Source: Lachnospiraceae bacterium
GTDB lineage: Bacteria > Bacillota_A > Clostridia > Lachnospirales > Lachnospiraceae
DNA: 38,388 nucleotides
NCBI GenBank assembly: GCA_021770615.1
Contig: JAETQR010000040.1
Span: forward strand, 1 to 38,388
Direction of reading: 5' to 3'
Part shown: piece after piece, positions 1 through 38,388 of the stretch
How the letters are laid out: the number at the start of each line of letters is the position of its first letter
How positions within the stretch are numbered: position 1 is the first letter of the stretch
The notes under the pieces: model-generated
What the model was told of the DNA's origin: nothing
Databases searched by the model: none
What the model saw: only the letters and a program-made list of their open reading frames with translations
Program-made: the position numbers and the translations under genes

Positions 1-114
1 ATCAGATAACTTGCTGATGCTGGTGCAGGCAATCTGCTGAGCCCCAACGCGCAACATCAAAATCAGGTGCATCTAATCTGCATAGAACTGGTGCATCTAA
101 TTTGCAGGACAACA
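1..114 (-). mobile_element. Possible IS terminus (IS21-like style) with repeated end motif
   Basis: Read on the minus strand, a motif of the form GCARATTAGATGCACC occurs twice (plus coordinates 90-106 and 66-82, 24 bp apart) and a third, degenerate copy lies at 22-37. The stretch begins on the minus strand with TGTTGTCC at 107-114, exactly where the capsid reading frame loses its expected tail. Elements of the IS21 family start with TG and carry several copies of a short repeat at each end, so an IS end inserted in the capsid gene is a reasonable inference. No transposase is present, because the window stops here. It could instead be a simple tandem duplication. Confidence 0.35.
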
Positions 115-1302
115 CTTGATTGCTTCAGGAAGGATAAGCTTGCCATCCACTCTCTGGGTTCCCATAAAGCCGACCTGACCGGTAGCAGCAAAAAGCTCGG
201 AAAGCTTCTTAAAGGTTCTGCCCTGACGGTCTGCAATCCAGTAATACTTGAAATCACCAAATGCAATGGTCTTTGCACCGGCTGCCGCAGTAGGCATGAA
301 TGCGGAAGTCTTCACAGGTCTGCCCAGAATCGTGTCCGGAGTCCCTGCAACCAGAGAAGGCTGCCATAAATACTGACCGGTAGAATCCTTCAGCTTACGG
401 ATCTGTTTTACAGTCGCATCGTTCAGTAACCAAACTGCATTCTTACGGTAAGGAGCCTTCAAACTGTAGAAGAGGTCAATCACCTCATCTGCAGTAATGG
501 CAGTTGCAGAAGCGGCAGTAACACCGACCTCAGCACCACCGGTTGCTGCAAGAATACCAAGAGGCTTGCCCTTGCCATCGCCATTGAAGAAGGACTCTTC
601 CTCTCTGGAACCGATACGTCTTGCAAACTCCTTGGAGATATATGCTTCCAGGTCAAAGACACTGTCAGCAAGAAACTCCTCAGAAACCTTAATCATGGTA
701 CCAAGCTTGTAAGCACCGATAGATACCTGGCTGAATGCATCATCAGATTCCTGATAAGCACCCTCTTCATCTACCCAGCTTGCAGAACCCTTAGATGCCA
801 CAACCGGAATCTTTCGGTCGCCGCTGGAAGTGCGAATCACATGGGCAAGCGTACGGAATACGTTCTCTTCCTCAAGTGCTTCCACCAGAGTTCTCTCAAA
901 CTCATCAGGTACAAGGTAGCCACCCTCAGAATCCGTACTTTCCTGGAGTGCATTAAGCACAGAAGGCATCGGAGCCTTAACTCTCATGGCATTCCAGAAG
1001 GAGCACTTATACTCATCAGAAGCACGACCGGTCTTCTCTTTCTCATCCTTACCCATCTTGGCACCGGGCTTTCCGGTAAGCGGAGTGCTGGTAGCCTTGG
1101 AAAGCTCTGCATCAATGACAGCCTGTCTCTCCAGTCTCTCAATCTCCTTTCCAAGATTCATAACATCCTGCTCCATCTTGTCGTAGGTCGCAGTATCTTC
1201 CTCGGAGAGCATACCGTCTGCGCCTCTCTTGGCATCAAGAAACTGCTTTGCAGCATCCCATGCCTTTGCTCTTTTCTCTCTCAGTTCTAAAATCTTACTC
1301 AT
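97..1302 (-). CDS. Phage major capsid protein, HK97 family (3' end possibly truncated)
   Basis: Product of 401 aa that assembles the procapsid shell. The first ~100 residues are a charged coiled-coil scaffold-like delta region (MSKILELREKRAKAWDAAKQ onward), normally removed by the prohead protease. This is followed by the typical HK97 E-loop/P-domain pattern, with a conserved STDSEGGYLVPDEF stretch near residue 120 and a late GDFKYYWIADR segment. I chose the ATG at 1302 because GGAGG precedes it by 8 bases; an in-frame extension to 1377 overlaps this site and lacks such support. It lies just downstream of the ClpP-type protease and portal genes, the usual head-module order. The last residues CCPAN replace the tail expected after LILPEAIK and coincide with the repeat-bearing segment at the window edge, so the natural C-terminus may be lost. 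Identification is secure; intactness is not. Confidence 0.9.
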   Translation of the reverse strand: MSKILELREKRAKAWDAAKQFLDAKRGADGMLSEEDTATYDKMEQDVMNLGKEIERLERQAVIDAELSKATSTPLTGKPGAKMGKDEKEKTGRASDEYKCSFWNAMRVKAPMPSVLNALQESTDSEGGYLVPDEFERTLVEALEEENVFRTLAHVIRTSSGDRKIPVVASKGSASWVDEEGAYQESDDAFSQVSIGAYKLGTMIKVSEEFLADSVFDLEAYISKEFARRIGSREEESFFNGDGKGKPLGILAATGGAEVGVTAASATAITADEVIDLFYSLKAPYRKNAVWLLNDATVKQIRKLKDSTGQYLWQPSLVAGTPDTILGRPVKTSAFMPTAAAGAKTIAFGDFKYYWIADRQGRTFKKLSELFAATGQVGFMGTQRVDGKLILPEAIKCCPAN

Positions 1303-1379
1303 CGTCTTTTCCTCCATTTGGATAAAATAAAACGGCTGCATCTCTGCAACCGCCTGTGTCAATTTGTTTCCTGCCATTA

Positions 1380-2126
1380 TCAGTGCGATAACAGCGATAA
1401 TCTCTTCTCCAGCTGATCCACTGGAGTACGTTTCTCTACTGGCTTCTTAGGTGGAATCAGTTTTGAAAGCATGGAATTCATAACCGCCTGCCTGGAAAAC
1501 ATCACAGGAGCACTCATCTCATCGCTAACCGCCATCCCCTCGCCAGCATCATTAGTTACGTCACCCTGTCCATCACCGAACAAGATCTTATCTGCAAAGC
1601 CAAGCTCCATTGCCTTTTTCGCATTGAACCAGCTCTCTGCATCCATCAGCTTCGAAATCTTATCCCTGGCAAGCCCGGTCTTAATCTCATAAGCATTCAT
1701 AATAGATTCCTTCACTTCATCCAGCATCTTCACCGCTTTCTTCATTTCCTCAGAATCTCCGATTGCGATGGTCGCCGGATTGTGAATCATCATCATTGCA
1801 ACAGGACTCATTTCCACCGTAGTTCCAGCCATAGCAATCACAGATGCCGCGGAAGCAGCAAGCCCGTCAATCTTAACTGTCACATCGTATGGATAATCCA
1901 TCAGCATGTTGTAAATCTGAGCCGCAGCAAATACATCACCGCCGGGCGAATTGATCCAGACTGAAATCGGACCTTTACCCATGTTCAGCTCATCTTTGAA
2001 AAGCTTTGGAGTCACCTCATCCCCATACCAGGTCTCATCTGAGATTTCTCCATTCAAAAAGAGCGTTCTCGATTCAAGTTCGCCCTCCTCCTGATTCTTT
2101 ATCCAGTTCCAAAATTTCCGTTTCAT
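1380..2126 (-). CDS. Phage head maturation protease, ClpP/S14 serine protease family
   Basis: Product of 248 aa, a ClpP-fold prohead protease that trims the capsid delta domain during head maturation. Visible motifs are WINSPGGDVFAAAQIY (substrate-strand/oxyanion region), the serine nucleophile in AASAASVIAMAG, the histidine in MMMIHNP, and the acidic residue region around AMELGFAD. The C-terminal ~60 residues are low-similarity and rich in charged residues. The ATG at 2126 has GGAGG six bases upstream and overlaps the portal stop by one base; a GTG three bases earlier is possible but too close to the ribosome site. It is translationally coupled to portal and followed 77 bases later by capsid, the canonical portal-protease-capsid order. 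Confidence 0.92.
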   Translation of the reverse strand: MKRKFWNWIKNQEEGELESRTLFLNGEISDETWYGDEVTPKLFKDELNMGKGPISVWINSPGGDVFAAAQIYNMLMDYPYDVTVKIDGLAASAASVIAMAGTTVEMSPVAMMMIHNPATIAIGDSEEMKKAVKMLDEVKESIMNAYEIKTGLARDKISKLMDAESWFNAKKAMELGFADKILFGDGQGDVTNDAGEGMAVSDEMSAPVMFSRQAVMNSMLSKLIPPKKPVEKRTPVDQLEKRLSLLSH

Positions 2127-3391
2127 CACTTACCTCCATCCTTCTTAGTTGCACCTGCCGCAAAGATTCCTGCATCCGCAAGCTTTGTCATATTTCCATT
2201 GATGAGATACAAATCACCACCGGCCTCTTCCGGAATGCGGTCAAGATTCTCAAGCACACGGATATCATTTGCCGACATCCAGCCATTCTGTCTTGCTGTC
2301 GCATAACCGTTCATTCGGCTCTGATAATCACCTCTGAGCAAGCCGTCCACATTGAACTTAAAGAAATATGTTTTCTTCTCTTCCTGAGTAAGAAGGGCTC
2401 TGACCATTGCCTGCTCCCACCTTGCCACCCAGGGATCCAAAGTGTACTTCACAAACTCCAGTGACTGCTGCTCAATATTAGAAAAGCTCGACTTCTCCAA
2501 GTCACCAACCATGTGAGGCGGCACTCTGAAAATTCGAGCTATCTCATCAATCTGAAATTTTCTGGTTTCCAAAAACTGCGCTTCATTGGGACTAATGGAA
2601 ATCGGCGTATACTTCATTCCCTCTTCCAGAACTGCAACCTTATTGGCATTAGCAGAACCACCAAAGGTTGACTGCCAGCTCTCACGAACCCTGGAAGGAT
2701 CCTTAATGGTTCCCGGATGTTCCAGTACACCCGAAGGAGCTGCCCCATTTGCAAAGAACTTTGCTCCATACTCTTCACATGCAATCGCCATACCAATGGT
2801 ATTCTTCGCCATCGCTATCGGACTGTACCCCACAAGCCCATCAAATCCTAATCCGGGAATGTGAAGTACATCATGCGTCTGTAGTCTCACTGTAGAACCC
2901 TTCAAAGTGTGAGCATCATCCGTACTCATGTTGTACTCGTAATAGAGCTGTCCATCCCCGTCACGATTCACCGTCATTCTGTCCGGCATCAGCGGATAAA
3001 GTGCAATAATCTCGCCCCGTGCATTCCTTATAATCTGACTGTATGCATTCCCCCAAAGAAGCAAATGCGTCATCAAGGTCTCACGGAATACAAAGCTTGT
3101 CATCTCCGGATTTGGCTCATCGTGAAGCAAAAAATAAAGCGGATGATCCACCGCCTTTTCCTTGCCTCCATCCTTGGTATATCTGTAAAACTGTAATGGA
3201 AGTCCAGCCACAGCCTCTGACAATATCCTCACGCAGGAGTACACCGCCGTCATCTGCATCGCCGTTCTTTCATTCACTCTTTTTCCAGAAGTTGAACCTC
3301 CCATAAAGAACGAATACGCACTACCCGAAGTTCTGTCTGTGGGAGCATCCCTTCCACGAAATATGCTGCTTATACTATTGAATAATCCCAT
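2126..3391 (-). CDS. Phage portal protein, HK97-type
   Basis: Product of 421 aa forming the dodecameric ring at the capsid vertex through which DNA is packaged. Diagnostic segments are AVYSCVRILSEAVAGLPLQFY near residue 50, HPLYFLLHDEPNPEMTSF, the loop region LHIPGLGFDGLVGYSPIAMA, and FQIDEIARIFRVPPHMVGDL near residue 270, all hallmarks of the HK97/phi-C31 portal group. Length is normal for the family. It sits upstream of the protease (1-base overlap) and downstream of the terminase genes, from which it is separated by a toxin-antitoxin pair and a tiny membrane ORF. The start is the first ATG; a GGAG lies about 10 bases upstream. Confidence 0.93.
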   Translation of the reverse strand: MGLFNSISSIFRGRDAPTDRTSGSAYSFFMGGSTSGKRVNERTAMQMTAVYSCVRILSEAVAGLPLQFYRYTKDGGKEKAVDHPLYFLLHDEPNPEMTSFVFRETLMTHLLLWGNAYSQIIRNARGEIIALYPLMPDRMTVNRDGDGQLYYEYNMSTDDAHTLKGSTVRLQTHDVLHIPGLGFDGLVGYSPIAMAKNTIGMAIACEEYGAKFFANGAAPSGVLEHPGTIKDPSRVRESWQSTFGGSANANKVAVLEEGMKYTPISISPNEAQFLETRKFQIDEIARIFRVPPHMVGDLEKSSFSNIEQQSLEFVKYTLDPWVARWEQAMVRALLTQEEKKTYFFKFNVDGLLRGDYQSRMNGYATARQNGWMSANDIRVLENLDRIPEEAGGDLYLINGNMTKLADAGIFAAGATKKDGGK

Positions 3392-3405
3392 ATCTCACTA
3401 TCTCC

Positions 3406-3525
3406 TTATCTGAAAATATCACTCCATGCCCTTACTATCTGTATGAAACCCGTAACTGCCAAAGCAAGCAAACCAACAATCACTATAAGAACACAAGCAA
3501 CCATCTTTCCCATAAAAATCTCCAT
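3406..3525 (-). CDS. Small single-pass membrane protein between terminase/TA and portal
   Basis: A 39-codon ORF beginning MEIFMGKMVACVLIVIVGLL, with one strongly hydrophobic helix (about residues 7-27) followed by a short amphipathic tail ending WSDIFR. The ATG at 3525 has AGGTG eight bases upstream; an in-frame ATG at 3543 would add six residues but has no well-placed ribosome site. It ends 14 bases before the portal start. Tiny hydrophobic ORFs at this position recur in related head modules, from memory, but no function is known to me. It could be a non-coding spacer, although its codon pattern and placement argue for a gene. Confidence 0.5.
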   Translation of the reverse strand: MEIFMGKMVACVLIVIVGLLALAVTGFIQIVRAWSDIFR

Positions 3526-3566
3526 AATAAAAGCACCTACCATTTCTGATAGATGCTTCCACCCTT

Positions 3567-3887
3567 CTAGTTATCATTCAATTGTTTATTAATATCTCTG
3601 CCACCATACATAATACGTATAATACTAACGGTAGCACTGGTTTCATCTGGCAGATAAAACACCAAATAATTATCCACCGGCAAAACTCTAAGCCCCTGAC
3701 TATGCCAAGGTTCTTCCTCGTATAATCTGTGTCGCATTGGCATTTGTTCAAGAGAACGGACAGCCTTCATAATGCGTTCTGTTTGTCCGGCAGCTGTTTC
3801 AGGTACCAACAATTCATACGCAATATATTCGTAAATGTCCCTCAAATCCTGTCTTGCTTCGGCGGAATATGCCACATGAAAAATCAT
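3567..3887 (-). CDS. RelE/ParE-family toxin
   Basis: Product of 106 aa with the RelE/ParE fold pattern: an N-terminal beta strand MIFHVAYSAEA, then ARQDLRDIYEYIAYEL, typical of ParE helix 1, a central LEQMPMRHRLY stretch, and C-terminal strands VDNYLVFYLPDE...VSIIRIMYGGRD. ParE members poison gyrase while RelE members cleave ribosome-bound mRNA; the sequence looks closer to ParE but the target is not decided here. The ATG overlaps the antitoxin stop in an ATGA arrangement, so the pair is translationally coupled. The module is placed between the terminase large subunit and the head genes and is clearly an insertion into the packaging operon. Confidence 0.88.
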   Translation of the reverse strand: MIFHVAYSAEARQDLRDIYEYIAYELLVPETAAGQTERIMKAVRSLEQMPMRHRLYEEEPWHSQGLRVLPVDNYLVFYLPDETSATVSIIRIMYGGRDINKQLNDN

Positions 3888-4189
3888 ATGCCAAAATCTC
3901 TTTTCATTTCAGCTTCAATGGCATCTGCTGAGTAAACTCTGCCAGCTTTTACATCAGACATACCTTTTTCAATTTCTTTATCAAATTGTTCTTTCGTAAG
4001 AGAACCATATGCGGGCGGTGCCGTTCTTGGTAATTTCATTTCAAATGGAATTCCCTTTTGCAAAACAATCTGCCGTAGAAACATTCCTACTGCATTTGAC
4101 ATTGGAATTCCTAACTGATCTAATACACTTTCAGCCTGTTCTTTAAGTTCAGGCTCAACTCGTGCAAATACATTTGCTGTTCTTGCCAT
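3884..4189 (-). CDS. RelB/DinJ-family antitoxin
   Basis: Product of 101 aa. The N-terminal MARTANVFARVEPELKEQAE forms the ribbon-helix-helix DNA-binding arm of RelB/DinJ antitoxins, followed by LDQLGIPMSNAVGMFLRQIV, the conserved helix pair. The C-terminal half (SLTKEQFDKEIEKGMSDVKA) is the toxin-wrapping region. The ATG at 4189 was chosen because AAGGAGG lies eight bases upstream; the longer reading frame to 4255 runs through the operator and is not a plausible start. It binds and neutralises the downstream ParE-like toxin and should repress its own promoter, which lies within an 11-bp perfect inverted repeat immediately upstream. Confidence 0.9.
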   Translation of the reverse strand: MARTANVFARVEPELKEQAESVLDQLGIPMSNAVGMFLRQIVLQKGIPFEMKLPRTAPPAYGSLTKEQFDKEIEKGMSDVKAGRVYSADAIEAEMKRDFGI

Positions 4190-4211
4190 AATCATCGCCT
4201 CCTTCAACTGT

Positions 4212-4255
4212 ATTCTATCACAAATGCTTGCAAATGGCAATCTGTTTGCAAGCAT
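4212..4255 (-). promoter_or_regulatory. Promoter embedded in an operator for the RelB/ParE module
   Basis: Minus-strand promoter with -35 TTGCCA (plus 4235-4240), a 17-bp spacer and -10 TAGAAT (plus 4212-4217). A perfect 11-bp inverted repeat, ATGCTTGCAAA (4224-4234) and TTTGCAAGCAT (4245-4255), brackets the -35 box with a 10-bp gap. Binding of the RHH antitoxin to both arms would cover the -35 region and shut the promoter, the usual conditional autorepression of such modules. Confidence 0.8.
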
Positions 4256-4328
4256 CTTATTTATGAATATTATATGGTTGAGGCGTCTAATTTATTCCTC
4301 AGCTCAGCACCCTCGTCACAAAAACAGC

Positions 4329-5957
4329 CTAAAACACCAACAATCCTCTCTCATCATAAACACTTCCCTGCGGCTCACCCTGATTTCTCAGGCATCTGTC
4401 CAGAGCCATTATGGAAGCAACAATTCCATCAATCTTTTCCTTCGACTTAGCCTTAGTAACCTTAATATTTTCCGCGGCATCCGTCTCAATCACCACATTA
4501 CCTGCCATCCAGCGAAGCACGGGTTGTCCTGCATGAACAATCTGCCCTTCCATCAGAAGTCTGTAAAACTCCTTGGTCGGCGTACTCATGCTGGCAAAGC
4601 CCTGTCCGAATGGCACCATCGTAAATCCGGCATCTTCCAAGTTTTGAATCATGTGAGTTGCATTCCATCTGTCCACCGCAATTTCCAGAATGTGATATTT
4701 CTCACCCAGATCACAGATGAACTTCTCAATGAAATCGTAGTGAATCACATTTCCCTCTGTAGCCATCAAATGTCCCTGCTTCTCCCACACATCATACGGA
4801 ACTGAATTTGCCTTCACCCTCTGAGGAATGGTTTCTTCCGGCACCCAGAAGTACGGCATCAGAATATATTTCTCCTCCGCATTTCTCGGTGGAAATATAA
4901 GTACCAGAGCTGTAATGTCTCCAGTACTGGATAAATCCAGTCCGGCATAACAATCTCTTCCCTCCAACAATCTCATATCAATCGGCTCATTGCCTTTCAT
5001 AAAGATTGCATCCGGAATCCATGATGTTGTACTGGATACCCACATATTCATTCGAAGCCACTTGAAGGTTATCTCATCAGCGGGATTTTGTTTTGCCTCG
5101 CGATATGCATCACGAAGTCTTTCAATATCCACCGTATATCCAAGGGAAGGATTTACCTTATACCAGTTTGCTTCATCTTCCCAATCCTCATCATCCTTCA
5201 GTCCATAAACCACCGGATAGAATGTCGGGTCCACACGCCTGCCCTCCAAAATATCAATCGCCTTGGTATGCAATTCAAAAGCAATGGAATTTCTGTCATT
5301 ACCGGCAGTCGTGATAATGAAGTGCAAAGGATTCTGACGGGCATCCGAACTGTACTTGGTAAGCACGTCGTATAACTGACGATTCGGCTGTGTATGAATT
5401 TCATCGAACACAAGTCCCGAAATCGAAAAACCGTGCTTACTTCCAACCTCTGCAGATAACACCTGATAGAATCCTGCATTGCCATAATTGACGATACGTT
5501 TTGTCGCAGACATCAGCTTACTTCTCTTCATAAGAGCTGGTGACATCTCAACCATCTGACGAGCAACATCAAAAACAATAGAAGCCTGCTGTCTATCAGC
5601 TGCTGCACCATAAACCTCAGCACTCGGCTCATTGTCTGCATACAATAAATAAAGAGCGATAGCTGCTGCCAATTCGCTCTTACCTACCTTCTTACATATT
5701 TCAACAAACGCTGTACGGAACTGTCTGTTCCCATCCGGCTTTACAATTCCAAAAATATCTCTGATCAACTGTTCCTGCCACGGTAATAACCAGAATCTCT
5801 TTCCTGCCCATTTACCTTTTGTGTGGCAAAGGTTCTCAATGAAAGTAACCGCCCTGTCAGCTTTCGCCTTATCATAATGAGATGTCGGAAGCATAAATCT
5901 TGTCGGCCGATAGTTTTTGAGCTTGGGATAATCCTTAGGTCTTGTTTCTTTTGCCAT
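4329..5957 (-). CDS. Phage terminase large subunit (YmfN/Terminase_1 type)
   Basis: Product of 542 aa, the ATP-driven DNA packaging motor and headful/cos nuclease. The N-terminal ATPase shows a Walker A-like EICKKVGKSELAAA near residue 90 and a Walker B ISGLVFDEIHT near residue 183, followed by the coupling motif IITTAGN. The C-terminal RNase H-like nuclease carries GLDLSSTGDITALV near residue 340, the second acidic site in VDRWNATHM, and a third in KIDGIVASIMALDR close to the end. Length is typical. The start ATG overlaps the small-subunit stop (TAATG). It belongs to the family usually paired with P27 small subunits and HK97-type portals, consistent with its neighbours. Confidence 0.94.
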   Translation of the reverse strand: MAKETRPKDYPKLKNYRPTRFMLPTSHYDKAKADRAVTFIENLCHTKGKWAGKRFWLLPWQEQLIRDIFGIVKPDGNRQFRTAFVEICKKVGKSELAAAIALYLLYADNEPSAEVYGAAADRQQASIVFDVARQMVEMSPALMKRSKLMSATKRIVNYGNAGFYQVLSAEVGSKHGFSISGLVFDEIHTQPNRQLYDVLTKYSSDARQNPLHFIITTAGNDRNSIAFELHTKAIDILEGRRVDPTFYPVVYGLKDDEDWEDEANWYKVNPSLGYTVDIERLRDAYREAKQNPADEITFKWLRMNMWVSSTTSWIPDAIFMKGNEPIDMRLLEGRDCYAGLDLSSTGDITALVLIFPPRNAEEKYILMPYFWVPEETIPQRVKANSVPYDVWEKQGHLMATEGNVIHYDFIEKFICDLGEKYHILEIAVDRWNATHMIQNLEDAGFTMVPFGQGFASMSTPTKEFYRLLMEGQIVHAGQPVLRWMAGNVVIETDAAENIKVTKAKSKEKIDGIVASIMALDRCLRNQGEPQGSVYDERGLLVF

Positions 5958-6427
5958 TAACCATCACCCCCAAGTAATGCCTCCATCTCATCTTCCGTTT
6001 CCTTCCCTTTGCTGTTACCGGCAATGATTCTACTTCGTGAGGATGGAGTCAATCCAAACTCCGATGCGGCCTGCAGCATCAGCTTCTGATTGGTATTTGC
6101 AATTCCAACCCAAGGAGTCTGCTGCTGATATCCTTTATCAGTCTCAAAAGTAGATCCACCGGAGGTGATATGCTCCTGCGCTTCCTTCCATCTTGCATAT
6201 GACTGACAGTATGCTGCAAAGGCTGCCATGTCCACCTCTGTAAGAACACCCATCTGATTCATCAGCTCAGCCAAGCGTTCCCATTCCTTCTTTGCTTCCG
6301 ACATTAACCAATCAGGACAAGCAGGTATTCCCTTTTCTGGAATCGGTTCTTTGCTATTCAGTTTTCTTTTACCCGGATTGCCTTCCAGTTTCTTAACTGC
6401 TGTAGGCTTTGGCTTTCTTCCTGCCAT
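5957..6427 (-). CDS. Phage terminase small subunit, P27 family
   Basis: Product of 156 aa. MAGRKPKPTAVKKLEGNPGK is the signature start of P27-type small terminases, followed by PDWLMSEAKKEWERLAELMN and a conserved MAAFAAYCQSYARWKEAQ helix, with a C-terminal FGLTPSSRSRI motif. The protein recognises the packaging site and regulates the large subunit. ATG at 6427 is preceded by GGAGG with eight bases of spacing; 15 extra residues upstream are not supported. It overlaps the large-subunit start. The upstream gap to 6598 (about 170 bases) shows no clear ORF or terminator. Confidence 0.92.
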   Translation of the reverse strand: MAGRKPKPTAVKKLEGNPGKRKLNSKEPIPEKGIPACPDWLMSEAKKEWERLAELMNQMGVLTEVDMAAFAAYCQSYARWKEAQEHITSGGSTFETDKGYQQQTPWVGIANTNQKLMLQAASEFGLTPSSRSRIIAGNSKGKETEDEMEALLGGDG

Positions 6428-6597
6428 CGGTATCCCCTCCTTCCCTAATTCTTTGCAAAATAAAAGGACCATGTATCTCTACACGATCCCTATTACTAAT
6501 TTTATGTAATTACATCCAGCTTTTTGTTTCTTTACTCCATGTATGCTCAAAGGAATTATCGTTATGAATTGAATCCACGATGGGCAAAGTTTATTTG

Positions 6598-7185
6598 TCA
6601 TACCAGCACCTCTAGATACATTTTCATTACATCCCCACATTTGAGCATCTCGGCATATCTGATTAGCCTATTCAGATTACGGTCACTCCGATGCAGATAG
6701 GTTGTAAGAACTTCTTTCGTTTCTTCAATTCCGATTTTTTCCCTGTAGAAAACGATATCAACAACAGTTTTCTCAATATCATATATACGAAATCTGTTAT
6801 TTCCATCCTCTACGGTCTCGATACCAACATCAAATCGGTCATCTGTAAAATAGCATACATTCAGTTCCGGCCAATCCGGTAGAGTTGATACCTTTGCTTT
6901 TCTCGGAATTGCTACATCAATGGCATCCGGGCGATAAGTAGACAGATTATAATACACAGCTGCACTCAGCAGACAAACTACTCCGTCTGGTACAAATGCA
7001 TAGGCATAGTAGAAATCCGATCCCTCACCATCAAAATTTGCATTTTCATAATACTTTTTATTCAGTTTTATCAGGATCCCCTGGTCAACCATCTGATTGA
7101 TTTTATAATAGGAAAACCCTTTATCTTTCAGCTCTTGAACGGAAAAAATCATTTGGTCATTGGAAATCTGTGCAGTCTTTGTCAT
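6598..7185 (-). CDS. AbiEi-type antitoxin/transcriptional regulator-like protein (orphan)
   Basis: Product of 195 aa resembling the type IV AbiEi antitoxin family. It has an N-terminal winged-helix region (FSVQELKDKGFSYYKINQMVDQGILIKLNKKYY), then the conserved core with SAAVYYNLSTYRPDAIDVAIPRK, and the late RIYDIEKTVVDIVFYR segment that is very typical of the family. In AbiE systems such a protein represses its own operon and opposes an AbiEii nucleotidyltransferase toxin. No AbiEii gene is adjacent, so this is an orphan regulator, a broken system, or a member with another role. It sits between HNH and terminase genes with its own perfect-consensus promoter, the pattern of a lysogenically expressed moron. 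The ATG at 7185 follows GAGGTGAGAAAG; a GTG nine bases upstream is part of that ribosome site. Confidence 0.8.
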   Translation of the reverse strand: MTKTAQISNDQMIFSVQELKDKGFSYYKINQMVDQGILIKLNKKYYENANFDGEGSDFYYAYAFVPDGVVCLLSAAVYYNLSTYRPDAIDVAIPRKAKVSTLPDWPELNVCYFTDDRFDVGIETVEDGNNRFRIYDIEKTVVDIVFYREKIGIEETKEVLTTYLHRSDRNLNRLIRYAEMLKCGDVMKMYLEVLV

Positions 7186-7216
7186 CTTTCTCACCTCAAT
7201 TCCAGTATATCCAAAT

Positions 7217-7303
7217 TCGTGATAATTATTTAAATATTTTTCGGCATTTTATTATTTTGCCGAATTTCATTTAAATTATAATAATCATTTCACGATTTGT
7301 CAA
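7217..7303 (-). promoter_or_regulatory. Consensus sigma-A promoter and nested inverted repeats for the AbiEi-like gene
   Basis: On the minus strand a perfect -35 TTGACA (plus 7298-7303), a 17-bp spacer and a perfect -10 TATAAT (plus 7275-7280). Downstream in the 5' leader is an inverted repeat TTCGGCA (7240-7246) / TGCCGAA (7258-7264). Outside it, an imperfect AT-rich repeat joins the CGTGATAATTATTTAAAT region (from about 7219) with its complement reaching CACG near 7291-7294, covering the -10 and spacer. This looks like an autorepressor site of the AbiEi winged helix. Confidence 0.75.
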
Positions 7304-7410
7304 TGGATTTTCAGTGAGCTACCCCCATCTTCCATTTCGCGACTGCACACGCAGCACCCACCCGCCGTTCTATAGAAGACAGGTCTGTAGAGATTTCGAT
7401 ACCCCCTACC

Positions 7411-7764
7411 TTATCCCCATCGATCTCCACGCTTCGCATGAATTTGTGAATGACACGACTTACACAACGCAATCAGATTGCTCCGATCATGTGTGCCACC
7501 TTCGCTCAACGGCTTCTTGTGATGGATCTCTTCCACCGGAACTGCAAGTCCACGTTCAAAACATAGCTCACAGAACGGATGCTCCGCAGCGTATTTATCA
7601 CGTATCCTTTTCCATGCACGACCATATCTTTTCTTGGTGCTCTTATCTCTGCTAAACTTTTCATAATCGCTGTTTACTTTTCTTGCATGCTCCTCACAGT
7701 ACCGCCCGGTCACTAATGCAGGACAGCCCGGATAAGCACACGGTTTCTTTGGTTTGCTTGGCAC
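7411..7764 (-). CDS. HNH endonuclease
   Basis: Product of 117 aa. Zinc-binding pairs CAYPGC...YCEEH near the N-terminus and CELC ... CKSCHSQIH later frame the HNH core EIHHKKPLSEGGTHDRSNLIALC. HNH proteins next to terminase genes help the terminase cut concatemeric DNA at cohesive ends in phages of the HK97 type. The GTG at 7764 was selected because GGAGG stands seven bases upstream; longer in-frame starts (ATG at 7779 within that same site) are less likely. The AbiEi-like gene separates it from the small terminase gene, which normally follows directly. Confidence 0.87.
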   Translation of the reverse strand: MPSKPKKPCAYPGCPALVTGRYCEEHARKVNSDYEKFSRDKSTKKRYGRAWKRIRDKYAAEHPFCELCFERGLAVPVEEIHHKKPLSEGGTHDRSNLIALCKSCHSQIHAKRGDRWG

Positions 7765-7878
7765 TGTTACACCTCCATGCATAGCCAGAGCCCTGAAGGA
7801 TCTCTCCCCCAAGGCTCAGTTTCATTCTGCTTTCCGCATTATAACAATATCATATTTACTGACTCTCATTCTATCACA

Positions 7879-8298
7879 TCAGCTCTCCACTTTGAGAAAT
7901 CCATCAATTTCTTTCAAAGCCTTGTCATGAAGCCTAAAGGTATGCTGGATACTATAGCCCATATCCACAGAAATCTGCTCCCACGTATCAAAACACAAAT
8001 ATCTCTTCTCAAGAATTGTCCTTTCTGCTCTGTTTGCTACTCGTTTAATCATATGTGTGATATCAGCCTTCAGAGAAATCAGTTCATGTATATCGAAATT
8101 GATTTCATCCTCCAATGCGATAATCTTCACAATGGCATCCTCCATCTTATGGATATTTCTGTTTGGACTTCCCGGCATATCTGATATGGTACTTGTTGCT
8201 TTGGTTGCCAAGTCACGAAGAGAAGTTACCTGCTCCAGCTTGCTGTTGATATCGTTATCAATCTTGTACGCCTGACTCAAATATTCTTTTGCCGTCAT
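7879..8298 (-). CDS. DUF1492/ArpU-like phage regulator with sigma-4-type HTH
   Basis: Product of 139 aa, almost fully helical. The N-terminal MTAKEYLSQAYKIDNDINSK and the central MEDAIVKIIALEDEINFDIHEL are typical of the DUF1492 group of Firmicute phages. The C-terminus, RTILEKRYLCFDTWEQISVDMG followed by SIQHTFRLHDKALKEI, is a helix-turn-helix resembling region 4 of sigma factors. Such proteins sit at the end of the replication module just before HNH and terminase genes and are thought to activate late transcription; that role is inferred here. The start ATG follows GGAGGTGCTT. Confidence 0.75.
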   Translation of the reverse strand: MTAKEYLSQAYKIDNDINSKLEQVTSLRDLATKATSTISDMPGSPNRNIHKMEDAIVKIIALEDEINFDIHELISLKADITHMIKRVANRAERTILEKRYLCFDTWEQISVDMGYSIQHTFRLHDKALKEIDGFLKVES

Positions 8299-8350
8299 AA
8301 GCACCTCCGAAAAAATGTTTTCTCTCGGATTGACTCTGATTGCCGTTTAT

Positions 8351-9739
8351 TTACTCTGATTTTCTTTTACTTGCCGAACGCCTAATCTCAGCCTTTACCG
8401 CATTGATCAAAGCTGACTGTGTACGATCCTTTGATTCCAAGGCCTTCATAACCTGCTCATCAATGGTACCTGCAGTAATGATATGCTGAACCACCACAGT
8501 TTCCGCTGACTGACCTTGTCTCCACAACCTGGCAACTGTCTGCTGGTACAATTCTAGGCTCCAGGTAAGTCCAAACCATATCAGCATATTTCCACCGGAT
8601 TGCAGATTCAAACCATGTCCGGCAGAAGCGGGATGAATCAATGCTACAGGCAGCCCTCCTCTGTTCCATTTTCGAATACTTTCTTCTGAATCAAGCTTCT
8701 CAAAAGAAATTCTCCTCTCAGAAAGCCTTCTCATAATTCTGGTCAAATCATGTTTGAACCAATAAGCCACCATTACCGGCTTCCCATTCGCAGCCTCAAT
8801 CAAATCCTCCAAAGCATCCAGCTTCTGGTCATGAATCTGTATCTCATCTCCATCATCGGAATACACTGCTCCGTTTGCCATCTGCATCAGCTTACCGGAG
8901 AGTGCTGCTGCATTTGCCGCTGTCACTTCTCCACCCTTCAACGGCAAGAATAAATCCTCTGCCATATCCGAATACAGTTCTTCCTCAGCCTCACTCATGT
9001 AAACCGGATATTCATTACTGATAAGCTCCGGCATCTTCAAATGATCCAAAGCCTTCATGGAAATCGTAATATCCGATATCTTATCGTAAATCTGTTCCTT
9101 CGCACCTTTTCTCAATTTGTAGGAATAAACAATCTGACCATTCATCTGGTCCGGCACAAAATAATTCACTCGATACTGACTGATAAATCTTCCAAGCCTT
9201 TCACCCATATCCAGACATTTGAATTCTGCAAAAAGATCCATCAAACCATTGGAAGAAGGTGTACCGGTCAAACCAATTACCCGTTTTATCTTTGGTCTTA
9301 CCTTCATAAAAGCTTTGAATCGCTTACTGTTCCAGTTCTTAAAGGATGAAAGCTCATCCAGCACCACCATATCAAAATCGAATGGAACTCCGCTCTGCTC
9401 CACCAGCCATTGCAGATTTTCTCTGTTAATCACATAGATATCTGCTTCTGCTGCCAGTGCCTTCTTTCTATCTGCCGCTGTCCCAAGAACAATCGAATAT
9501 CTCAGGTGTTTCAAATGCTCCCATTTATGAATCTCATCGCTCCAGGTATTTCTCGCCACTCTCAGTGGCGCTACCACCAAAACTTTACTTACCTCAAAGC
9601 TGTCATATAGAAGCTGTTCGATGGCTGTCAACGTAATACTTGTCTTGCCAAGTCCCATCCCAAGTATTACGGCTGCTATCGGATGTTCCAATATATAACT
9701 AATTGCATACTGCTGATAATCATGCGGTTTGTATATCAT
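8351..9739 (-). CDS. Phage SNF2/DEAD-type helicase
   Basis: Product of 462 aa, a superfamily 2 Swi2/Snf2-like DNA translocase used in phage replication. Motifs are MIYKPHDYQQYAISYI (Q-like motif), Walker A GMGLGKT at residues 27-33, Walker B VVLDELSS at about 125-132, motif III GLTGTPSSN near 160, and motif VI QQTVARLWRQGQ at about 399-410. Its small size compared with chromatin remodelers is normal for phage members. It overlaps the VRR-NUC gene upstream by 20 bases, indicating coupled translation and a likely joint role in fork or recombination processing. Confidence 0.9.
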   Translation of the reverse strand: MIYKPHDYQQYAISYILEHPIAAVILGMGLGKTSITLTAIEQLLYDSFEVSKVLVVAPLRVARNTWSDEIHKWEHLKHLRYSIVLGTAADRKKALAAEADIYVINRENLQWLVEQSGVPFDFDMVVLDELSSFKNWNSKRFKAFMKVRPKIKRVIGLTGTPSSNGLMDLFAEFKCLDMGERLGRFISQYRVNYFVPDQMNGQIVYSYKLRKGAKEQIYDKISDITISMKALDHLKMPELISNEYPVYMSEAEEELYSDMAEDLFLPLKGGEVTAANAAALSGKLMQMANGAVYSDDGDEIQIHDQKLDALEDLIEAANGKPVMVAYWFKHDLTRIMRRLSERRISFEKLDSEESIRKWNRGGLPVALIHPASAGHGLNLQSGGNMLIWFGLTWSLELYQQTVARLWRQGQSAETVVVQHIITAGTIDEQVMKALESKDRTQSALINAVKAEIRRSASKRKSE

Positions 9740-9998
9740 CTAAAATTCCTCCAATCTGTCCTGCGTCATCCAGGACGAATACCTTATACCCAAGAGCACG
9801 AAGCTGATCATGTCTGTGAATCTGGAGCTTCCTTGGCTTCTCCCCGGGAGCCTTCACTTCCACGAACCCGATTTTCCCATCATGTAATAAAACAATTCGG
9901 TCGGGCCAGCCTGAAGAACCGGAATTCCATTTCTCACACAAACCGCCTCGCTTTCGAACCTCCCGTACTAATTTCTGTTCAATATATTTTTCACGCAT
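9720..9998 (-). CDS. VRR-NUC domain nuclease
   Basis: Product of 92 aa consisting of a stand-alone VRR-NUC domain, a PD-(D/E)XK fold found in phage recombination nucleases and in eukaryotic FAN1. The active-site pattern is GWPDRIVLL (Asp) followed by GFVEVKAPGE (Glu-x-Lys), with the later RKLQIHRHDQLRALGYKVFVLDD helix. It is encoded between the primase and the SNF2 helicase, the standard location in related phages. A gap of 204 bases containing a long hairpin separates it from the primase stop. Confidence 0.9.
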   Translation of the reverse strand: MREKYIEQKLVREVRKRGGLCEKWNSGSSGWPDRIVLLHDGKIGFVEVKAPGEKPRKLQIHRHDQLRALGYKVFVLDDAGQIGGILDDIQTA

Positions 9999-10021
9999 CC
10001 CACGCCTCCATCATTCATAAC

Positions 10022-10166
10022 AGGTGTGCAGGTCGAGTACCTCGTTTCGTAAAACTCCCTTAAGCAGATTTTTCATAAATTTCTCACTAAAGGAACTTTT
10101 ATGTACTGAGGTTAACGACCTACACATAAAGGCTTGAAAATGAATGTCGTGTAGCCATATTTCAAG
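10022..10166 (-). ncRNA. Candidate structured RNA: long imperfect hairpin between primase and VRR-NUC genes
   Basis: The 204-base spacer 9999-10202 has no convincing ORF but strong dyad symmetry. On the minus strand TGTGTAGGTCG (plus 10112-10127 region) pairs with CGACCTGCACA (plus 10023-10034), allowing one G-U. The stem continues inward with CCUC/GAGG, UAAAA/UUUUA and CCUU/AAGG blocks to a loop near 10060-10085. A second short hairpin, CTTGAAA (10133-10139) / TTTCAAG (10160-10166), lies upstream in the transcript. GTGTAG at 10149-10154 could compete for the same CTACAC segment. The function is unknown; it may be an attenuator, processing site or phage RNA. Confidence 0.4.
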
Positions 10167-10202
10167 TTACAAATCTGAAATCAGCTATAATGACCTTCAC
10201 AA

Positions 10203-12491
10203 TCACTCCAAGAAATCCTGTCCTTCTTTCAGCTTTAGTCCCACAACCTGCACTCCGGTGTTCTTGCGAATCCGTTTGTAGCCAGCCTTGTCCATCGAGG
10301 AATAGAAATCTGTCGTACTGCGGATATATTCACCGTTTTGCATGCAATGGGCTCGATACGCCTGATATAGTTCTCCTGACTTTTCCTTATAGGATGGATC
10401 CATCTCACAGCATTCTTCTAAGAACTGACCAAGCCAATCATTATCCTCGCGGTATGCCTGAATTGCTGCTTCCACCACATCCGGAATCTTAGTATGGAAA
10501 TTCTTATCAATTGCTCTCTTGGCACCTTCGATAATCCAGCTCATTACAGCCGATCCCGCATGCTCAAATAAATAATCCGCATAATTCTTGATATCGCTCT
10601 TCCCGGTAATTTTCGCATTGAAAGGAATCACAATCAGCCTGCGCCAGATACCATCATCATTGGCTCCCACCTTTGGCAGATGATTCGTATAAAGCACCAG
10701 CGTATGTGACGGGACAAAGGAGAATGGATCCTTGTACTTCTTCTCCGCCTGAATCTCATCCGTTGAGCAAAGCTGCTTCACCACAGCCGTATTGAGCCGC
10801 ATACCCTCCTCCATTTCCGAAGAAATGATGAGTCTTTTCCCCTTCAGCTCGGCCATCTCCGGTTTCACATTTCTCTTACAATTCATCGTGAGTGCCTCCG
10901 CTGAAAGCTTTCCGGCATAATTCCCCAGCACCCGAAAAATCGTATTCCAGAAGGTACTCTTTCCATTGGCACCGCCACCGTAAGCAATAATCATATGCTC
11001 CTGATACACCTTACCGATTGCAGCCATTCCCACAGTCTCCTGCACATAATCAATCAGCTTCTGATCCTTACAGAAAAACAAACTCAAAGCATCCAGCCAT
11101 ATCTGCTTTCCCTCTTCTCCGGGAGAACACGCTGTAATCTTTGTAATCAAATCCTCTGGATTATGTGGCTGTTCTCCTGCCAAGCCTTTTCTCAAATCAT
11201 AGGTTGCATAGGGCGTATTGATGAGATTCTCATCCTTATCCAACTCACTGACAGAAATCGCAAGCATCGGCTTTGCAGTATTCGCCGCCGATACAATGTA
11301 CTTATAATCACGTCTCTTCTGCACAAACTTCAGATAGGTTTGTGCACCCATCAGCATGTACACAAGCGGCAGTAGCTTTCCATCTACTTCCTTTAGAAGC
11401 TCCTTCGGACCCGCCTGGATGGAAGCCTTTGGAACACCTGCATCCTCTAACGCCTTTTCCACTCTGGCAACCTCATCCATGGCATCCTGCAGCTGCAGAT
11501 CCAGAAATTCCTCCACTGCTCCAATCGCCATCTGCTTGTCCTCTCGCCAGCATTCACCATCGAATCTCAGAAAATCTGTCGCACTGGTGTATTTCAGTTC
11601 ATCTCCATACTCACGTACAAGAACCTTCGCCTGTCCGATATCCGAATAATCCTCCGGCTTAAGGGATGTCCCCTCAAAATCTGCATTATATTCATCAGGC
11701 GGAACATATCCCTCCTGTGTCACAATGCTTTTTCGAAAAAACTTCACCGCACTGTTCCAAATAGTCTTAAGTTCAAAATCCGGAAGCGGCGGATCGCATT
11801 TCTTCGCATGCTCGAGAAATGCCTCATGTGCTTTTTCCGTATCTCCGTACCGTTTCAAAACACGACCGGCAAATCGACTCATCGTGTTGTTGCGGCTTCC
11901 TTCTAAAATAGGACCGGAACTTTTCCCACCAGACATTTCTGAATCAAAGTCTTCCTCTTCCATATCAGAGATCTCAACCTCCTCATCCACCGTTATCCAA
12001 CCATCATGAAAAATCACATCATCACACTCCGCACCGAATATGAATCTGGCTGCATCCAAGGCATTTCCATCAAAAAATGGATAGGCACTTTGAATCGCCT
12101 TCTTCAGATTTCCATACCTGGCCGCATCCGTTATCTCTGTAATGGGAAAATACATGTGATACCTCGGTCTCGCTGGCTTACCTTCCTTATCTAAAAGATG
12201 GTGACGGCTCGGTGCCAACAAGTACTCCACATTCGGAAACAACTCTTCCAGCTTCTCAGGCGTAATCCATTCCGTTGGATCTTCTGAGTGGTCATTATCA
12301 ATATCCATGACAATCACATCCGATCGGATGAAATTATCAATGCTTCGATAATTCCCTTTGAACTCTCCGCAAACATGATCCTTCTTCACCGCTTCCTGCA
12401 ACTGCTCCGGCGTGACCACCGTCACCTTATTGGGATAGCTGCAGTTCCCGGCTTGACCGACGCAGTTTGCAGTAAAAATCGTTACCTGCAT
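10203..12491 (-). CDS. Phage/plasmid primase-helicase, D5/P4 family
   Basis: Product of 762 aa combining primer synthesis and replicative helicase. The N-terminal region resembles an archaeo-eukaryotic-type primase, with an acidic MDIDND motif at residues 62-67 and a conserved PRYHMYFPI stretch near 109. The middle is the D5_N region. The C-terminal SF3 helicase shows Walker A GGGANGKST at 505-513, Walker B LIISSEMEE near 560, and the sensor/motif C block LVLYTNHLPKVGANDDGIWRR near 610. The ATG at 12491 is preceded by GAGGT with seven bases of spacing. It opens the minus-strand replication/packaging operon and diverges from the DUF2800-polymerase operon across a shared symmetric leader. Confidence 0.92.
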   Translation of the reverse strand: MQVTIFTANCVGQAGNCSYPNKVTVVTPEQLQEAVKKDHVCGEFKGNYRSIDNFIRSDVIVMDIDNDHSEDPTEWITPEKLEELFPNVEYLLAPSRHHLLDKEGKPARPRYHMYFPITEITDAARYGNLKKAIQSAYPFFDGNALDAARFIFGAECDDVIFHDGWITVDEEVEISDMEEEDFDSEMSGGKSSGPILEGSRNNTMSRFAGRVLKRYGDTEKAHEAFLEHAKKCDPPLPDFELKTIWNSAVKFFRKSIVTQEGYVPPDEYNADFEGTSLKPEDYSDIGQAKVLVREYGDELKYTSATDFLRFDGECWREDKQMAIGAVEEFLDLQLQDAMDEVARVEKALEDAGVPKASIQAGPKELLKEVDGKLLPLVYMLMGAQTYLKFVQKRRDYKYIVSAANTAKPMLAISVSELDKDENLINTPYATYDLRKGLAGEQPHNPEDLITKITACSPGEEGKQIWLDALSLFFCKDQKLIDYVQETVGMAAIGKVYQEHMIIAYGGGANGKSTFWNTIFRVLGNYAGKLSAEALTMNCKRNVKPEMAELKGKRLIISSEMEEGMRLNTAVVKQLCSTDEIQAEKKYKDPFSFVPSHTLVLYTNHLPKVGANDDGIWRRLIVIPFNAKITGKSDIKNYADYLFEHAGSAVMSWIIEGAKRAIDKNFHTKIPDVVEAAIQAYREDNDWLGQFLEECCEMDPSYKEKSGELYQAYRAHCMQNGEYIRSTTDFYSSMDKAGYKRIRKNTGVQVVGLKLKEGQDFLE

Positions 12492-12755
12492 ACTTCAAAC
12501 CTCGTTTCTACAAAGTAAGGACAATAATCCTTCTACCTTCCTAAGCGCCTTCGACCTGCACTTTTCCGGTCAAAACCCGGAAATTTTACAGAGATTTAGC
12601 CAGAGCAGTATCGCTTCCTTTTATAAAGCGAAAAATGCCCTGGCTTTTTCATAACTTTTTTTCAGAAAAATATCTCTTCAACCGGAAAAACAAATCACAG
12701 ATGCGCTTAGGAAGATAGAAAGGCACGAAGCCATTCGGAAAGCGAGGTGCTGCAG
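12492..12755. promoter_or_regulatory. Divergent control region with symmetric inverted repeats (candidate origin or paired leaders)
   Basis: Between the minus-strand primase and the plus-strand replication operon lie nested inverted repeats sharing the centre 12625.5. The outer arms are 12529-12548 and 12703-12723 (GCGCTTAGGAAG-R-TAGAA core, one substitution and one insertion). The inner arms are TTTTCCGGT 12562-12570 and ACCGGAAAA 12681-12689. The 13-base interval between arms is equal on both sides. Both downstream genes also share CGAGGT ribosome sites and begin ATGCAG, so the two leaders look like inverted copies. A replication origin, a common regulator site or a conserved mRNA leader are all possible. 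I found no convincing sigma-A promoter. Confidence 0.6.
12599..12649 (+). terminator. Terminator-like hairpin inside the divergent region
   Basis: Stem GCCAGAGCA (12599-12607) with TGCCCTGGC (12636-12644), one mismatch, containing an inner stem TCGCTT (12611-12616) / AAGCGA (12626-12631). It is followed by TTTTT at 12645-12649 on the plus strand. It has the form of an intrinsic terminator or attenuator ahead of the plus-strand operon, or the core of an origin structure. The opposite strand lacks a T tract. Confidence 0.45.
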
Positions 12756-12920
12756 ATGCAGACAGAAACGATTAATAAAAGCCGGCAGGCCACACCGCTG
12801 ATTGAGGAAGAGCTCATTGATACCCTCATCGCAATCAGCGTAGTAGCCAAACGCCTGGCAGCCAATCTAAGACAACAGAATACAGAAAATGGAGGAACTG
12901 AAAATGAGCAAAATGAGTGA
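12756..12920 (+). CDS. Small hypothetical phage protein (54 aa)
   Basis: A 54-codon ORF, first in the plus-strand operon. MQTETINKSR is followed by a helical segment LIEEELIDTLIAISVVAKRL and a polar Asn/Glu-rich tail. The ATG lies six bases after GAGGTG. Its last codons overlap the next gene's start by 17 bases (ATG at 12904), and the internal GGAGG of the tail serves as the next gene's ribosome site, a clear coupling arrangement. I do not recognise a family. The predicted single helix and the operon position suggest an accessory to replication. Confidence 0.6.
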   Translation: MQTETINKSRQATPLIEEELIDTLIAISVVAKRLAANLRQQNTENGGTENEQNE

Positions 12921-13212
12921 ATTATCTCAGGTGCTGGAGGAAATGATTGCCTGCGGCGAAGGCATGATCAAAGCCGCAAAGGCAATAAAAGAAATCTTCT
13001 CATCTACAGAAGAAGCTCCGGCAGTACCTGAATCAGCCCCTTCCTATACAAAGGAAGATGTTCGCGGAATCCTTGCTGCAAAGTCAGCTGCCGGATTCAA
13101 AAAGGAAGTCAAAGAGCTTCTGGAGAAATATGGCGCACAGCAGTTAAAGCAGGTTGATCCTAAAGATTATGCCGCCCTTATTAAGGAAGCAGAGGTGATC
13201 GGCAATGCCTAA
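12904..13212 (+). CDS. Hypothetical phage replication-operon protein
   Basis: Product of 102 aa. The N-terminal helix (LSQVLEEMIACGEGMIKAAKAIKEIF) is followed by a Pro/Ala/Glu linker and a C-terminal region YTKEDVRGILAAKSAAGFKKEVKEL then LEKYGAQQLKQVDPKDYAALIKEA. Proteins of this kind sit just before DUF2800 in Clostridia phages and are, from memory, sometimes labelled ligase-like without good reason. The C-terminal part has the look of a small helical DNA- or protein-binding domain. The ATG at 12904 has GGAGG eight bases upstream. The stop overlaps the DUF2800 start by eight bases. Confidence 0.75.
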   Translation: MSKMSELSQVLEEMIACGEGMIKAAKAIKEIFSSTEEAPAVPESAPSYTKEDVRGILAAKSAAGFKKEVKELLEKYGAQQLKQVDPKDYAALIKEAEVIGNA

Positions 13213-14338
13213 ACACGCATACCTCTCCGCCTCTGCCAGCCACAGATGGTTAGCTTGTCCGCCAAGCGCAAAGCTCTGTGCCAGCATTCCGGATCAAGCA
13301 TCCGAATATGCACAGCAGGGAACCGACTGTCATGAGCTCTGTGCCTACCTGGTAGAGAAAGCACTTGGCAGAGATGTTCCGGATCCAACAGAAAGCCTTA
13401 CCTACTATGATGCAGAGATGCAGAACTGTGCAGAGGAATACAGGAATTATGTATTGGAACAGATTGAAGCGGCAAAGGAGTTCTGCAAGGATCCACAGGT
13501 CATGATTGAGCAAAGACTCGACTTCTCCCGCTGGGTAGAAAATGGCTTCGGAACCGGTGACTGTGTCATCGTAGCTGATGAAGTATTACAGATTATCGAT
13601 TATAAGCACGGTCTTGGAGTTCTCGTAAGCGCCGGTGATGATGAGCACGGTGGTAACAGCCAGATGATGTGTTACGCCTTAGGTGCTTTGGAAGTATTCG
13701 GAGACATCTACGAAATCAATCATATTAAGATGACCATCTTCCAACCAAGACGCGAAAACATCAGCACCTACACCATCAGTAGAGACGATCTTCTGAAATG
13801 GGCTGACGAAGTCCTGGCACCGACTGCACAGCTTGCTTATGTGGGTGAAGGCGAATTCAAAGCCGGGGACCACTGCCAGTTCTGCAAGGCAAAGGCAACC
13901 TGCCGCAAGCGTGCGGAATACAATCTGGAGCTTGCAAAATATGATTTCGAAATGCCTGCTACCCTGGATAACACAGAAATCGCTGCCATCCTTGAAAAAG
14001 TGGATGAAATGATCTCCTGGGGCAATGACATTAAGGAATATGCACTTAAACAGGCACAGTCAGGAGTTCACTTCGAAGGCTGGAAGGTCGTAGAAGGAAG
14101 ATCCAACCGAAAATATACAGACGAAAAAGCTGTCGCTTTCAAAGTAAAGGACGCAGGCTTCGATCCGTATGAGAAAAAGCTTCTTGGCGTAACCGCCATG
14201 AGCACATTGCTCGGCAAGAAGAAATTCGAAGAGCTTTTAGGTGAGCTGATCTACAAGCCACCCGGTAAACCCGCATTGGTTCCGGAATCTGATAAGAGAC
14301 CGGCAATGAATACAGCAATAGAAGACTTTAATGAGTAA
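13205..14338 (+). CDS. DUF2800 family Cas4/RecB-like exonuclease
   Basis: Product of 377 aa of the DUF2800 family, PD-(D/E)XK nucleases related to Cas4 and AddB. Active-site residues are visible as GTGD at 116-119 and IIDYK at 130-134. A probable iron-sulfur cluster is formed by Cys18 (LACPPS) and the later trio Cys224, Cys227 and Cys233 (CQFCKAKATC), the Cas4-like split arrangement. It probably processes DNA ends during phage recombination-dependent replication with the DUF2815 protein next door. It overlaps both neighbours by eight bases, indicating an operon. Confidence 0.88.
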   Translation: MPKHAYLSASASHRWLACPPSAKLCASIPDQASEYAQQGTDCHELCAYLVEKALGRDVPDPTESLTYYDAEMQNCAEEYRNYVLEQIEAAKEFCKDPQVMIEQRLDFSRWVENGFGTGDCVIVADEVLQIIDYKHGLGVLVSAGDDEHGGNSQMMCYALGALEVFGDIYEINHIKMTIFQPRRENISTYTISRDDLLKWADEVLAPTAQLAYVGEGEFKAGDHCQFCKAKATCRKRAEYNLELAKYDFEMPATLDNTEIAAILEKVDEMISWGNDIKEYALKQAQSGVHFEGWKVVEGRSNRKYTDEKAVAFKVKDAGFDPYEKKLLGVTAMSTLLGKKKFEELLGELIYKPPGKPALVPESDKRPAMNTAIEDFNE

Positions 14339-14354
14339 AAGGAGGGCCAATATT

Positions 14355-14918
14355 ATGGCAAAGATTTCAAACCCTACAAAGGTAATCACAGGAGTAAACA
14401 CACGTTGGAGCTATGCGAATGTATGGGATGCCAAAAGCATCAACGGAGGCGCACCGAAGTACAGCGTTTCCCTCATCATTCCCAAGTCCGATACCGTAAC
14501 TGTAAGCAAGATTAAGGCAGCCATCGAAGCAGCCTATGAGGAAGGACAGAGCAAGCTCAAAGGCAATGGCAAGACCGTTCCTGCTCTCTCTGTTCTCAAG
14601 ACACCTCTTCGCGATGGTGATCTGGAAAGACCTGACGACCCGGCTTATGCAAATGCCTACTTCATCAACGCCAACAGTGCTTCCGCACCCGGCATTGTAG
14701 ATGCAGACCGTCAGCCTATCCTTGAGAGATCAGAAGTCTATTCCGGCGTATATGGCAGAGCAAGCATCAATTTCTATGCCTTCAATAGTAATGGAAATAA
14801 AGGAATTGCCTGCGGACTCAACAATCTCCAGAAGATTCGCGACGGTGAGCCTCTCGGTGGCAAGTCTCGTGCAGAAGATGACTTCGCATCCGAGGAAGAG
14901 GAAGATTTCCTCTCCTAA
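14355..14918 (+). CDS. DUF2815 family ssDNA-binding protein
   Basis: Product of 187 aa, opening MAKISNPTKVITGVNTRWSY, the recognisable start of DUF2815 proteins. A beta-rich OB-fold-like body (SVSLIIPKSD, INFYAFN, GIACGLNNLQKI) ends in a highly acidic tail, EDDFASEEEEDFLS. An acidic C-terminal tail is a hallmark of single-strand binding proteins that recruit partners. It sits between the DUF2800 nuclease and the polymerase, fitting a recombination/replication set. The ATG at 14355 follows AAAGGAGG with nine bases; an earlier in-frame ATG at 14331 lies inside the preceding gene and lacks a site. Confidence 0.87.
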   Translation: MAKISNPTKVITGVNTRWSYANVWDAKSINGGAPKYSVSLIIPKSDTVTVSKIKAAIEAAYEEGQSKLKGNGKTVPALSVLKTPLRDGDLERPDDPAYANAYFINANSASAPGIVDADRQPILERSEVYSGVYGRASINFYAFNSNGNKGIACGLNNLQKIRDGEPLGGKSRAEDDFASEEEEDFLS

Positions 14919-14936
14919 GAACTACATGACAACTAA

Positions 14937-14959
14937 GGCGGTAGGACAAGCCTACCGCC
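14937..14959 (+). other. Perfect 9-bp hairpin in the replication operon
   Basis: GGCGGTAGG (14937-14945) pairs perfectly with CCTACCGCC (14951-14959) around an ACAAG loop. No T tract follows, so it is more likely an RNA stability or processing hairpin than a terminator. It lies between the DUF2815 stop and the small membrane ORF. Confidence 0.6.
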
Positions 14960-14987
14960 AATTGAAAGAAAGGTAAGGTGACAACCT

Positions 14988-15179
14988 ATGTCAAAAGAAT
15001 TATTGAATGAATTGATGAATGCACTTGTTGATGGAACTCTTTTCGGTATCTGTTTTAGTTTTTGGATTATGATATTGGTTGCGGTATGGCGTTGGTTCCT
15101 CGGCGTAGTAAAACGCTTCCTCCACTGGCTCTGTCCAAAGTGGTTTAAGCAAAAAACTGAAGAAACCGACAAGAACTAA
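14988..15179 (+). CDS. Small membrane protein in replication operon
   Basis: Product of 63 aa. A polar start MSKELLNELMNALVDG leads into a hydrophobic helix, GTLFGICFSFWIMILVAVW, followed by an amphipathic basic stretch rich in Trp and Phe, and a charged tail (KQKTEETDKN). AGGTG lies seven bases before the ATG. It is probably a one-pass inner-membrane protein with the basic tail in the cytoplasm. It is flanked by a hairpin upstream (14937-14959) and a terminator-like hairpin downstream (15186-15220), so it may be dosed separately from the polymerase. No family recognised. Confidence 0.65.
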   Translation: MSKELLNELMNALVDGTLFGICFSFWIMILVAVWRWFLGVVKRFLHWLCPKWFKQKTEETDKN

Positions 15180-15185
15180 TCACCA

Positions 15186-15220
15186 GGCGGCGGTACCTAC
15201 GAAGTGCCGCTGCCGTTTTT
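15186..15220 (+). terminator. Intrinsic terminator/attenuator before the polymerase gene
   Basis: GGCGGCGGTAC (15186-15196) pairs with GTGCCGCTGCC (15204-15214), two G-U or mismatch positions, followed by TTTTT at 15216-15220. It ends 16 bases before the polymerase ATG, so partial termination would reduce polymerase expression relative to the upstream genes. Confidence 0.7.
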
Positions 15221-15236
15221 GTAAAGGAAAAAGATT

Positions 15237-17222
15237 ATGATAAAAGAATTGTCAATTGATTTAGAGACCTATAGCGATGTTGACATCTCCAAATGCGGAG
15301 CATACAAGTACGCTGAGTCTGATAGTTTTGAAATACTGCTCTTCGGTGTTTCTGTTGATAATGGACCTGTAATAGTTTATGACCTTACTGCAGGTGATGA
15401 AATACCAACAGAAATCCTGGAAGCACTATCTGATGAGAATATAACAAAATGGGCTTTTAACGCCTCCTTCGAAAGAGTCTGTTTGTCTAACTGGCTCCGG
15501 AATCATCATCCTGAATATTTCAAATCTTACAATTCAGAGGATGATCCAGTACACAACTATCTGAATCCATCCTCTTGGAAATGCACTATGATTTGGTCAG
15601 CCTATATGGGCTTACCACTCTCACTGGAAGGTGTTGGCGCAGTCCTGAAGCTTCAGGATCAGAAAATGAAGGAAGGCAAGGACTTGATCAAATACTTCTG
15701 CTGTCCTTGTAAAGCTACCAAGGCGAATGGTGGCAGAACCAGAAATCTCCCGGAACATGCACCGGATAAATGGGAAAGCTTCAAATCCTACAATCGCAGA
15801 GATGTTGTAGTAGAGCTTTCCATCAAACAGAGATTATCTAAATTCCCAGTTCCGGATTCTATATGGAATGAGTATCACATCGATCAGGAAATCAATGACC
15901 GGGGAATTATGCTGGATATGGATGTGGTGAAGAATGCAATCGCATTTGATGAAAAATCAAAAGCAGAGCTCATGATTACAATGCAGAATATCACAAACCT
16001 TGACAATCCCAACAGTGTCGTCCAGATGAAACAATGGCTCGCTGATAATGGCGTGGAGACAGAATCCCTTGGTAAAAAGGATGTTGCCGGACTGATAAAA
16101 GAGACCGATGGTAATATTGCAGAAGCCCTCAACCTCAGACTTCAGCTTGCAAAATCCTCCGTTAAGAAATACCAGGCAATGCAGAATGCCGTCTGTAAGG
16201 ATGGGCGTGCTCACGGTATGTTTCAATTCTACGGAGCCAATCGCTCAGGCAGATGGGCCGGTCGACTCATACAGTTGCAGAATCTGCCGCAGAACCACAT
16301 GCCCGATCTCGCAGAAGCTCGTGAACTGGTTCGTACTGGAGATTATGATACTATGGAAATGCTTTATGATGATATCCCGGATACTTTATCTCAGCTTATT
16401 CGTACTGCTTTCATTGCAAGACCGGGATACAAATTCATCGTAAGCGACTACTCTGCTATCGAAGCCAGAGTTCTTGCACATCTCGCCGGTGAGGCCTGGC
16501 GTTCCAAGGTATTTGCCGAAGGTAAAGATATCTATTGTGCATCAGCAAGTCAAATGTTTGGAGTCCCTGTCGAAAAGCATGGTGTAAACTCTCACCTCAG
16601 GCAGAAAGGTAAAATCGCCGAGCTTGCCCTGGGATATGGCGGATCAGTTGGTGCACTGAAATCCATGGGTGCACTGGAGATGGGCTTAACCGAAGAAGAG
16701 CTCCAACCGCTGGTTGATTCCTGGCGAAATTCAAATCCTATGATAACAGCCTTCTGGTGGGATGTTGATACTGCAGTCAAGACTACCATCAAACAACGTA
16801 TTCCTACAGAGGTTCGTGGCATCAAATTCTTCTACAAGAGTGGCATGCTTTTCATCAAGCTTCCTTCCGGTCGAATGCTCAGCTACGTAAAACCTCGTAT
16901 CGGCGAAAACAGATTTGGTGGCGAATCTGTCACCTATGAAGGTATCGGCTCCACTAAGAAATGGGAACGCATCGAATCCTATGGTCCGAAATTCGTGGAG
17001 AATATCGTGCAGGCAATATCCAGAGACCTTCTCTGCTATGCCATGCGCAACCTCTCCAATCAGCAGATATGCGGCCATGTCCATGATGAACTCATCATCG
17101 AATGTCCTAAAAATGCTGAAGTCAGTAGCATCACTTCTGTCATGGGTAAGTCCCCTGACTGGATGCCGGATATTCTGATCAGAGGTGATGGCTATGAGAC
17201 CAAATTTTACAAAAAAGATTAA
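15237..17222 (+). CDS. Phage DNA polymerase, family A (Pol I-like)
   Basis: Product of 661 aa, the replicative polymerase of the phage. The N-terminal 3'-5' exonuclease begins LSIDLETYSD (D8 and E10 as metal ligands). The polymerase domain shows motif A SDYSAIEARVLAHLAGE near residue 402-418, motif B (O helix) RQKGKIAELALGYGG near 455, and motif C CGHVHDELIIE near 612. There is no 5' nuclease domain, as usual in phage versions. The ATG follows AAAGGA with eight bases. It is last in the plus-strand operon and converges with the defence island; a shared hairpin at 17230-17262 separates them. Confidence 0.93.
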   Translation: MIKELSIDLETYSDVDISKCGAYKYAESDSFEILLFGVSVDNGPVIVYDLTAGDEIPTEILEALSDENITKWAFNASFERVCLSNWLRNHHPEYFKSYNSEDDPVHNYLNPSSWKCTMIWSAYMGLPLSLEGVGAVLKLQDQKMKEGKDLIKYFCCPCKATKANGGRTRNLPEHAPDKWESFKSYNRRDVVVELSIKQRLSKFPVPDSIWNEYHIDQEINDRGIMLDMDVVKNAIAFDEKSKAELMITMQNITNLDNPNSVVQMKQWLADNGVETESLGKKDVAGLIKETDGNIAEALNLRLQLAKSSVKKYQAMQNAVCKDGRAHGMFQFYGANRSGRWAGRLIQLQNLPQNHMPDLAEARELVRTGDYDTMEMLYDDIPDTLSQLIRTAFIARPGYKFIVSDYSAIEARVLAHLAGEAWRSKVFAEGKDIYCASASQMFGVPVEKHGVNSHLRQKGKIAELALGYGGSVGALKSMGALEMGLTEEELQPLVDSWRNSNPMITAFWWDVDTAVKTTIKQRIPTEVRGIKFFYKSGMLFIKLPSGRMLSYVKPRIGENRFGGESVTYEGIGSTKKWERIESYGPKFVENIVQAISRDLLCYAMRNLSNQQICGHVHDELIIECPKNAEVSSITSVMGKSPDWMPDILIRGDGYETKFYKKD

Positions 17223-17229
17223 AAATATA

Positions 17230-17262
17230 GCGGCTTCCGGTACATTAACAACCAGAGGCCGC
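17230..17262 (-). terminator. Terminator between polymerase and defence island
   Basis: GCGGCTTCCGG (17230-17240) pairs with CCAGAGGCCGC (17252-17262) with two imperfect positions. Read on the minus strand the stem is followed by TATATTTTT, giving an intrinsic terminator for the leftward island. It may also slow rightward polymerase transcripts. Confidence 0.65.
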
Positions 17263-17268
17263 ATTGTC

Positions 17269-18279
17269 TTAATTTCCAGTATTATCGTAAATTACATACT
17301 GTTCAGCGTTATCTTCTATAATTTTATTGTATTTTTGAACTGCTTCATCAGTAATATGTGTAACACAGTAAACAGGATCTGTATCAGACTTTTTCCCCTG
17401 CGCTAATAGAATTCTCGGAGTTATTGGCATAATTCCTACCTTGCTTCCATCTTCACGCAAATGTACAAAGGACGGGTTATCACTTGTAACATATTTTGTA
17501 ACGCCATCAGCAATAAGAAAATGAAAGCTTGTATGTTGTAAGCTCTGTTGTACATGTTCATATATTGGACCATCATCATTCAAGAATCGTCTGTAAAGTT
17601 TTAGTAATAAACAGTGCTTGAAATAATCTGCCATTGTTTCAAAAAATGGAAGTTCTCTCTCCTCTTCAGGTATTTCCACCTCATCCATAGATAATACCTC
17701 AACACCTAACCATTGAAACTGGTCTGTAAATAAAGGCTCTGAAGCTATACTTCTCCAATCTATAGAAATAAAGAATTTCATTAAGAACTCTTTATCAAAC
17801 TCAGGGATTTCTCCTGAAACCGTCAATACATTATTCTCTATTGTATTTCTGACATTGGTCCATTTGTTTTCATATTTAACTGACCAGTTTTCCTCTATAT
17901 CACGTATTTTAACTTGATCAATTGCAGCTTTTATTGGCTTTTTTGATGCGATGGTACCATCAGACTTCCGAGTTATCTCCCAACTACCAAAGTCATAGTA
18001 TATTTGGTTAAGTTCAAGATTACTGGTGACTTCTTTTCCTTCATACACAACCTTATAATCTTTCATAATTGAGAAAATATTGTCTGCATCATCCGCCGTG
18101 CAAATAGGCATACCAGCAACTATTGAATGATAATGGTTAATCCCGCACAAATTATCTTTATTCTTTGTATCAAATTCCCCCGTAACAAGATTCTTATACT
18201 TTAGCGTTCCTGATGCATTTGCCCAAGCTGACATGTACGTTTGAGGAATTAGATGATGATATTTAGCTTTATTCCCCAT
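17269..18279 (-). CDS. DUF4238 domain protein
   Basis: Product of 336 aa. It opens with the family hallmark YHHLIPQTYMSAWAN (residues 7-21) and has the late TSDNPSFVH stretch near residue 275 typical of DUF4238. The biochemical role of the family is not established; such proteins are frequent in defence islands. The ATG overlaps the mcrC stop (TAATG), so it is translated with McrBC and is probably a third component or modulator. It is the last gene before the terminator. The conserved His-His and Asp-Asn residues could form an active site, but this is speculation. Confidence 0.8.
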   Translation of the reverse strand: MGNKAKYHHLIPQTYMSAWANASGTLKYKNLVTGEFDTKNKDNLCGINHYHSIVAGMPICTADDADNIFSIMKDYKVVYEGKEVTSNLELNQIYYDFGSWEITRKSDGTIASKKPIKAAIDQVKIRDIEENWSVKYENKWTNVRNTIENNVLTVSGEIPEFDKEFLMKFFISIDWRSIASEPLFTDQFQWLGVEVLSMDEVEIPEEERELPFFETMADYFKHCLLLKLYRRFLNDDGPIYEHVQQSLQHTSFHFLIADGVTKYVTSDNPSFVHLREDGSKVGIMPITPRILLAQGKKSDTDPVYCVTHITDEAVQKYNKIIEDNAEQYVIYDNTGN

Positions 18280-19322
18280 TACAATGCTCCCTTATTAAAA
18301 TATTCTTCTACAATCCCATCCAACTGCTTCCTAATCTCAGCAAACTCCATGTTCAGATCCAATGTCCTAACACTAATCCGGTTACCACTCATCTTGTATT
18401 TTTGATCTGGCTGTATTTCTTCTTCAGTCTTAGCATACAAGAGCATACCGCCAACCTCGTGCGGTTCTTCTCTCAGTTCATATTCCTTGTTCTTTACATA
18501 AGTGAAAATCTGGTACAGATTATTGGAATGCAACGTGTGCTTATCATACTGTGTCTGTGTTGTATGTTCATAATACTTCGCATCAATGATGAGAACCTTC
18601 GCCCCTTGCGACAGCATAATATCACTCTTCATTACCGGAAGCATATCACTGGAATCATCATCCAACTGCCAAGGAATCTGTGATGCATTAGCTGTAATCT
18701 CAGGATGCTCTTTTCTGTAATACTCCAGAATGAATTTCTCATAGAGTCTGCACATTCTTTGTTCATCAACAAACTGCATCAGCTTCGTTCTTCCATCAGT
18801 TGTAGTCTGCAGTAATCCCTTTAACACCAAGTAGCATATAGACACCAACATCCGATAGGTTTGGTTATTTCTTGAATACTGCTGGTTCCAATTTATAGAA
18901 TGAACGTCTAACTCCTGTACCTCATCATAAAACACAAGAATCTTTCTAATATCTTTCTTCCTCGACTTACCAATATCAGAATGAAGAAGTTTCAACATGG
19001 TGGTCTTGATAATACGGTTCATATATGTGTTCACGGAAAACTCATCATAAGTACAAACCATCTGCCTTCTCAGCATCGTCTGTTTTTTGATAGATTCCGT
19101 AATATCAATCTTTCCCCTAAGCCCAGATAACGTCTCCGTCTCAGAGATATAGTCCCGGCCAAGTCCTCTCTTCAACTGCAGTGAAACACCCTTTGTCAGA
19201 ATTGCCGCACACAACTCAGCCACATTATTAAATTGTTCTGTAGCTACATTCTTGTATCCGTCTTCATTGAGGACTTGGAATGCGTATGCCAGCATATGGT
19301 AAACATTCTGTACAGGTATCAC
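18279..19322 (-). CDS. mcrC: McrC-like nuclease subunit of modification-dependent restriction system
   Basis: Product of 347 aa of the McrC family. The N-terminal part interacts with the McrB ring and stimulates its GTPase. The C-terminal PD-(D/E)XK nuclease has MKSD (D234) and VLIIDAKYY (D247, K249). Family members cleave DNA carrying modified bases after McrB translocation. The start ATG overlaps the mcrB stop in an ATGA arrangement and the stop overlaps the DUF4238 start. Active-site residues appear intact, so the protein is predicted functional. Confidence 0.9.
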   Translation of the reverse strand: MIPVQNVYHMLAYAFQVLNEDGYKNVATEQFNNVAELCAAILTKGVSLQLKRGLGRDYISETETLSGLRGKIDITESIKKQTMLRRQMVCTYDEFSVNTYMNRIIKTTMLKLLHSDIGKSRKKDIRKILVFYDEVQELDVHSINWNQQYSRNNQTYRMLVSICYLVLKGLLQTTTDGRTKLMQFVDEQRMCRLYEKFILEYYRKEHPEITANASQIPWQLDDDSSDMLPVMKSDIMLSQGAKVLIIDAKYYEHTTQTQYDKHTLHSNNLYQIFTYVKNKEYELREEPHEVGGMLLYAKTEEEIQPDQKYKMSGNRISVRTLDLNMEFAEIRKQLDGIVEEYFNKGAL

Positions 19323-21487
19323 TTAATAGAACTCCTTAATTTTTCAATCCAATCCTTTACCTTGATTGGGTCATCATACCAATATTCCTTAAGCAACGGT
19401 ATCATCTCATACTCAACAATATTTGAAAGCGCCTTATCTGTAATAGCAGTCAAATTACAGAAATAACTATGTCCAATGCAGAATCCTTCTCCTAACGAAT
19501 CATCCGCTGCAATGACCGCATTAAGCTTTTCAACACAATCAACAAGACTATCAAACTTTGCATTTGCAAAAGCCATCTTATATTCTCTGAATCCTTCGCT
19601 CTCAAATCCTGGCTTCATCTCAAAGAAAGCAAACCTACGACGTAAAGCATAGTCCAACATTGCCAAGCTTCTATCAGCAGTATTCATCATTCCAATGATA
19701 TAGAGTTTTGGAGGTACAGAGAATTTATCTCCTGAATACAATAACTGCAACGCATTTCCTCTCTTATCATTTTCAATCAACATAAATAATTCGCCGAAAA
19801 TCTTGCTCAAATTTCCTCTGTTGATTTCATCAATAATAAAGAAATATTCATTATCCGGATCTTCTGCTGCCTTCTTACAGAAACTAGCAAATGCTCCCTT
19901 TTTGATTTCAAAGCTACTACTTGTACTTGAAGGTCTGAATCCTTCGATAAAGTCCTCGTATGTATAACTCTGGTGGAATTGAACCATCATGACACGATTC
20001 TGATCCTTACACCCCATCATAGAGTATGCCAAACGTTTTGCTGCAAATGTCTTTCCAACCCCCGGAGCACCCTGAAGAATTACATTTCTTTTCATGCGAA
20101 TAAGCTCAACCAATGTGTCATAGCTATCACCATCCATATATACGTCTTCCAAGAATTTTTCTGGAGTGTATTCAGGAAATAAAGTTTCCTCTTGTTCTAC
20201 ACCATCCCCATCTTCGTTTTCATCAATCAATGCATTCAGCTTCGCCACATAATCTGTATATGCCGTGATATCTGTCAGAGTCTTCATAGCCGCCTGTCCA
20301 GGGTGAGGCCAATCGCCAGAATTCGTCCAGTTAACTTTACGAATATTGGGATAATCTGAATCTGTTGTGTCGTAGATATATTCTGATATAACGACTCCAC
20401 GACCAATTATTGAATGCATACCTCTTTTTGCAAAAACAATATCTCCTGGTTTCATTTCCTGTAAGAATTGCCAAGTAGCATGCGCATCATTTTTATACGG
20501 CTTTGTTGGATCTATTTTATCCTTCATTGCAATTTTCATTTCATACTTGGAGCTATACTGTGAAAAATCTCCTATCTCACTCCACCCAAGTCCCATTACT
20601 CCACGCTTGTAGAACTCGTCCCACTTACAAGCACCATCTCCCGGCGCATAAATCCAGAAATGAACTGTTTCAACATCGTCATCAGCTAAACCGGAGCCCT
20701 TCTGATCACGTTGTTTTTGTGACTGCACAGCTTTTTTCTCTTCATTTACTTGAGTTGAATACCTCCATGCTTCAAAAGATAACTCTTTAAAATCATGGAG
20801 ACTACATTTCCCACTCTTCAAATACTCACGTAACTTTTCCACTATTGCAAAATACTTACTTGCAGCTATTTTTACCTCTATCTCAGGAAGGCTTGCTACA
20901 ACATCTTCCGGAATCTTACCAGATTCATAAATATACCATTCGTTACGACTATCGAGATTAAGAAATGCATTTGGAGAAATCCAGTATAGACCCATTGTAA
21001 TTTTACTGTTTGCATTTCCCTTTTTATTAATAACCAAGTCAAAATGCTTGCATACAATATCCTTATTATCTTCGGATGGATTCTTTGAATAAATCATTGC
21101 CGATTCAAATAAATTCCAAAGATCGTCAATGTCATTTTCTCCTCTAGCATCATTAAAATAATAAAATGTTGCATTCAGATTATTCAGAACCGGAATACTC
21201 TCAAATGATGTAGGCACAACTGAAGAAACATTAAATAAATCTTTAATGACTGTAAGAATCTTTATTCTATTTGCTTCGCGCATCGAACTCTTATTGAATA
21301 GACCAAACACAGTAAAAGGATCTATATCTTTGATCTCATTGTTCCATTCTAAAGTTGGCATATTGATACCAGTCTCAGCATAGATTGCTTTAACTTTCTT
21401 TACCAATTCCTCTCTATTGTTTTTGTAAGCCAGAAGCTTACCGGCAAACTCCTTATAGAAATCCACCCATACAAATTGATTGTCCAT
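19319..21487 (-). CDS. mcrB: McrB-like AAA+ GTPase with EVE-like reader domain
   Basis: Product of 722 aa. The N-terminal ~260 residues form a helical region of unknown specificity. About residues 280-385 (VHFWIYAPGDGACKWDEFYKRG, then GDIVFAKRGMHSIIGRGVV) resemble an EVE/PUA-type modified-base reader. The C-terminal AAA+ module carries Walker A GAPGVGKT at 473-480, Walker B FFIIDE near 549-554, and the McrB signature MMNTADRSLAMLDYALRRRF starting near 600. It forms a GTP-driven ring that loads McrC on modified DNA. AAGGAGG precedes the ATG. Separated by 31 bases from the SfsA-like gene upstream, it belongs to the same leftward island. Confidence 0.9.
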   Translation of the reverse strand: MDNQFVWVDFYKEFAGKLLAYKNNREELVKKVKAIYAETGINMPTLEWNNEIKDIDPFTVFGLFNKSSMREANRIKILTVIKDLFNVSSVVPTSFESIPVLNNLNATFYYFNDARGENDIDDLWNLFESAMIYSKNPSEDNKDIVCKHFDLVINKKGNANSKITMGLYWISPNAFLNLDSRNEWYIYESGKIPEDVVASLPEIEVKIAASKYFAIVEKLREYLKSGKCSLHDFKELSFEAWRYSTQVNEEKKAVQSQKQRDQKGSGLADDDVETVHFWIYAPGDGACKWDEFYKRGVMGLGWSEIGDFSQYSSKYEMKIAMKDKIDPTKPYKNDAHATWQFLQEMKPGDIVFAKRGMHSIIGRGVVISEYIYDTTDSDYPNIRKVNWTNSGDWPHPGQAAMKTLTDITAYTDYVAKLNALIDENEDGDGVEQEETLFPEYTPEKFLEDVYMDGDSYDTLVELIRMKRNVILQGAPGVGKTFAAKRLAYSMMGCKDQNRVMMVQFHQSYTYEDFIEGFRPSSTSSSFEIKKGAFASFCKKAAEDPDNEYFFIIDEINRGNLSKIFGELFMLIENDKRGNALQLLYSGDKFSVPPKLYIIGMMNTADRSLAMLDYALRRRFAFFEMKPGFESEGFREYKMAFANAKFDSLVDCVEKLNAVIAADDSLGEGFCIGHSYFCNLTAITDKALSNIVEYEMIPLLKEYWYDDPIKVKDWIEKLRSSIK

Positions 21488-21518
21488 AAATCCTCCTTGC
21501 CTCTAAGCTATTAACGAC

Positions 21519-22238
21519 CTAATTCTCAGGCTCTAGTATTCCAATGCATCCATCAATTGCAATCGGTCCTCTAACACATAATTCATGCTCAGATGTTTTA
21601 ATACTAAATGCTTTATATATCATACCGGCTTCAATACATTCTTTGAATTCCGAATAGAATTCTGTGTCTTCTTTTACTGTGACAAGCTTTACTGTAGGAC
21701 TTAAAACGGCAAACATATAGCAAAATTTATATCCATCTTTTAGCAATTTCTTTATCCTCCTCAACTGTTCAATGGATCTTTCTGAATAAACAGTTGGAAA
21801 TTCTGCCTCTTTTCTATCTGAGATAATTGTTTTTACCTCAATCAGCATATTGCTATCCTCAACATATAAATCTGCTTTATATCCTGCTTCTGTTTTTTCT
21901 CTGAGTATATTTTGCCTTTTCCCCAAAAAACTAAAAATACGTCTATGAAGCTGTTCTTGCAGCGTATTATTAGCCATAGATAGATTTAACAAAATATATC
22001 CATTTCCCTTTTTCACTGCATAGAGTGTATATTTGGTTTTTGAAGCACTTTCACCTTTAGGCAAAAGCAAAACTTCTTTACCCTCCAAATAAATGAATTG
22101 CGACAATCTACATGAAGATGCCACATAACACAATTCTTCCTGCCCATCCACCTCTACGATGCACCTAAATCTATTCTTTATCTCACAGCGAAAAATGCCA
22201 TGAGTAATGTATTCTTCTATCCTCATGGCATTCCTCAT
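21519..22238 (-). CDS. SfsA-like DNA/RNA nuclease in a defence operon
   Basis: Product of 239 aa. The N-terminal half matches the OB-like domain of SfsA proteins (RCIVEVDGQEELCYVASSCRL, KTKYTLYAVKKGN, ILLNLSMANN). The C-terminal half is the SfsA PD-(D/E)XK domain: ADLYVEDSNMLIEVKTI with D123, E134 and K136, then FPTVYSERSIEQLRRIKKL, where ordinary SfsA has FPD...TERG..HL. Conventional SfsA is a chromosomal nuclease-like protein of unclear physiology. This copy is divergent and co-encoded with restriction genes, so a cleavage role in defence is inferred. The ATG overlaps the upstream gene's stop (TAATG). Confidence 0.75.
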   Translation of the reverse strand: MRNAMRIEEYITHGIFRCEIKNRFRCIVEVDGQEELCYVASSCRLSQFIYLEGKEVLLLPKGESASKTKYTLYAVKKGNGYILLNLSMANNTLQEQLHRRIFSFLGKRQNILREKTEAGYKADLYVEDSNMLIEVKTIISDRKEAEFPTVYSERSIEQLRRIKKLLKDGYKFCYMFAVLSPTVKLVTVKEDTEFYSEFKECIEAGMIYKAFSIKTSEHELCVRGPIAIDGCIGILEPEN

Positions 22239-22600
22239 TACTCACAAAGAGAGCATATCGTCGGCATACCATCGGTCTCGATAACCTCACCGATTTTAAG
22301 TAAGCCAAACACCATCAAGGCTCTTGCATATATGTATGGTGTATCAGTCTCAGGATAAATTGCCCTTAAGAGTTGTGAAAGCTGTCCATCTTTGTCTACT
22401 GTACCTATGTTGTAATTGTTACCGCCACTATCTGCCACAGCATACTTTGAAGGATCAAATTCTTCAAAATGATTTTTTAAGGCATATGCCAATGCGAACT
22501 TTGCCGCAGTAATAACATTTTCAAATTTTCCAGTCGCCACCAAAGCCTCTGCTATATCATTTGACTCCTTTGACAGTCGTATATTTACAAGATCAGTCAT
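22238..22600 (-). CDS. Small hypothetical protein of the defence operon (120 aa)
   Basis: The N-terminus NIRLSKESNDIAEALVATGKF, then ITAAKFALAYALKNHFEEFDP, looks like a small helical DNA-binding fold, recalling DndE- or RHH-like proteins only in style. It ends with CSLC, a possible metal-binding pair. TAGGAGG lies seven bases before the ATG. It is encoded between the DndD-like ATPase (11 bases upstream) and the SfsA-like nuclease (one-base overlap), so it probably partners one of them. I cannot assign a family. A DndE assignment was considered but the match is too weak. Confidence 0.65.
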   Translation of the reverse strand: MTDLVNIRLSKESNDIAEALVATGKFENVITAAKFALAYALKNHFEEFDPSKYAVADSGGNNYNIGTVDKDGQLSQLLRAIYPETDTPYIYARALMVFGLLKIGEVIETDGMPTICSLCE

Positions 22601-22611
22601 TTATTTTCCTC

Positions 22612-24612
22612 CTACTGCATCTCAATTTGCGTATTAAAAGAAGTATATCTTTGCAAACGATACTCTCGTTTTAATTCAGGTCCCAGGGTATCACGAGCTG
22701 TTTGCTCATCAATTTCATGAGTATATGCCAGCAATACAATCTGCTCTGACATTTTAGGCAAAACCTTCGTAATGTTACTCTTATGAGTAGGATCCAAACG
22801 ACCAAAAGGTGAATCCATGATAATCGGCCCTCGAAGTGGTGCATTTTTATGCAAAGCTCCGATTAACGATAATGCCACAACATGCTCAAAGCCAGCAGAT
22901 CTTAATGGTACAATTTCACCTGATGAGTGAACCATATATAAGCCGTAGTTATCATTAATCTTCAAGCTTGTATAATCCGGATCATTACTAATTTGCACAA
23001 AAAGCTCTGTTGCGTCTCTCTCAACATCATCCTTTAATTTGTCACGATAGGAAGCTATTCCTTCCTCAAATATTCTATTAATTGCCTCGCAAAGCTCAAC
23101 CTTTCGCTTTGCAATTTGAGTTTCTGAATCTGTTGAAACCTTGTTAAGCTTATCTTCTAAAGTGGCAAGAGCACTCTCCACCTCCTTGATTTTATCCTTT
23201 TCCAACTGGATGCCATCTCTAAGATTGTCTATTTTCTTTAAACAGTTAGCAAGCTGCTTTACATTTTCTTTTGCGCCTTTGGAAAGTTCTTCAACATCAC
23301 CATGTCTTTCTAATTCCTCACGAACAGTTTTTCTCTGGCGTTCTGCGTCATCAATTTCAACCTCTAATGTAGAAAGCTGTGCTTCCAGCAATTCCAATAT
23401 TTCTTTCTTACTATCTGCTTTCATACTCTGAAGAGTGCTTTTTCTTACTCTCAATTCCTGCAGAACCTTAATTTCATCATCAGACAAACCACCATATTCG
23501 CTGGATGCATCTGTAATTCTTTTAATAAGTTCCTCAAGCTTTTCATCTGGAATATCCTGATCACATAAATGGCAATGGTGCTTCTCAGCTGCCGCTTTCA
23601 TTTCTTTCATGAAGTGACTAGCAACTTTATGTGCACTCTCTCTATCCTCAAGATCCTTCAGTTGAGATTCAATTGCAGTTAACATTAGTTCAACACGGCT
23701 ACTTACAAGACCTTTCCAAGCTTCACCAGTTGCAACTACAATGCTAGTAAGAATTGCCTCTCTACTTGCCTTCTTTTCTTCAATTGTTGCATCTAAATCG
23801 TCCAAACTCTTAAGCAGCGAAGATACATGCTCACTCTGCTGAGCTTCGTCCTCCAGCTTTGCCTTTGTATCAAGTTCAATCGTGAGTTCTCCCTTCAGTC
23901 TTTCAAGCTCAACAGCTTGCTCCTGCTTTTCTGCCTCAAGCACAGACATTTGAGATGCAATCTTTTGGGTTTGCGCATTACTCTGCGCAATCTTATTTTT
24001 CTCTTTTCTGTACTCTTCTAAAGCAGAATTGGTATCTATAGCTCCATTAGTAAGTACCGGAACACCAAGTATCTGCTCGATAGACTCCTTAATTGTTGCT
24101 CCTGTCTGTGTCCCCTCCATAAGAAGTTCCTCATATTCCTGAAGAAGCTCTCCATCGAACAAGAAAAATCTTGAAACCTCACTTGGCATTATGAGATTAA
24201 GCTCATGTTCGCGTTGATCTGGCGAAAGAATAGCTCCTTCTTTTTTTAGAAAAACATGCTCTTCATAATCGTCATTTCTTTGAGGATTAATTATACCCTT
24301 TCTGACAACATACTGCCGTGTAAGCTCATAATGGATTCCATCATTCAGCATCTTTAATACGACCTTAAAGTCATATTTCCCATCCTTTTTACCTTCTAAG
24401 TTTGCTAGACTTGGAAGATCAACATCAACTCCACGTCTGTTCTGATACTTTCCAAACAATGCATAGCGAATAATGTTTAATAAAGTAGTTTTTCCTCTTC
24501 CATTATTTCCCCAAATAATAGTAACACCATCTGCATCAACAAAATCTACTGTCTGAGTGCCTTTAAATGGGCCAAAATTTTCTATCACTAAACCAGTGAA
24601 CTGTAGCATCAT
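22612..24612 (-). CDS. DndD/Rad50-like SMC ATPase
   Basis: Product of 666 aa. The N-terminal ABC head has Walker A GNNGRGKT at 35-42 and the DndD-like stretch RFFLFDGELLQEYEEL at 148-163. Two long coiled coils (about 195-345 and 365-500) flank a Rad50-type zinc hook, CHLC, at 347-350. The C-terminal head has a signature region FEHVVALSLIGAL and Walker B RGPIIMDSPFGRLD near 595-607. In Dnd and related systems such ATPases couple DNA sensing to modification or restriction. It overlaps the upstream 69-75-codon gene by four bases, and its partner here is probably the PLD-helicase and/or the SfsA-like nuclease. Confidence 0.87.
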   Translation of the reverse strand: MMLQFTGLVIENFGPFKGTQTVDFVDADGVTIIWGNNGRGKTTLLNIIRYALFGKYQNRRGVDVDLPSLANLEGKKDGKYDFKVVLKMLNDGIHYELTRQYVVRKGIINPQRNDDYEEHVFLKKEGAILSPDQREHELNLIMPSEVSRFFLFDGELLQEYEELLMEGTQTGATIKESIEQILGVPVLTNGAIDTNSALEEYRKEKNKIAQSNAQTQKIASQMSVLEAEKQEQAVELERLKGELTIELDTKAKLEDEAQQSEHVSSLLKSLDDLDATIEEKKASREAILTSIVVATGEAWKGLVSSRVELMLTAIESQLKDLEDRESAHKVASHFMKEMKAAAEKHHCHLCDQDIPDEKLEELIKRITDASSEYGGLSDDEIKVLQELRVRKSTLQSMKADSKKEILELLEAQLSTLEVEIDDAERQRKTVREELERHGDVEELSKGAKENVKQLANCLKKIDNLRDGIQLEKDKIKEVESALATLEDKLNKVSTDSETQIAKRKVELCEAINRIFEEGIASYRDKLKDDVERDATELFVQISNDPDYTSLKINDNYGLYMVHSSGEIVPLRSAGFEHVVALSLIGALHKNAPLRGPIIMDSPFGRLDPTHKSNITKVLPKMSEQIVLLAYTHEIDEQTARDTLGPELKREYRLQRYTSFNTQIEMQ

Positions 24613-24818
24613 TCCACCTCCTCTGCCTGGACATTTTTCAGGAACTCATCAATTAGTTTCTTTGTTCCTTTTTTCGCCTGTGCCCGATCATCCTGTTGTT
24701 CAAATTCGTTAGCAACTATCTCGCGAATTAATTCCTCTGGGATTTCCGGATATTTCTCTTTGCGGATTATTTCCAGGACACCTATTAACTCCTCAACCTC
24801 TACATTACTCTTCATCAT
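24609..24818 (-). CDS. Small acidic/helical protein of the defence operon
   Basis: A 69-codon ORF beginning MMKSNVEVEELIGVLEIIRK, continuing with YPEIPEELIREIVANEFEQQ and a helical KKGTKKLIDEFLKN tail. It overlaps the helicase stop by 14 bases and the ATPase start by four, so it is deeply embedded in the operon. The longer version starting at 24836 would overlap the helicase gene by 32 bases; a GGAGG within the helicase C-terminus stands 11 bases before the ATG chosen here. No recognised family. It may be an adaptor linking helicase and ATPase. Confidence 0.6.
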   Translation of the reverse strand: MMKSNVEVEELIGVLEIIRKEKYPEIPEELIREIVANEFEQQDDRAQAKKGTKKLIDEFLKNVQAEEVE

Positions 24819-26934
24819 CGTCTTCAATACCTCCATCTTTAATGGTGTCGTAATTTATCTTATAATCAATTGCTATATTTTTTAAATCCGTAACACATGC
24901 CGGATTTTCCGCACTTTCTCCAAATTGAATAGCTCTTGATAATTCCGCTGCTATGATAGACATACCTTTTTCATTCTCATCCTCCGCCACTACTGGGACC
25001 GTTATTGCATCATATAAATGAGCAAATAGCTTACCAGCGGAGTTCCGAAGTATTCTACCTCTTCTTTGAATAAATTCTCTTGGGTTTTGGGATGAGGCTA
25101 ACACCAGCGCATCTGTTGTAGATGGTATATCTACACCTTCATCCAAACATTTAATTGACACCAGTACCCCACCATTTTGAGAAAAATATTCAAGTGTTGT
25201 ATCTCTGTCGCCTTCCATTTCTGCGTAATATTCATACGCATCAAACCCTGCAGTTCTTGCTTGCGAACATACTTCATTTAACTGCGAAATATTATCACAA
25301 TAAATAATCCATTTCTGTCCAGGCTTGAACTTTTCTTTCAAGAGCTTGATTGCCAAAGGAACCTTTCCAGACGCATTCTTTACAATTCTGGATCTGTTAA
25401 TCAGCAGTTGTTTTAATCTAGGATTAGAATTAATATTAATGTTTCCATTGGCCTTATTCCCCATACGTGCCAGCACTGTACGAATTTCATTTGTTATTGT
25501 ATCCCACTCTTCCTGCTCCCTTGATGAAAGGCTGATTCGCTGCGGATAATAAAAATACCTTGTTAGAACACCACTTTTAATGGCGTCCTCCAATGTAAAC
25601 GGTGGAGGAATCAAACCACCAAAATAACCAAACAAGGCCCGTGTTCCTTCAGGATCACCGTACCTTCTTGGTGTAGCAGACAATCCCAATCTAGCTCCAG
25701 AATCTATTGAAAGGATTTTCCTTCTTTTCGGGCTTCCCATTCTATGCATTTCATCTGCAACCATCATCAGATGCTCCCCTTGACTTAGCCTTTTGATAAA
25801 ATCATTAGAACTAGCCGTATCCATAGTCGCTATGATTATTCGATGTGTATCCTTACTTTTCCGGCTCCAAGAAGCTAATTTTTCTCCCTTTTTCCACTCG
25901 GAATTATTGTCCCCACACAGTAAATATAAAACCTCTATCTCTGTTAAAGTTTTCCTAAGTTCCTTATTCCATTGCTTCAACAAATCCCTAGAAGGAACTA
26001 GTACAAGAACTGTCTCATTCCTCTTAAGCGCATTATTAATTGCACACATTGCTGTGAATGTTTTACCGCTGCCTGTTGCATGCTCAAAAATGCCTCGTCT
26101 ACCATTTTTTTCCCACGCTTCAAGAGCATTTGTCTGGTGCTTACGCGGAGTTCTCGCCTGCGGCCCAAATCCCGGTTTCCATTTTAGCGCCTTATTCTCC
26201 GATACTTTAATCTCTTCAAGTAATTCTTGCCATTTGATTCCGTCTGTTTTGGCCTTTAATATTTCCTTTGCTGCTGACGGAAAACTATATAGTTGAATTC
26301 CAGGAATCATGTGTTTCCACAGCTTGTCAAAAAAAACTGCTGCCTCTTCTACACGTTCACGATCTCTATGATCAAGCCAATTAGGAAAAACGTCTATAGA
26401 TTCTATATTTCCATCTTCTGCTAATCCTTTGAAGGTTTCGTTCATCGATCCTCTAAAGCCTACCATATTGCCTTCAGAATCATAAAAAACGCCAACCTTA
26501 TCGTGGAATAAACGCTTCGCAGATGGGGATTCATTTCCCGTTGGAACCGCAATCCTCACGTCAATTATTCCTTCGACAACTAAATATGCTAAAAGCTTTG
26601 AAGGTGCTGACAAATCCGGGCTACCAAGCATGCCTTCAACTTCTTTTATTATTGCATTTGCAAGAATTTCATCGTTTCTTGCGGAATAGCCATCAGATAA
26701 CGCCAATTCATCAGCTTCTGAAATATACGGTGAGCAAATCACCCGCATCTTCCCTTTGTTTTCTATAAAATCCTTCAATGCATCCCAAGCTATAATATAG
26801 ATAGTACTTCCAAAATATCCTGATATTCTATCATATCTATTGGCATTTCTCATACACGGTAAATAGAAGTCATTTGCAATATCATTTTCCGCCTTATTAT
26901 AGGAAGTTGCATAATTTAAGTCATCTAGAGCCAT
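24805..26934 (-). CDS. PLD-nuclease/DEAD helicase fusion restriction protein
   Basis: Product of 709 aa. The N-terminal ~210 residues form a phospholipase D-like nuclease with FHDK (H144, K146) and GSMN (162-165), the HxK...GSxN pattern, preceded by SGYFGS. The SF2 helicase follows with Walker A ATGSGKT at 286-292, ADEMH near 393-397, SATPRR at 419-424, a helicase C domain with SIKCLDEGVDIPST, and motif VI QRRGRILRN. PLD nucleases paired with helicases are known in ATP-dependent restriction systems such as NgoAVII/CglI, where they are separate proteins; here they are fused. The ATG has GGAGG six bases upstream and overlaps the preceding gene by 14 bases. Confidence 0.88.
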   Translation of the reverse strand: MALDDLNYATSYNKAENDIANDFYLPCMRNANRYDRISGYFGSTIYIIAWDALKDFIENKGKMRVICSPYISEADELALSDGYSARNDEILANAIIKEVEGMLGSPDLSAPSKLLAYLVVEGIIDVRIAVPTGNESPSAKRLFHDKVGVFYDSEGNMVGFRGSMNETFKGLAEDGNIESIDVFPNWLDHRDRERVEEAAVFFDKLWKHMIPGIQLYSFPSAAKEILKAKTDGIKWQELLEEIKVSENKALKWKPGFGPQARTPRKHQTNALEAWEKNGRRGIFEHATGSGKTFTAMCAINNALKRNETVLVLVPSRDLLKQWNKELRKTLTEIEVLYLLCGDNNSEWKKGEKLASWSRKSKDTHRIIIATMDTASSNDFIKRLSQGEHLMMVADEMHRMGSPKRRKILSIDSGARLGLSATPRRYGDPEGTRALFGYFGGLIPPPFTLEDAIKSGVLTRYFYYPQRISLSSREQEEWDTITNEIRTVLARMGNKANGNININSNPRLKQLLINRSRIVKNASGKVPLAIKLLKEKFKPGQKWIIYCDNISQLNEVCSQARTAGFDAYEYYAEMEGDRDTTLEYFSQNGGVLVSIKCLDEGVDIPSTTDALVLASSQNPREFIQRRGRILRNSAGKLFAHLYDAITVPVVAEDENEKGMSIIAAELSRAIQFGESAENPACVTDLKNIAIDYKINYDTIKDGGIEDDDEE

Positions 26935-27469
26935 TGATATCCTCCAAAATGCTTTTTTTCATTATATTGATTCTTTCCTTTATCGCTTCATACAAATATT
27001 GTGGACGTGCAGAAACGATAATTTCATTATTTGTTCTTCTGCTACATACAAATTTCTTATAGGTTGCCATAATAATAGCATCGGACTTCACCTGTATATT
27101 ACTGCTAAAAGATATTACGTCATGCTTGTCAGCATCCCATAACACAAACACTCCACCATCACCTTCTTGTGCATAAGCAGCAAGAATAGGCATGCGCCCA
27201 TCAGAATAGTCTAATCTCGCTTTTTCTTTTTTCTTTTGCCCTGGTAAAATTAGCTGAGCCTTATACTCATCAGCAGCACGTCCACCAGGTGGATTAGTCA
27301 AATTAAAAAGATATGCCCTTAATCTGTATTCCGCTCCTGTAGGTGCCTGTAGATCAATCAGCAAAGGGGCACTATCATCATCACTTGACCACTTAATGTA
27401 ACCTCTAAGTCCCTCCAAAAAGATTTTATTAAGCTCCTGTTTCCTTAATTTTTTCGGATTATCAGGCAT
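26921..27469 (-). CDS. Unknown methyltransferase-linked protein (182 aa)
   Basis: Starts MPDNPKKLRKQELNKIF. The body contains APTGAEYRLRAYLFNLTNPP, a charged RAADEYKAQLILPGQ strand, then DGRMPILAAYAQEGDGGVFVLWDADKHDVI and FSSNIQVKSDAI. The alternating beta strands and QVK-like triplet resemble a small restriction-type or DNA-recognition fold, but no catalytic set is secure. AGGAGG stands nine bases before the ATG at 27469; a start at 27475 is too close to it. It overlaps the methyltransferase upstream by eight bases and the PLD-helicase downstream by 14, so it probably provides specificity or a bridge between modification and restriction. Confidence 0.7.
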   Translation of the reverse strand: MPDNPKKLRKQELNKIFLEGLRGYIKWSSDDDSAPLLIDLQAPTGAEYRLRAYLFNLTNPPGGRAADEYKAQLILPGQKKKEKARLDYSDGRMPILAAYAQEGDGGVFVLWDADKHDVISFSSNIQVKSDAIIMATYKKFVCSRRTNNEIIVSARPQYLYEAIKERINIMKKSILEDINGSR

Positions 27470-28316
27470 TCGCATTCACCTCCTGGCGAGTCTCCTTTAG
27501 CCACTGTTTTGCATCCTCCACATAATCACTAACAAGATCAAACCCAGCAAATCTTCTCCCAAGCTTTACTGCCATATAGCCGGTAGTCCCACTACCGAGC
27601 CAAGGATCAACCACCAAATCCCCCTCGTTAGTAGTAGCTTTTATATATTTTTCTGGCAAATAAAACGGCTGTGTAGCCTGATGATTTCCAATCCTCGCTG
27701 ATACCGGACCAGTTATTATATTTTTGGGCAATGCACCCAATGGATTCGGCTGAATCTTTTTATTCTTTCTGACATATGTATTTCCATTTGACCTTGGCTT
27801 ATATTCATATCCCTCATAGGTTTTTACACTATGCGATTCATAGGGGCGCCTTATAGCATCCAAATTAATACTCCACTTTGGCGCAACTGAAAACCATAAA
27901 TTCTGCTCATAAGCGTCCTGACATGCAACGCGTAAGCCTGTTGGTGCAGGATTTTCCTTGACCCATATTTCAATATCTACGCAATGTAATCCCCAATCCT
28001 CCTCAAGCTTTATCGCAAGCTTTTCAACTACAAGCGACCTTTTTGATGAAGTTATTGATGTTGATTTTTCTCTGTTAGCCTTAACATTAATAACCAGGAA
28101 GCCATCATCTGTAAGCTTTGGAATAGCTGCATCAATAAATGGACTTATTTTATCAATATACTCTGCCGATTTCCAATTTCCATAATCACGATCTGCATTT
28201 GGGTATGGCGGAGAACCGTACACCAGCTTTATAGATCTATCTGGTAATGCAAGCATTCCACTTGCACCATCCTGACATGCGACAGCAAAGCCATCTCTAT
28301 TTATCTGATTGATCAT
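27462..28316 (-). CDS. DNA methyltransferase B, beta-class SPPY type (N4-cytosine/N6-adenine)
   Basis: Product of 284 aa, S-adenosylmethionine-dependent amino methyltransferase. Catalytic motif IV GSPPY is at 34-38 and the AdoMet-binding motif I VDPWLGSGTTG at about 236-246 follows it, which defines the beta class. FAGFDL corresponds to motif II. SPPY in place of DPPY is frequent among N4-cytosine enzymes but does not prove the target. AAGGAG nine bases before the ATG at 28316 supports this start over a TTG two codons earlier. It overlaps the companion methyltransferase upstream by 20 bases. Confidence 0.88.
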   Translation of the reverse strand: MINQINRDGFAVACQDGASGMLALPDRSIKLVYGSPPYPNADRDYGNWKSAEYIDKISPFIDAAIPKLTDDGFLVINVKANREKSTSITSSKRSLVVEKLAIKLEEDWGLHCVDIEIWVKENPAPTGLRVACQDAYEQNLWFSVAPKWSINLDAIRRPYESHSVKTYEGYEYKPRSNGNTYVRKNKKIQPNPLGALPKNIITGPVSARIGNHQATQPFYLPEKYIKATTNEGDLVVDPWLGSGTTGYMAVKLGRRFAGFDLVSDYVEDAKQWLKETRQEVNANA

Positions 28317-29241
28317 TTGCAATTTCTCCTTCTTTGTCAGTCGCCTGTCGTTCTTCTTCCTCTTGTTCCAGTCTTGCTGATGCTAATTCACAATACTCAG
28401 AATTAGCATCAATTCCTATCCACCTACGATTATTCTTACTTGCTACTGCTGCTGTAGTTCCAGACCCGGAGAAGGGATCTAATACTATTTCGCCCTCCAT
28501 GCTTCCAGATAATATAAAGAATTCAGCCAACTTTTCTGGGAAACGTGCCGGATGAGCAATATGCTTTTCTTTGCATAGTTTTATAAACATATCATTGCTG
28601 CTTGTGTTGGCAATTTCAATTACGGAACCAGGATCTGCTCCCCCATTATTTGTCCACACCTTTTCGCAGTTAAAGTTGTGTGTACTTGGTCTAGTGTTTT
28701 GATTACGATCTCCTTTTCCCTTGCCTTCTAGGTACTTTTGCATATCTTTACTATAGGGCTTACGGATAGGATCCATATCAAATGTCCATTTGTCAGATTT
28801 TGCAAACCAAAAACAATATTCATGTGATTTTTTTGTTCTCCCATAGCCACCTCGGGAGTATACATTTGGCGGGGTCGCTGGATTATACCAAATATAATCT
28901 CGAACAAGATGAAAGCCAACTTGATTACAAAGAGCTACAACGAGTTCAAATACATATAAATGCTGAAATCCATCAACAACCTTGTCATTAATATTTAAAA
29001 CAAAACTCCCATCATCCTTCAATAATTTATATATCTGCTTCGCTTTTGGAATAAACCACTTAACATAATCATTTGGATCAATAGATGATTCTGTCCTTCC
29101 ATAATCACGCTGATCAGCATAAGGTGGAGAAGTTAACACCAGGTCAATACTTTTTTCTGGCATGGTCTTCATTACTTCTTCACAGTCTCCAATAATAAAT
29201 CTATTTTCAAAATCTTTTAGTGTGCTTTTTCGTCTGCCCAA
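28297..29241 (-). CDS. DNA methyltransferase A, beta-class TSPPY type
   Basis: Product of 314 aa. Motif IV TSPPY is at 37-41 and motif I LDPFSGSGTTAA near 254-265, with GIDANSEYCELA as motif II: beta-class amino methyltransferase, probably N4-cytosine. It is paralogous in plan to the next gene, yet the inserts between motifs differ (here a Gly/Lys-rich KYLEGKGKGDRNQNT loop), so the two may methylate different strands of an asymmetric site. The start is TTG at 29241, preceded by GAGGTG; no ATG is better placed. The HTH controller lies 24 bases upstream. Confidence 0.88.
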   Translation of the reverse strand: MGRRKSTLKDFENRFIIGDCEEVMKTMPEKSIDLVLTSPPYADQRDYGRTESSIDPNDYVKWFIPKAKQIYKLLKDDGSFVLNINDKVVDGFQHLYVFELVVALCNQVGFHLVRDYIWYNPATPPNVYSRGGYGRTKKSHEYCFWFAKSDKWTFDMDPIRKPYSKDMQKYLEGKGKGDRNQNTRPSTHNFNCEKVWTNNGGADPGSVIEIANTSSNDMFIKLCKEKHIAHPARFPEKLAEFFILSGSMEGEIVLDPFSGSGTTAAVASKNNRRWIGIDANSEYCELASARLEQEEEERQATDKEGEIANDQSDK

Positions 29242-29265
29242 GATAACACCTCTTCCTAATCTATT

Positions 29266-29496
29266 TTAACCCTCATGAACATCATGCTGTTCTACGGGCT
29301 CTAATTCCATAATGTCAGAGAGTTCACAATCTAGTGCATTACATATTCGTACAAGCACATCTGTAGTAACATTCTCATTCTTACCCAGCTTGGCCATAGA
29401 GGATGAGCTAATGCCAGTTGCTGCCCTAAGATCCTTTTTTTTCATATCCTTATCTATAAGCATTTTCCATAGTTTCTTATAACTTACGCCAGACAT
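29266..29496 (-). CDS. Cro/C1-type HTH controller of the defence island
   Basis: Product of 76 aa, a single HTH domain: YKKLWKMLIDKDMKKKDLRAA, then ISSSSMAKLGKNENVTTDVLVRICNALDC, the YozG/Xre-type pattern. Short HTH proteins preceding methyltransferases often time modification before restriction, as C-proteins do. AGGAGG stands four bases before the ATG. It is the promoter-proximal gene of the leftward island, and a 12-bp palindrome in its own leader is a likely operator. Confidence 0.85.
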   Translation of the reverse strand: MSGVSYKKLWKMLIDKDMKKKDLRAATGISSSSMAKLGKNENVTTDVLVRICNALDCELSDIMELEPVEQHDVHEG

Positions 29497-29539
29497 ATAT
29501 CCTCCTATCTATTGGAACATCTTTTGACAAATTTGGTGA

Positions 29540-29606
29540 TTGCTATAGCAAATTAAAAATCTGTTTTCTCAGAATTTATTATAACCCAACTTGCTCCATT
29601 TCTCAA
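29540..29606 (-). promoter_or_regulatory. Promoter and palindromic operator of the defence island
   Basis: Minus-strand -35 TTGAGA (plus 29601-29606), 17-bp spacer, perfect -10 TATAAT (plus 29578-29583). About 25 bases downstream of the -10, in the leader of the HTH gene, is the perfect palindrome TTGCTATAGCAA (29540-29551), a plausible roadblock operator for the HTH controller. Confidence 0.7.
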
Positions 29607-29626
29607 TTATTTTCAATTAATTTCTA

Positions 29627-29685
29627 TTGACAATTCTTACATAGTATGCTAATTTATTGTTAACTGTAAGCCGTACGGTTAACAA
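29627..29685 (+). promoter_or_regulatory. Promoter and operator copy 1 for the XRE-ImmA pair
   Basis: Plus-strand -35 TTGACA (29627-29632), 17-bp spacer, weak -10 TAATTT (29650-29655). Directly downstream an inverted repeat TTGTTAAC (29657-29664) / GTTAACAA (29678-29685) with a central CCGTACGG palindrome covers the start region. Nearly the same site recurs at 30861-30887. The back-to-back -35 boxes of this and the leftward promoter are 20 bases apart. Confidence 0.7.
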
Positions 29686-29703
29686 AGAGAGGTGGACATA
29701 CTT

Positions 29704-30069
29704 ATGGAAGAAATAACATTTGGAAAATATTTATCGCAGCTACGTGAAAAGAAGGATGTAACCTTGCGAGAACTCGCTCGTCAAATTGGTGTTTCAGCAC
29801 CTTTCCTTAGTGATGTTGAGAAGGATCGAAAACCTCCTCTTACAGCAGAGCGCCTCGAAAAAGTAGCCGAAGCACTTCATCTATCAAAGGAAGAACGTGA
29901 TGAAATGAACATACTCATTGGAAAACAAAGAGGTACCATTGCTCCTGACCTACCAGAATATATCATGCATGATTATGTTAGTAATGCCTTGCGCACAGCT
30001 AAGGATCTCGATGCCGGTGAAGAAGAATGGTTGCATTTTGTCGAAGAATTAAAAAAGAAGAAGAGGTAA
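29704..30069 (+). CDS. XRE-family repressor
   Basis: Product of 121 aa. The N-terminal HTH is FGKYLSQLREKKDVTLRELA, then GVSAPFLSDVEKDRKPPLTA, typical of ImmR-like repressors. The C-terminal helical part LPEYIMHDYVSNALRTAKDLD and the EEEWLHFVEELKKKKR tail are probably the oligomerisation and protease-recognition region. The ATG at 29704 follows GAGAGGTGG. The metalloprotease gene begins three bases after its stop, so this is an ImmR/ImmA-type pair: the repressor is inactivated by the protease on a stress or invasion signal, releasing the genes behind the shared operator. Confidence 0.88.
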   Translation: MEEITFGKYLSQLREKKDVTLRELARQIGVSAPFLSDVEKDRKPPLTAERLEKVAEALHLSKEERDEMNILIGKQRGTIAPDLPEYIMHDYVSNALRTAKDLDAGEEEWLHFVEELKKKKR

Positions 30070-30072
30070 GCC

Positions 30073-30816
30073 ATGTATCAGCCAATGTTTACTTTAGATG
30101 CTAAAGGCATTCCAATTATTTCAAATGTCGAGATTGATACTTTAGGTGAACGACTTGTTGCCGATTTTTCTCCACTTGATATTTTTACACCGAAAGCGAT
30201 TGATATCGATCGCTTCATAACAAAGTATCTGAAGTTAAAGCAAGACTTTTATTATCTCTCCCATTGTGGTGTCTATCTTGGAACTACAATATTTCAGGAA
30301 ACACACCGCCTACCTGTCTTCAACCCTGAGACCATTTCAGCCGAATATGCACATGTAGAAGCTGGCACAGTTATCATTGATAGTTCACTAATGGTTGATA
30401 ACCAGGAGCATAGATACCGTTTTACAATGGGACATGAAGGGGGGCATTCTATTCTACATCCTTCCTACTACCTTAATTCCATTGGAATGGTTGATGAAGA
30501 GCGTTCAAATGCTTATGTGCGCTGTAGAGCAGATTTTAAAGCTTCAAAAAATGAAGCCTTGCAAAGTAACTATCATCTATCCGACAAACAACGTTTAGAA
30601 CAGCAAGCTAATTACTTTGCCTCCGCTATACTAATGCCTCGATGCACTGTTAAAATGGCTTTAGCCAGAGTTCCAAACAAAGGTCAAAAGGATTGGGGCT
30701 ATCATGCATCTATGCATTTAAGCAAAATATTCAATACCTCGCAAGAGTCAGCATTCTATAGATTGAAGGCGCTTGGATACATAGACAAATCCACACCCTT
30801 CACACCATTTTCATAA
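30073..30816 (+). CDS. ImmA/IrrE-family metalloprotease
   Basis: Product of 247 aa. The zinc motif HEGGH (HExxH form) lies in FTMGHEGGHSILHP near residue 120. The later QQANYFASAILMPR supplies the third ligand region typical of ImmA/IrrE. In ICEBs1 and similar elements this class cleaves the cognate XRE repressor to trigger induction. It is linked to the XRE gene with GAGGT five bases before the ATG. A hairpin at 30826-30844 follows. Inference: it controls element induction or the neighbouring cargo, not sugar or general proteolysis. Confidence 0.87.
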   Translation: MYQPMFTLDAKGIPIISNVEIDTLGERLVADFSPLDIFTPKAIDIDRFITKYLKLKQDFYYLSHCGVYLGTTIFQETHRLPVFNPETISAEYAHVEAGTVIIDSSLMVDNQEHRYRFTMGHEGGHSILHPSYYLNSIGMVDEERSNAYVRCRADFKASKNEALQSNYHLSDKQRLEQQANYFASAILMPRCTVKMALARVPNKGQKDWGYHASMHLSKIFNTSQESAFYRLKALGYIDKSTPFTPFS

Positions 30817-30825
30817 TAATATGCG

Positions 30826-30850
30826 ACAGCGGATCTTCCGCTGTTAATTA
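30826..30850 (+). terminator. Terminator-like hairpin after the protease gene
   Basis: ACAGCGGA (30826-30833) and TCCGCTGT (30837-30844) form a perfect 8-bp stem with a TCT loop, followed by a weak TAATTATT tract. It separates the XRE-ImmA unit from the next operator-controlled gene. Confidence 0.55.
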
Positions 30851-30860
30851 TTACCTCATG

Positions 30861-30887
30861 TGTTAACTGTTAGGCTTACGATTAACA
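30861..30887 (+). promoter_or_regulatory. Operator copy 2 upstream of a small gene
   Basis: TGTTAAC (30861-30867) and ATTAACA (30881-30887) match the arms of operator 1, at the same 20-base arm spacing and with a related centre (GTAAGCCGTACG versus GTTAGGCTTACG). A strong ribosome site, AAAGGAGG, follows, so the XRE repressor probably controls this gene too. Confidence 0.65.
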
Positions 30888-30903
30888 AGAAAGGAGGACC
30901 ATT

Positions 30904-31092
30904 ATGGATGTAAGGACAAATGGTGATTCTGGAAAACTTCTTTTTACCTGGAACCCAGAAGAAAGCACTATTGATATAGTAAAACGAGGGATGTTTTATA
31001 GAATAAAGCTTTTACATGATCTTAAACATCCCTTCACAATAATAGATCATCATCCTCAACAGATGAACTACAAGAAAAAAAGCGAAGACTAA
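30904..31092 (+). CDS. Small protein under the XRE operator (62 aa)
   Basis: A 62-codon ORF: MDVRTNGDSGKLLFTWNPEE followed by STIDIVKRGMFYRIKLL and a basic tail, QMNYKKKSED. The beta-rich first half with WNPEE and the central YRIKLL stretch suggest a small adaptor. The ATG has AAAGGAGG six bases upstream, one of the strongest sites in the window. It stands alone between operator 2 and a strong terminator (31128-31174), so it is a single-gene unit repressed by the XRE protein. I do not recognise it. Candidate roles are anti-repressor, excision-type factor or toxin. Confidence 0.65.
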   Translation: MDVRTNGDSGKLLFTWNPEESTIDIVKRGMFYRIKLLHDLKHPFTIIDHHPQQMNYKKKSED

Positions 31093-31127
31093 AACTTTAC
31101 AATCTAATATCTTCATAGAACTGCTAG

Positions 31128-31174
31128 ACGGTCAGATGAACAAAGCCCATCCGCTTGTTCTCTGGCCGTTTTTT
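31128..31174 (+). terminator. Strong intrinsic terminator
   Basis: ACGGTCAGATGAACA (31128-31142) pairs with TGTTCTCTGGCCGT (31156-31169), mostly Watson-Crick, and ends in TTTTTT (31169-31174). It terminates the single-gene unit at 30904-31092. Confidence 0.8.
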
Positions 31175-31350
31175 ATTTCTCTAATCATGATTATTTATTT
31201 TCTTTTTTGTCCCGAGCATGACTATAAACTACTCCATCACATTCAGCTGCCGGACGCGGCATCTTCTTAGAACTGCAATGTGATGAACCTATTAACCGCA
31301 TCAGGGGCTAAGAAGCCTGATTGCTTATTTTACGGAACGGAGACGGATCC
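31175..31350 (+). other. Structured leader upstream of the sigma/HTH-like gene
   Basis: The stretch has no ORF. Two stable hairpins can form: CATCACATT (31235-31243) with AATGTGATG (31277-31285), and GCATCAGG...GGCT with AGCC...TGATTGC (31298-31324). CGGAACG at 31333-31339 complements CGTTCCG at 31397-31403 and could mask the ribosome site of the 30-codon ORF. It looks like a regulatory 5' leader. Confidence 0.45.
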
Positions 31351-31443
31351 ATGAATAAGACAATCGATGCAAATCTGAAGTTCATATCGAACCCTTCGTT
31401 CCGCACACAGCGGGCGGAGGCCGCAAGATATGAAATTCAATGA
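31351..31443 (+). CDS. Short leader ORF (30 aa) coupled to the next gene
   Basis: A 30-codon ORF, MNKTIDANLKFISNPSFRTQ plus a short tail. GGAG lies eight bases before the ATG. It overlaps the next start (31430) by 14 bases and encodes that gene's GGAGG ribosome site inside its own reading frame, typical of translational coupling. It may be a leader peptide rather than a functional protein. Confidence 0.45.
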   Translation: MNKTIDANLKFISNPSFRTQRAEAARYEIQ

Positions 31444-32032
31444 AAATGTACAGACAAGTACTGAAAATCATCAGTCAACCAATGACAACCATAACTACGA
31501 TAACCGTCGTAGTTTCAACAATCTTCCACTGCACCCGGGCGAATGCCTGGTACCAATTCGTGTAGATTGGGAAATGGTCAAGCACTTCAATATGTGCAGA
31601 GATAACCTTGAGACCTGGCACATCGGACCTAATAAAGTCCTCGTTGCCTTTGCACCGGTAGCAATTAAGGCAAAAGAGGCATCCATCAAAGCCTTCTATC
31701 GTGATGTACGCGAATACTTCGCATCCTTCCATACTGACGATACTCTTTCCTTAGATCAGTTCTTGGAAGAAGCATCGTCAGAAGATGGCAAAGGTTTTGA
31801 ACCTGCTTCATCTGAGAATCTGGAAGAAACCGTTTTACTTCGCATGATTATCAATGACCTGTTAAAGCAGGTACATATCATCAACCCGAAGTACGGTCGC
31901 ATCTTGGATCTCATTTGTGAAAATTACACCAAAGGGCAGATTCTCGAAGAATTGCACCTTGGCAAATCGCAGGGCTACGCTGATATCAAGGCGGCACAGG
32001 AGCTTGCTAAGAAACTTTATTTCGGCGAATAA
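31430..32032 (+). CDS. HTH/sigma-4-like hypothetical protein
   Basis: Product of 200 aa with an Asn/Gln-rich N-terminus, a central domain (LHPGECLVPIRVDWEMVKHF, then AFAPVAIKAKEASIKAFYRDVREYF) and a C-terminal helix-turn-helix region IINPKYGRILDLICENYTKG followed by QILEELHLGKSQGYADIKAAQ, similar in style to sigma region 4. From memory such proteins accompany partition genes in conjugative and plasmid-like elements of Clostridia. GGAGG stands nine bases before the ATG. A perfect terminator follows. Its function is uncertain; a transcription factor is the best guess. Confidence 0.65.
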   Translation: MKFNENVQTSTENHQSTNDNHNYDNRRSFNNLPLHPGECLVPIRVDWEMVKHFNMCRDNLETWHIGPNKVLVAFAPVAIKAKEASIKAFYRDVREYFASFHTDDTLSLDQFLEEASSEDGKGFEPASSENLEETVLLRMIINDLLKQVHIINPKYGRILDLICENYTKGQILEELHLGKSQGYADIKAAQELAKKLYFGE

Positions 32033-32052
32033 GTCTCTGACTTAACCCGAAA

Positions 32053-32092
32053 GCAGCGGTATCCTCACCCCGAAGATACCGCTGCCATTTTT
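32053..32092 (+). terminator. Intrinsic terminator, perfect 11-bp stem
   Basis: GCAGCGGTATC (32053-32063) pairs perfectly with GATACCGCTGC (32075-32085), 11-base loop, then TTTTT at 32088-32092. It closes the rightward unit ahead of the leftward partition operon. Confidence 0.85.
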
Positions 32093-32095
32093 AGG

Positions 32096-32371
32096 TTATA
32101 CGCATTTTCTTACTTCCAATTGATACTTATCATGCCCCTTTATACTTCTCACTGCCTGGTTCAGAGTATTCGCTCTGCCATGCTGATGATAAGGGCACTT
32201 GAAGAAGTGCTTGTGAAATATGATGAGCGACTGCTCTGTAGGACACTCGGTACAGTGCAGATACCAGTAATGACCGGTGTTCCTACTCTGAATCGTGATA
32301 TCTCTATCATCCATCAGAATGATATTAAAGTACTCCGAATCGATTTTCTTAAGGCTACTTTCATCAAACAT
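32096..32371 (-). CDS. Small Cys/His-rich hypothetical protein downstream of ParB
   Basis: Product of 91 aa. MFDESSLKKIDSEYFNIILM is followed by a Cys/His-rich middle (HYWYLHCTECP, HKHFFKCPYHQH) that could bind zinc, and a basic tail. It overlaps the ParB stop by eight bases and is the last gene of the ParA-ParB operon. An ATG at 32380 is an alternative start. A rightward ORF covers the same stretch, but the overlap with ParB and the conserved-looking pattern favour this strand. No family assigned. Confidence 0.65.
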   Translation of the reverse strand: MFDESSLKKIDSEYFNIILMDDRDITIQSRNTGHYWYLHCTECPTEQSLIIFHKHFFKCPYHQHGRANTLNQAVRSIKGHDKYQLEVRKCV

Positions 32372-33326
32372 CGGCACCATCCTTCCCTTTATGGAACCAA
32401 GCTTCTAATGCCTGCTCTACAATATTGTCCACCTTATTAGGATCCATTCCAATAAAGTATTTTTCCACAATTCTTGCAGGCACCTTATAGCACTTCTTCT
32501 TTACCGGCTCCGTACTGAGATACCGCCTCACCATTGCATCCGTCAAAGCTCCTGAATGACTGCGAAGCTTCATCACCATTTCAATCGTAATCTTGGACTT
32601 CTTTTCCTTAATCACGTTATATACCATATTCTGCTCTTCCTCCGGAAGGAAGGCCAACTGCAAAGCAACCTTTGTATAAAGGGCACCTCTATCCACCATA
32701 TCCTTAAATGGCTTGATGAGATCATTCAGCTTCAGTAATCTCCCCACAGAACTTCCGGACAGTTCATATTCCTTGCCAATAGAATCTCTGGTAGTCAACT
32801 TCTGGTCACCGTGACCAGAAGTTACATCATCCGACTTTCCTTCCAATCTTGCAATCTCCCGAACAATATCATTCCTCTTGCCCTGGCAGGCTCCCTTCTC
32901 ATATCTCGCCTTCAGCACTGCTGCCTTTTCCGATATCAACAAATCCGAAAAGGACCTCTGCATCAGATTTGTCTCAATCACATAAACATAAGCCTCTTCC
33001 TCAGACAAATCTGTTTTCACAATAGCTGGCACTTCCTTTAGTCCGGCAAGCTTTGCTGCATTCATTCTGTTGTGTCCGGAAAGCATTTCATATCCGCCAT
33101 CAATCTTCTGCACGATTACCGGATTTAGAATTCCATGTTCCTTTACACTTGCAATCATATCCTCCAGCCGTTCTCCCTCGTATAAATGAAACGGATGGTC
33201 ATGGAATGGCTGAATGTTCTTTATCTGAATCAGCTGAACCCCTCTCGGAACTTGTCTTTCCTCAATTTCATCCATCAATAAATCCACTGCGTCACCAAAT
33301 ACTTTTCTTTTATCATTAGCCTTCAT
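32364..33326 (-). CDS. parB: ParB-like partition protein
   Basis: Product of 320 aa. The N-terminal ParB/Srx domain shows VQLIQIKNIQPFHDHPFHLY, then VKEHGILNPVIVQ and the box II-like GYEMLSGHNRMNAAKLAG. The central HTH region follows (ELSGSSVGRLLKLNDLIKPF). It binds centromere-like sites and works with ParA in segregation. The ATG at 33326 overlaps the parA stop; AAGGAG is about 10 bases upstream. Plasmid and conjugative-element versions look like this, so it supports an extrachromosomal phase of the element. Confidence 0.9.
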   Translation of the reverse strand: MKANDKRKVFGDAVDLLMDEIEERQVPRGVQLIQIKNIQPFHDHPFHLYEGERLEDMIASVKEHGILNPVIVQKIDGGYEMLSGHNRMNAAKLAGLKEVPAIVKTDLSEEEAYVYVIETNLMQRSFSDLLISEKAAVLKARYEKGACQGKRNDIVREIARLEGKSDDVTSGHGDQKLTTRDSIGKEYELSGSSVGRLLKLNDLIKPFKDMVDRGALYTKVALQLAFLPEEEQNMVYNVIKEKKSKITIEMVMKLRSHSGALTDAMVRRYLSTEPVKKKCYKVPARIVEKYFIGMDPNKVDNIVEQALEAWFHKGKDGADV

Positions 33327-34101
33327 AAGCAATCAGCTCCTTTGCAAATTTTCTATACGCGATTCCTGCAGATGCATTTTTACTGTACAGCGCAATCGGC
33401 ATGGAATAATAAATACTCTCGCCCACCTTTACCGTAGCCGGTATCCTGTTTTCAAAGATCCTTATCTGTCCTTGAAAGCTTCCCGTCACTTCCTCTGTCA
33501 GCACCTTACAAAGCGTAGTTCTGCTTTCGCACATGGTAAGCAGAATGCCTGCAACCGTAAGTGTTGGATTGATACGCCTCTTAATCTTTCTGACTGTTCT
33601 CAAGAAATCCTGCAATCCCATCATTGCCAGAAGCTGAGGATTCACCGTGATAATGACTTCATCAGCCGCTGCCAGTGCATTGATTGTAAGCATTCCCAGG
33701 GAAGGACAAGTATCTATAAGCACATAATCGTATCTGTCCTTAATGGGCTCCAAAACCTCCGCGAGCATCCTCTCCGCTCCCATTTCCGTTCTAAGCTTCG
33801 CATCCACCACTGACAGATAAATGGATGAAGGAATGAACTCTACGCCATCCTTACTCTGGACAAATGCATCCAACGACTCCGTACCCAGTTCCTCAATCTG
33901 AGCCATCATTAGGTGACCAATCGTATGCTCCAATTCATTGGTATTCTCTACTCCATAGCAAGTGGTGAGATTTGCCTGACTGTCAAAATCAATTGCAAGA
34001 ACCTTCTTCCCCATACCTTGAAGAGAATATGCCAGGTTCAGAGTGGTCGTGGTTTTACCCACGCCACCCTTCTGTGATCCAATAACAATAACCTTACCCA
34101 T
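33316..34101 (-). CDS. parA: ParA/Soj-like partition ATPase
   Basis: Product of 261 aa. The deviant Walker A is KGGVGKTTTT at 10-19, followed by the A' motif region VLIDTCPSLGML near 120 and the Walker B/DNA-binding region. Its length is that of small ParA/Soj ATPases without an N-terminal HTH, so ParB or the SymE-like protein may regulate the operon. It forms the dynamic DNA-bound gradient used for plasmid or element segregation. It overlaps parB by 11 bases and begins two bases after the SymE-like gene. Confidence 0.93.
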   Translation of the reverse strand: MGKVIVIGSQKGGVGKTTTTLNLAYSLQGMGKKVLAIDFDSQANLTTCYGVENTNELEHTIGHLMMAQIEELGTESLDAFVQSKDGVEFIPSSIYLSVVDAKLRTEMGAERMLAEVLEPIKDRYDYVLIDTCPSLGMLTINALAAADEVIITVNPQLLAMMGLQDFLRTVRKIKRRINPTLTVAGILLTMCESRTTLCKVLTEEVTGSFQGQIRIFENRIPATVKVGESIYYSMPIALYSKNASAGIAYRKFAKELIAYEG

Positions 34102-34103
34102 AA

Positions 34104-34430
34104 TTACTGTACCTCTCTTTCTGCTGCATACTCCGCAGATTTCTCTGCCACAAACTGTGCATGGAGCATTTCCTTTTCCTTTCGGAATTTCTTTTGAAGC
34201 TTCTTCATTTCCTTTTCCATAAATTCAGCCTCAGCCTGCTCCATTGCAGCCTTTTCCACATCCGGTGTGATAATCAGCTTTCCGTTTTCACAGCTGACGG
34301 AAATATAGTCTCCAATCTCAAATCCCATCTCCTGAAGCCACTGTCCCTTCAAAATGATGGTTGGCGTTGCTTTATAATTACGGCCGCTCTGGGAATGTAC
34401 CTTCATGCTTCTGTTTTTCTGATTCTTCAT
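34104..34430 (-). CDS. SymE/AbrB-like protein
   Basis: Product of 108 aa. The N-terminal ~55 residues match the SymE-type swapped-hairpin fold: VHSQSGRNYKATPTIILKGQ, then LQEMGFEIGDYISVSCENGK, ending in LIITPD. The rest is a charged coiled coil (EQAEAEFMEKEMKKLQKKFR). E. coli SymE is an SOS-induced toxin, whereas many Firmicute homologues are probably DNA-binding regulators. Being first in the parA-parB operon, an autoregulator role is the more natural reading. The ATG follows AAGGAG with eight bases. Confidence 0.78.
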   Translation of the reverse strand: MKNQKNRSMKVHSQSGRNYKATPTIILKGQWLQEMGFEIGDYISVSCENGKLIITPDVEKAAMEQAEAEFMEKEMKKLQKKFRKEKEMLHAQFVAEKSAEYAAEREVQ

Positions 34431-34461
34431 AAGCTTGTCTCCTTCTCGATATTTGAATTTT

Positions 34462-34494
34462 TACATAGTCTTATGTACCAATCTGTGCTATAAT
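34462..34494 (+). promoter_or_regulatory. Divergent promoter/operator between SymE-like and RHH genes
   Basis: Plus-strand extended -10 TGCTATAAT (TATAAT at 34489-34494). The palindrome TACATA-GTCT-TATGTA (34462-34477) lies where the -35 would be and is also upstream of the leftward SymE-like gene, so one regulator could control both directions. Confidence 0.55.
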
Positions 34495-34536
34495 CTACAC
34501 AGGTGTTCTATGCCAATACACAATCGGAGGACTGCC

Positions 34537-34752
34537 ATGAGTGAAGAAAAAGCCGGTTCCTACAAAGGCCTTACCGAAGCTCGTAAAAGAGCAAATAAAA
34601 AATACAATGATCGATTCGTTGAAATAAAAGTTCGTGTTACCCCAGAGAAGCGTTCCATCATTAAGGAACACGCCGAAAGCATGGGGGAAAGTGCAACTGC
34701 CTTTATCAATCGAGCCATCGATGAAGCCATGGAGCGAGACCGCTCCAAATAG
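34537..34752 (+). CDS. Arc/RHH-like small DNA-binding protein
   Basis: Product of 71 aa. MSEEKAGSYKGLTEARKRAN is followed by a ribbon-helix-helix pattern, RFVEIKVRVTPEKRSIIKEH, and AESMGESATAFINRAIDEAM. Such proteins are copy-number or partition regulators in plasmids and conjugative elements. CGGAGG lies six bases before the ATG, and a promoter with extended -10 stands 43 bases upstream. It diverges from the SymE-ParAB operon and is followed by a bidirectional terminator. Confidence 0.85.
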   Translation: MSEEKAGSYKGLTEARKRANKKYNDRFVEIKVRVTPEKRSIIKEHAESMGESATAFINRAIDEAMERDRSK

Positions 34753-34788
34753 CGGTGCATTCGCATTCCGCTTGTAGAAACGAAAAAA

Positions 34789-34835
34789 TCCGGTGACGTA
34801 TGGATACATTTCCACACATCACCGGACGATTTTTA
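34789..34835 (+). terminator. Bidirectional intrinsic terminator
   Basis: TCCGGTGACGTATGGA (34789-34804) pairs with TCCACACATCACCGGA (34811-34826) at 14 of 16 positions. T tracts follow on the plus side (34830-34835) and, from AAAAAA at 34783-34788, on the minus side. Confidence 0.8.
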
Positions 34836-34839
34836 TCCT

Positions 34840-35136
34840 CATGAATCTACTCATGAACAATCTCCAATGTGTATATTTTTTACATAATTTTCATAGCACA
34901 CAAGGCTCCCATTTGCGTAGTTTTTGTCATATTTTTTACTCATTTCAAATGGTCTAAATGTGGTCTAAATCCAACCACTACTCTCTCTCGAACCCTCGAA
35001 AAACCCAGGAAAACCAAGCACTTCATCGGCTTTGCCAAGACGGTGTTAGTATATTGCCGTGGCACAAAAAAAGCACTTTTATCATAGTCTCACAACTCCT
35101 TATAAATACTGGTTTTTCCTTGGTTTTACGGGATTT
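34840..35136. other. Non-coding stretch next to the integrase remnant, possible att arm sites
   Basis: No convincing gene. TGGTCTAAAT is directly repeated (34950-34959 and 34961-34970), the kind of short tandem repeat often bound by the arm domain of tyrosine integrases. Further along, an AAAACCCAGGAAAACCAAG region near 35000 and its approximate inverted copy near 35110-35132 flank AT-rich sequence. This is a candidate attachment region, without proof. Confidence 0.35.
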
Positions 35137-35643
35137 TCAGGTCATCCCATTTCCTGTTGTTTTACAATCGCTATTACAGACCGCTTTCATCTCTTTTTGC
35201 ACATCCTCAAAGTCCACATGGGTATATACATTCAAAGTAACTCCGATATCGCTATTCCCCATGATCTTCTGTAAAGTCTTTGGATTCATTCCCGATTTTG
35301 CCATGTTGGAACAAAAAGTATGCCGCGCTACATGCGGGGTGATAACAGGGAACTGTACCTTATAAATACCATTATACTTTTCCCTGATATGCTGGAAATA
35401 CTTCTCCCAATGAAGGGCTACCATCGGCATACCGTTTTTATCAAGATACAGGAAACCTGTCTTCCCGTCAACCATCGGTTCTATCTTAGGTTTCGGACGG
35501 TTCTTTAGAGTCTTTTCAAAACACTCCTTCACTTCATCCGTCATTGGCACAAGCCTTGTCCCGCAGTCGGTTTTCGTATCCGGAATGATGTACTTCATGT
35601 TCCCTGTCCGCTGTAACTGATGATTCACATTGATAATACTCAC
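35137..35643 (-). pseudogene. 5'-truncated tyrosine recombinase/integrase
   Basis: The 168 residues correspond to the C-terminal catalytic half only. IINVNHQLQRTGN and IIPDTKTDCGTRLVPMTDEV are the mid-domain strands. The HxxR box (HVARHTF) and the terminal NVYTHV with the tyrosine nucleophile are present. The arm-binding domain, core-binding domain and the first catalytic arginine box are absent, because sequence similarity stops at the first codon and different DNA follows. It is therefore a remnant or an assembly/recombination junction. Tn916-type and phage integrases both end this way; the family cannot be refined. Confidence 0.85.
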
Positions 35644-35870
35644 TATTTATGATATCCTCCGCCCGGTTACGGACATTGTTGATCCGCCCTACCCACTCAA
35701 GCTGGTTCCGGGCTTTCAGTTCCTCGGTTCTCGATTTGCGGATCTTATCATGTCCACGCTAATTGTTAAATTTGTCACAGGATGAGCAAAATGCGGCAAA
35801 TCAGGACAAGTTGAGGCCGTCAATCGTAGTAAAAACGTAGTAGAAATTGCAGTTTCTTACTACTCAGCTT
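35644..35870 (-). other. Junction sequence with an ORF fragment
   Basis: Between the integrase fragment and the next gene, one minus-strand frame reads from just after a stop near 35761 through KIRKSRTEELKARNQLEW and VGRINNVRNRAEDIINSEYYQ and crosses into the integrase region in another frame. It is not an integrase N-terminus and I do not recognise it. The remaining part near 35760-35870 shows no gene. Confidence 0.35.
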
Positions 35871-36773
35871 TTATCGGTTGGCCCTTGTCATCGCATCGTT
35901 AAGTTGAAGATAATCTCCTATTTGACACGCGAAACTCTCCAACTCTTGCATAATTCCATTTTTAACTGTTAAATAATCTGATCTGAAATATTTTTGTGTC
36001 AAACCAAAAAATTTATCCTCAGAAATCAACTCATCCTTTTTTAATGCAACACCCAATTTATAATGTGCCATTGCGTTTCTAAATTGCCAAGACTCCCACT
36101 TTGAATTAATAATGAAATTCGTATTTAATTTCAAGTTTATTTGAGGAATAATATGTAACAAAGAATAATAAAGCAAATATGCAAAACGCATCTTTGTCGA
36201 TATTTCTTCTCGTACCCAAGAATCCACGCAACAAATGATAAAATTAATCTGACACAAAACAGAAAATAATACAAATTTGTCACTAAATGCATTTCCTACT
36301 GGCGATTTCACAAATCCTCCGTAATCATGAACATCATACTTTACTGAAATATCAACTGGATATTCTTTTGTTGCATCCAAAAGTTTTATATACTCACCTC
36401 CAATAACTGACATTGCCTTGATATATTCTCCATTATTCCCATCATATGAAAACAGCGGAGTATAATAATAACACAAAATCGTATTTCCACAAATTACCCC
36501 ATTTGCCCTATCAACGCCAAAAATATCATACAGTTTCAATTTTTTAGCGATTGGTTTAAGCGGTATCTCTAATTTCACTTTACCGGAGTTATTAATCGCC
36601 TTTACCCATTCTTCAACTCCATCAATTATAACACCCATATATGGCAAAAGTGACGGAATATAATTTGATTCATCAGGATTAATTCTTTTTATAACCGTAT
36701 ATAGAAATCTTAGGTCATTTTGAATCAAAGATAATGCCGCTTTCTGAACAGGTTTTAAATTTAAATCCTCCAT
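35871..36773 (-). CDS. Hypothetical protein with HEPN-like RxxxxH motif
   Basis: Product of 300 aa, mostly helical and AT-rich. A C-terminal WQFRNAMAHYKLG stretch near residue 232 gives R-x4-H, the motif of HEPN RNases or nucleotidyltransferase partners, preceded by a long helix of about residues 180-215. The N-terminal half (LSLIQNDLRFLYTVIKRINP) is unrecognised. GAGAGGA precedes the ATG. Its codon use and composition differ from the phage block. A role in defence or signalling is possible but rests on one short motif. Confidence 0.6.
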   Translation of the reverse strand: MEDLNLKPVQKAALSLIQNDLRFLYTVIKRINPDESNYIPSLLPYMGVIIDGVEEWVKAINNSGKVKLEIPLKPIAKKLKLYDIFGVDRANGVICGNTILCYYYTPLFSYDGNNGEYIKAMSVIGGEYIKLLDATKEYPVDISVKYDVHDYGGFVKSPVGNAFSDKFVLFSVLCQINFIICCVDSWVREEISTKMRFAYLLYYSLLHIIPQINLKLNTNFIINSKWESWQFRNAMAHYKLGVALKKDELISEDKFFGLTQKYFRSDYLTVKNGIMQELESFACQIGDYLQLNDAMTRANR

Positions 36774-36864
36774 GCATATCCTCTCTTTATCATAAATGCA
36801 AACTCTCCCGGAAAACCGTATTCTACTCCAGTTTGCCGACTATAATTTTTCTCTTTTCCATTCA

Positions 36865-38118
36865 TCAATTATCCAAACTGTCCTCGCTCAGTAAGAAATC
36901 ATAGACACTCATGACCAGCACTCCCTCTTCATTGTAATACGGTGCAGGTGCATCTTTCATAATGATGATCTTTTTGAAGAAATCACCAGTCAACATCAGG
37001 GAGCGCTGCTCCTGTTCCATCTTTGCCCTATCCGGAATCGCATAGGCTGACTGGATATAATAACGCTTGGAGCCTTTATTGCAGACAAAATCAATCTCCA
37101 ACTGTTTACGGATTCCATGACCTTTCTCATTGGTCATATTTAGGATAATAACGCCCACATCCACATTGAAACCACGTATCTTCAGCTCATTGAAGATAAT
37201 GTTCTCCATAGTATGAGTTTCTTCCAATTGGCGGAAATTAAGGCGGGCATTACGCAATCCCAAATCGGTAAAGTAATATTTGATTGGTGTATCAATATAC
37301 TTCTTACCCTTAACATCATATCGAACAGCACTGTCAATCAGAAAGGAATCACAAAAATAGTCGATATACCTTTTGATGGTCGTGTTGCTGATAGTTTTCT
37401 GCTTGACGCTTTTGAAAGTGGCCGACAACTTTGCTGGATTTGTAAGTGAGCCGATGGCAGACGAGAGAATGTTCAGAAGTTCCTCCAATTCTGCCCTATT
37501 GCGCACATTATGCCTTCCTACAATATCTGATATATAGGTTTCCTCAAACAACGACTTCAGGAAATTAATCTTTTCTTCCGGGTCTAAAATATTCATGATG
37601 GGAGGCAGCCCGCCGTAAAGCATATATTCGTTCCACCCGTCCTGCTTCGCCCCTGCGTAGACTGACATAAATTCCGCAAAGCTGAGAGGATACATATGCA
37701 CTTCATCTCCGCGGCCTCGAAATTCAGTAATCACATCCTTGGACAAAAAACGGGCATTGCTTCCTGTTACATAAACATCCACATTTTTCATACGAATCAG
37801 GCTGTTTAATACAGATTCGAACTCTCCCAAAAGCTGCACTTCATCCAATAGCACATAGTACATTCCATCATCTTTAATCTTCTCCTTGAGATAGGGATAC
37901 AGAACTTCCGGATCACGAAAACGCTTGTTCTCAAAAGAATCAAACGCAATTTCTATAATATGTTGTTCGTCTACTCCTTCTGCCAGCAAATGAGCTTTAA
38001 ACAGATTAAACAACAGGTAAGATTTTCCGCAGCGACGGATGCCGGTTATTACCTTGATAAGTCCGTTGTGTTTCTTATTGATAAGTTTATACAAATAGAT
38101 GTCTCTCTTGATTTCCAC
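36865..38118 (-). CDS. AAA_14/DUF4143 family ATPase
   Basis: Product of 417 aa. MEIKRDIYLYKLINKKHNGL is the standard opening of the family, followed by Walker A GIRRCGKS and Walker B YYVLLDEVQLL with VYVTGSNARFL and the downstream FRGRGDEVHMYPLSF. The C-terminal DUF4143 has IKYYFTDLGLRNARLNF and the nuclease-like segment QLEIDFVCNKG...YYIQSAY. The GTG at 38118 has AAGGA about seven bases upstream and gives the usual N-terminus. The physiological role is unsettled. It has its own promoter with twin palindromes and is probably chromosomal or accessory, not phage. Confidence 0.88.
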   Translation of the reverse strand: MEIKRDIYLYKLINKKHNGLIKVITGIRRCGKSYLLFNLFKAHLLAEGVDEQHIIEIAFDSFENKRFRDPEVLYPYLKEKIKDDGMYYVLLDEVQLLGEFESVLNSLIRMKNVDVYVTGSNARFLSKDVITEFRGRGDEVHMYPLSFAEFMSVYAGAKQDGWNEYMLYGGLPPIMNILDPEEKINFLKSLFEETYISDIVGRHNVRNRAELEELLNILSSAIGSLTNPAKLSATFKSVKQKTISNTTIKRYIDYFCDSFLIDSAVRYDVKGKKYIDTPIKYYFTDLGLRNARLNFRQLEETHTMENIIFNELKIRGFNVDVGVIILNMTNEKGHGIRKQLEIDFVCNKGSKRYYIQSAYAIPDRAKMEQEQRSLMLTGDFFKKIIIMKDAPAPYYNEEGVLVMSVYDFLLSEDSLDN

Positions 38119-38139
38119 ATCATGTTCCTTCTTTCTGCT

Positions 38140-38238
38140 GAAAATTTTTGCGAGTACTCGCAAAATCCTTCATTAGAATTATACCCTCTCCGGCTTAATT
38201 TTACAACGTCTAATGAAAATTTTTACGAGTACTCGCAA
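38140..38238 (-). promoter_or_regulatory. Promoter flanked by twin palindromic operators (AAA_14 gene)
   Basis: Minus-strand -35 TTGTAA (plus 38201-38206), 17-bp spacer, perfect -10 TATAAT (plus 38178-38183). A near-identical 24-bp element, GAAAATTTTT-R-CGAGTACTCGCAA, is present on both sides (38140-38163 and 38215-38238, one mismatch). The first copy contains a perfect 20-bp palindrome at 38146-38165. Centres are 75 bp apart. A dimeric repressor binding both sites could loop or block the promoter. Confidence 0.7.
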
Positions 38239-38388
38239 TTTTATGCAGTAAAATTTATCGGAGAAACATTCTGGTTTAATAATTGCAAATCTGACTCTCC
38301 GGAAATATTGGTAAATCATTGGTAAAAATGAGTAAGAGACACAAAAAACATTGGATTTATAGGAATTTTACCATGACCAACAAATCCT
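38239..38388 (+). other. Window end, possible start of a rightward gene
   Basis: A possible rightward ORF starts at ATG 38373 (AGGA eight bases before) or at ATG 38329 in the same frame, and runs off the window. It is too short to identify. Otherwise the stretch is AT-rich with no other signal seen. Confidence 0.2.

What the first reader, a model, noticed from the sequence alone, without database searches (positions are those of the whole stretch)
21519..29496. Candidate composite methylation-linked restriction system
Seen: nine leftward genes with overlaps or very short gaps encode an HTH, two SPPY methyltransferases, a 182-aa unknown, a PLD-helicase fusion, a small protein, a DndD/Rad50-like ATPase with zinc hook, a 120-aa unknown and an SfsA-like nuclease. 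Known: helicase + methylase + ATPase combinations (Hma as I recall) and PLD nuclease + helicase pairs (NgoAVII/CglI) exist. Inference: this set joins both ideas and adds an SfsA-like nuclease and two small adaptors, possibly an undescribed variant.
Basis: partly seen in the sequence, partly recalled or inferred. Interest (0 to 1): 0.85.

Follow-up and report, generated by a model that had tools for sequence, protein, structure and literature searches.

The report
Prophage-borne Pbe/CxC-DndE methylation-linked restriction locus
A bacterial prophage carries a known but little-studied type of DNA-restriction operon, here paired with DNA methylases, and at its end sits a nuclease of a little-noticed family that also accompanies another branch of the same restriction systems.

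Summary
The nine genes are real. They extend into a tight 12-gene run (29496 to 17269, minus strand) that adds McrB, McrC and a DUF4238 protein. The core is not undescribed: profile, synteny and fold evidence make it a CxC-ABC-ATPase/DndE system (PbeABCD) in its methylase + MTaX1 form, described by Rakesh et al. 2024. The operon from the methylases to PbeD recurs in diverse Clostridia.

What looks new: (1) the SfsA-like gene belongs to a supported clade apart from the other SfsA proteins compared, with catalytic residues fully conserved. It follows the Pbe operon in 3 of 80 related loci and adjoins DndFGH-like operons in three further genomes. (2) The locus lies in a prophage; one related prophage has other defence-like genes at the same polA junction, another carries DndFGH-like genes plus this SfsA. 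(3) MTaX1 models like a PD-(D/E)XK nuclease (tentative). A divergent XRE/ImmA pair recurs.

Verdict: new variant of a known kind. The mechanism is inferred; nothing was tested experimentally.

The parts
29692..30069 (+). XRE-family HTH regulator, divergent from the operon
   Evidence: Pfam HTH_31/HTH_3; homologues with ImmA at six PbeC loci: divergent upstream in L008, L009, L023, L048, downstream in L010, L013; XRE match alone in L003
30073..30816 (+). ImmA/IrrE-type metallopeptidase (Peptidase_M78), paired with the XRE regulator
   Evidence: Pfam PF06114 3e-10; same six loci
29578..29606 (-). promoter-like site TTGAGA-17-TATAAT, 11 of 12 matches, upstream of the first operon gene
   Evidence: 52 promoter-like sites in the region against 47.4 (sd 6.8) in shuffles, so weak on its own
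29266..29496 (-). HTH_26 regulator, first gene of the operon
   Evidence: PF13443 4.8e-21; a homologue also precedes the DndFGH-like operon in genome G383 (L133, 92 bits)
28297..29241 (-). MTase 1, SPPY amino-methyltransferase, probably cytosine-N4
   Evidence: PF01555 3.5e-52; closest solved relative M.PvuII (N4-cytosine) 3e-53
27462..28322 (-). MTase 2, second SPPY amino-methyltransferase
   Evidence: PF01555 1.3e-35; M.PvuII 8.8e-16, adenine enzyme MboIIA 4.8e-14, so base undecided
26921..27475 (-). MTaX1 protein; PD-(D/E)XK-like fold predicted, tentative
24805..26934 (-). PbeA: HKD (PLD-like) nuclease fused to SF2 helicase
   Evidence: PADLOC PbeA 1e-214; ResIII 5.1e-28; HKD-type pattern in the window protein and in 65 of 70 PbeA ORFs above 400 bits
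24609..24836 (-). PbeB: small protein (SP)
   Evidence: PF20306 Sp-DndD 1e-6, over its cut-off; at the same place in 37 of 80 loci
22612..24612 (-). PbeC: CxC-clade ABC ATPase with zinc hook
   Evidence: PADLOC PbeC 2.5e-243; TIGR03185 DndD 165 bits, below its cut-off of 246; invariant P-loop and CxxC cysteines
22238..22600 (-). PbeD: DndE-like double ribbon-helix-helix protein
   Evidence: No Pfam hit; AF2 pLDDT 92; Foldseek rows 1-16 all DndE structures (4lrv, 5wtu, 7x4e), prob 0.99-1.00, TM 0.54-0.65, best E 4e-3
21519..22238 (-). SfsA-clade (here 'dSfsA') OB + PD-(D/E)XK nuclease
   Evidence: PF03749 6.4e-14; clade with support 100/99; E114, D123, E134, K136 in 114 of 114 clade members, as also in the 22 other SfsA rows
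19319..21487 (-). McrB-like AAA GTPase, probable operon continuation
   Evidence: NCBIfam PRK11331 2.3e-84, below its cut-off; AAA_5 1.3e-22; residues 288-400 match PADLOC PDC-S02
18279..19322 (-). McrC-like protein
   Evidence: PF10117 2.4e-36
17269..18279 (-). DUF4238 protein, last gene before the phage polA junction
   Evidence: PF14022 2.4e-24
17241..17269 (.). junction: DNA homology with a related prophage (G001, contig C130) ends here
   Evidence: blastn of L123: 93% identity to window 15076-17241, no other match on that contig

Best explanation
This is a prophage-carried CxC-ABC-ATPase/DndE (PbeABCD) restriction operon that uses DNA methylation instead of phosphorothioation as its self mark, with an accessory SfsA-clade nuclease and a type IV (McrBC-like) tail. 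Inferred working: the two SPPY methyltransferases mark host and prophage DNA, probably with N4-methylcytosine; PbeC with PbeD/DndE scans DNA at sites chosen by DndE; the HKD-helicase PbeA, held in check by PbeB, attacks DNA lacking the mark; MTaX1 helps read or cut such DNA; the SfsA-clade nuclease is a second DNA cutter that works with, or backs up, the main complex; McrBC takes foreign DNA with other modifications. HTH_26 and the divergent XRE/ImmA pair control expression. Shown here: gene content, membership of the core, recurrence, intact motifs, prophage setting. Inferred: all activities, partners and order of events.
For: Core: PADLOC PbeA 1e-214 and PbeC 2.5e-243; Sp-DndD and MTaX1 Pfam hits; DndE fold for PbeD; composition described in PMC10853773. 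Recurrence: of 80 PbeC loci, PbeA beside PbeC in 76, PbeD within 300 nt in 57, MTaX1 in 45, an upstream MTase in 41, PbeB in 37 (some contigs are cut short). Methylation: MTase1 closest to M.PvuII. SfsA: directly after PbeD in L009 (gap 12) and L018 (gap 19), about 1.4 kb after it in L005; 8 SfsA/PbeC contig-length coincidences against 0.36 expected, one of them from near-copies of the window locus; clade and catalytic residues. Prophage: capsid, protease, portal, both terminases, HNH, helicase, annealing protein and an integrase fragment.
Against: Xiong et al. (PMC6459918; passages seen) report that DndCDEA-PbeABCD stops viral replication without cleaving viral DNA, so 'PbeA cuts' is contested. 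SfsA is present in only 3 of 80 loci, so the core does not need it. The bases and motifs of MTase1 and MTase2 are not determined. In 39 of 80 loci no upstream methylase match was found, in part because the contig ends. Most SfsA-clade rows of the tree have no known context. No transcript, phage or enzyme data exist here; the one-transcript reading rests on spacing and on the lack of a minus-strand terminator-like site between the genes.
Confidence: 0.8

Rival explanations
1. The operon is an abortive (suicide) system: PbeB or the regulators release PbeA and SfsA to cut the host's own DNA on infection, with the methylases only setting a threshold.
For: Rakesh et al. [quoted passage not shown] SfsA sits at the end of the core.
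Against: No toxicity data. Two methylases with MTaX1 fit self/non-self marking at least as well.
Confidence: 0.25
2. The SfsA-like gene and the McrBC genes are separate cargo that merely happen to lie next to the Pbe operon in a defence hotspot.
For: The slot after PbeD varies: SfsA, a sigma70-like protein in L014/L017/L065, or something else. The polA junction in a related prophage holds other genes. Tail genes vary (McrBC here, WYL + two GmrSD_N proteins in L018). SfsA is in 3 of 80 loci.
Against: SfsA touches PbeD (overlap 1, gaps 12 and 19) in the window, L009 and L018, and the same clade adjoins DndFGH-like operons in three more genomes. For McrBC, whose window proteins matched nothing else in the 80 loci, I have no such recurrence, so for it this rival stands.
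Confidence: 0.3
3. A phosphorothioate system whose dndABC genes lie elsewhere in the genome; the methylases are an independent R-M pair.
For: PbeABCD was first described with DndCDEA (PMC6459918).
Against: The MTase-MTaX1-PbeA order recurs in Clostridia as one block. No sulfur-transfer gene appeared among the 20 window ORFs scanned by Pfam. The window's own assembly is not held, so the rest of the genome was not checked.
Confidence: 0.1

Closest known systems
CxC-ABC-ATPase/DndE systems with methylases and MTaX1 (Rakesh, Aravind and Krishnan 2024, PMC10853773; the earlier paper of 2020 is not held and was not seen)
   Same: HKD+SF2 protein, small protein, ABC ATPase with hook, DndE, cytosine methylases, MTaX1
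   Different: SfsA-clade nuclease, McrBC continuation, XRE/ImmA pair and prophage setting: 'sfsa', 'mcrbc', 'imma', 'prophage' occur 0 times each in its main text. Supplements were not seen.
DndCDEA-PbeABCD of haloarchaea (Xiong 2019, PMC6459918, passages seen)
   Same: PbeABCD core
   Different: There the mark is phosphorothioate; here two methylases head the operon and no sulfur-transfer gene was found among the 20 window ORFs scanned by Pfam
DndFGH/SspFGH
   Same: The same SfsA clade adjoins DndF/SspF- and SspH-like genes in G383, G1078 and G816
   Different: No such gene among the window proteins scanned with PADLOC
SfsA of the ordinary kind (TIGR00230; PD-(D/E)XK prediction in PMC1189080, passages seen)
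   Same: OB + PD-(D/E)XK architecture, same catalytic residues; solved relatives 4da2, 4dap
   Different: Below the NCBIfam cut-off (73 of 126 bits); other side of a branch with 100/99 support; 23-34% identity to the listed same-order SfsA matches other than the G383 copy
Hma; NgoAVII/CglI (recalled from the finding and memory)
   Same: Helicase + methylase + ATPase; PLD nuclease + helicase
   Different: Best profile matches of PbeA and PbeC are Pbe models, not these

Membership tests
CxC-ABC-ATPase/DndE (PbeABCD) system | CxC-clade ABC ATPase (PbeC) with zinc hook | tested here: met
   PADLOC PbeC 2.5e-243; hook cysteines invariant. By letter the hook is CxxC: so in 64 of the 65 PbeC ORFs under the 12 commonest patterns shown, 6 of them CECC, which also reads as CxC
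CxC-ABC-ATPase/DndE (PbeABCD) system | cognate DndE (double RHH) next to the ATPase | tested here: met
   AF2 model and Foldseek, DndE in rows 1-16, best E 4e-3; no sequence hit in Pfam or PDB
CxC-ABC-ATPase/DndE (PbeABCD) system | HKD nuclease fused to SF2 helicase (PbeA) | tested here: met
   PADLOC PbeA 1e-214; motifs
CxC-ABC-ATPase/DndE (PbeABCD) system | small protein PbeB/SP | tested here: met
   PF20306 1e-6, 29.2 bits against a cut-off of 27.2
CxC-ABC-ATPase/DndE (PbeABCD) system | methylase + MTaX1 variant | tested here: met
   Two PF01555, one PF20296
CxC-ABC-ATPase/DndE (PbeABCD) system | anti-phage activity | not testable with these tools
   needs phage challenge
Phosphorothioate Dnd system | dndC/dndA (sulfur transfer) genes | tested here: inconclusive
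   None among the 20 window ORFs scanned by Pfam; host assembly not held
SfsA equivalog (TIGR00230) | score over curated cut-off | tested here: not met
   73.1 against 126.45 bits; other side of a supported branch
PD-(D/E)XK nuclease (SfsA-clade gene) | D, E-x-K catalytic motif | tested here: met
   D123, E134, K136 in 114 of 114, E114 too; activity not tested
PD-(D/E)XK nuclease (MTaX1) | fold and D...ExK motif | tested here: inconclusive
Hma | Hma helicase, methylase and ATPase as best match | tested here: inconclusive
   No Hma model among the best 25 shown for MTase1, MTase2, PbeA and PbeC; lower ranks not shown
NgoAVII/CglI type | separate PLD nuclease and helicase genes | tested here: not met
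   One fused PbeA gene; the definition is recalled

The most novel reading that the evidence does not exclude
The SfsA clade is a shared effector of Dnd-type immunity: one nuclease that plugs into both DndE-ATPase scanners (Pbe) and DndFGH machines, carried by a family of prophages whose polA-side locus swaps whole restriction operons while keeping the same starter HTH and the same terminal nuclease. MTaX1 would be a further, so far unrecognised PD-(D/E)XK cutter, so the locus would bear three different nucleases serving one mark.
Probability: 0.3. Interest if true: 0.75.

Novelty: new variant of a known kind. Interest (0 to 1): 0.52.

Why it matters
How PbeABCD stops phages is disputed: replication block without cleavage (Xiong 2019), or cleavage or suicide (Rakesh 2024). 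A compact methylation-linked version in a prophage, with a separate nuclease that also sits beside DndFGH-like operons, gives a direct way to ask which component cuts DNA, and whether the two Dnd branches share an effector. The prophage setting suggests that phages distribute these systems, perhaps to exclude competitors, and the MTaX1 fold prediction gives a testable role to a domain so far placed only by its neighbours.

Tried and rejected
Considered and rejected: (a) an undescribed Hma x NgoAVII hybrid: profiles and print point to PbeABCD. (b) SfsA as the host's ordinary SfsA: clade and identity speak against it, and G383 has both kinds. (c) DndE by sequence: no Pfam or PDB sequence hit, hence the model. 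(d) MTaX1 and the SfsA clade as relatives: hhalign found no link. (e) MTaX1 by Foldseek alone: no significant match in PDB or in the viral library. (f) The middle part of McrB looks EVE-like by eye only; Pfam lists no EVE domain there.

Led nowhere or spoke against: PbeC in 392 genomes of the order, 0 at E 1e-30 (the tool warns that an empty answer without a positive control shows nothing); the SfsA protein in 391 genomes of the class, 0 at E 1e-25 (the genomes overlap in part with those). PbeC in phage records: three weak matches, 26-28% identity over at most 53% of the query; SfsA in phage records: none. PbeC in plasmids: 35 records, all under 60% identity. SfsA in plasmids: two records, 28-30% identity, annotated sfsA. 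Viral contigs: with PbeC one weak match of 48 residues, with the window SfsA alone none. Of 14 genomes with Pbe loci, 9 have a portal match and 5 a DUF2800 match, but only for L004 and L048 could I tie DUF2800 to the Pbe contig. The repeat search gave no att-like pair that I could name.

Limits: the genome scan is a PbeC-pattern scan of one genome per species and kept the best 80 of 110 loci; counts are of loci, not independent events (L006/L007 are near-copies). Non-overlapping ORF picks dropped shorter overlapping ORFs. Of the 112 SfsA homologues, 109 of 200 aa or more entered the tree; 12 rows were labelled Pbe there, 8 of them by contig-length coincidence only. Of the 1318 PbeC homologues only the best 120 were listed.
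Full report
Observation. The nine leftward ORFs exist where stated, with overlaps of up to 32 nt or gaps of at most 24 nt. The run goes on: McrB (gap 31), McrC and a DUF4238 protein on the same strand, so up to twelve genes from 29496 to 17269. The terminator scan shows no minus-strand terminator-like site between these genes; the two listed lie inside PbeA and PbeC. The best promoter-like site of the region (11 of 12) lies just upstream of the first gene. A PbeC identical over its whole length at the precision shown is listed for Roseburia faecis (P0114), which suggests the host; the window's own assembly is not held.

Identity of the core. PADLOC profiles name PbeA (1e-214) and PbeC (2.5e-243). 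Pfam names the 184-aa protein MTaX1 (5.6e-22) and the 75-aa protein Sp-DndD (1e-6). The 120-aa protein has no Pfam hit; its model (pLDDT 92) matches DndE crystal structures in Foldseek rows 1-16 with probability 0.99-1.00, although no E-value is below 0.001. Rakesh et al. 2024 (PMC10853773; abstract, passages and sections 16, 17 and 22 seen) describe this set, with cytosine-N4 methylases and MTaX1, as the CxC-ABC-ATPase/DndE system and equate it with PbeABCD. The core is therefore known.

Recurrence. A PbeC profile scan of one genome per species kept 80 of 110 loci. With the window proteins as probes, PbeA lies upstream of PbeC in 76 of 80, PbeD within 300 nt in 57, MTaX1 in 45, at least one methylase upstream in 41, PbeB in 37. 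Some contigs end too early to tell. Among the 20 loci with PbeC over 500 bits, 10 have two or more methylase matches and 3 have one; of the seven without, six begin near or inside the operon. The order MTase1-MTase2-MTaX1-PbeA-PbeB-PbeC-PbeD is kept in L003-L009, L018, L023, L035, L042 and L048 (12 loci; PbeC of L009 lies in two ORFs, L006 and L007 are near-copies). An XRE/ImmA pair lies divergently upstream in L008, L009, L023, L048 and the window, and downstream in L010 and L013.

Methylases. MTase1 is closest to M.PvuII, an N4-cytosine enzyme (3e-53). MTase2 matches M.PvuII too (8.8e-16), but adenine enzymes follow closely, so its base is open.

The SfsA-like gene. Identity to the listed SfsA matches of the same order, other than one in G383, is 23-34%. 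The homologues share 40-64% with it, apart from a near-copy (P0001, 99%). A tree of 136 rows puts 114 of them (109 homologues, the window, L005, L009, L018, L112) on one side of a branch with support 100/99, and 22 other SfsA rows (21 from same-order genomes, which I take for the ordinary kind, and the distant L063) on the other; the root is not known. Residues E114, D123, E134 and K136 are present in 114 of 114, and in the 22 others too, so the nuclease site is intact but not special. In the PbeC scan, 3 of 80 loci (74 with more than 1.2 kb downstream) hold an SfsA of this clade within 3 kb: L009 Mogibacterium pumilum and L018 Oscillibacter valericigenes (directly after PbeD) and L005 Dysosmobacter MAG (two same-strand ORFs in between). 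In addition, 8 of 112 SfsA homologues share an exact longest-contig length with one of the 120 listed PbeC homologues, against 0.36 expected in jittered lists (maximum 4 in 5000); one of the eight is a near-copy of the window locus. This is indirect. Most clade members have no known context.

A second partner. Searches that started from SfsA gave one close match in 392 genomes of the order (G383) and two in 398 of the phylum (G1078, G816); a search of 391 genomes of the class gave none at E 1e-25. In all three the gene adjoins an operon with DndF/SspF-like proteins (E 9.7e-17, 2.9e-9, 1.8e-26) and SspH-like proteins (7.9e-63, 9.9e-57, 2.5e-77) that are homologous to one another. The gene between them has no PADLOC hit. 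A DruA-like (DUF4338) protein precedes, fused to the F-like part in G383; the relation of the G1078 and G816 proteins to it is by blastp. Rakesh et al. mention DUF4338 fused to DndF. In G383 and G816 SfsA is downstream on the same strand; in G1078 it is convergent and overlaps the end of the SspH-like gene. With an alignment of the clade, 2 of 3 pattern matches in viral contigs were confirmed: L125 appears to be this same G383 locus, and L126 has the gene after a DUF1156/HmaB/PglX-like methylase.

Prophage. The left part of the window encodes capsid, maturation protease, portal, both terminases, HNH, a helicase and a Gp2.5-like annealing protein (PHROGs), D5 primase-helicase, DUF2800 and polymerase A; an integrase fragment lies right of the locus. 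In G001 the same polA (93% DNA identity) is followed from the same point by an ImmA-like protein (by eye), an ORF pair that looks GmrSD-like by eye (PADLOC HEC-05, 5.5e-11) and a PDC-S21-like protein, not by Pbe. In G383, homologues of the window's D5, polA, annealing protein and DUF2800 (235-958 bits) lie within about 25 kb of the SfsA gene, and a homologue of the window's HTH_26 (92 bits) lies just before the DndFGH-like operon. DUF2800 also lies near the Pbe operon in L004 and L048. Other Pbe loci have a phage-type integrase (L023), or a serine recombinase and MobA/MobL (L006) nearby. So the system travels on mobile elements; a phage hotspot is suggested by two comparisons only. Against a wide phage association: only weak PbeC matches in annotated phage records and one in viral contigs.

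Mechanism. Most likely: methylases mark self DNA; PbeC-PbeD scans; PbeA, restrained by PbeB, acts on unmarked DNA; MTaX1 and SfsA assist or back up; McrBC deals with other modified DNA. The alternatives are host suicide and unrelated cargo. Xiong et al. (passages) reported no viral DNA cleavage by PbeABCD, which counts against a cutting PbeA and would leave room for a separate nuclease such as SfsA. A 2025 review (PMC12707154, passages) also calls the restriction event obscure.

Novelty. New variant of a known kind. The statement that the SfsA link to Pbe or DndFGH is not in print rests on searches and on the parts of PMC10853773 named above; its supplements and the 2020 paper (not held) were not seen. 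A 2005 paper predicted SfsA to be a PD-(D/E)XK nuclease and noted an SfsA-family gene in one Dehalococcoides cluster with COG4127 genes, a family also seen beside R-M genes (PMC1189080, passages). A 2009 paper on prokaryotic Argonautes also holds the word SfsA once (listing only).

Noticed in passing
L014:12396-14099, L017:11814-13574, L065:12395-14062: The slot right after PbeD holds homologous 555-586 aa proteins with sigma70 regions 2 and 4, MzaA-like in PADLOC (only L014 tested).
   Followed up: partly
L018:13119-18100: After PbeD-SfsA come a WYL regulator and two GmrSD_N proteins, another type IV-like tail in place of McrBC.
   Followed up: no
L129:8647-17125: Genes beside the DndFGH-like/SfsA locus in G1078 look by eye like Tn7-type transposition genes; not scanned by any profile.
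   Followed up: no
L126:6911-10690: SfsA-clade gene directly after a DUF1156/HmaB/PglX-like methylase in a viral contig, near genes that look by eye like lysin and serine recombinases.
   Followed up: partly
L123:1512-3368: A gene of the G001 prophage that looks GmrSD-like by eye appears in two ORFs, perhaps broken; left as is.
   Followed up: no
window 3567-4255: Small gene pair between portal and terminase, by eye RelBE-like; homologues occur together in L014 18069-18697.
   Followed up: no
window 32364-34101: ParB (PF02195) and a ParA-like protein (by eye) right of the regulators, near an integrase fragment; the element might partition like a plasmid.
   Followed up: no
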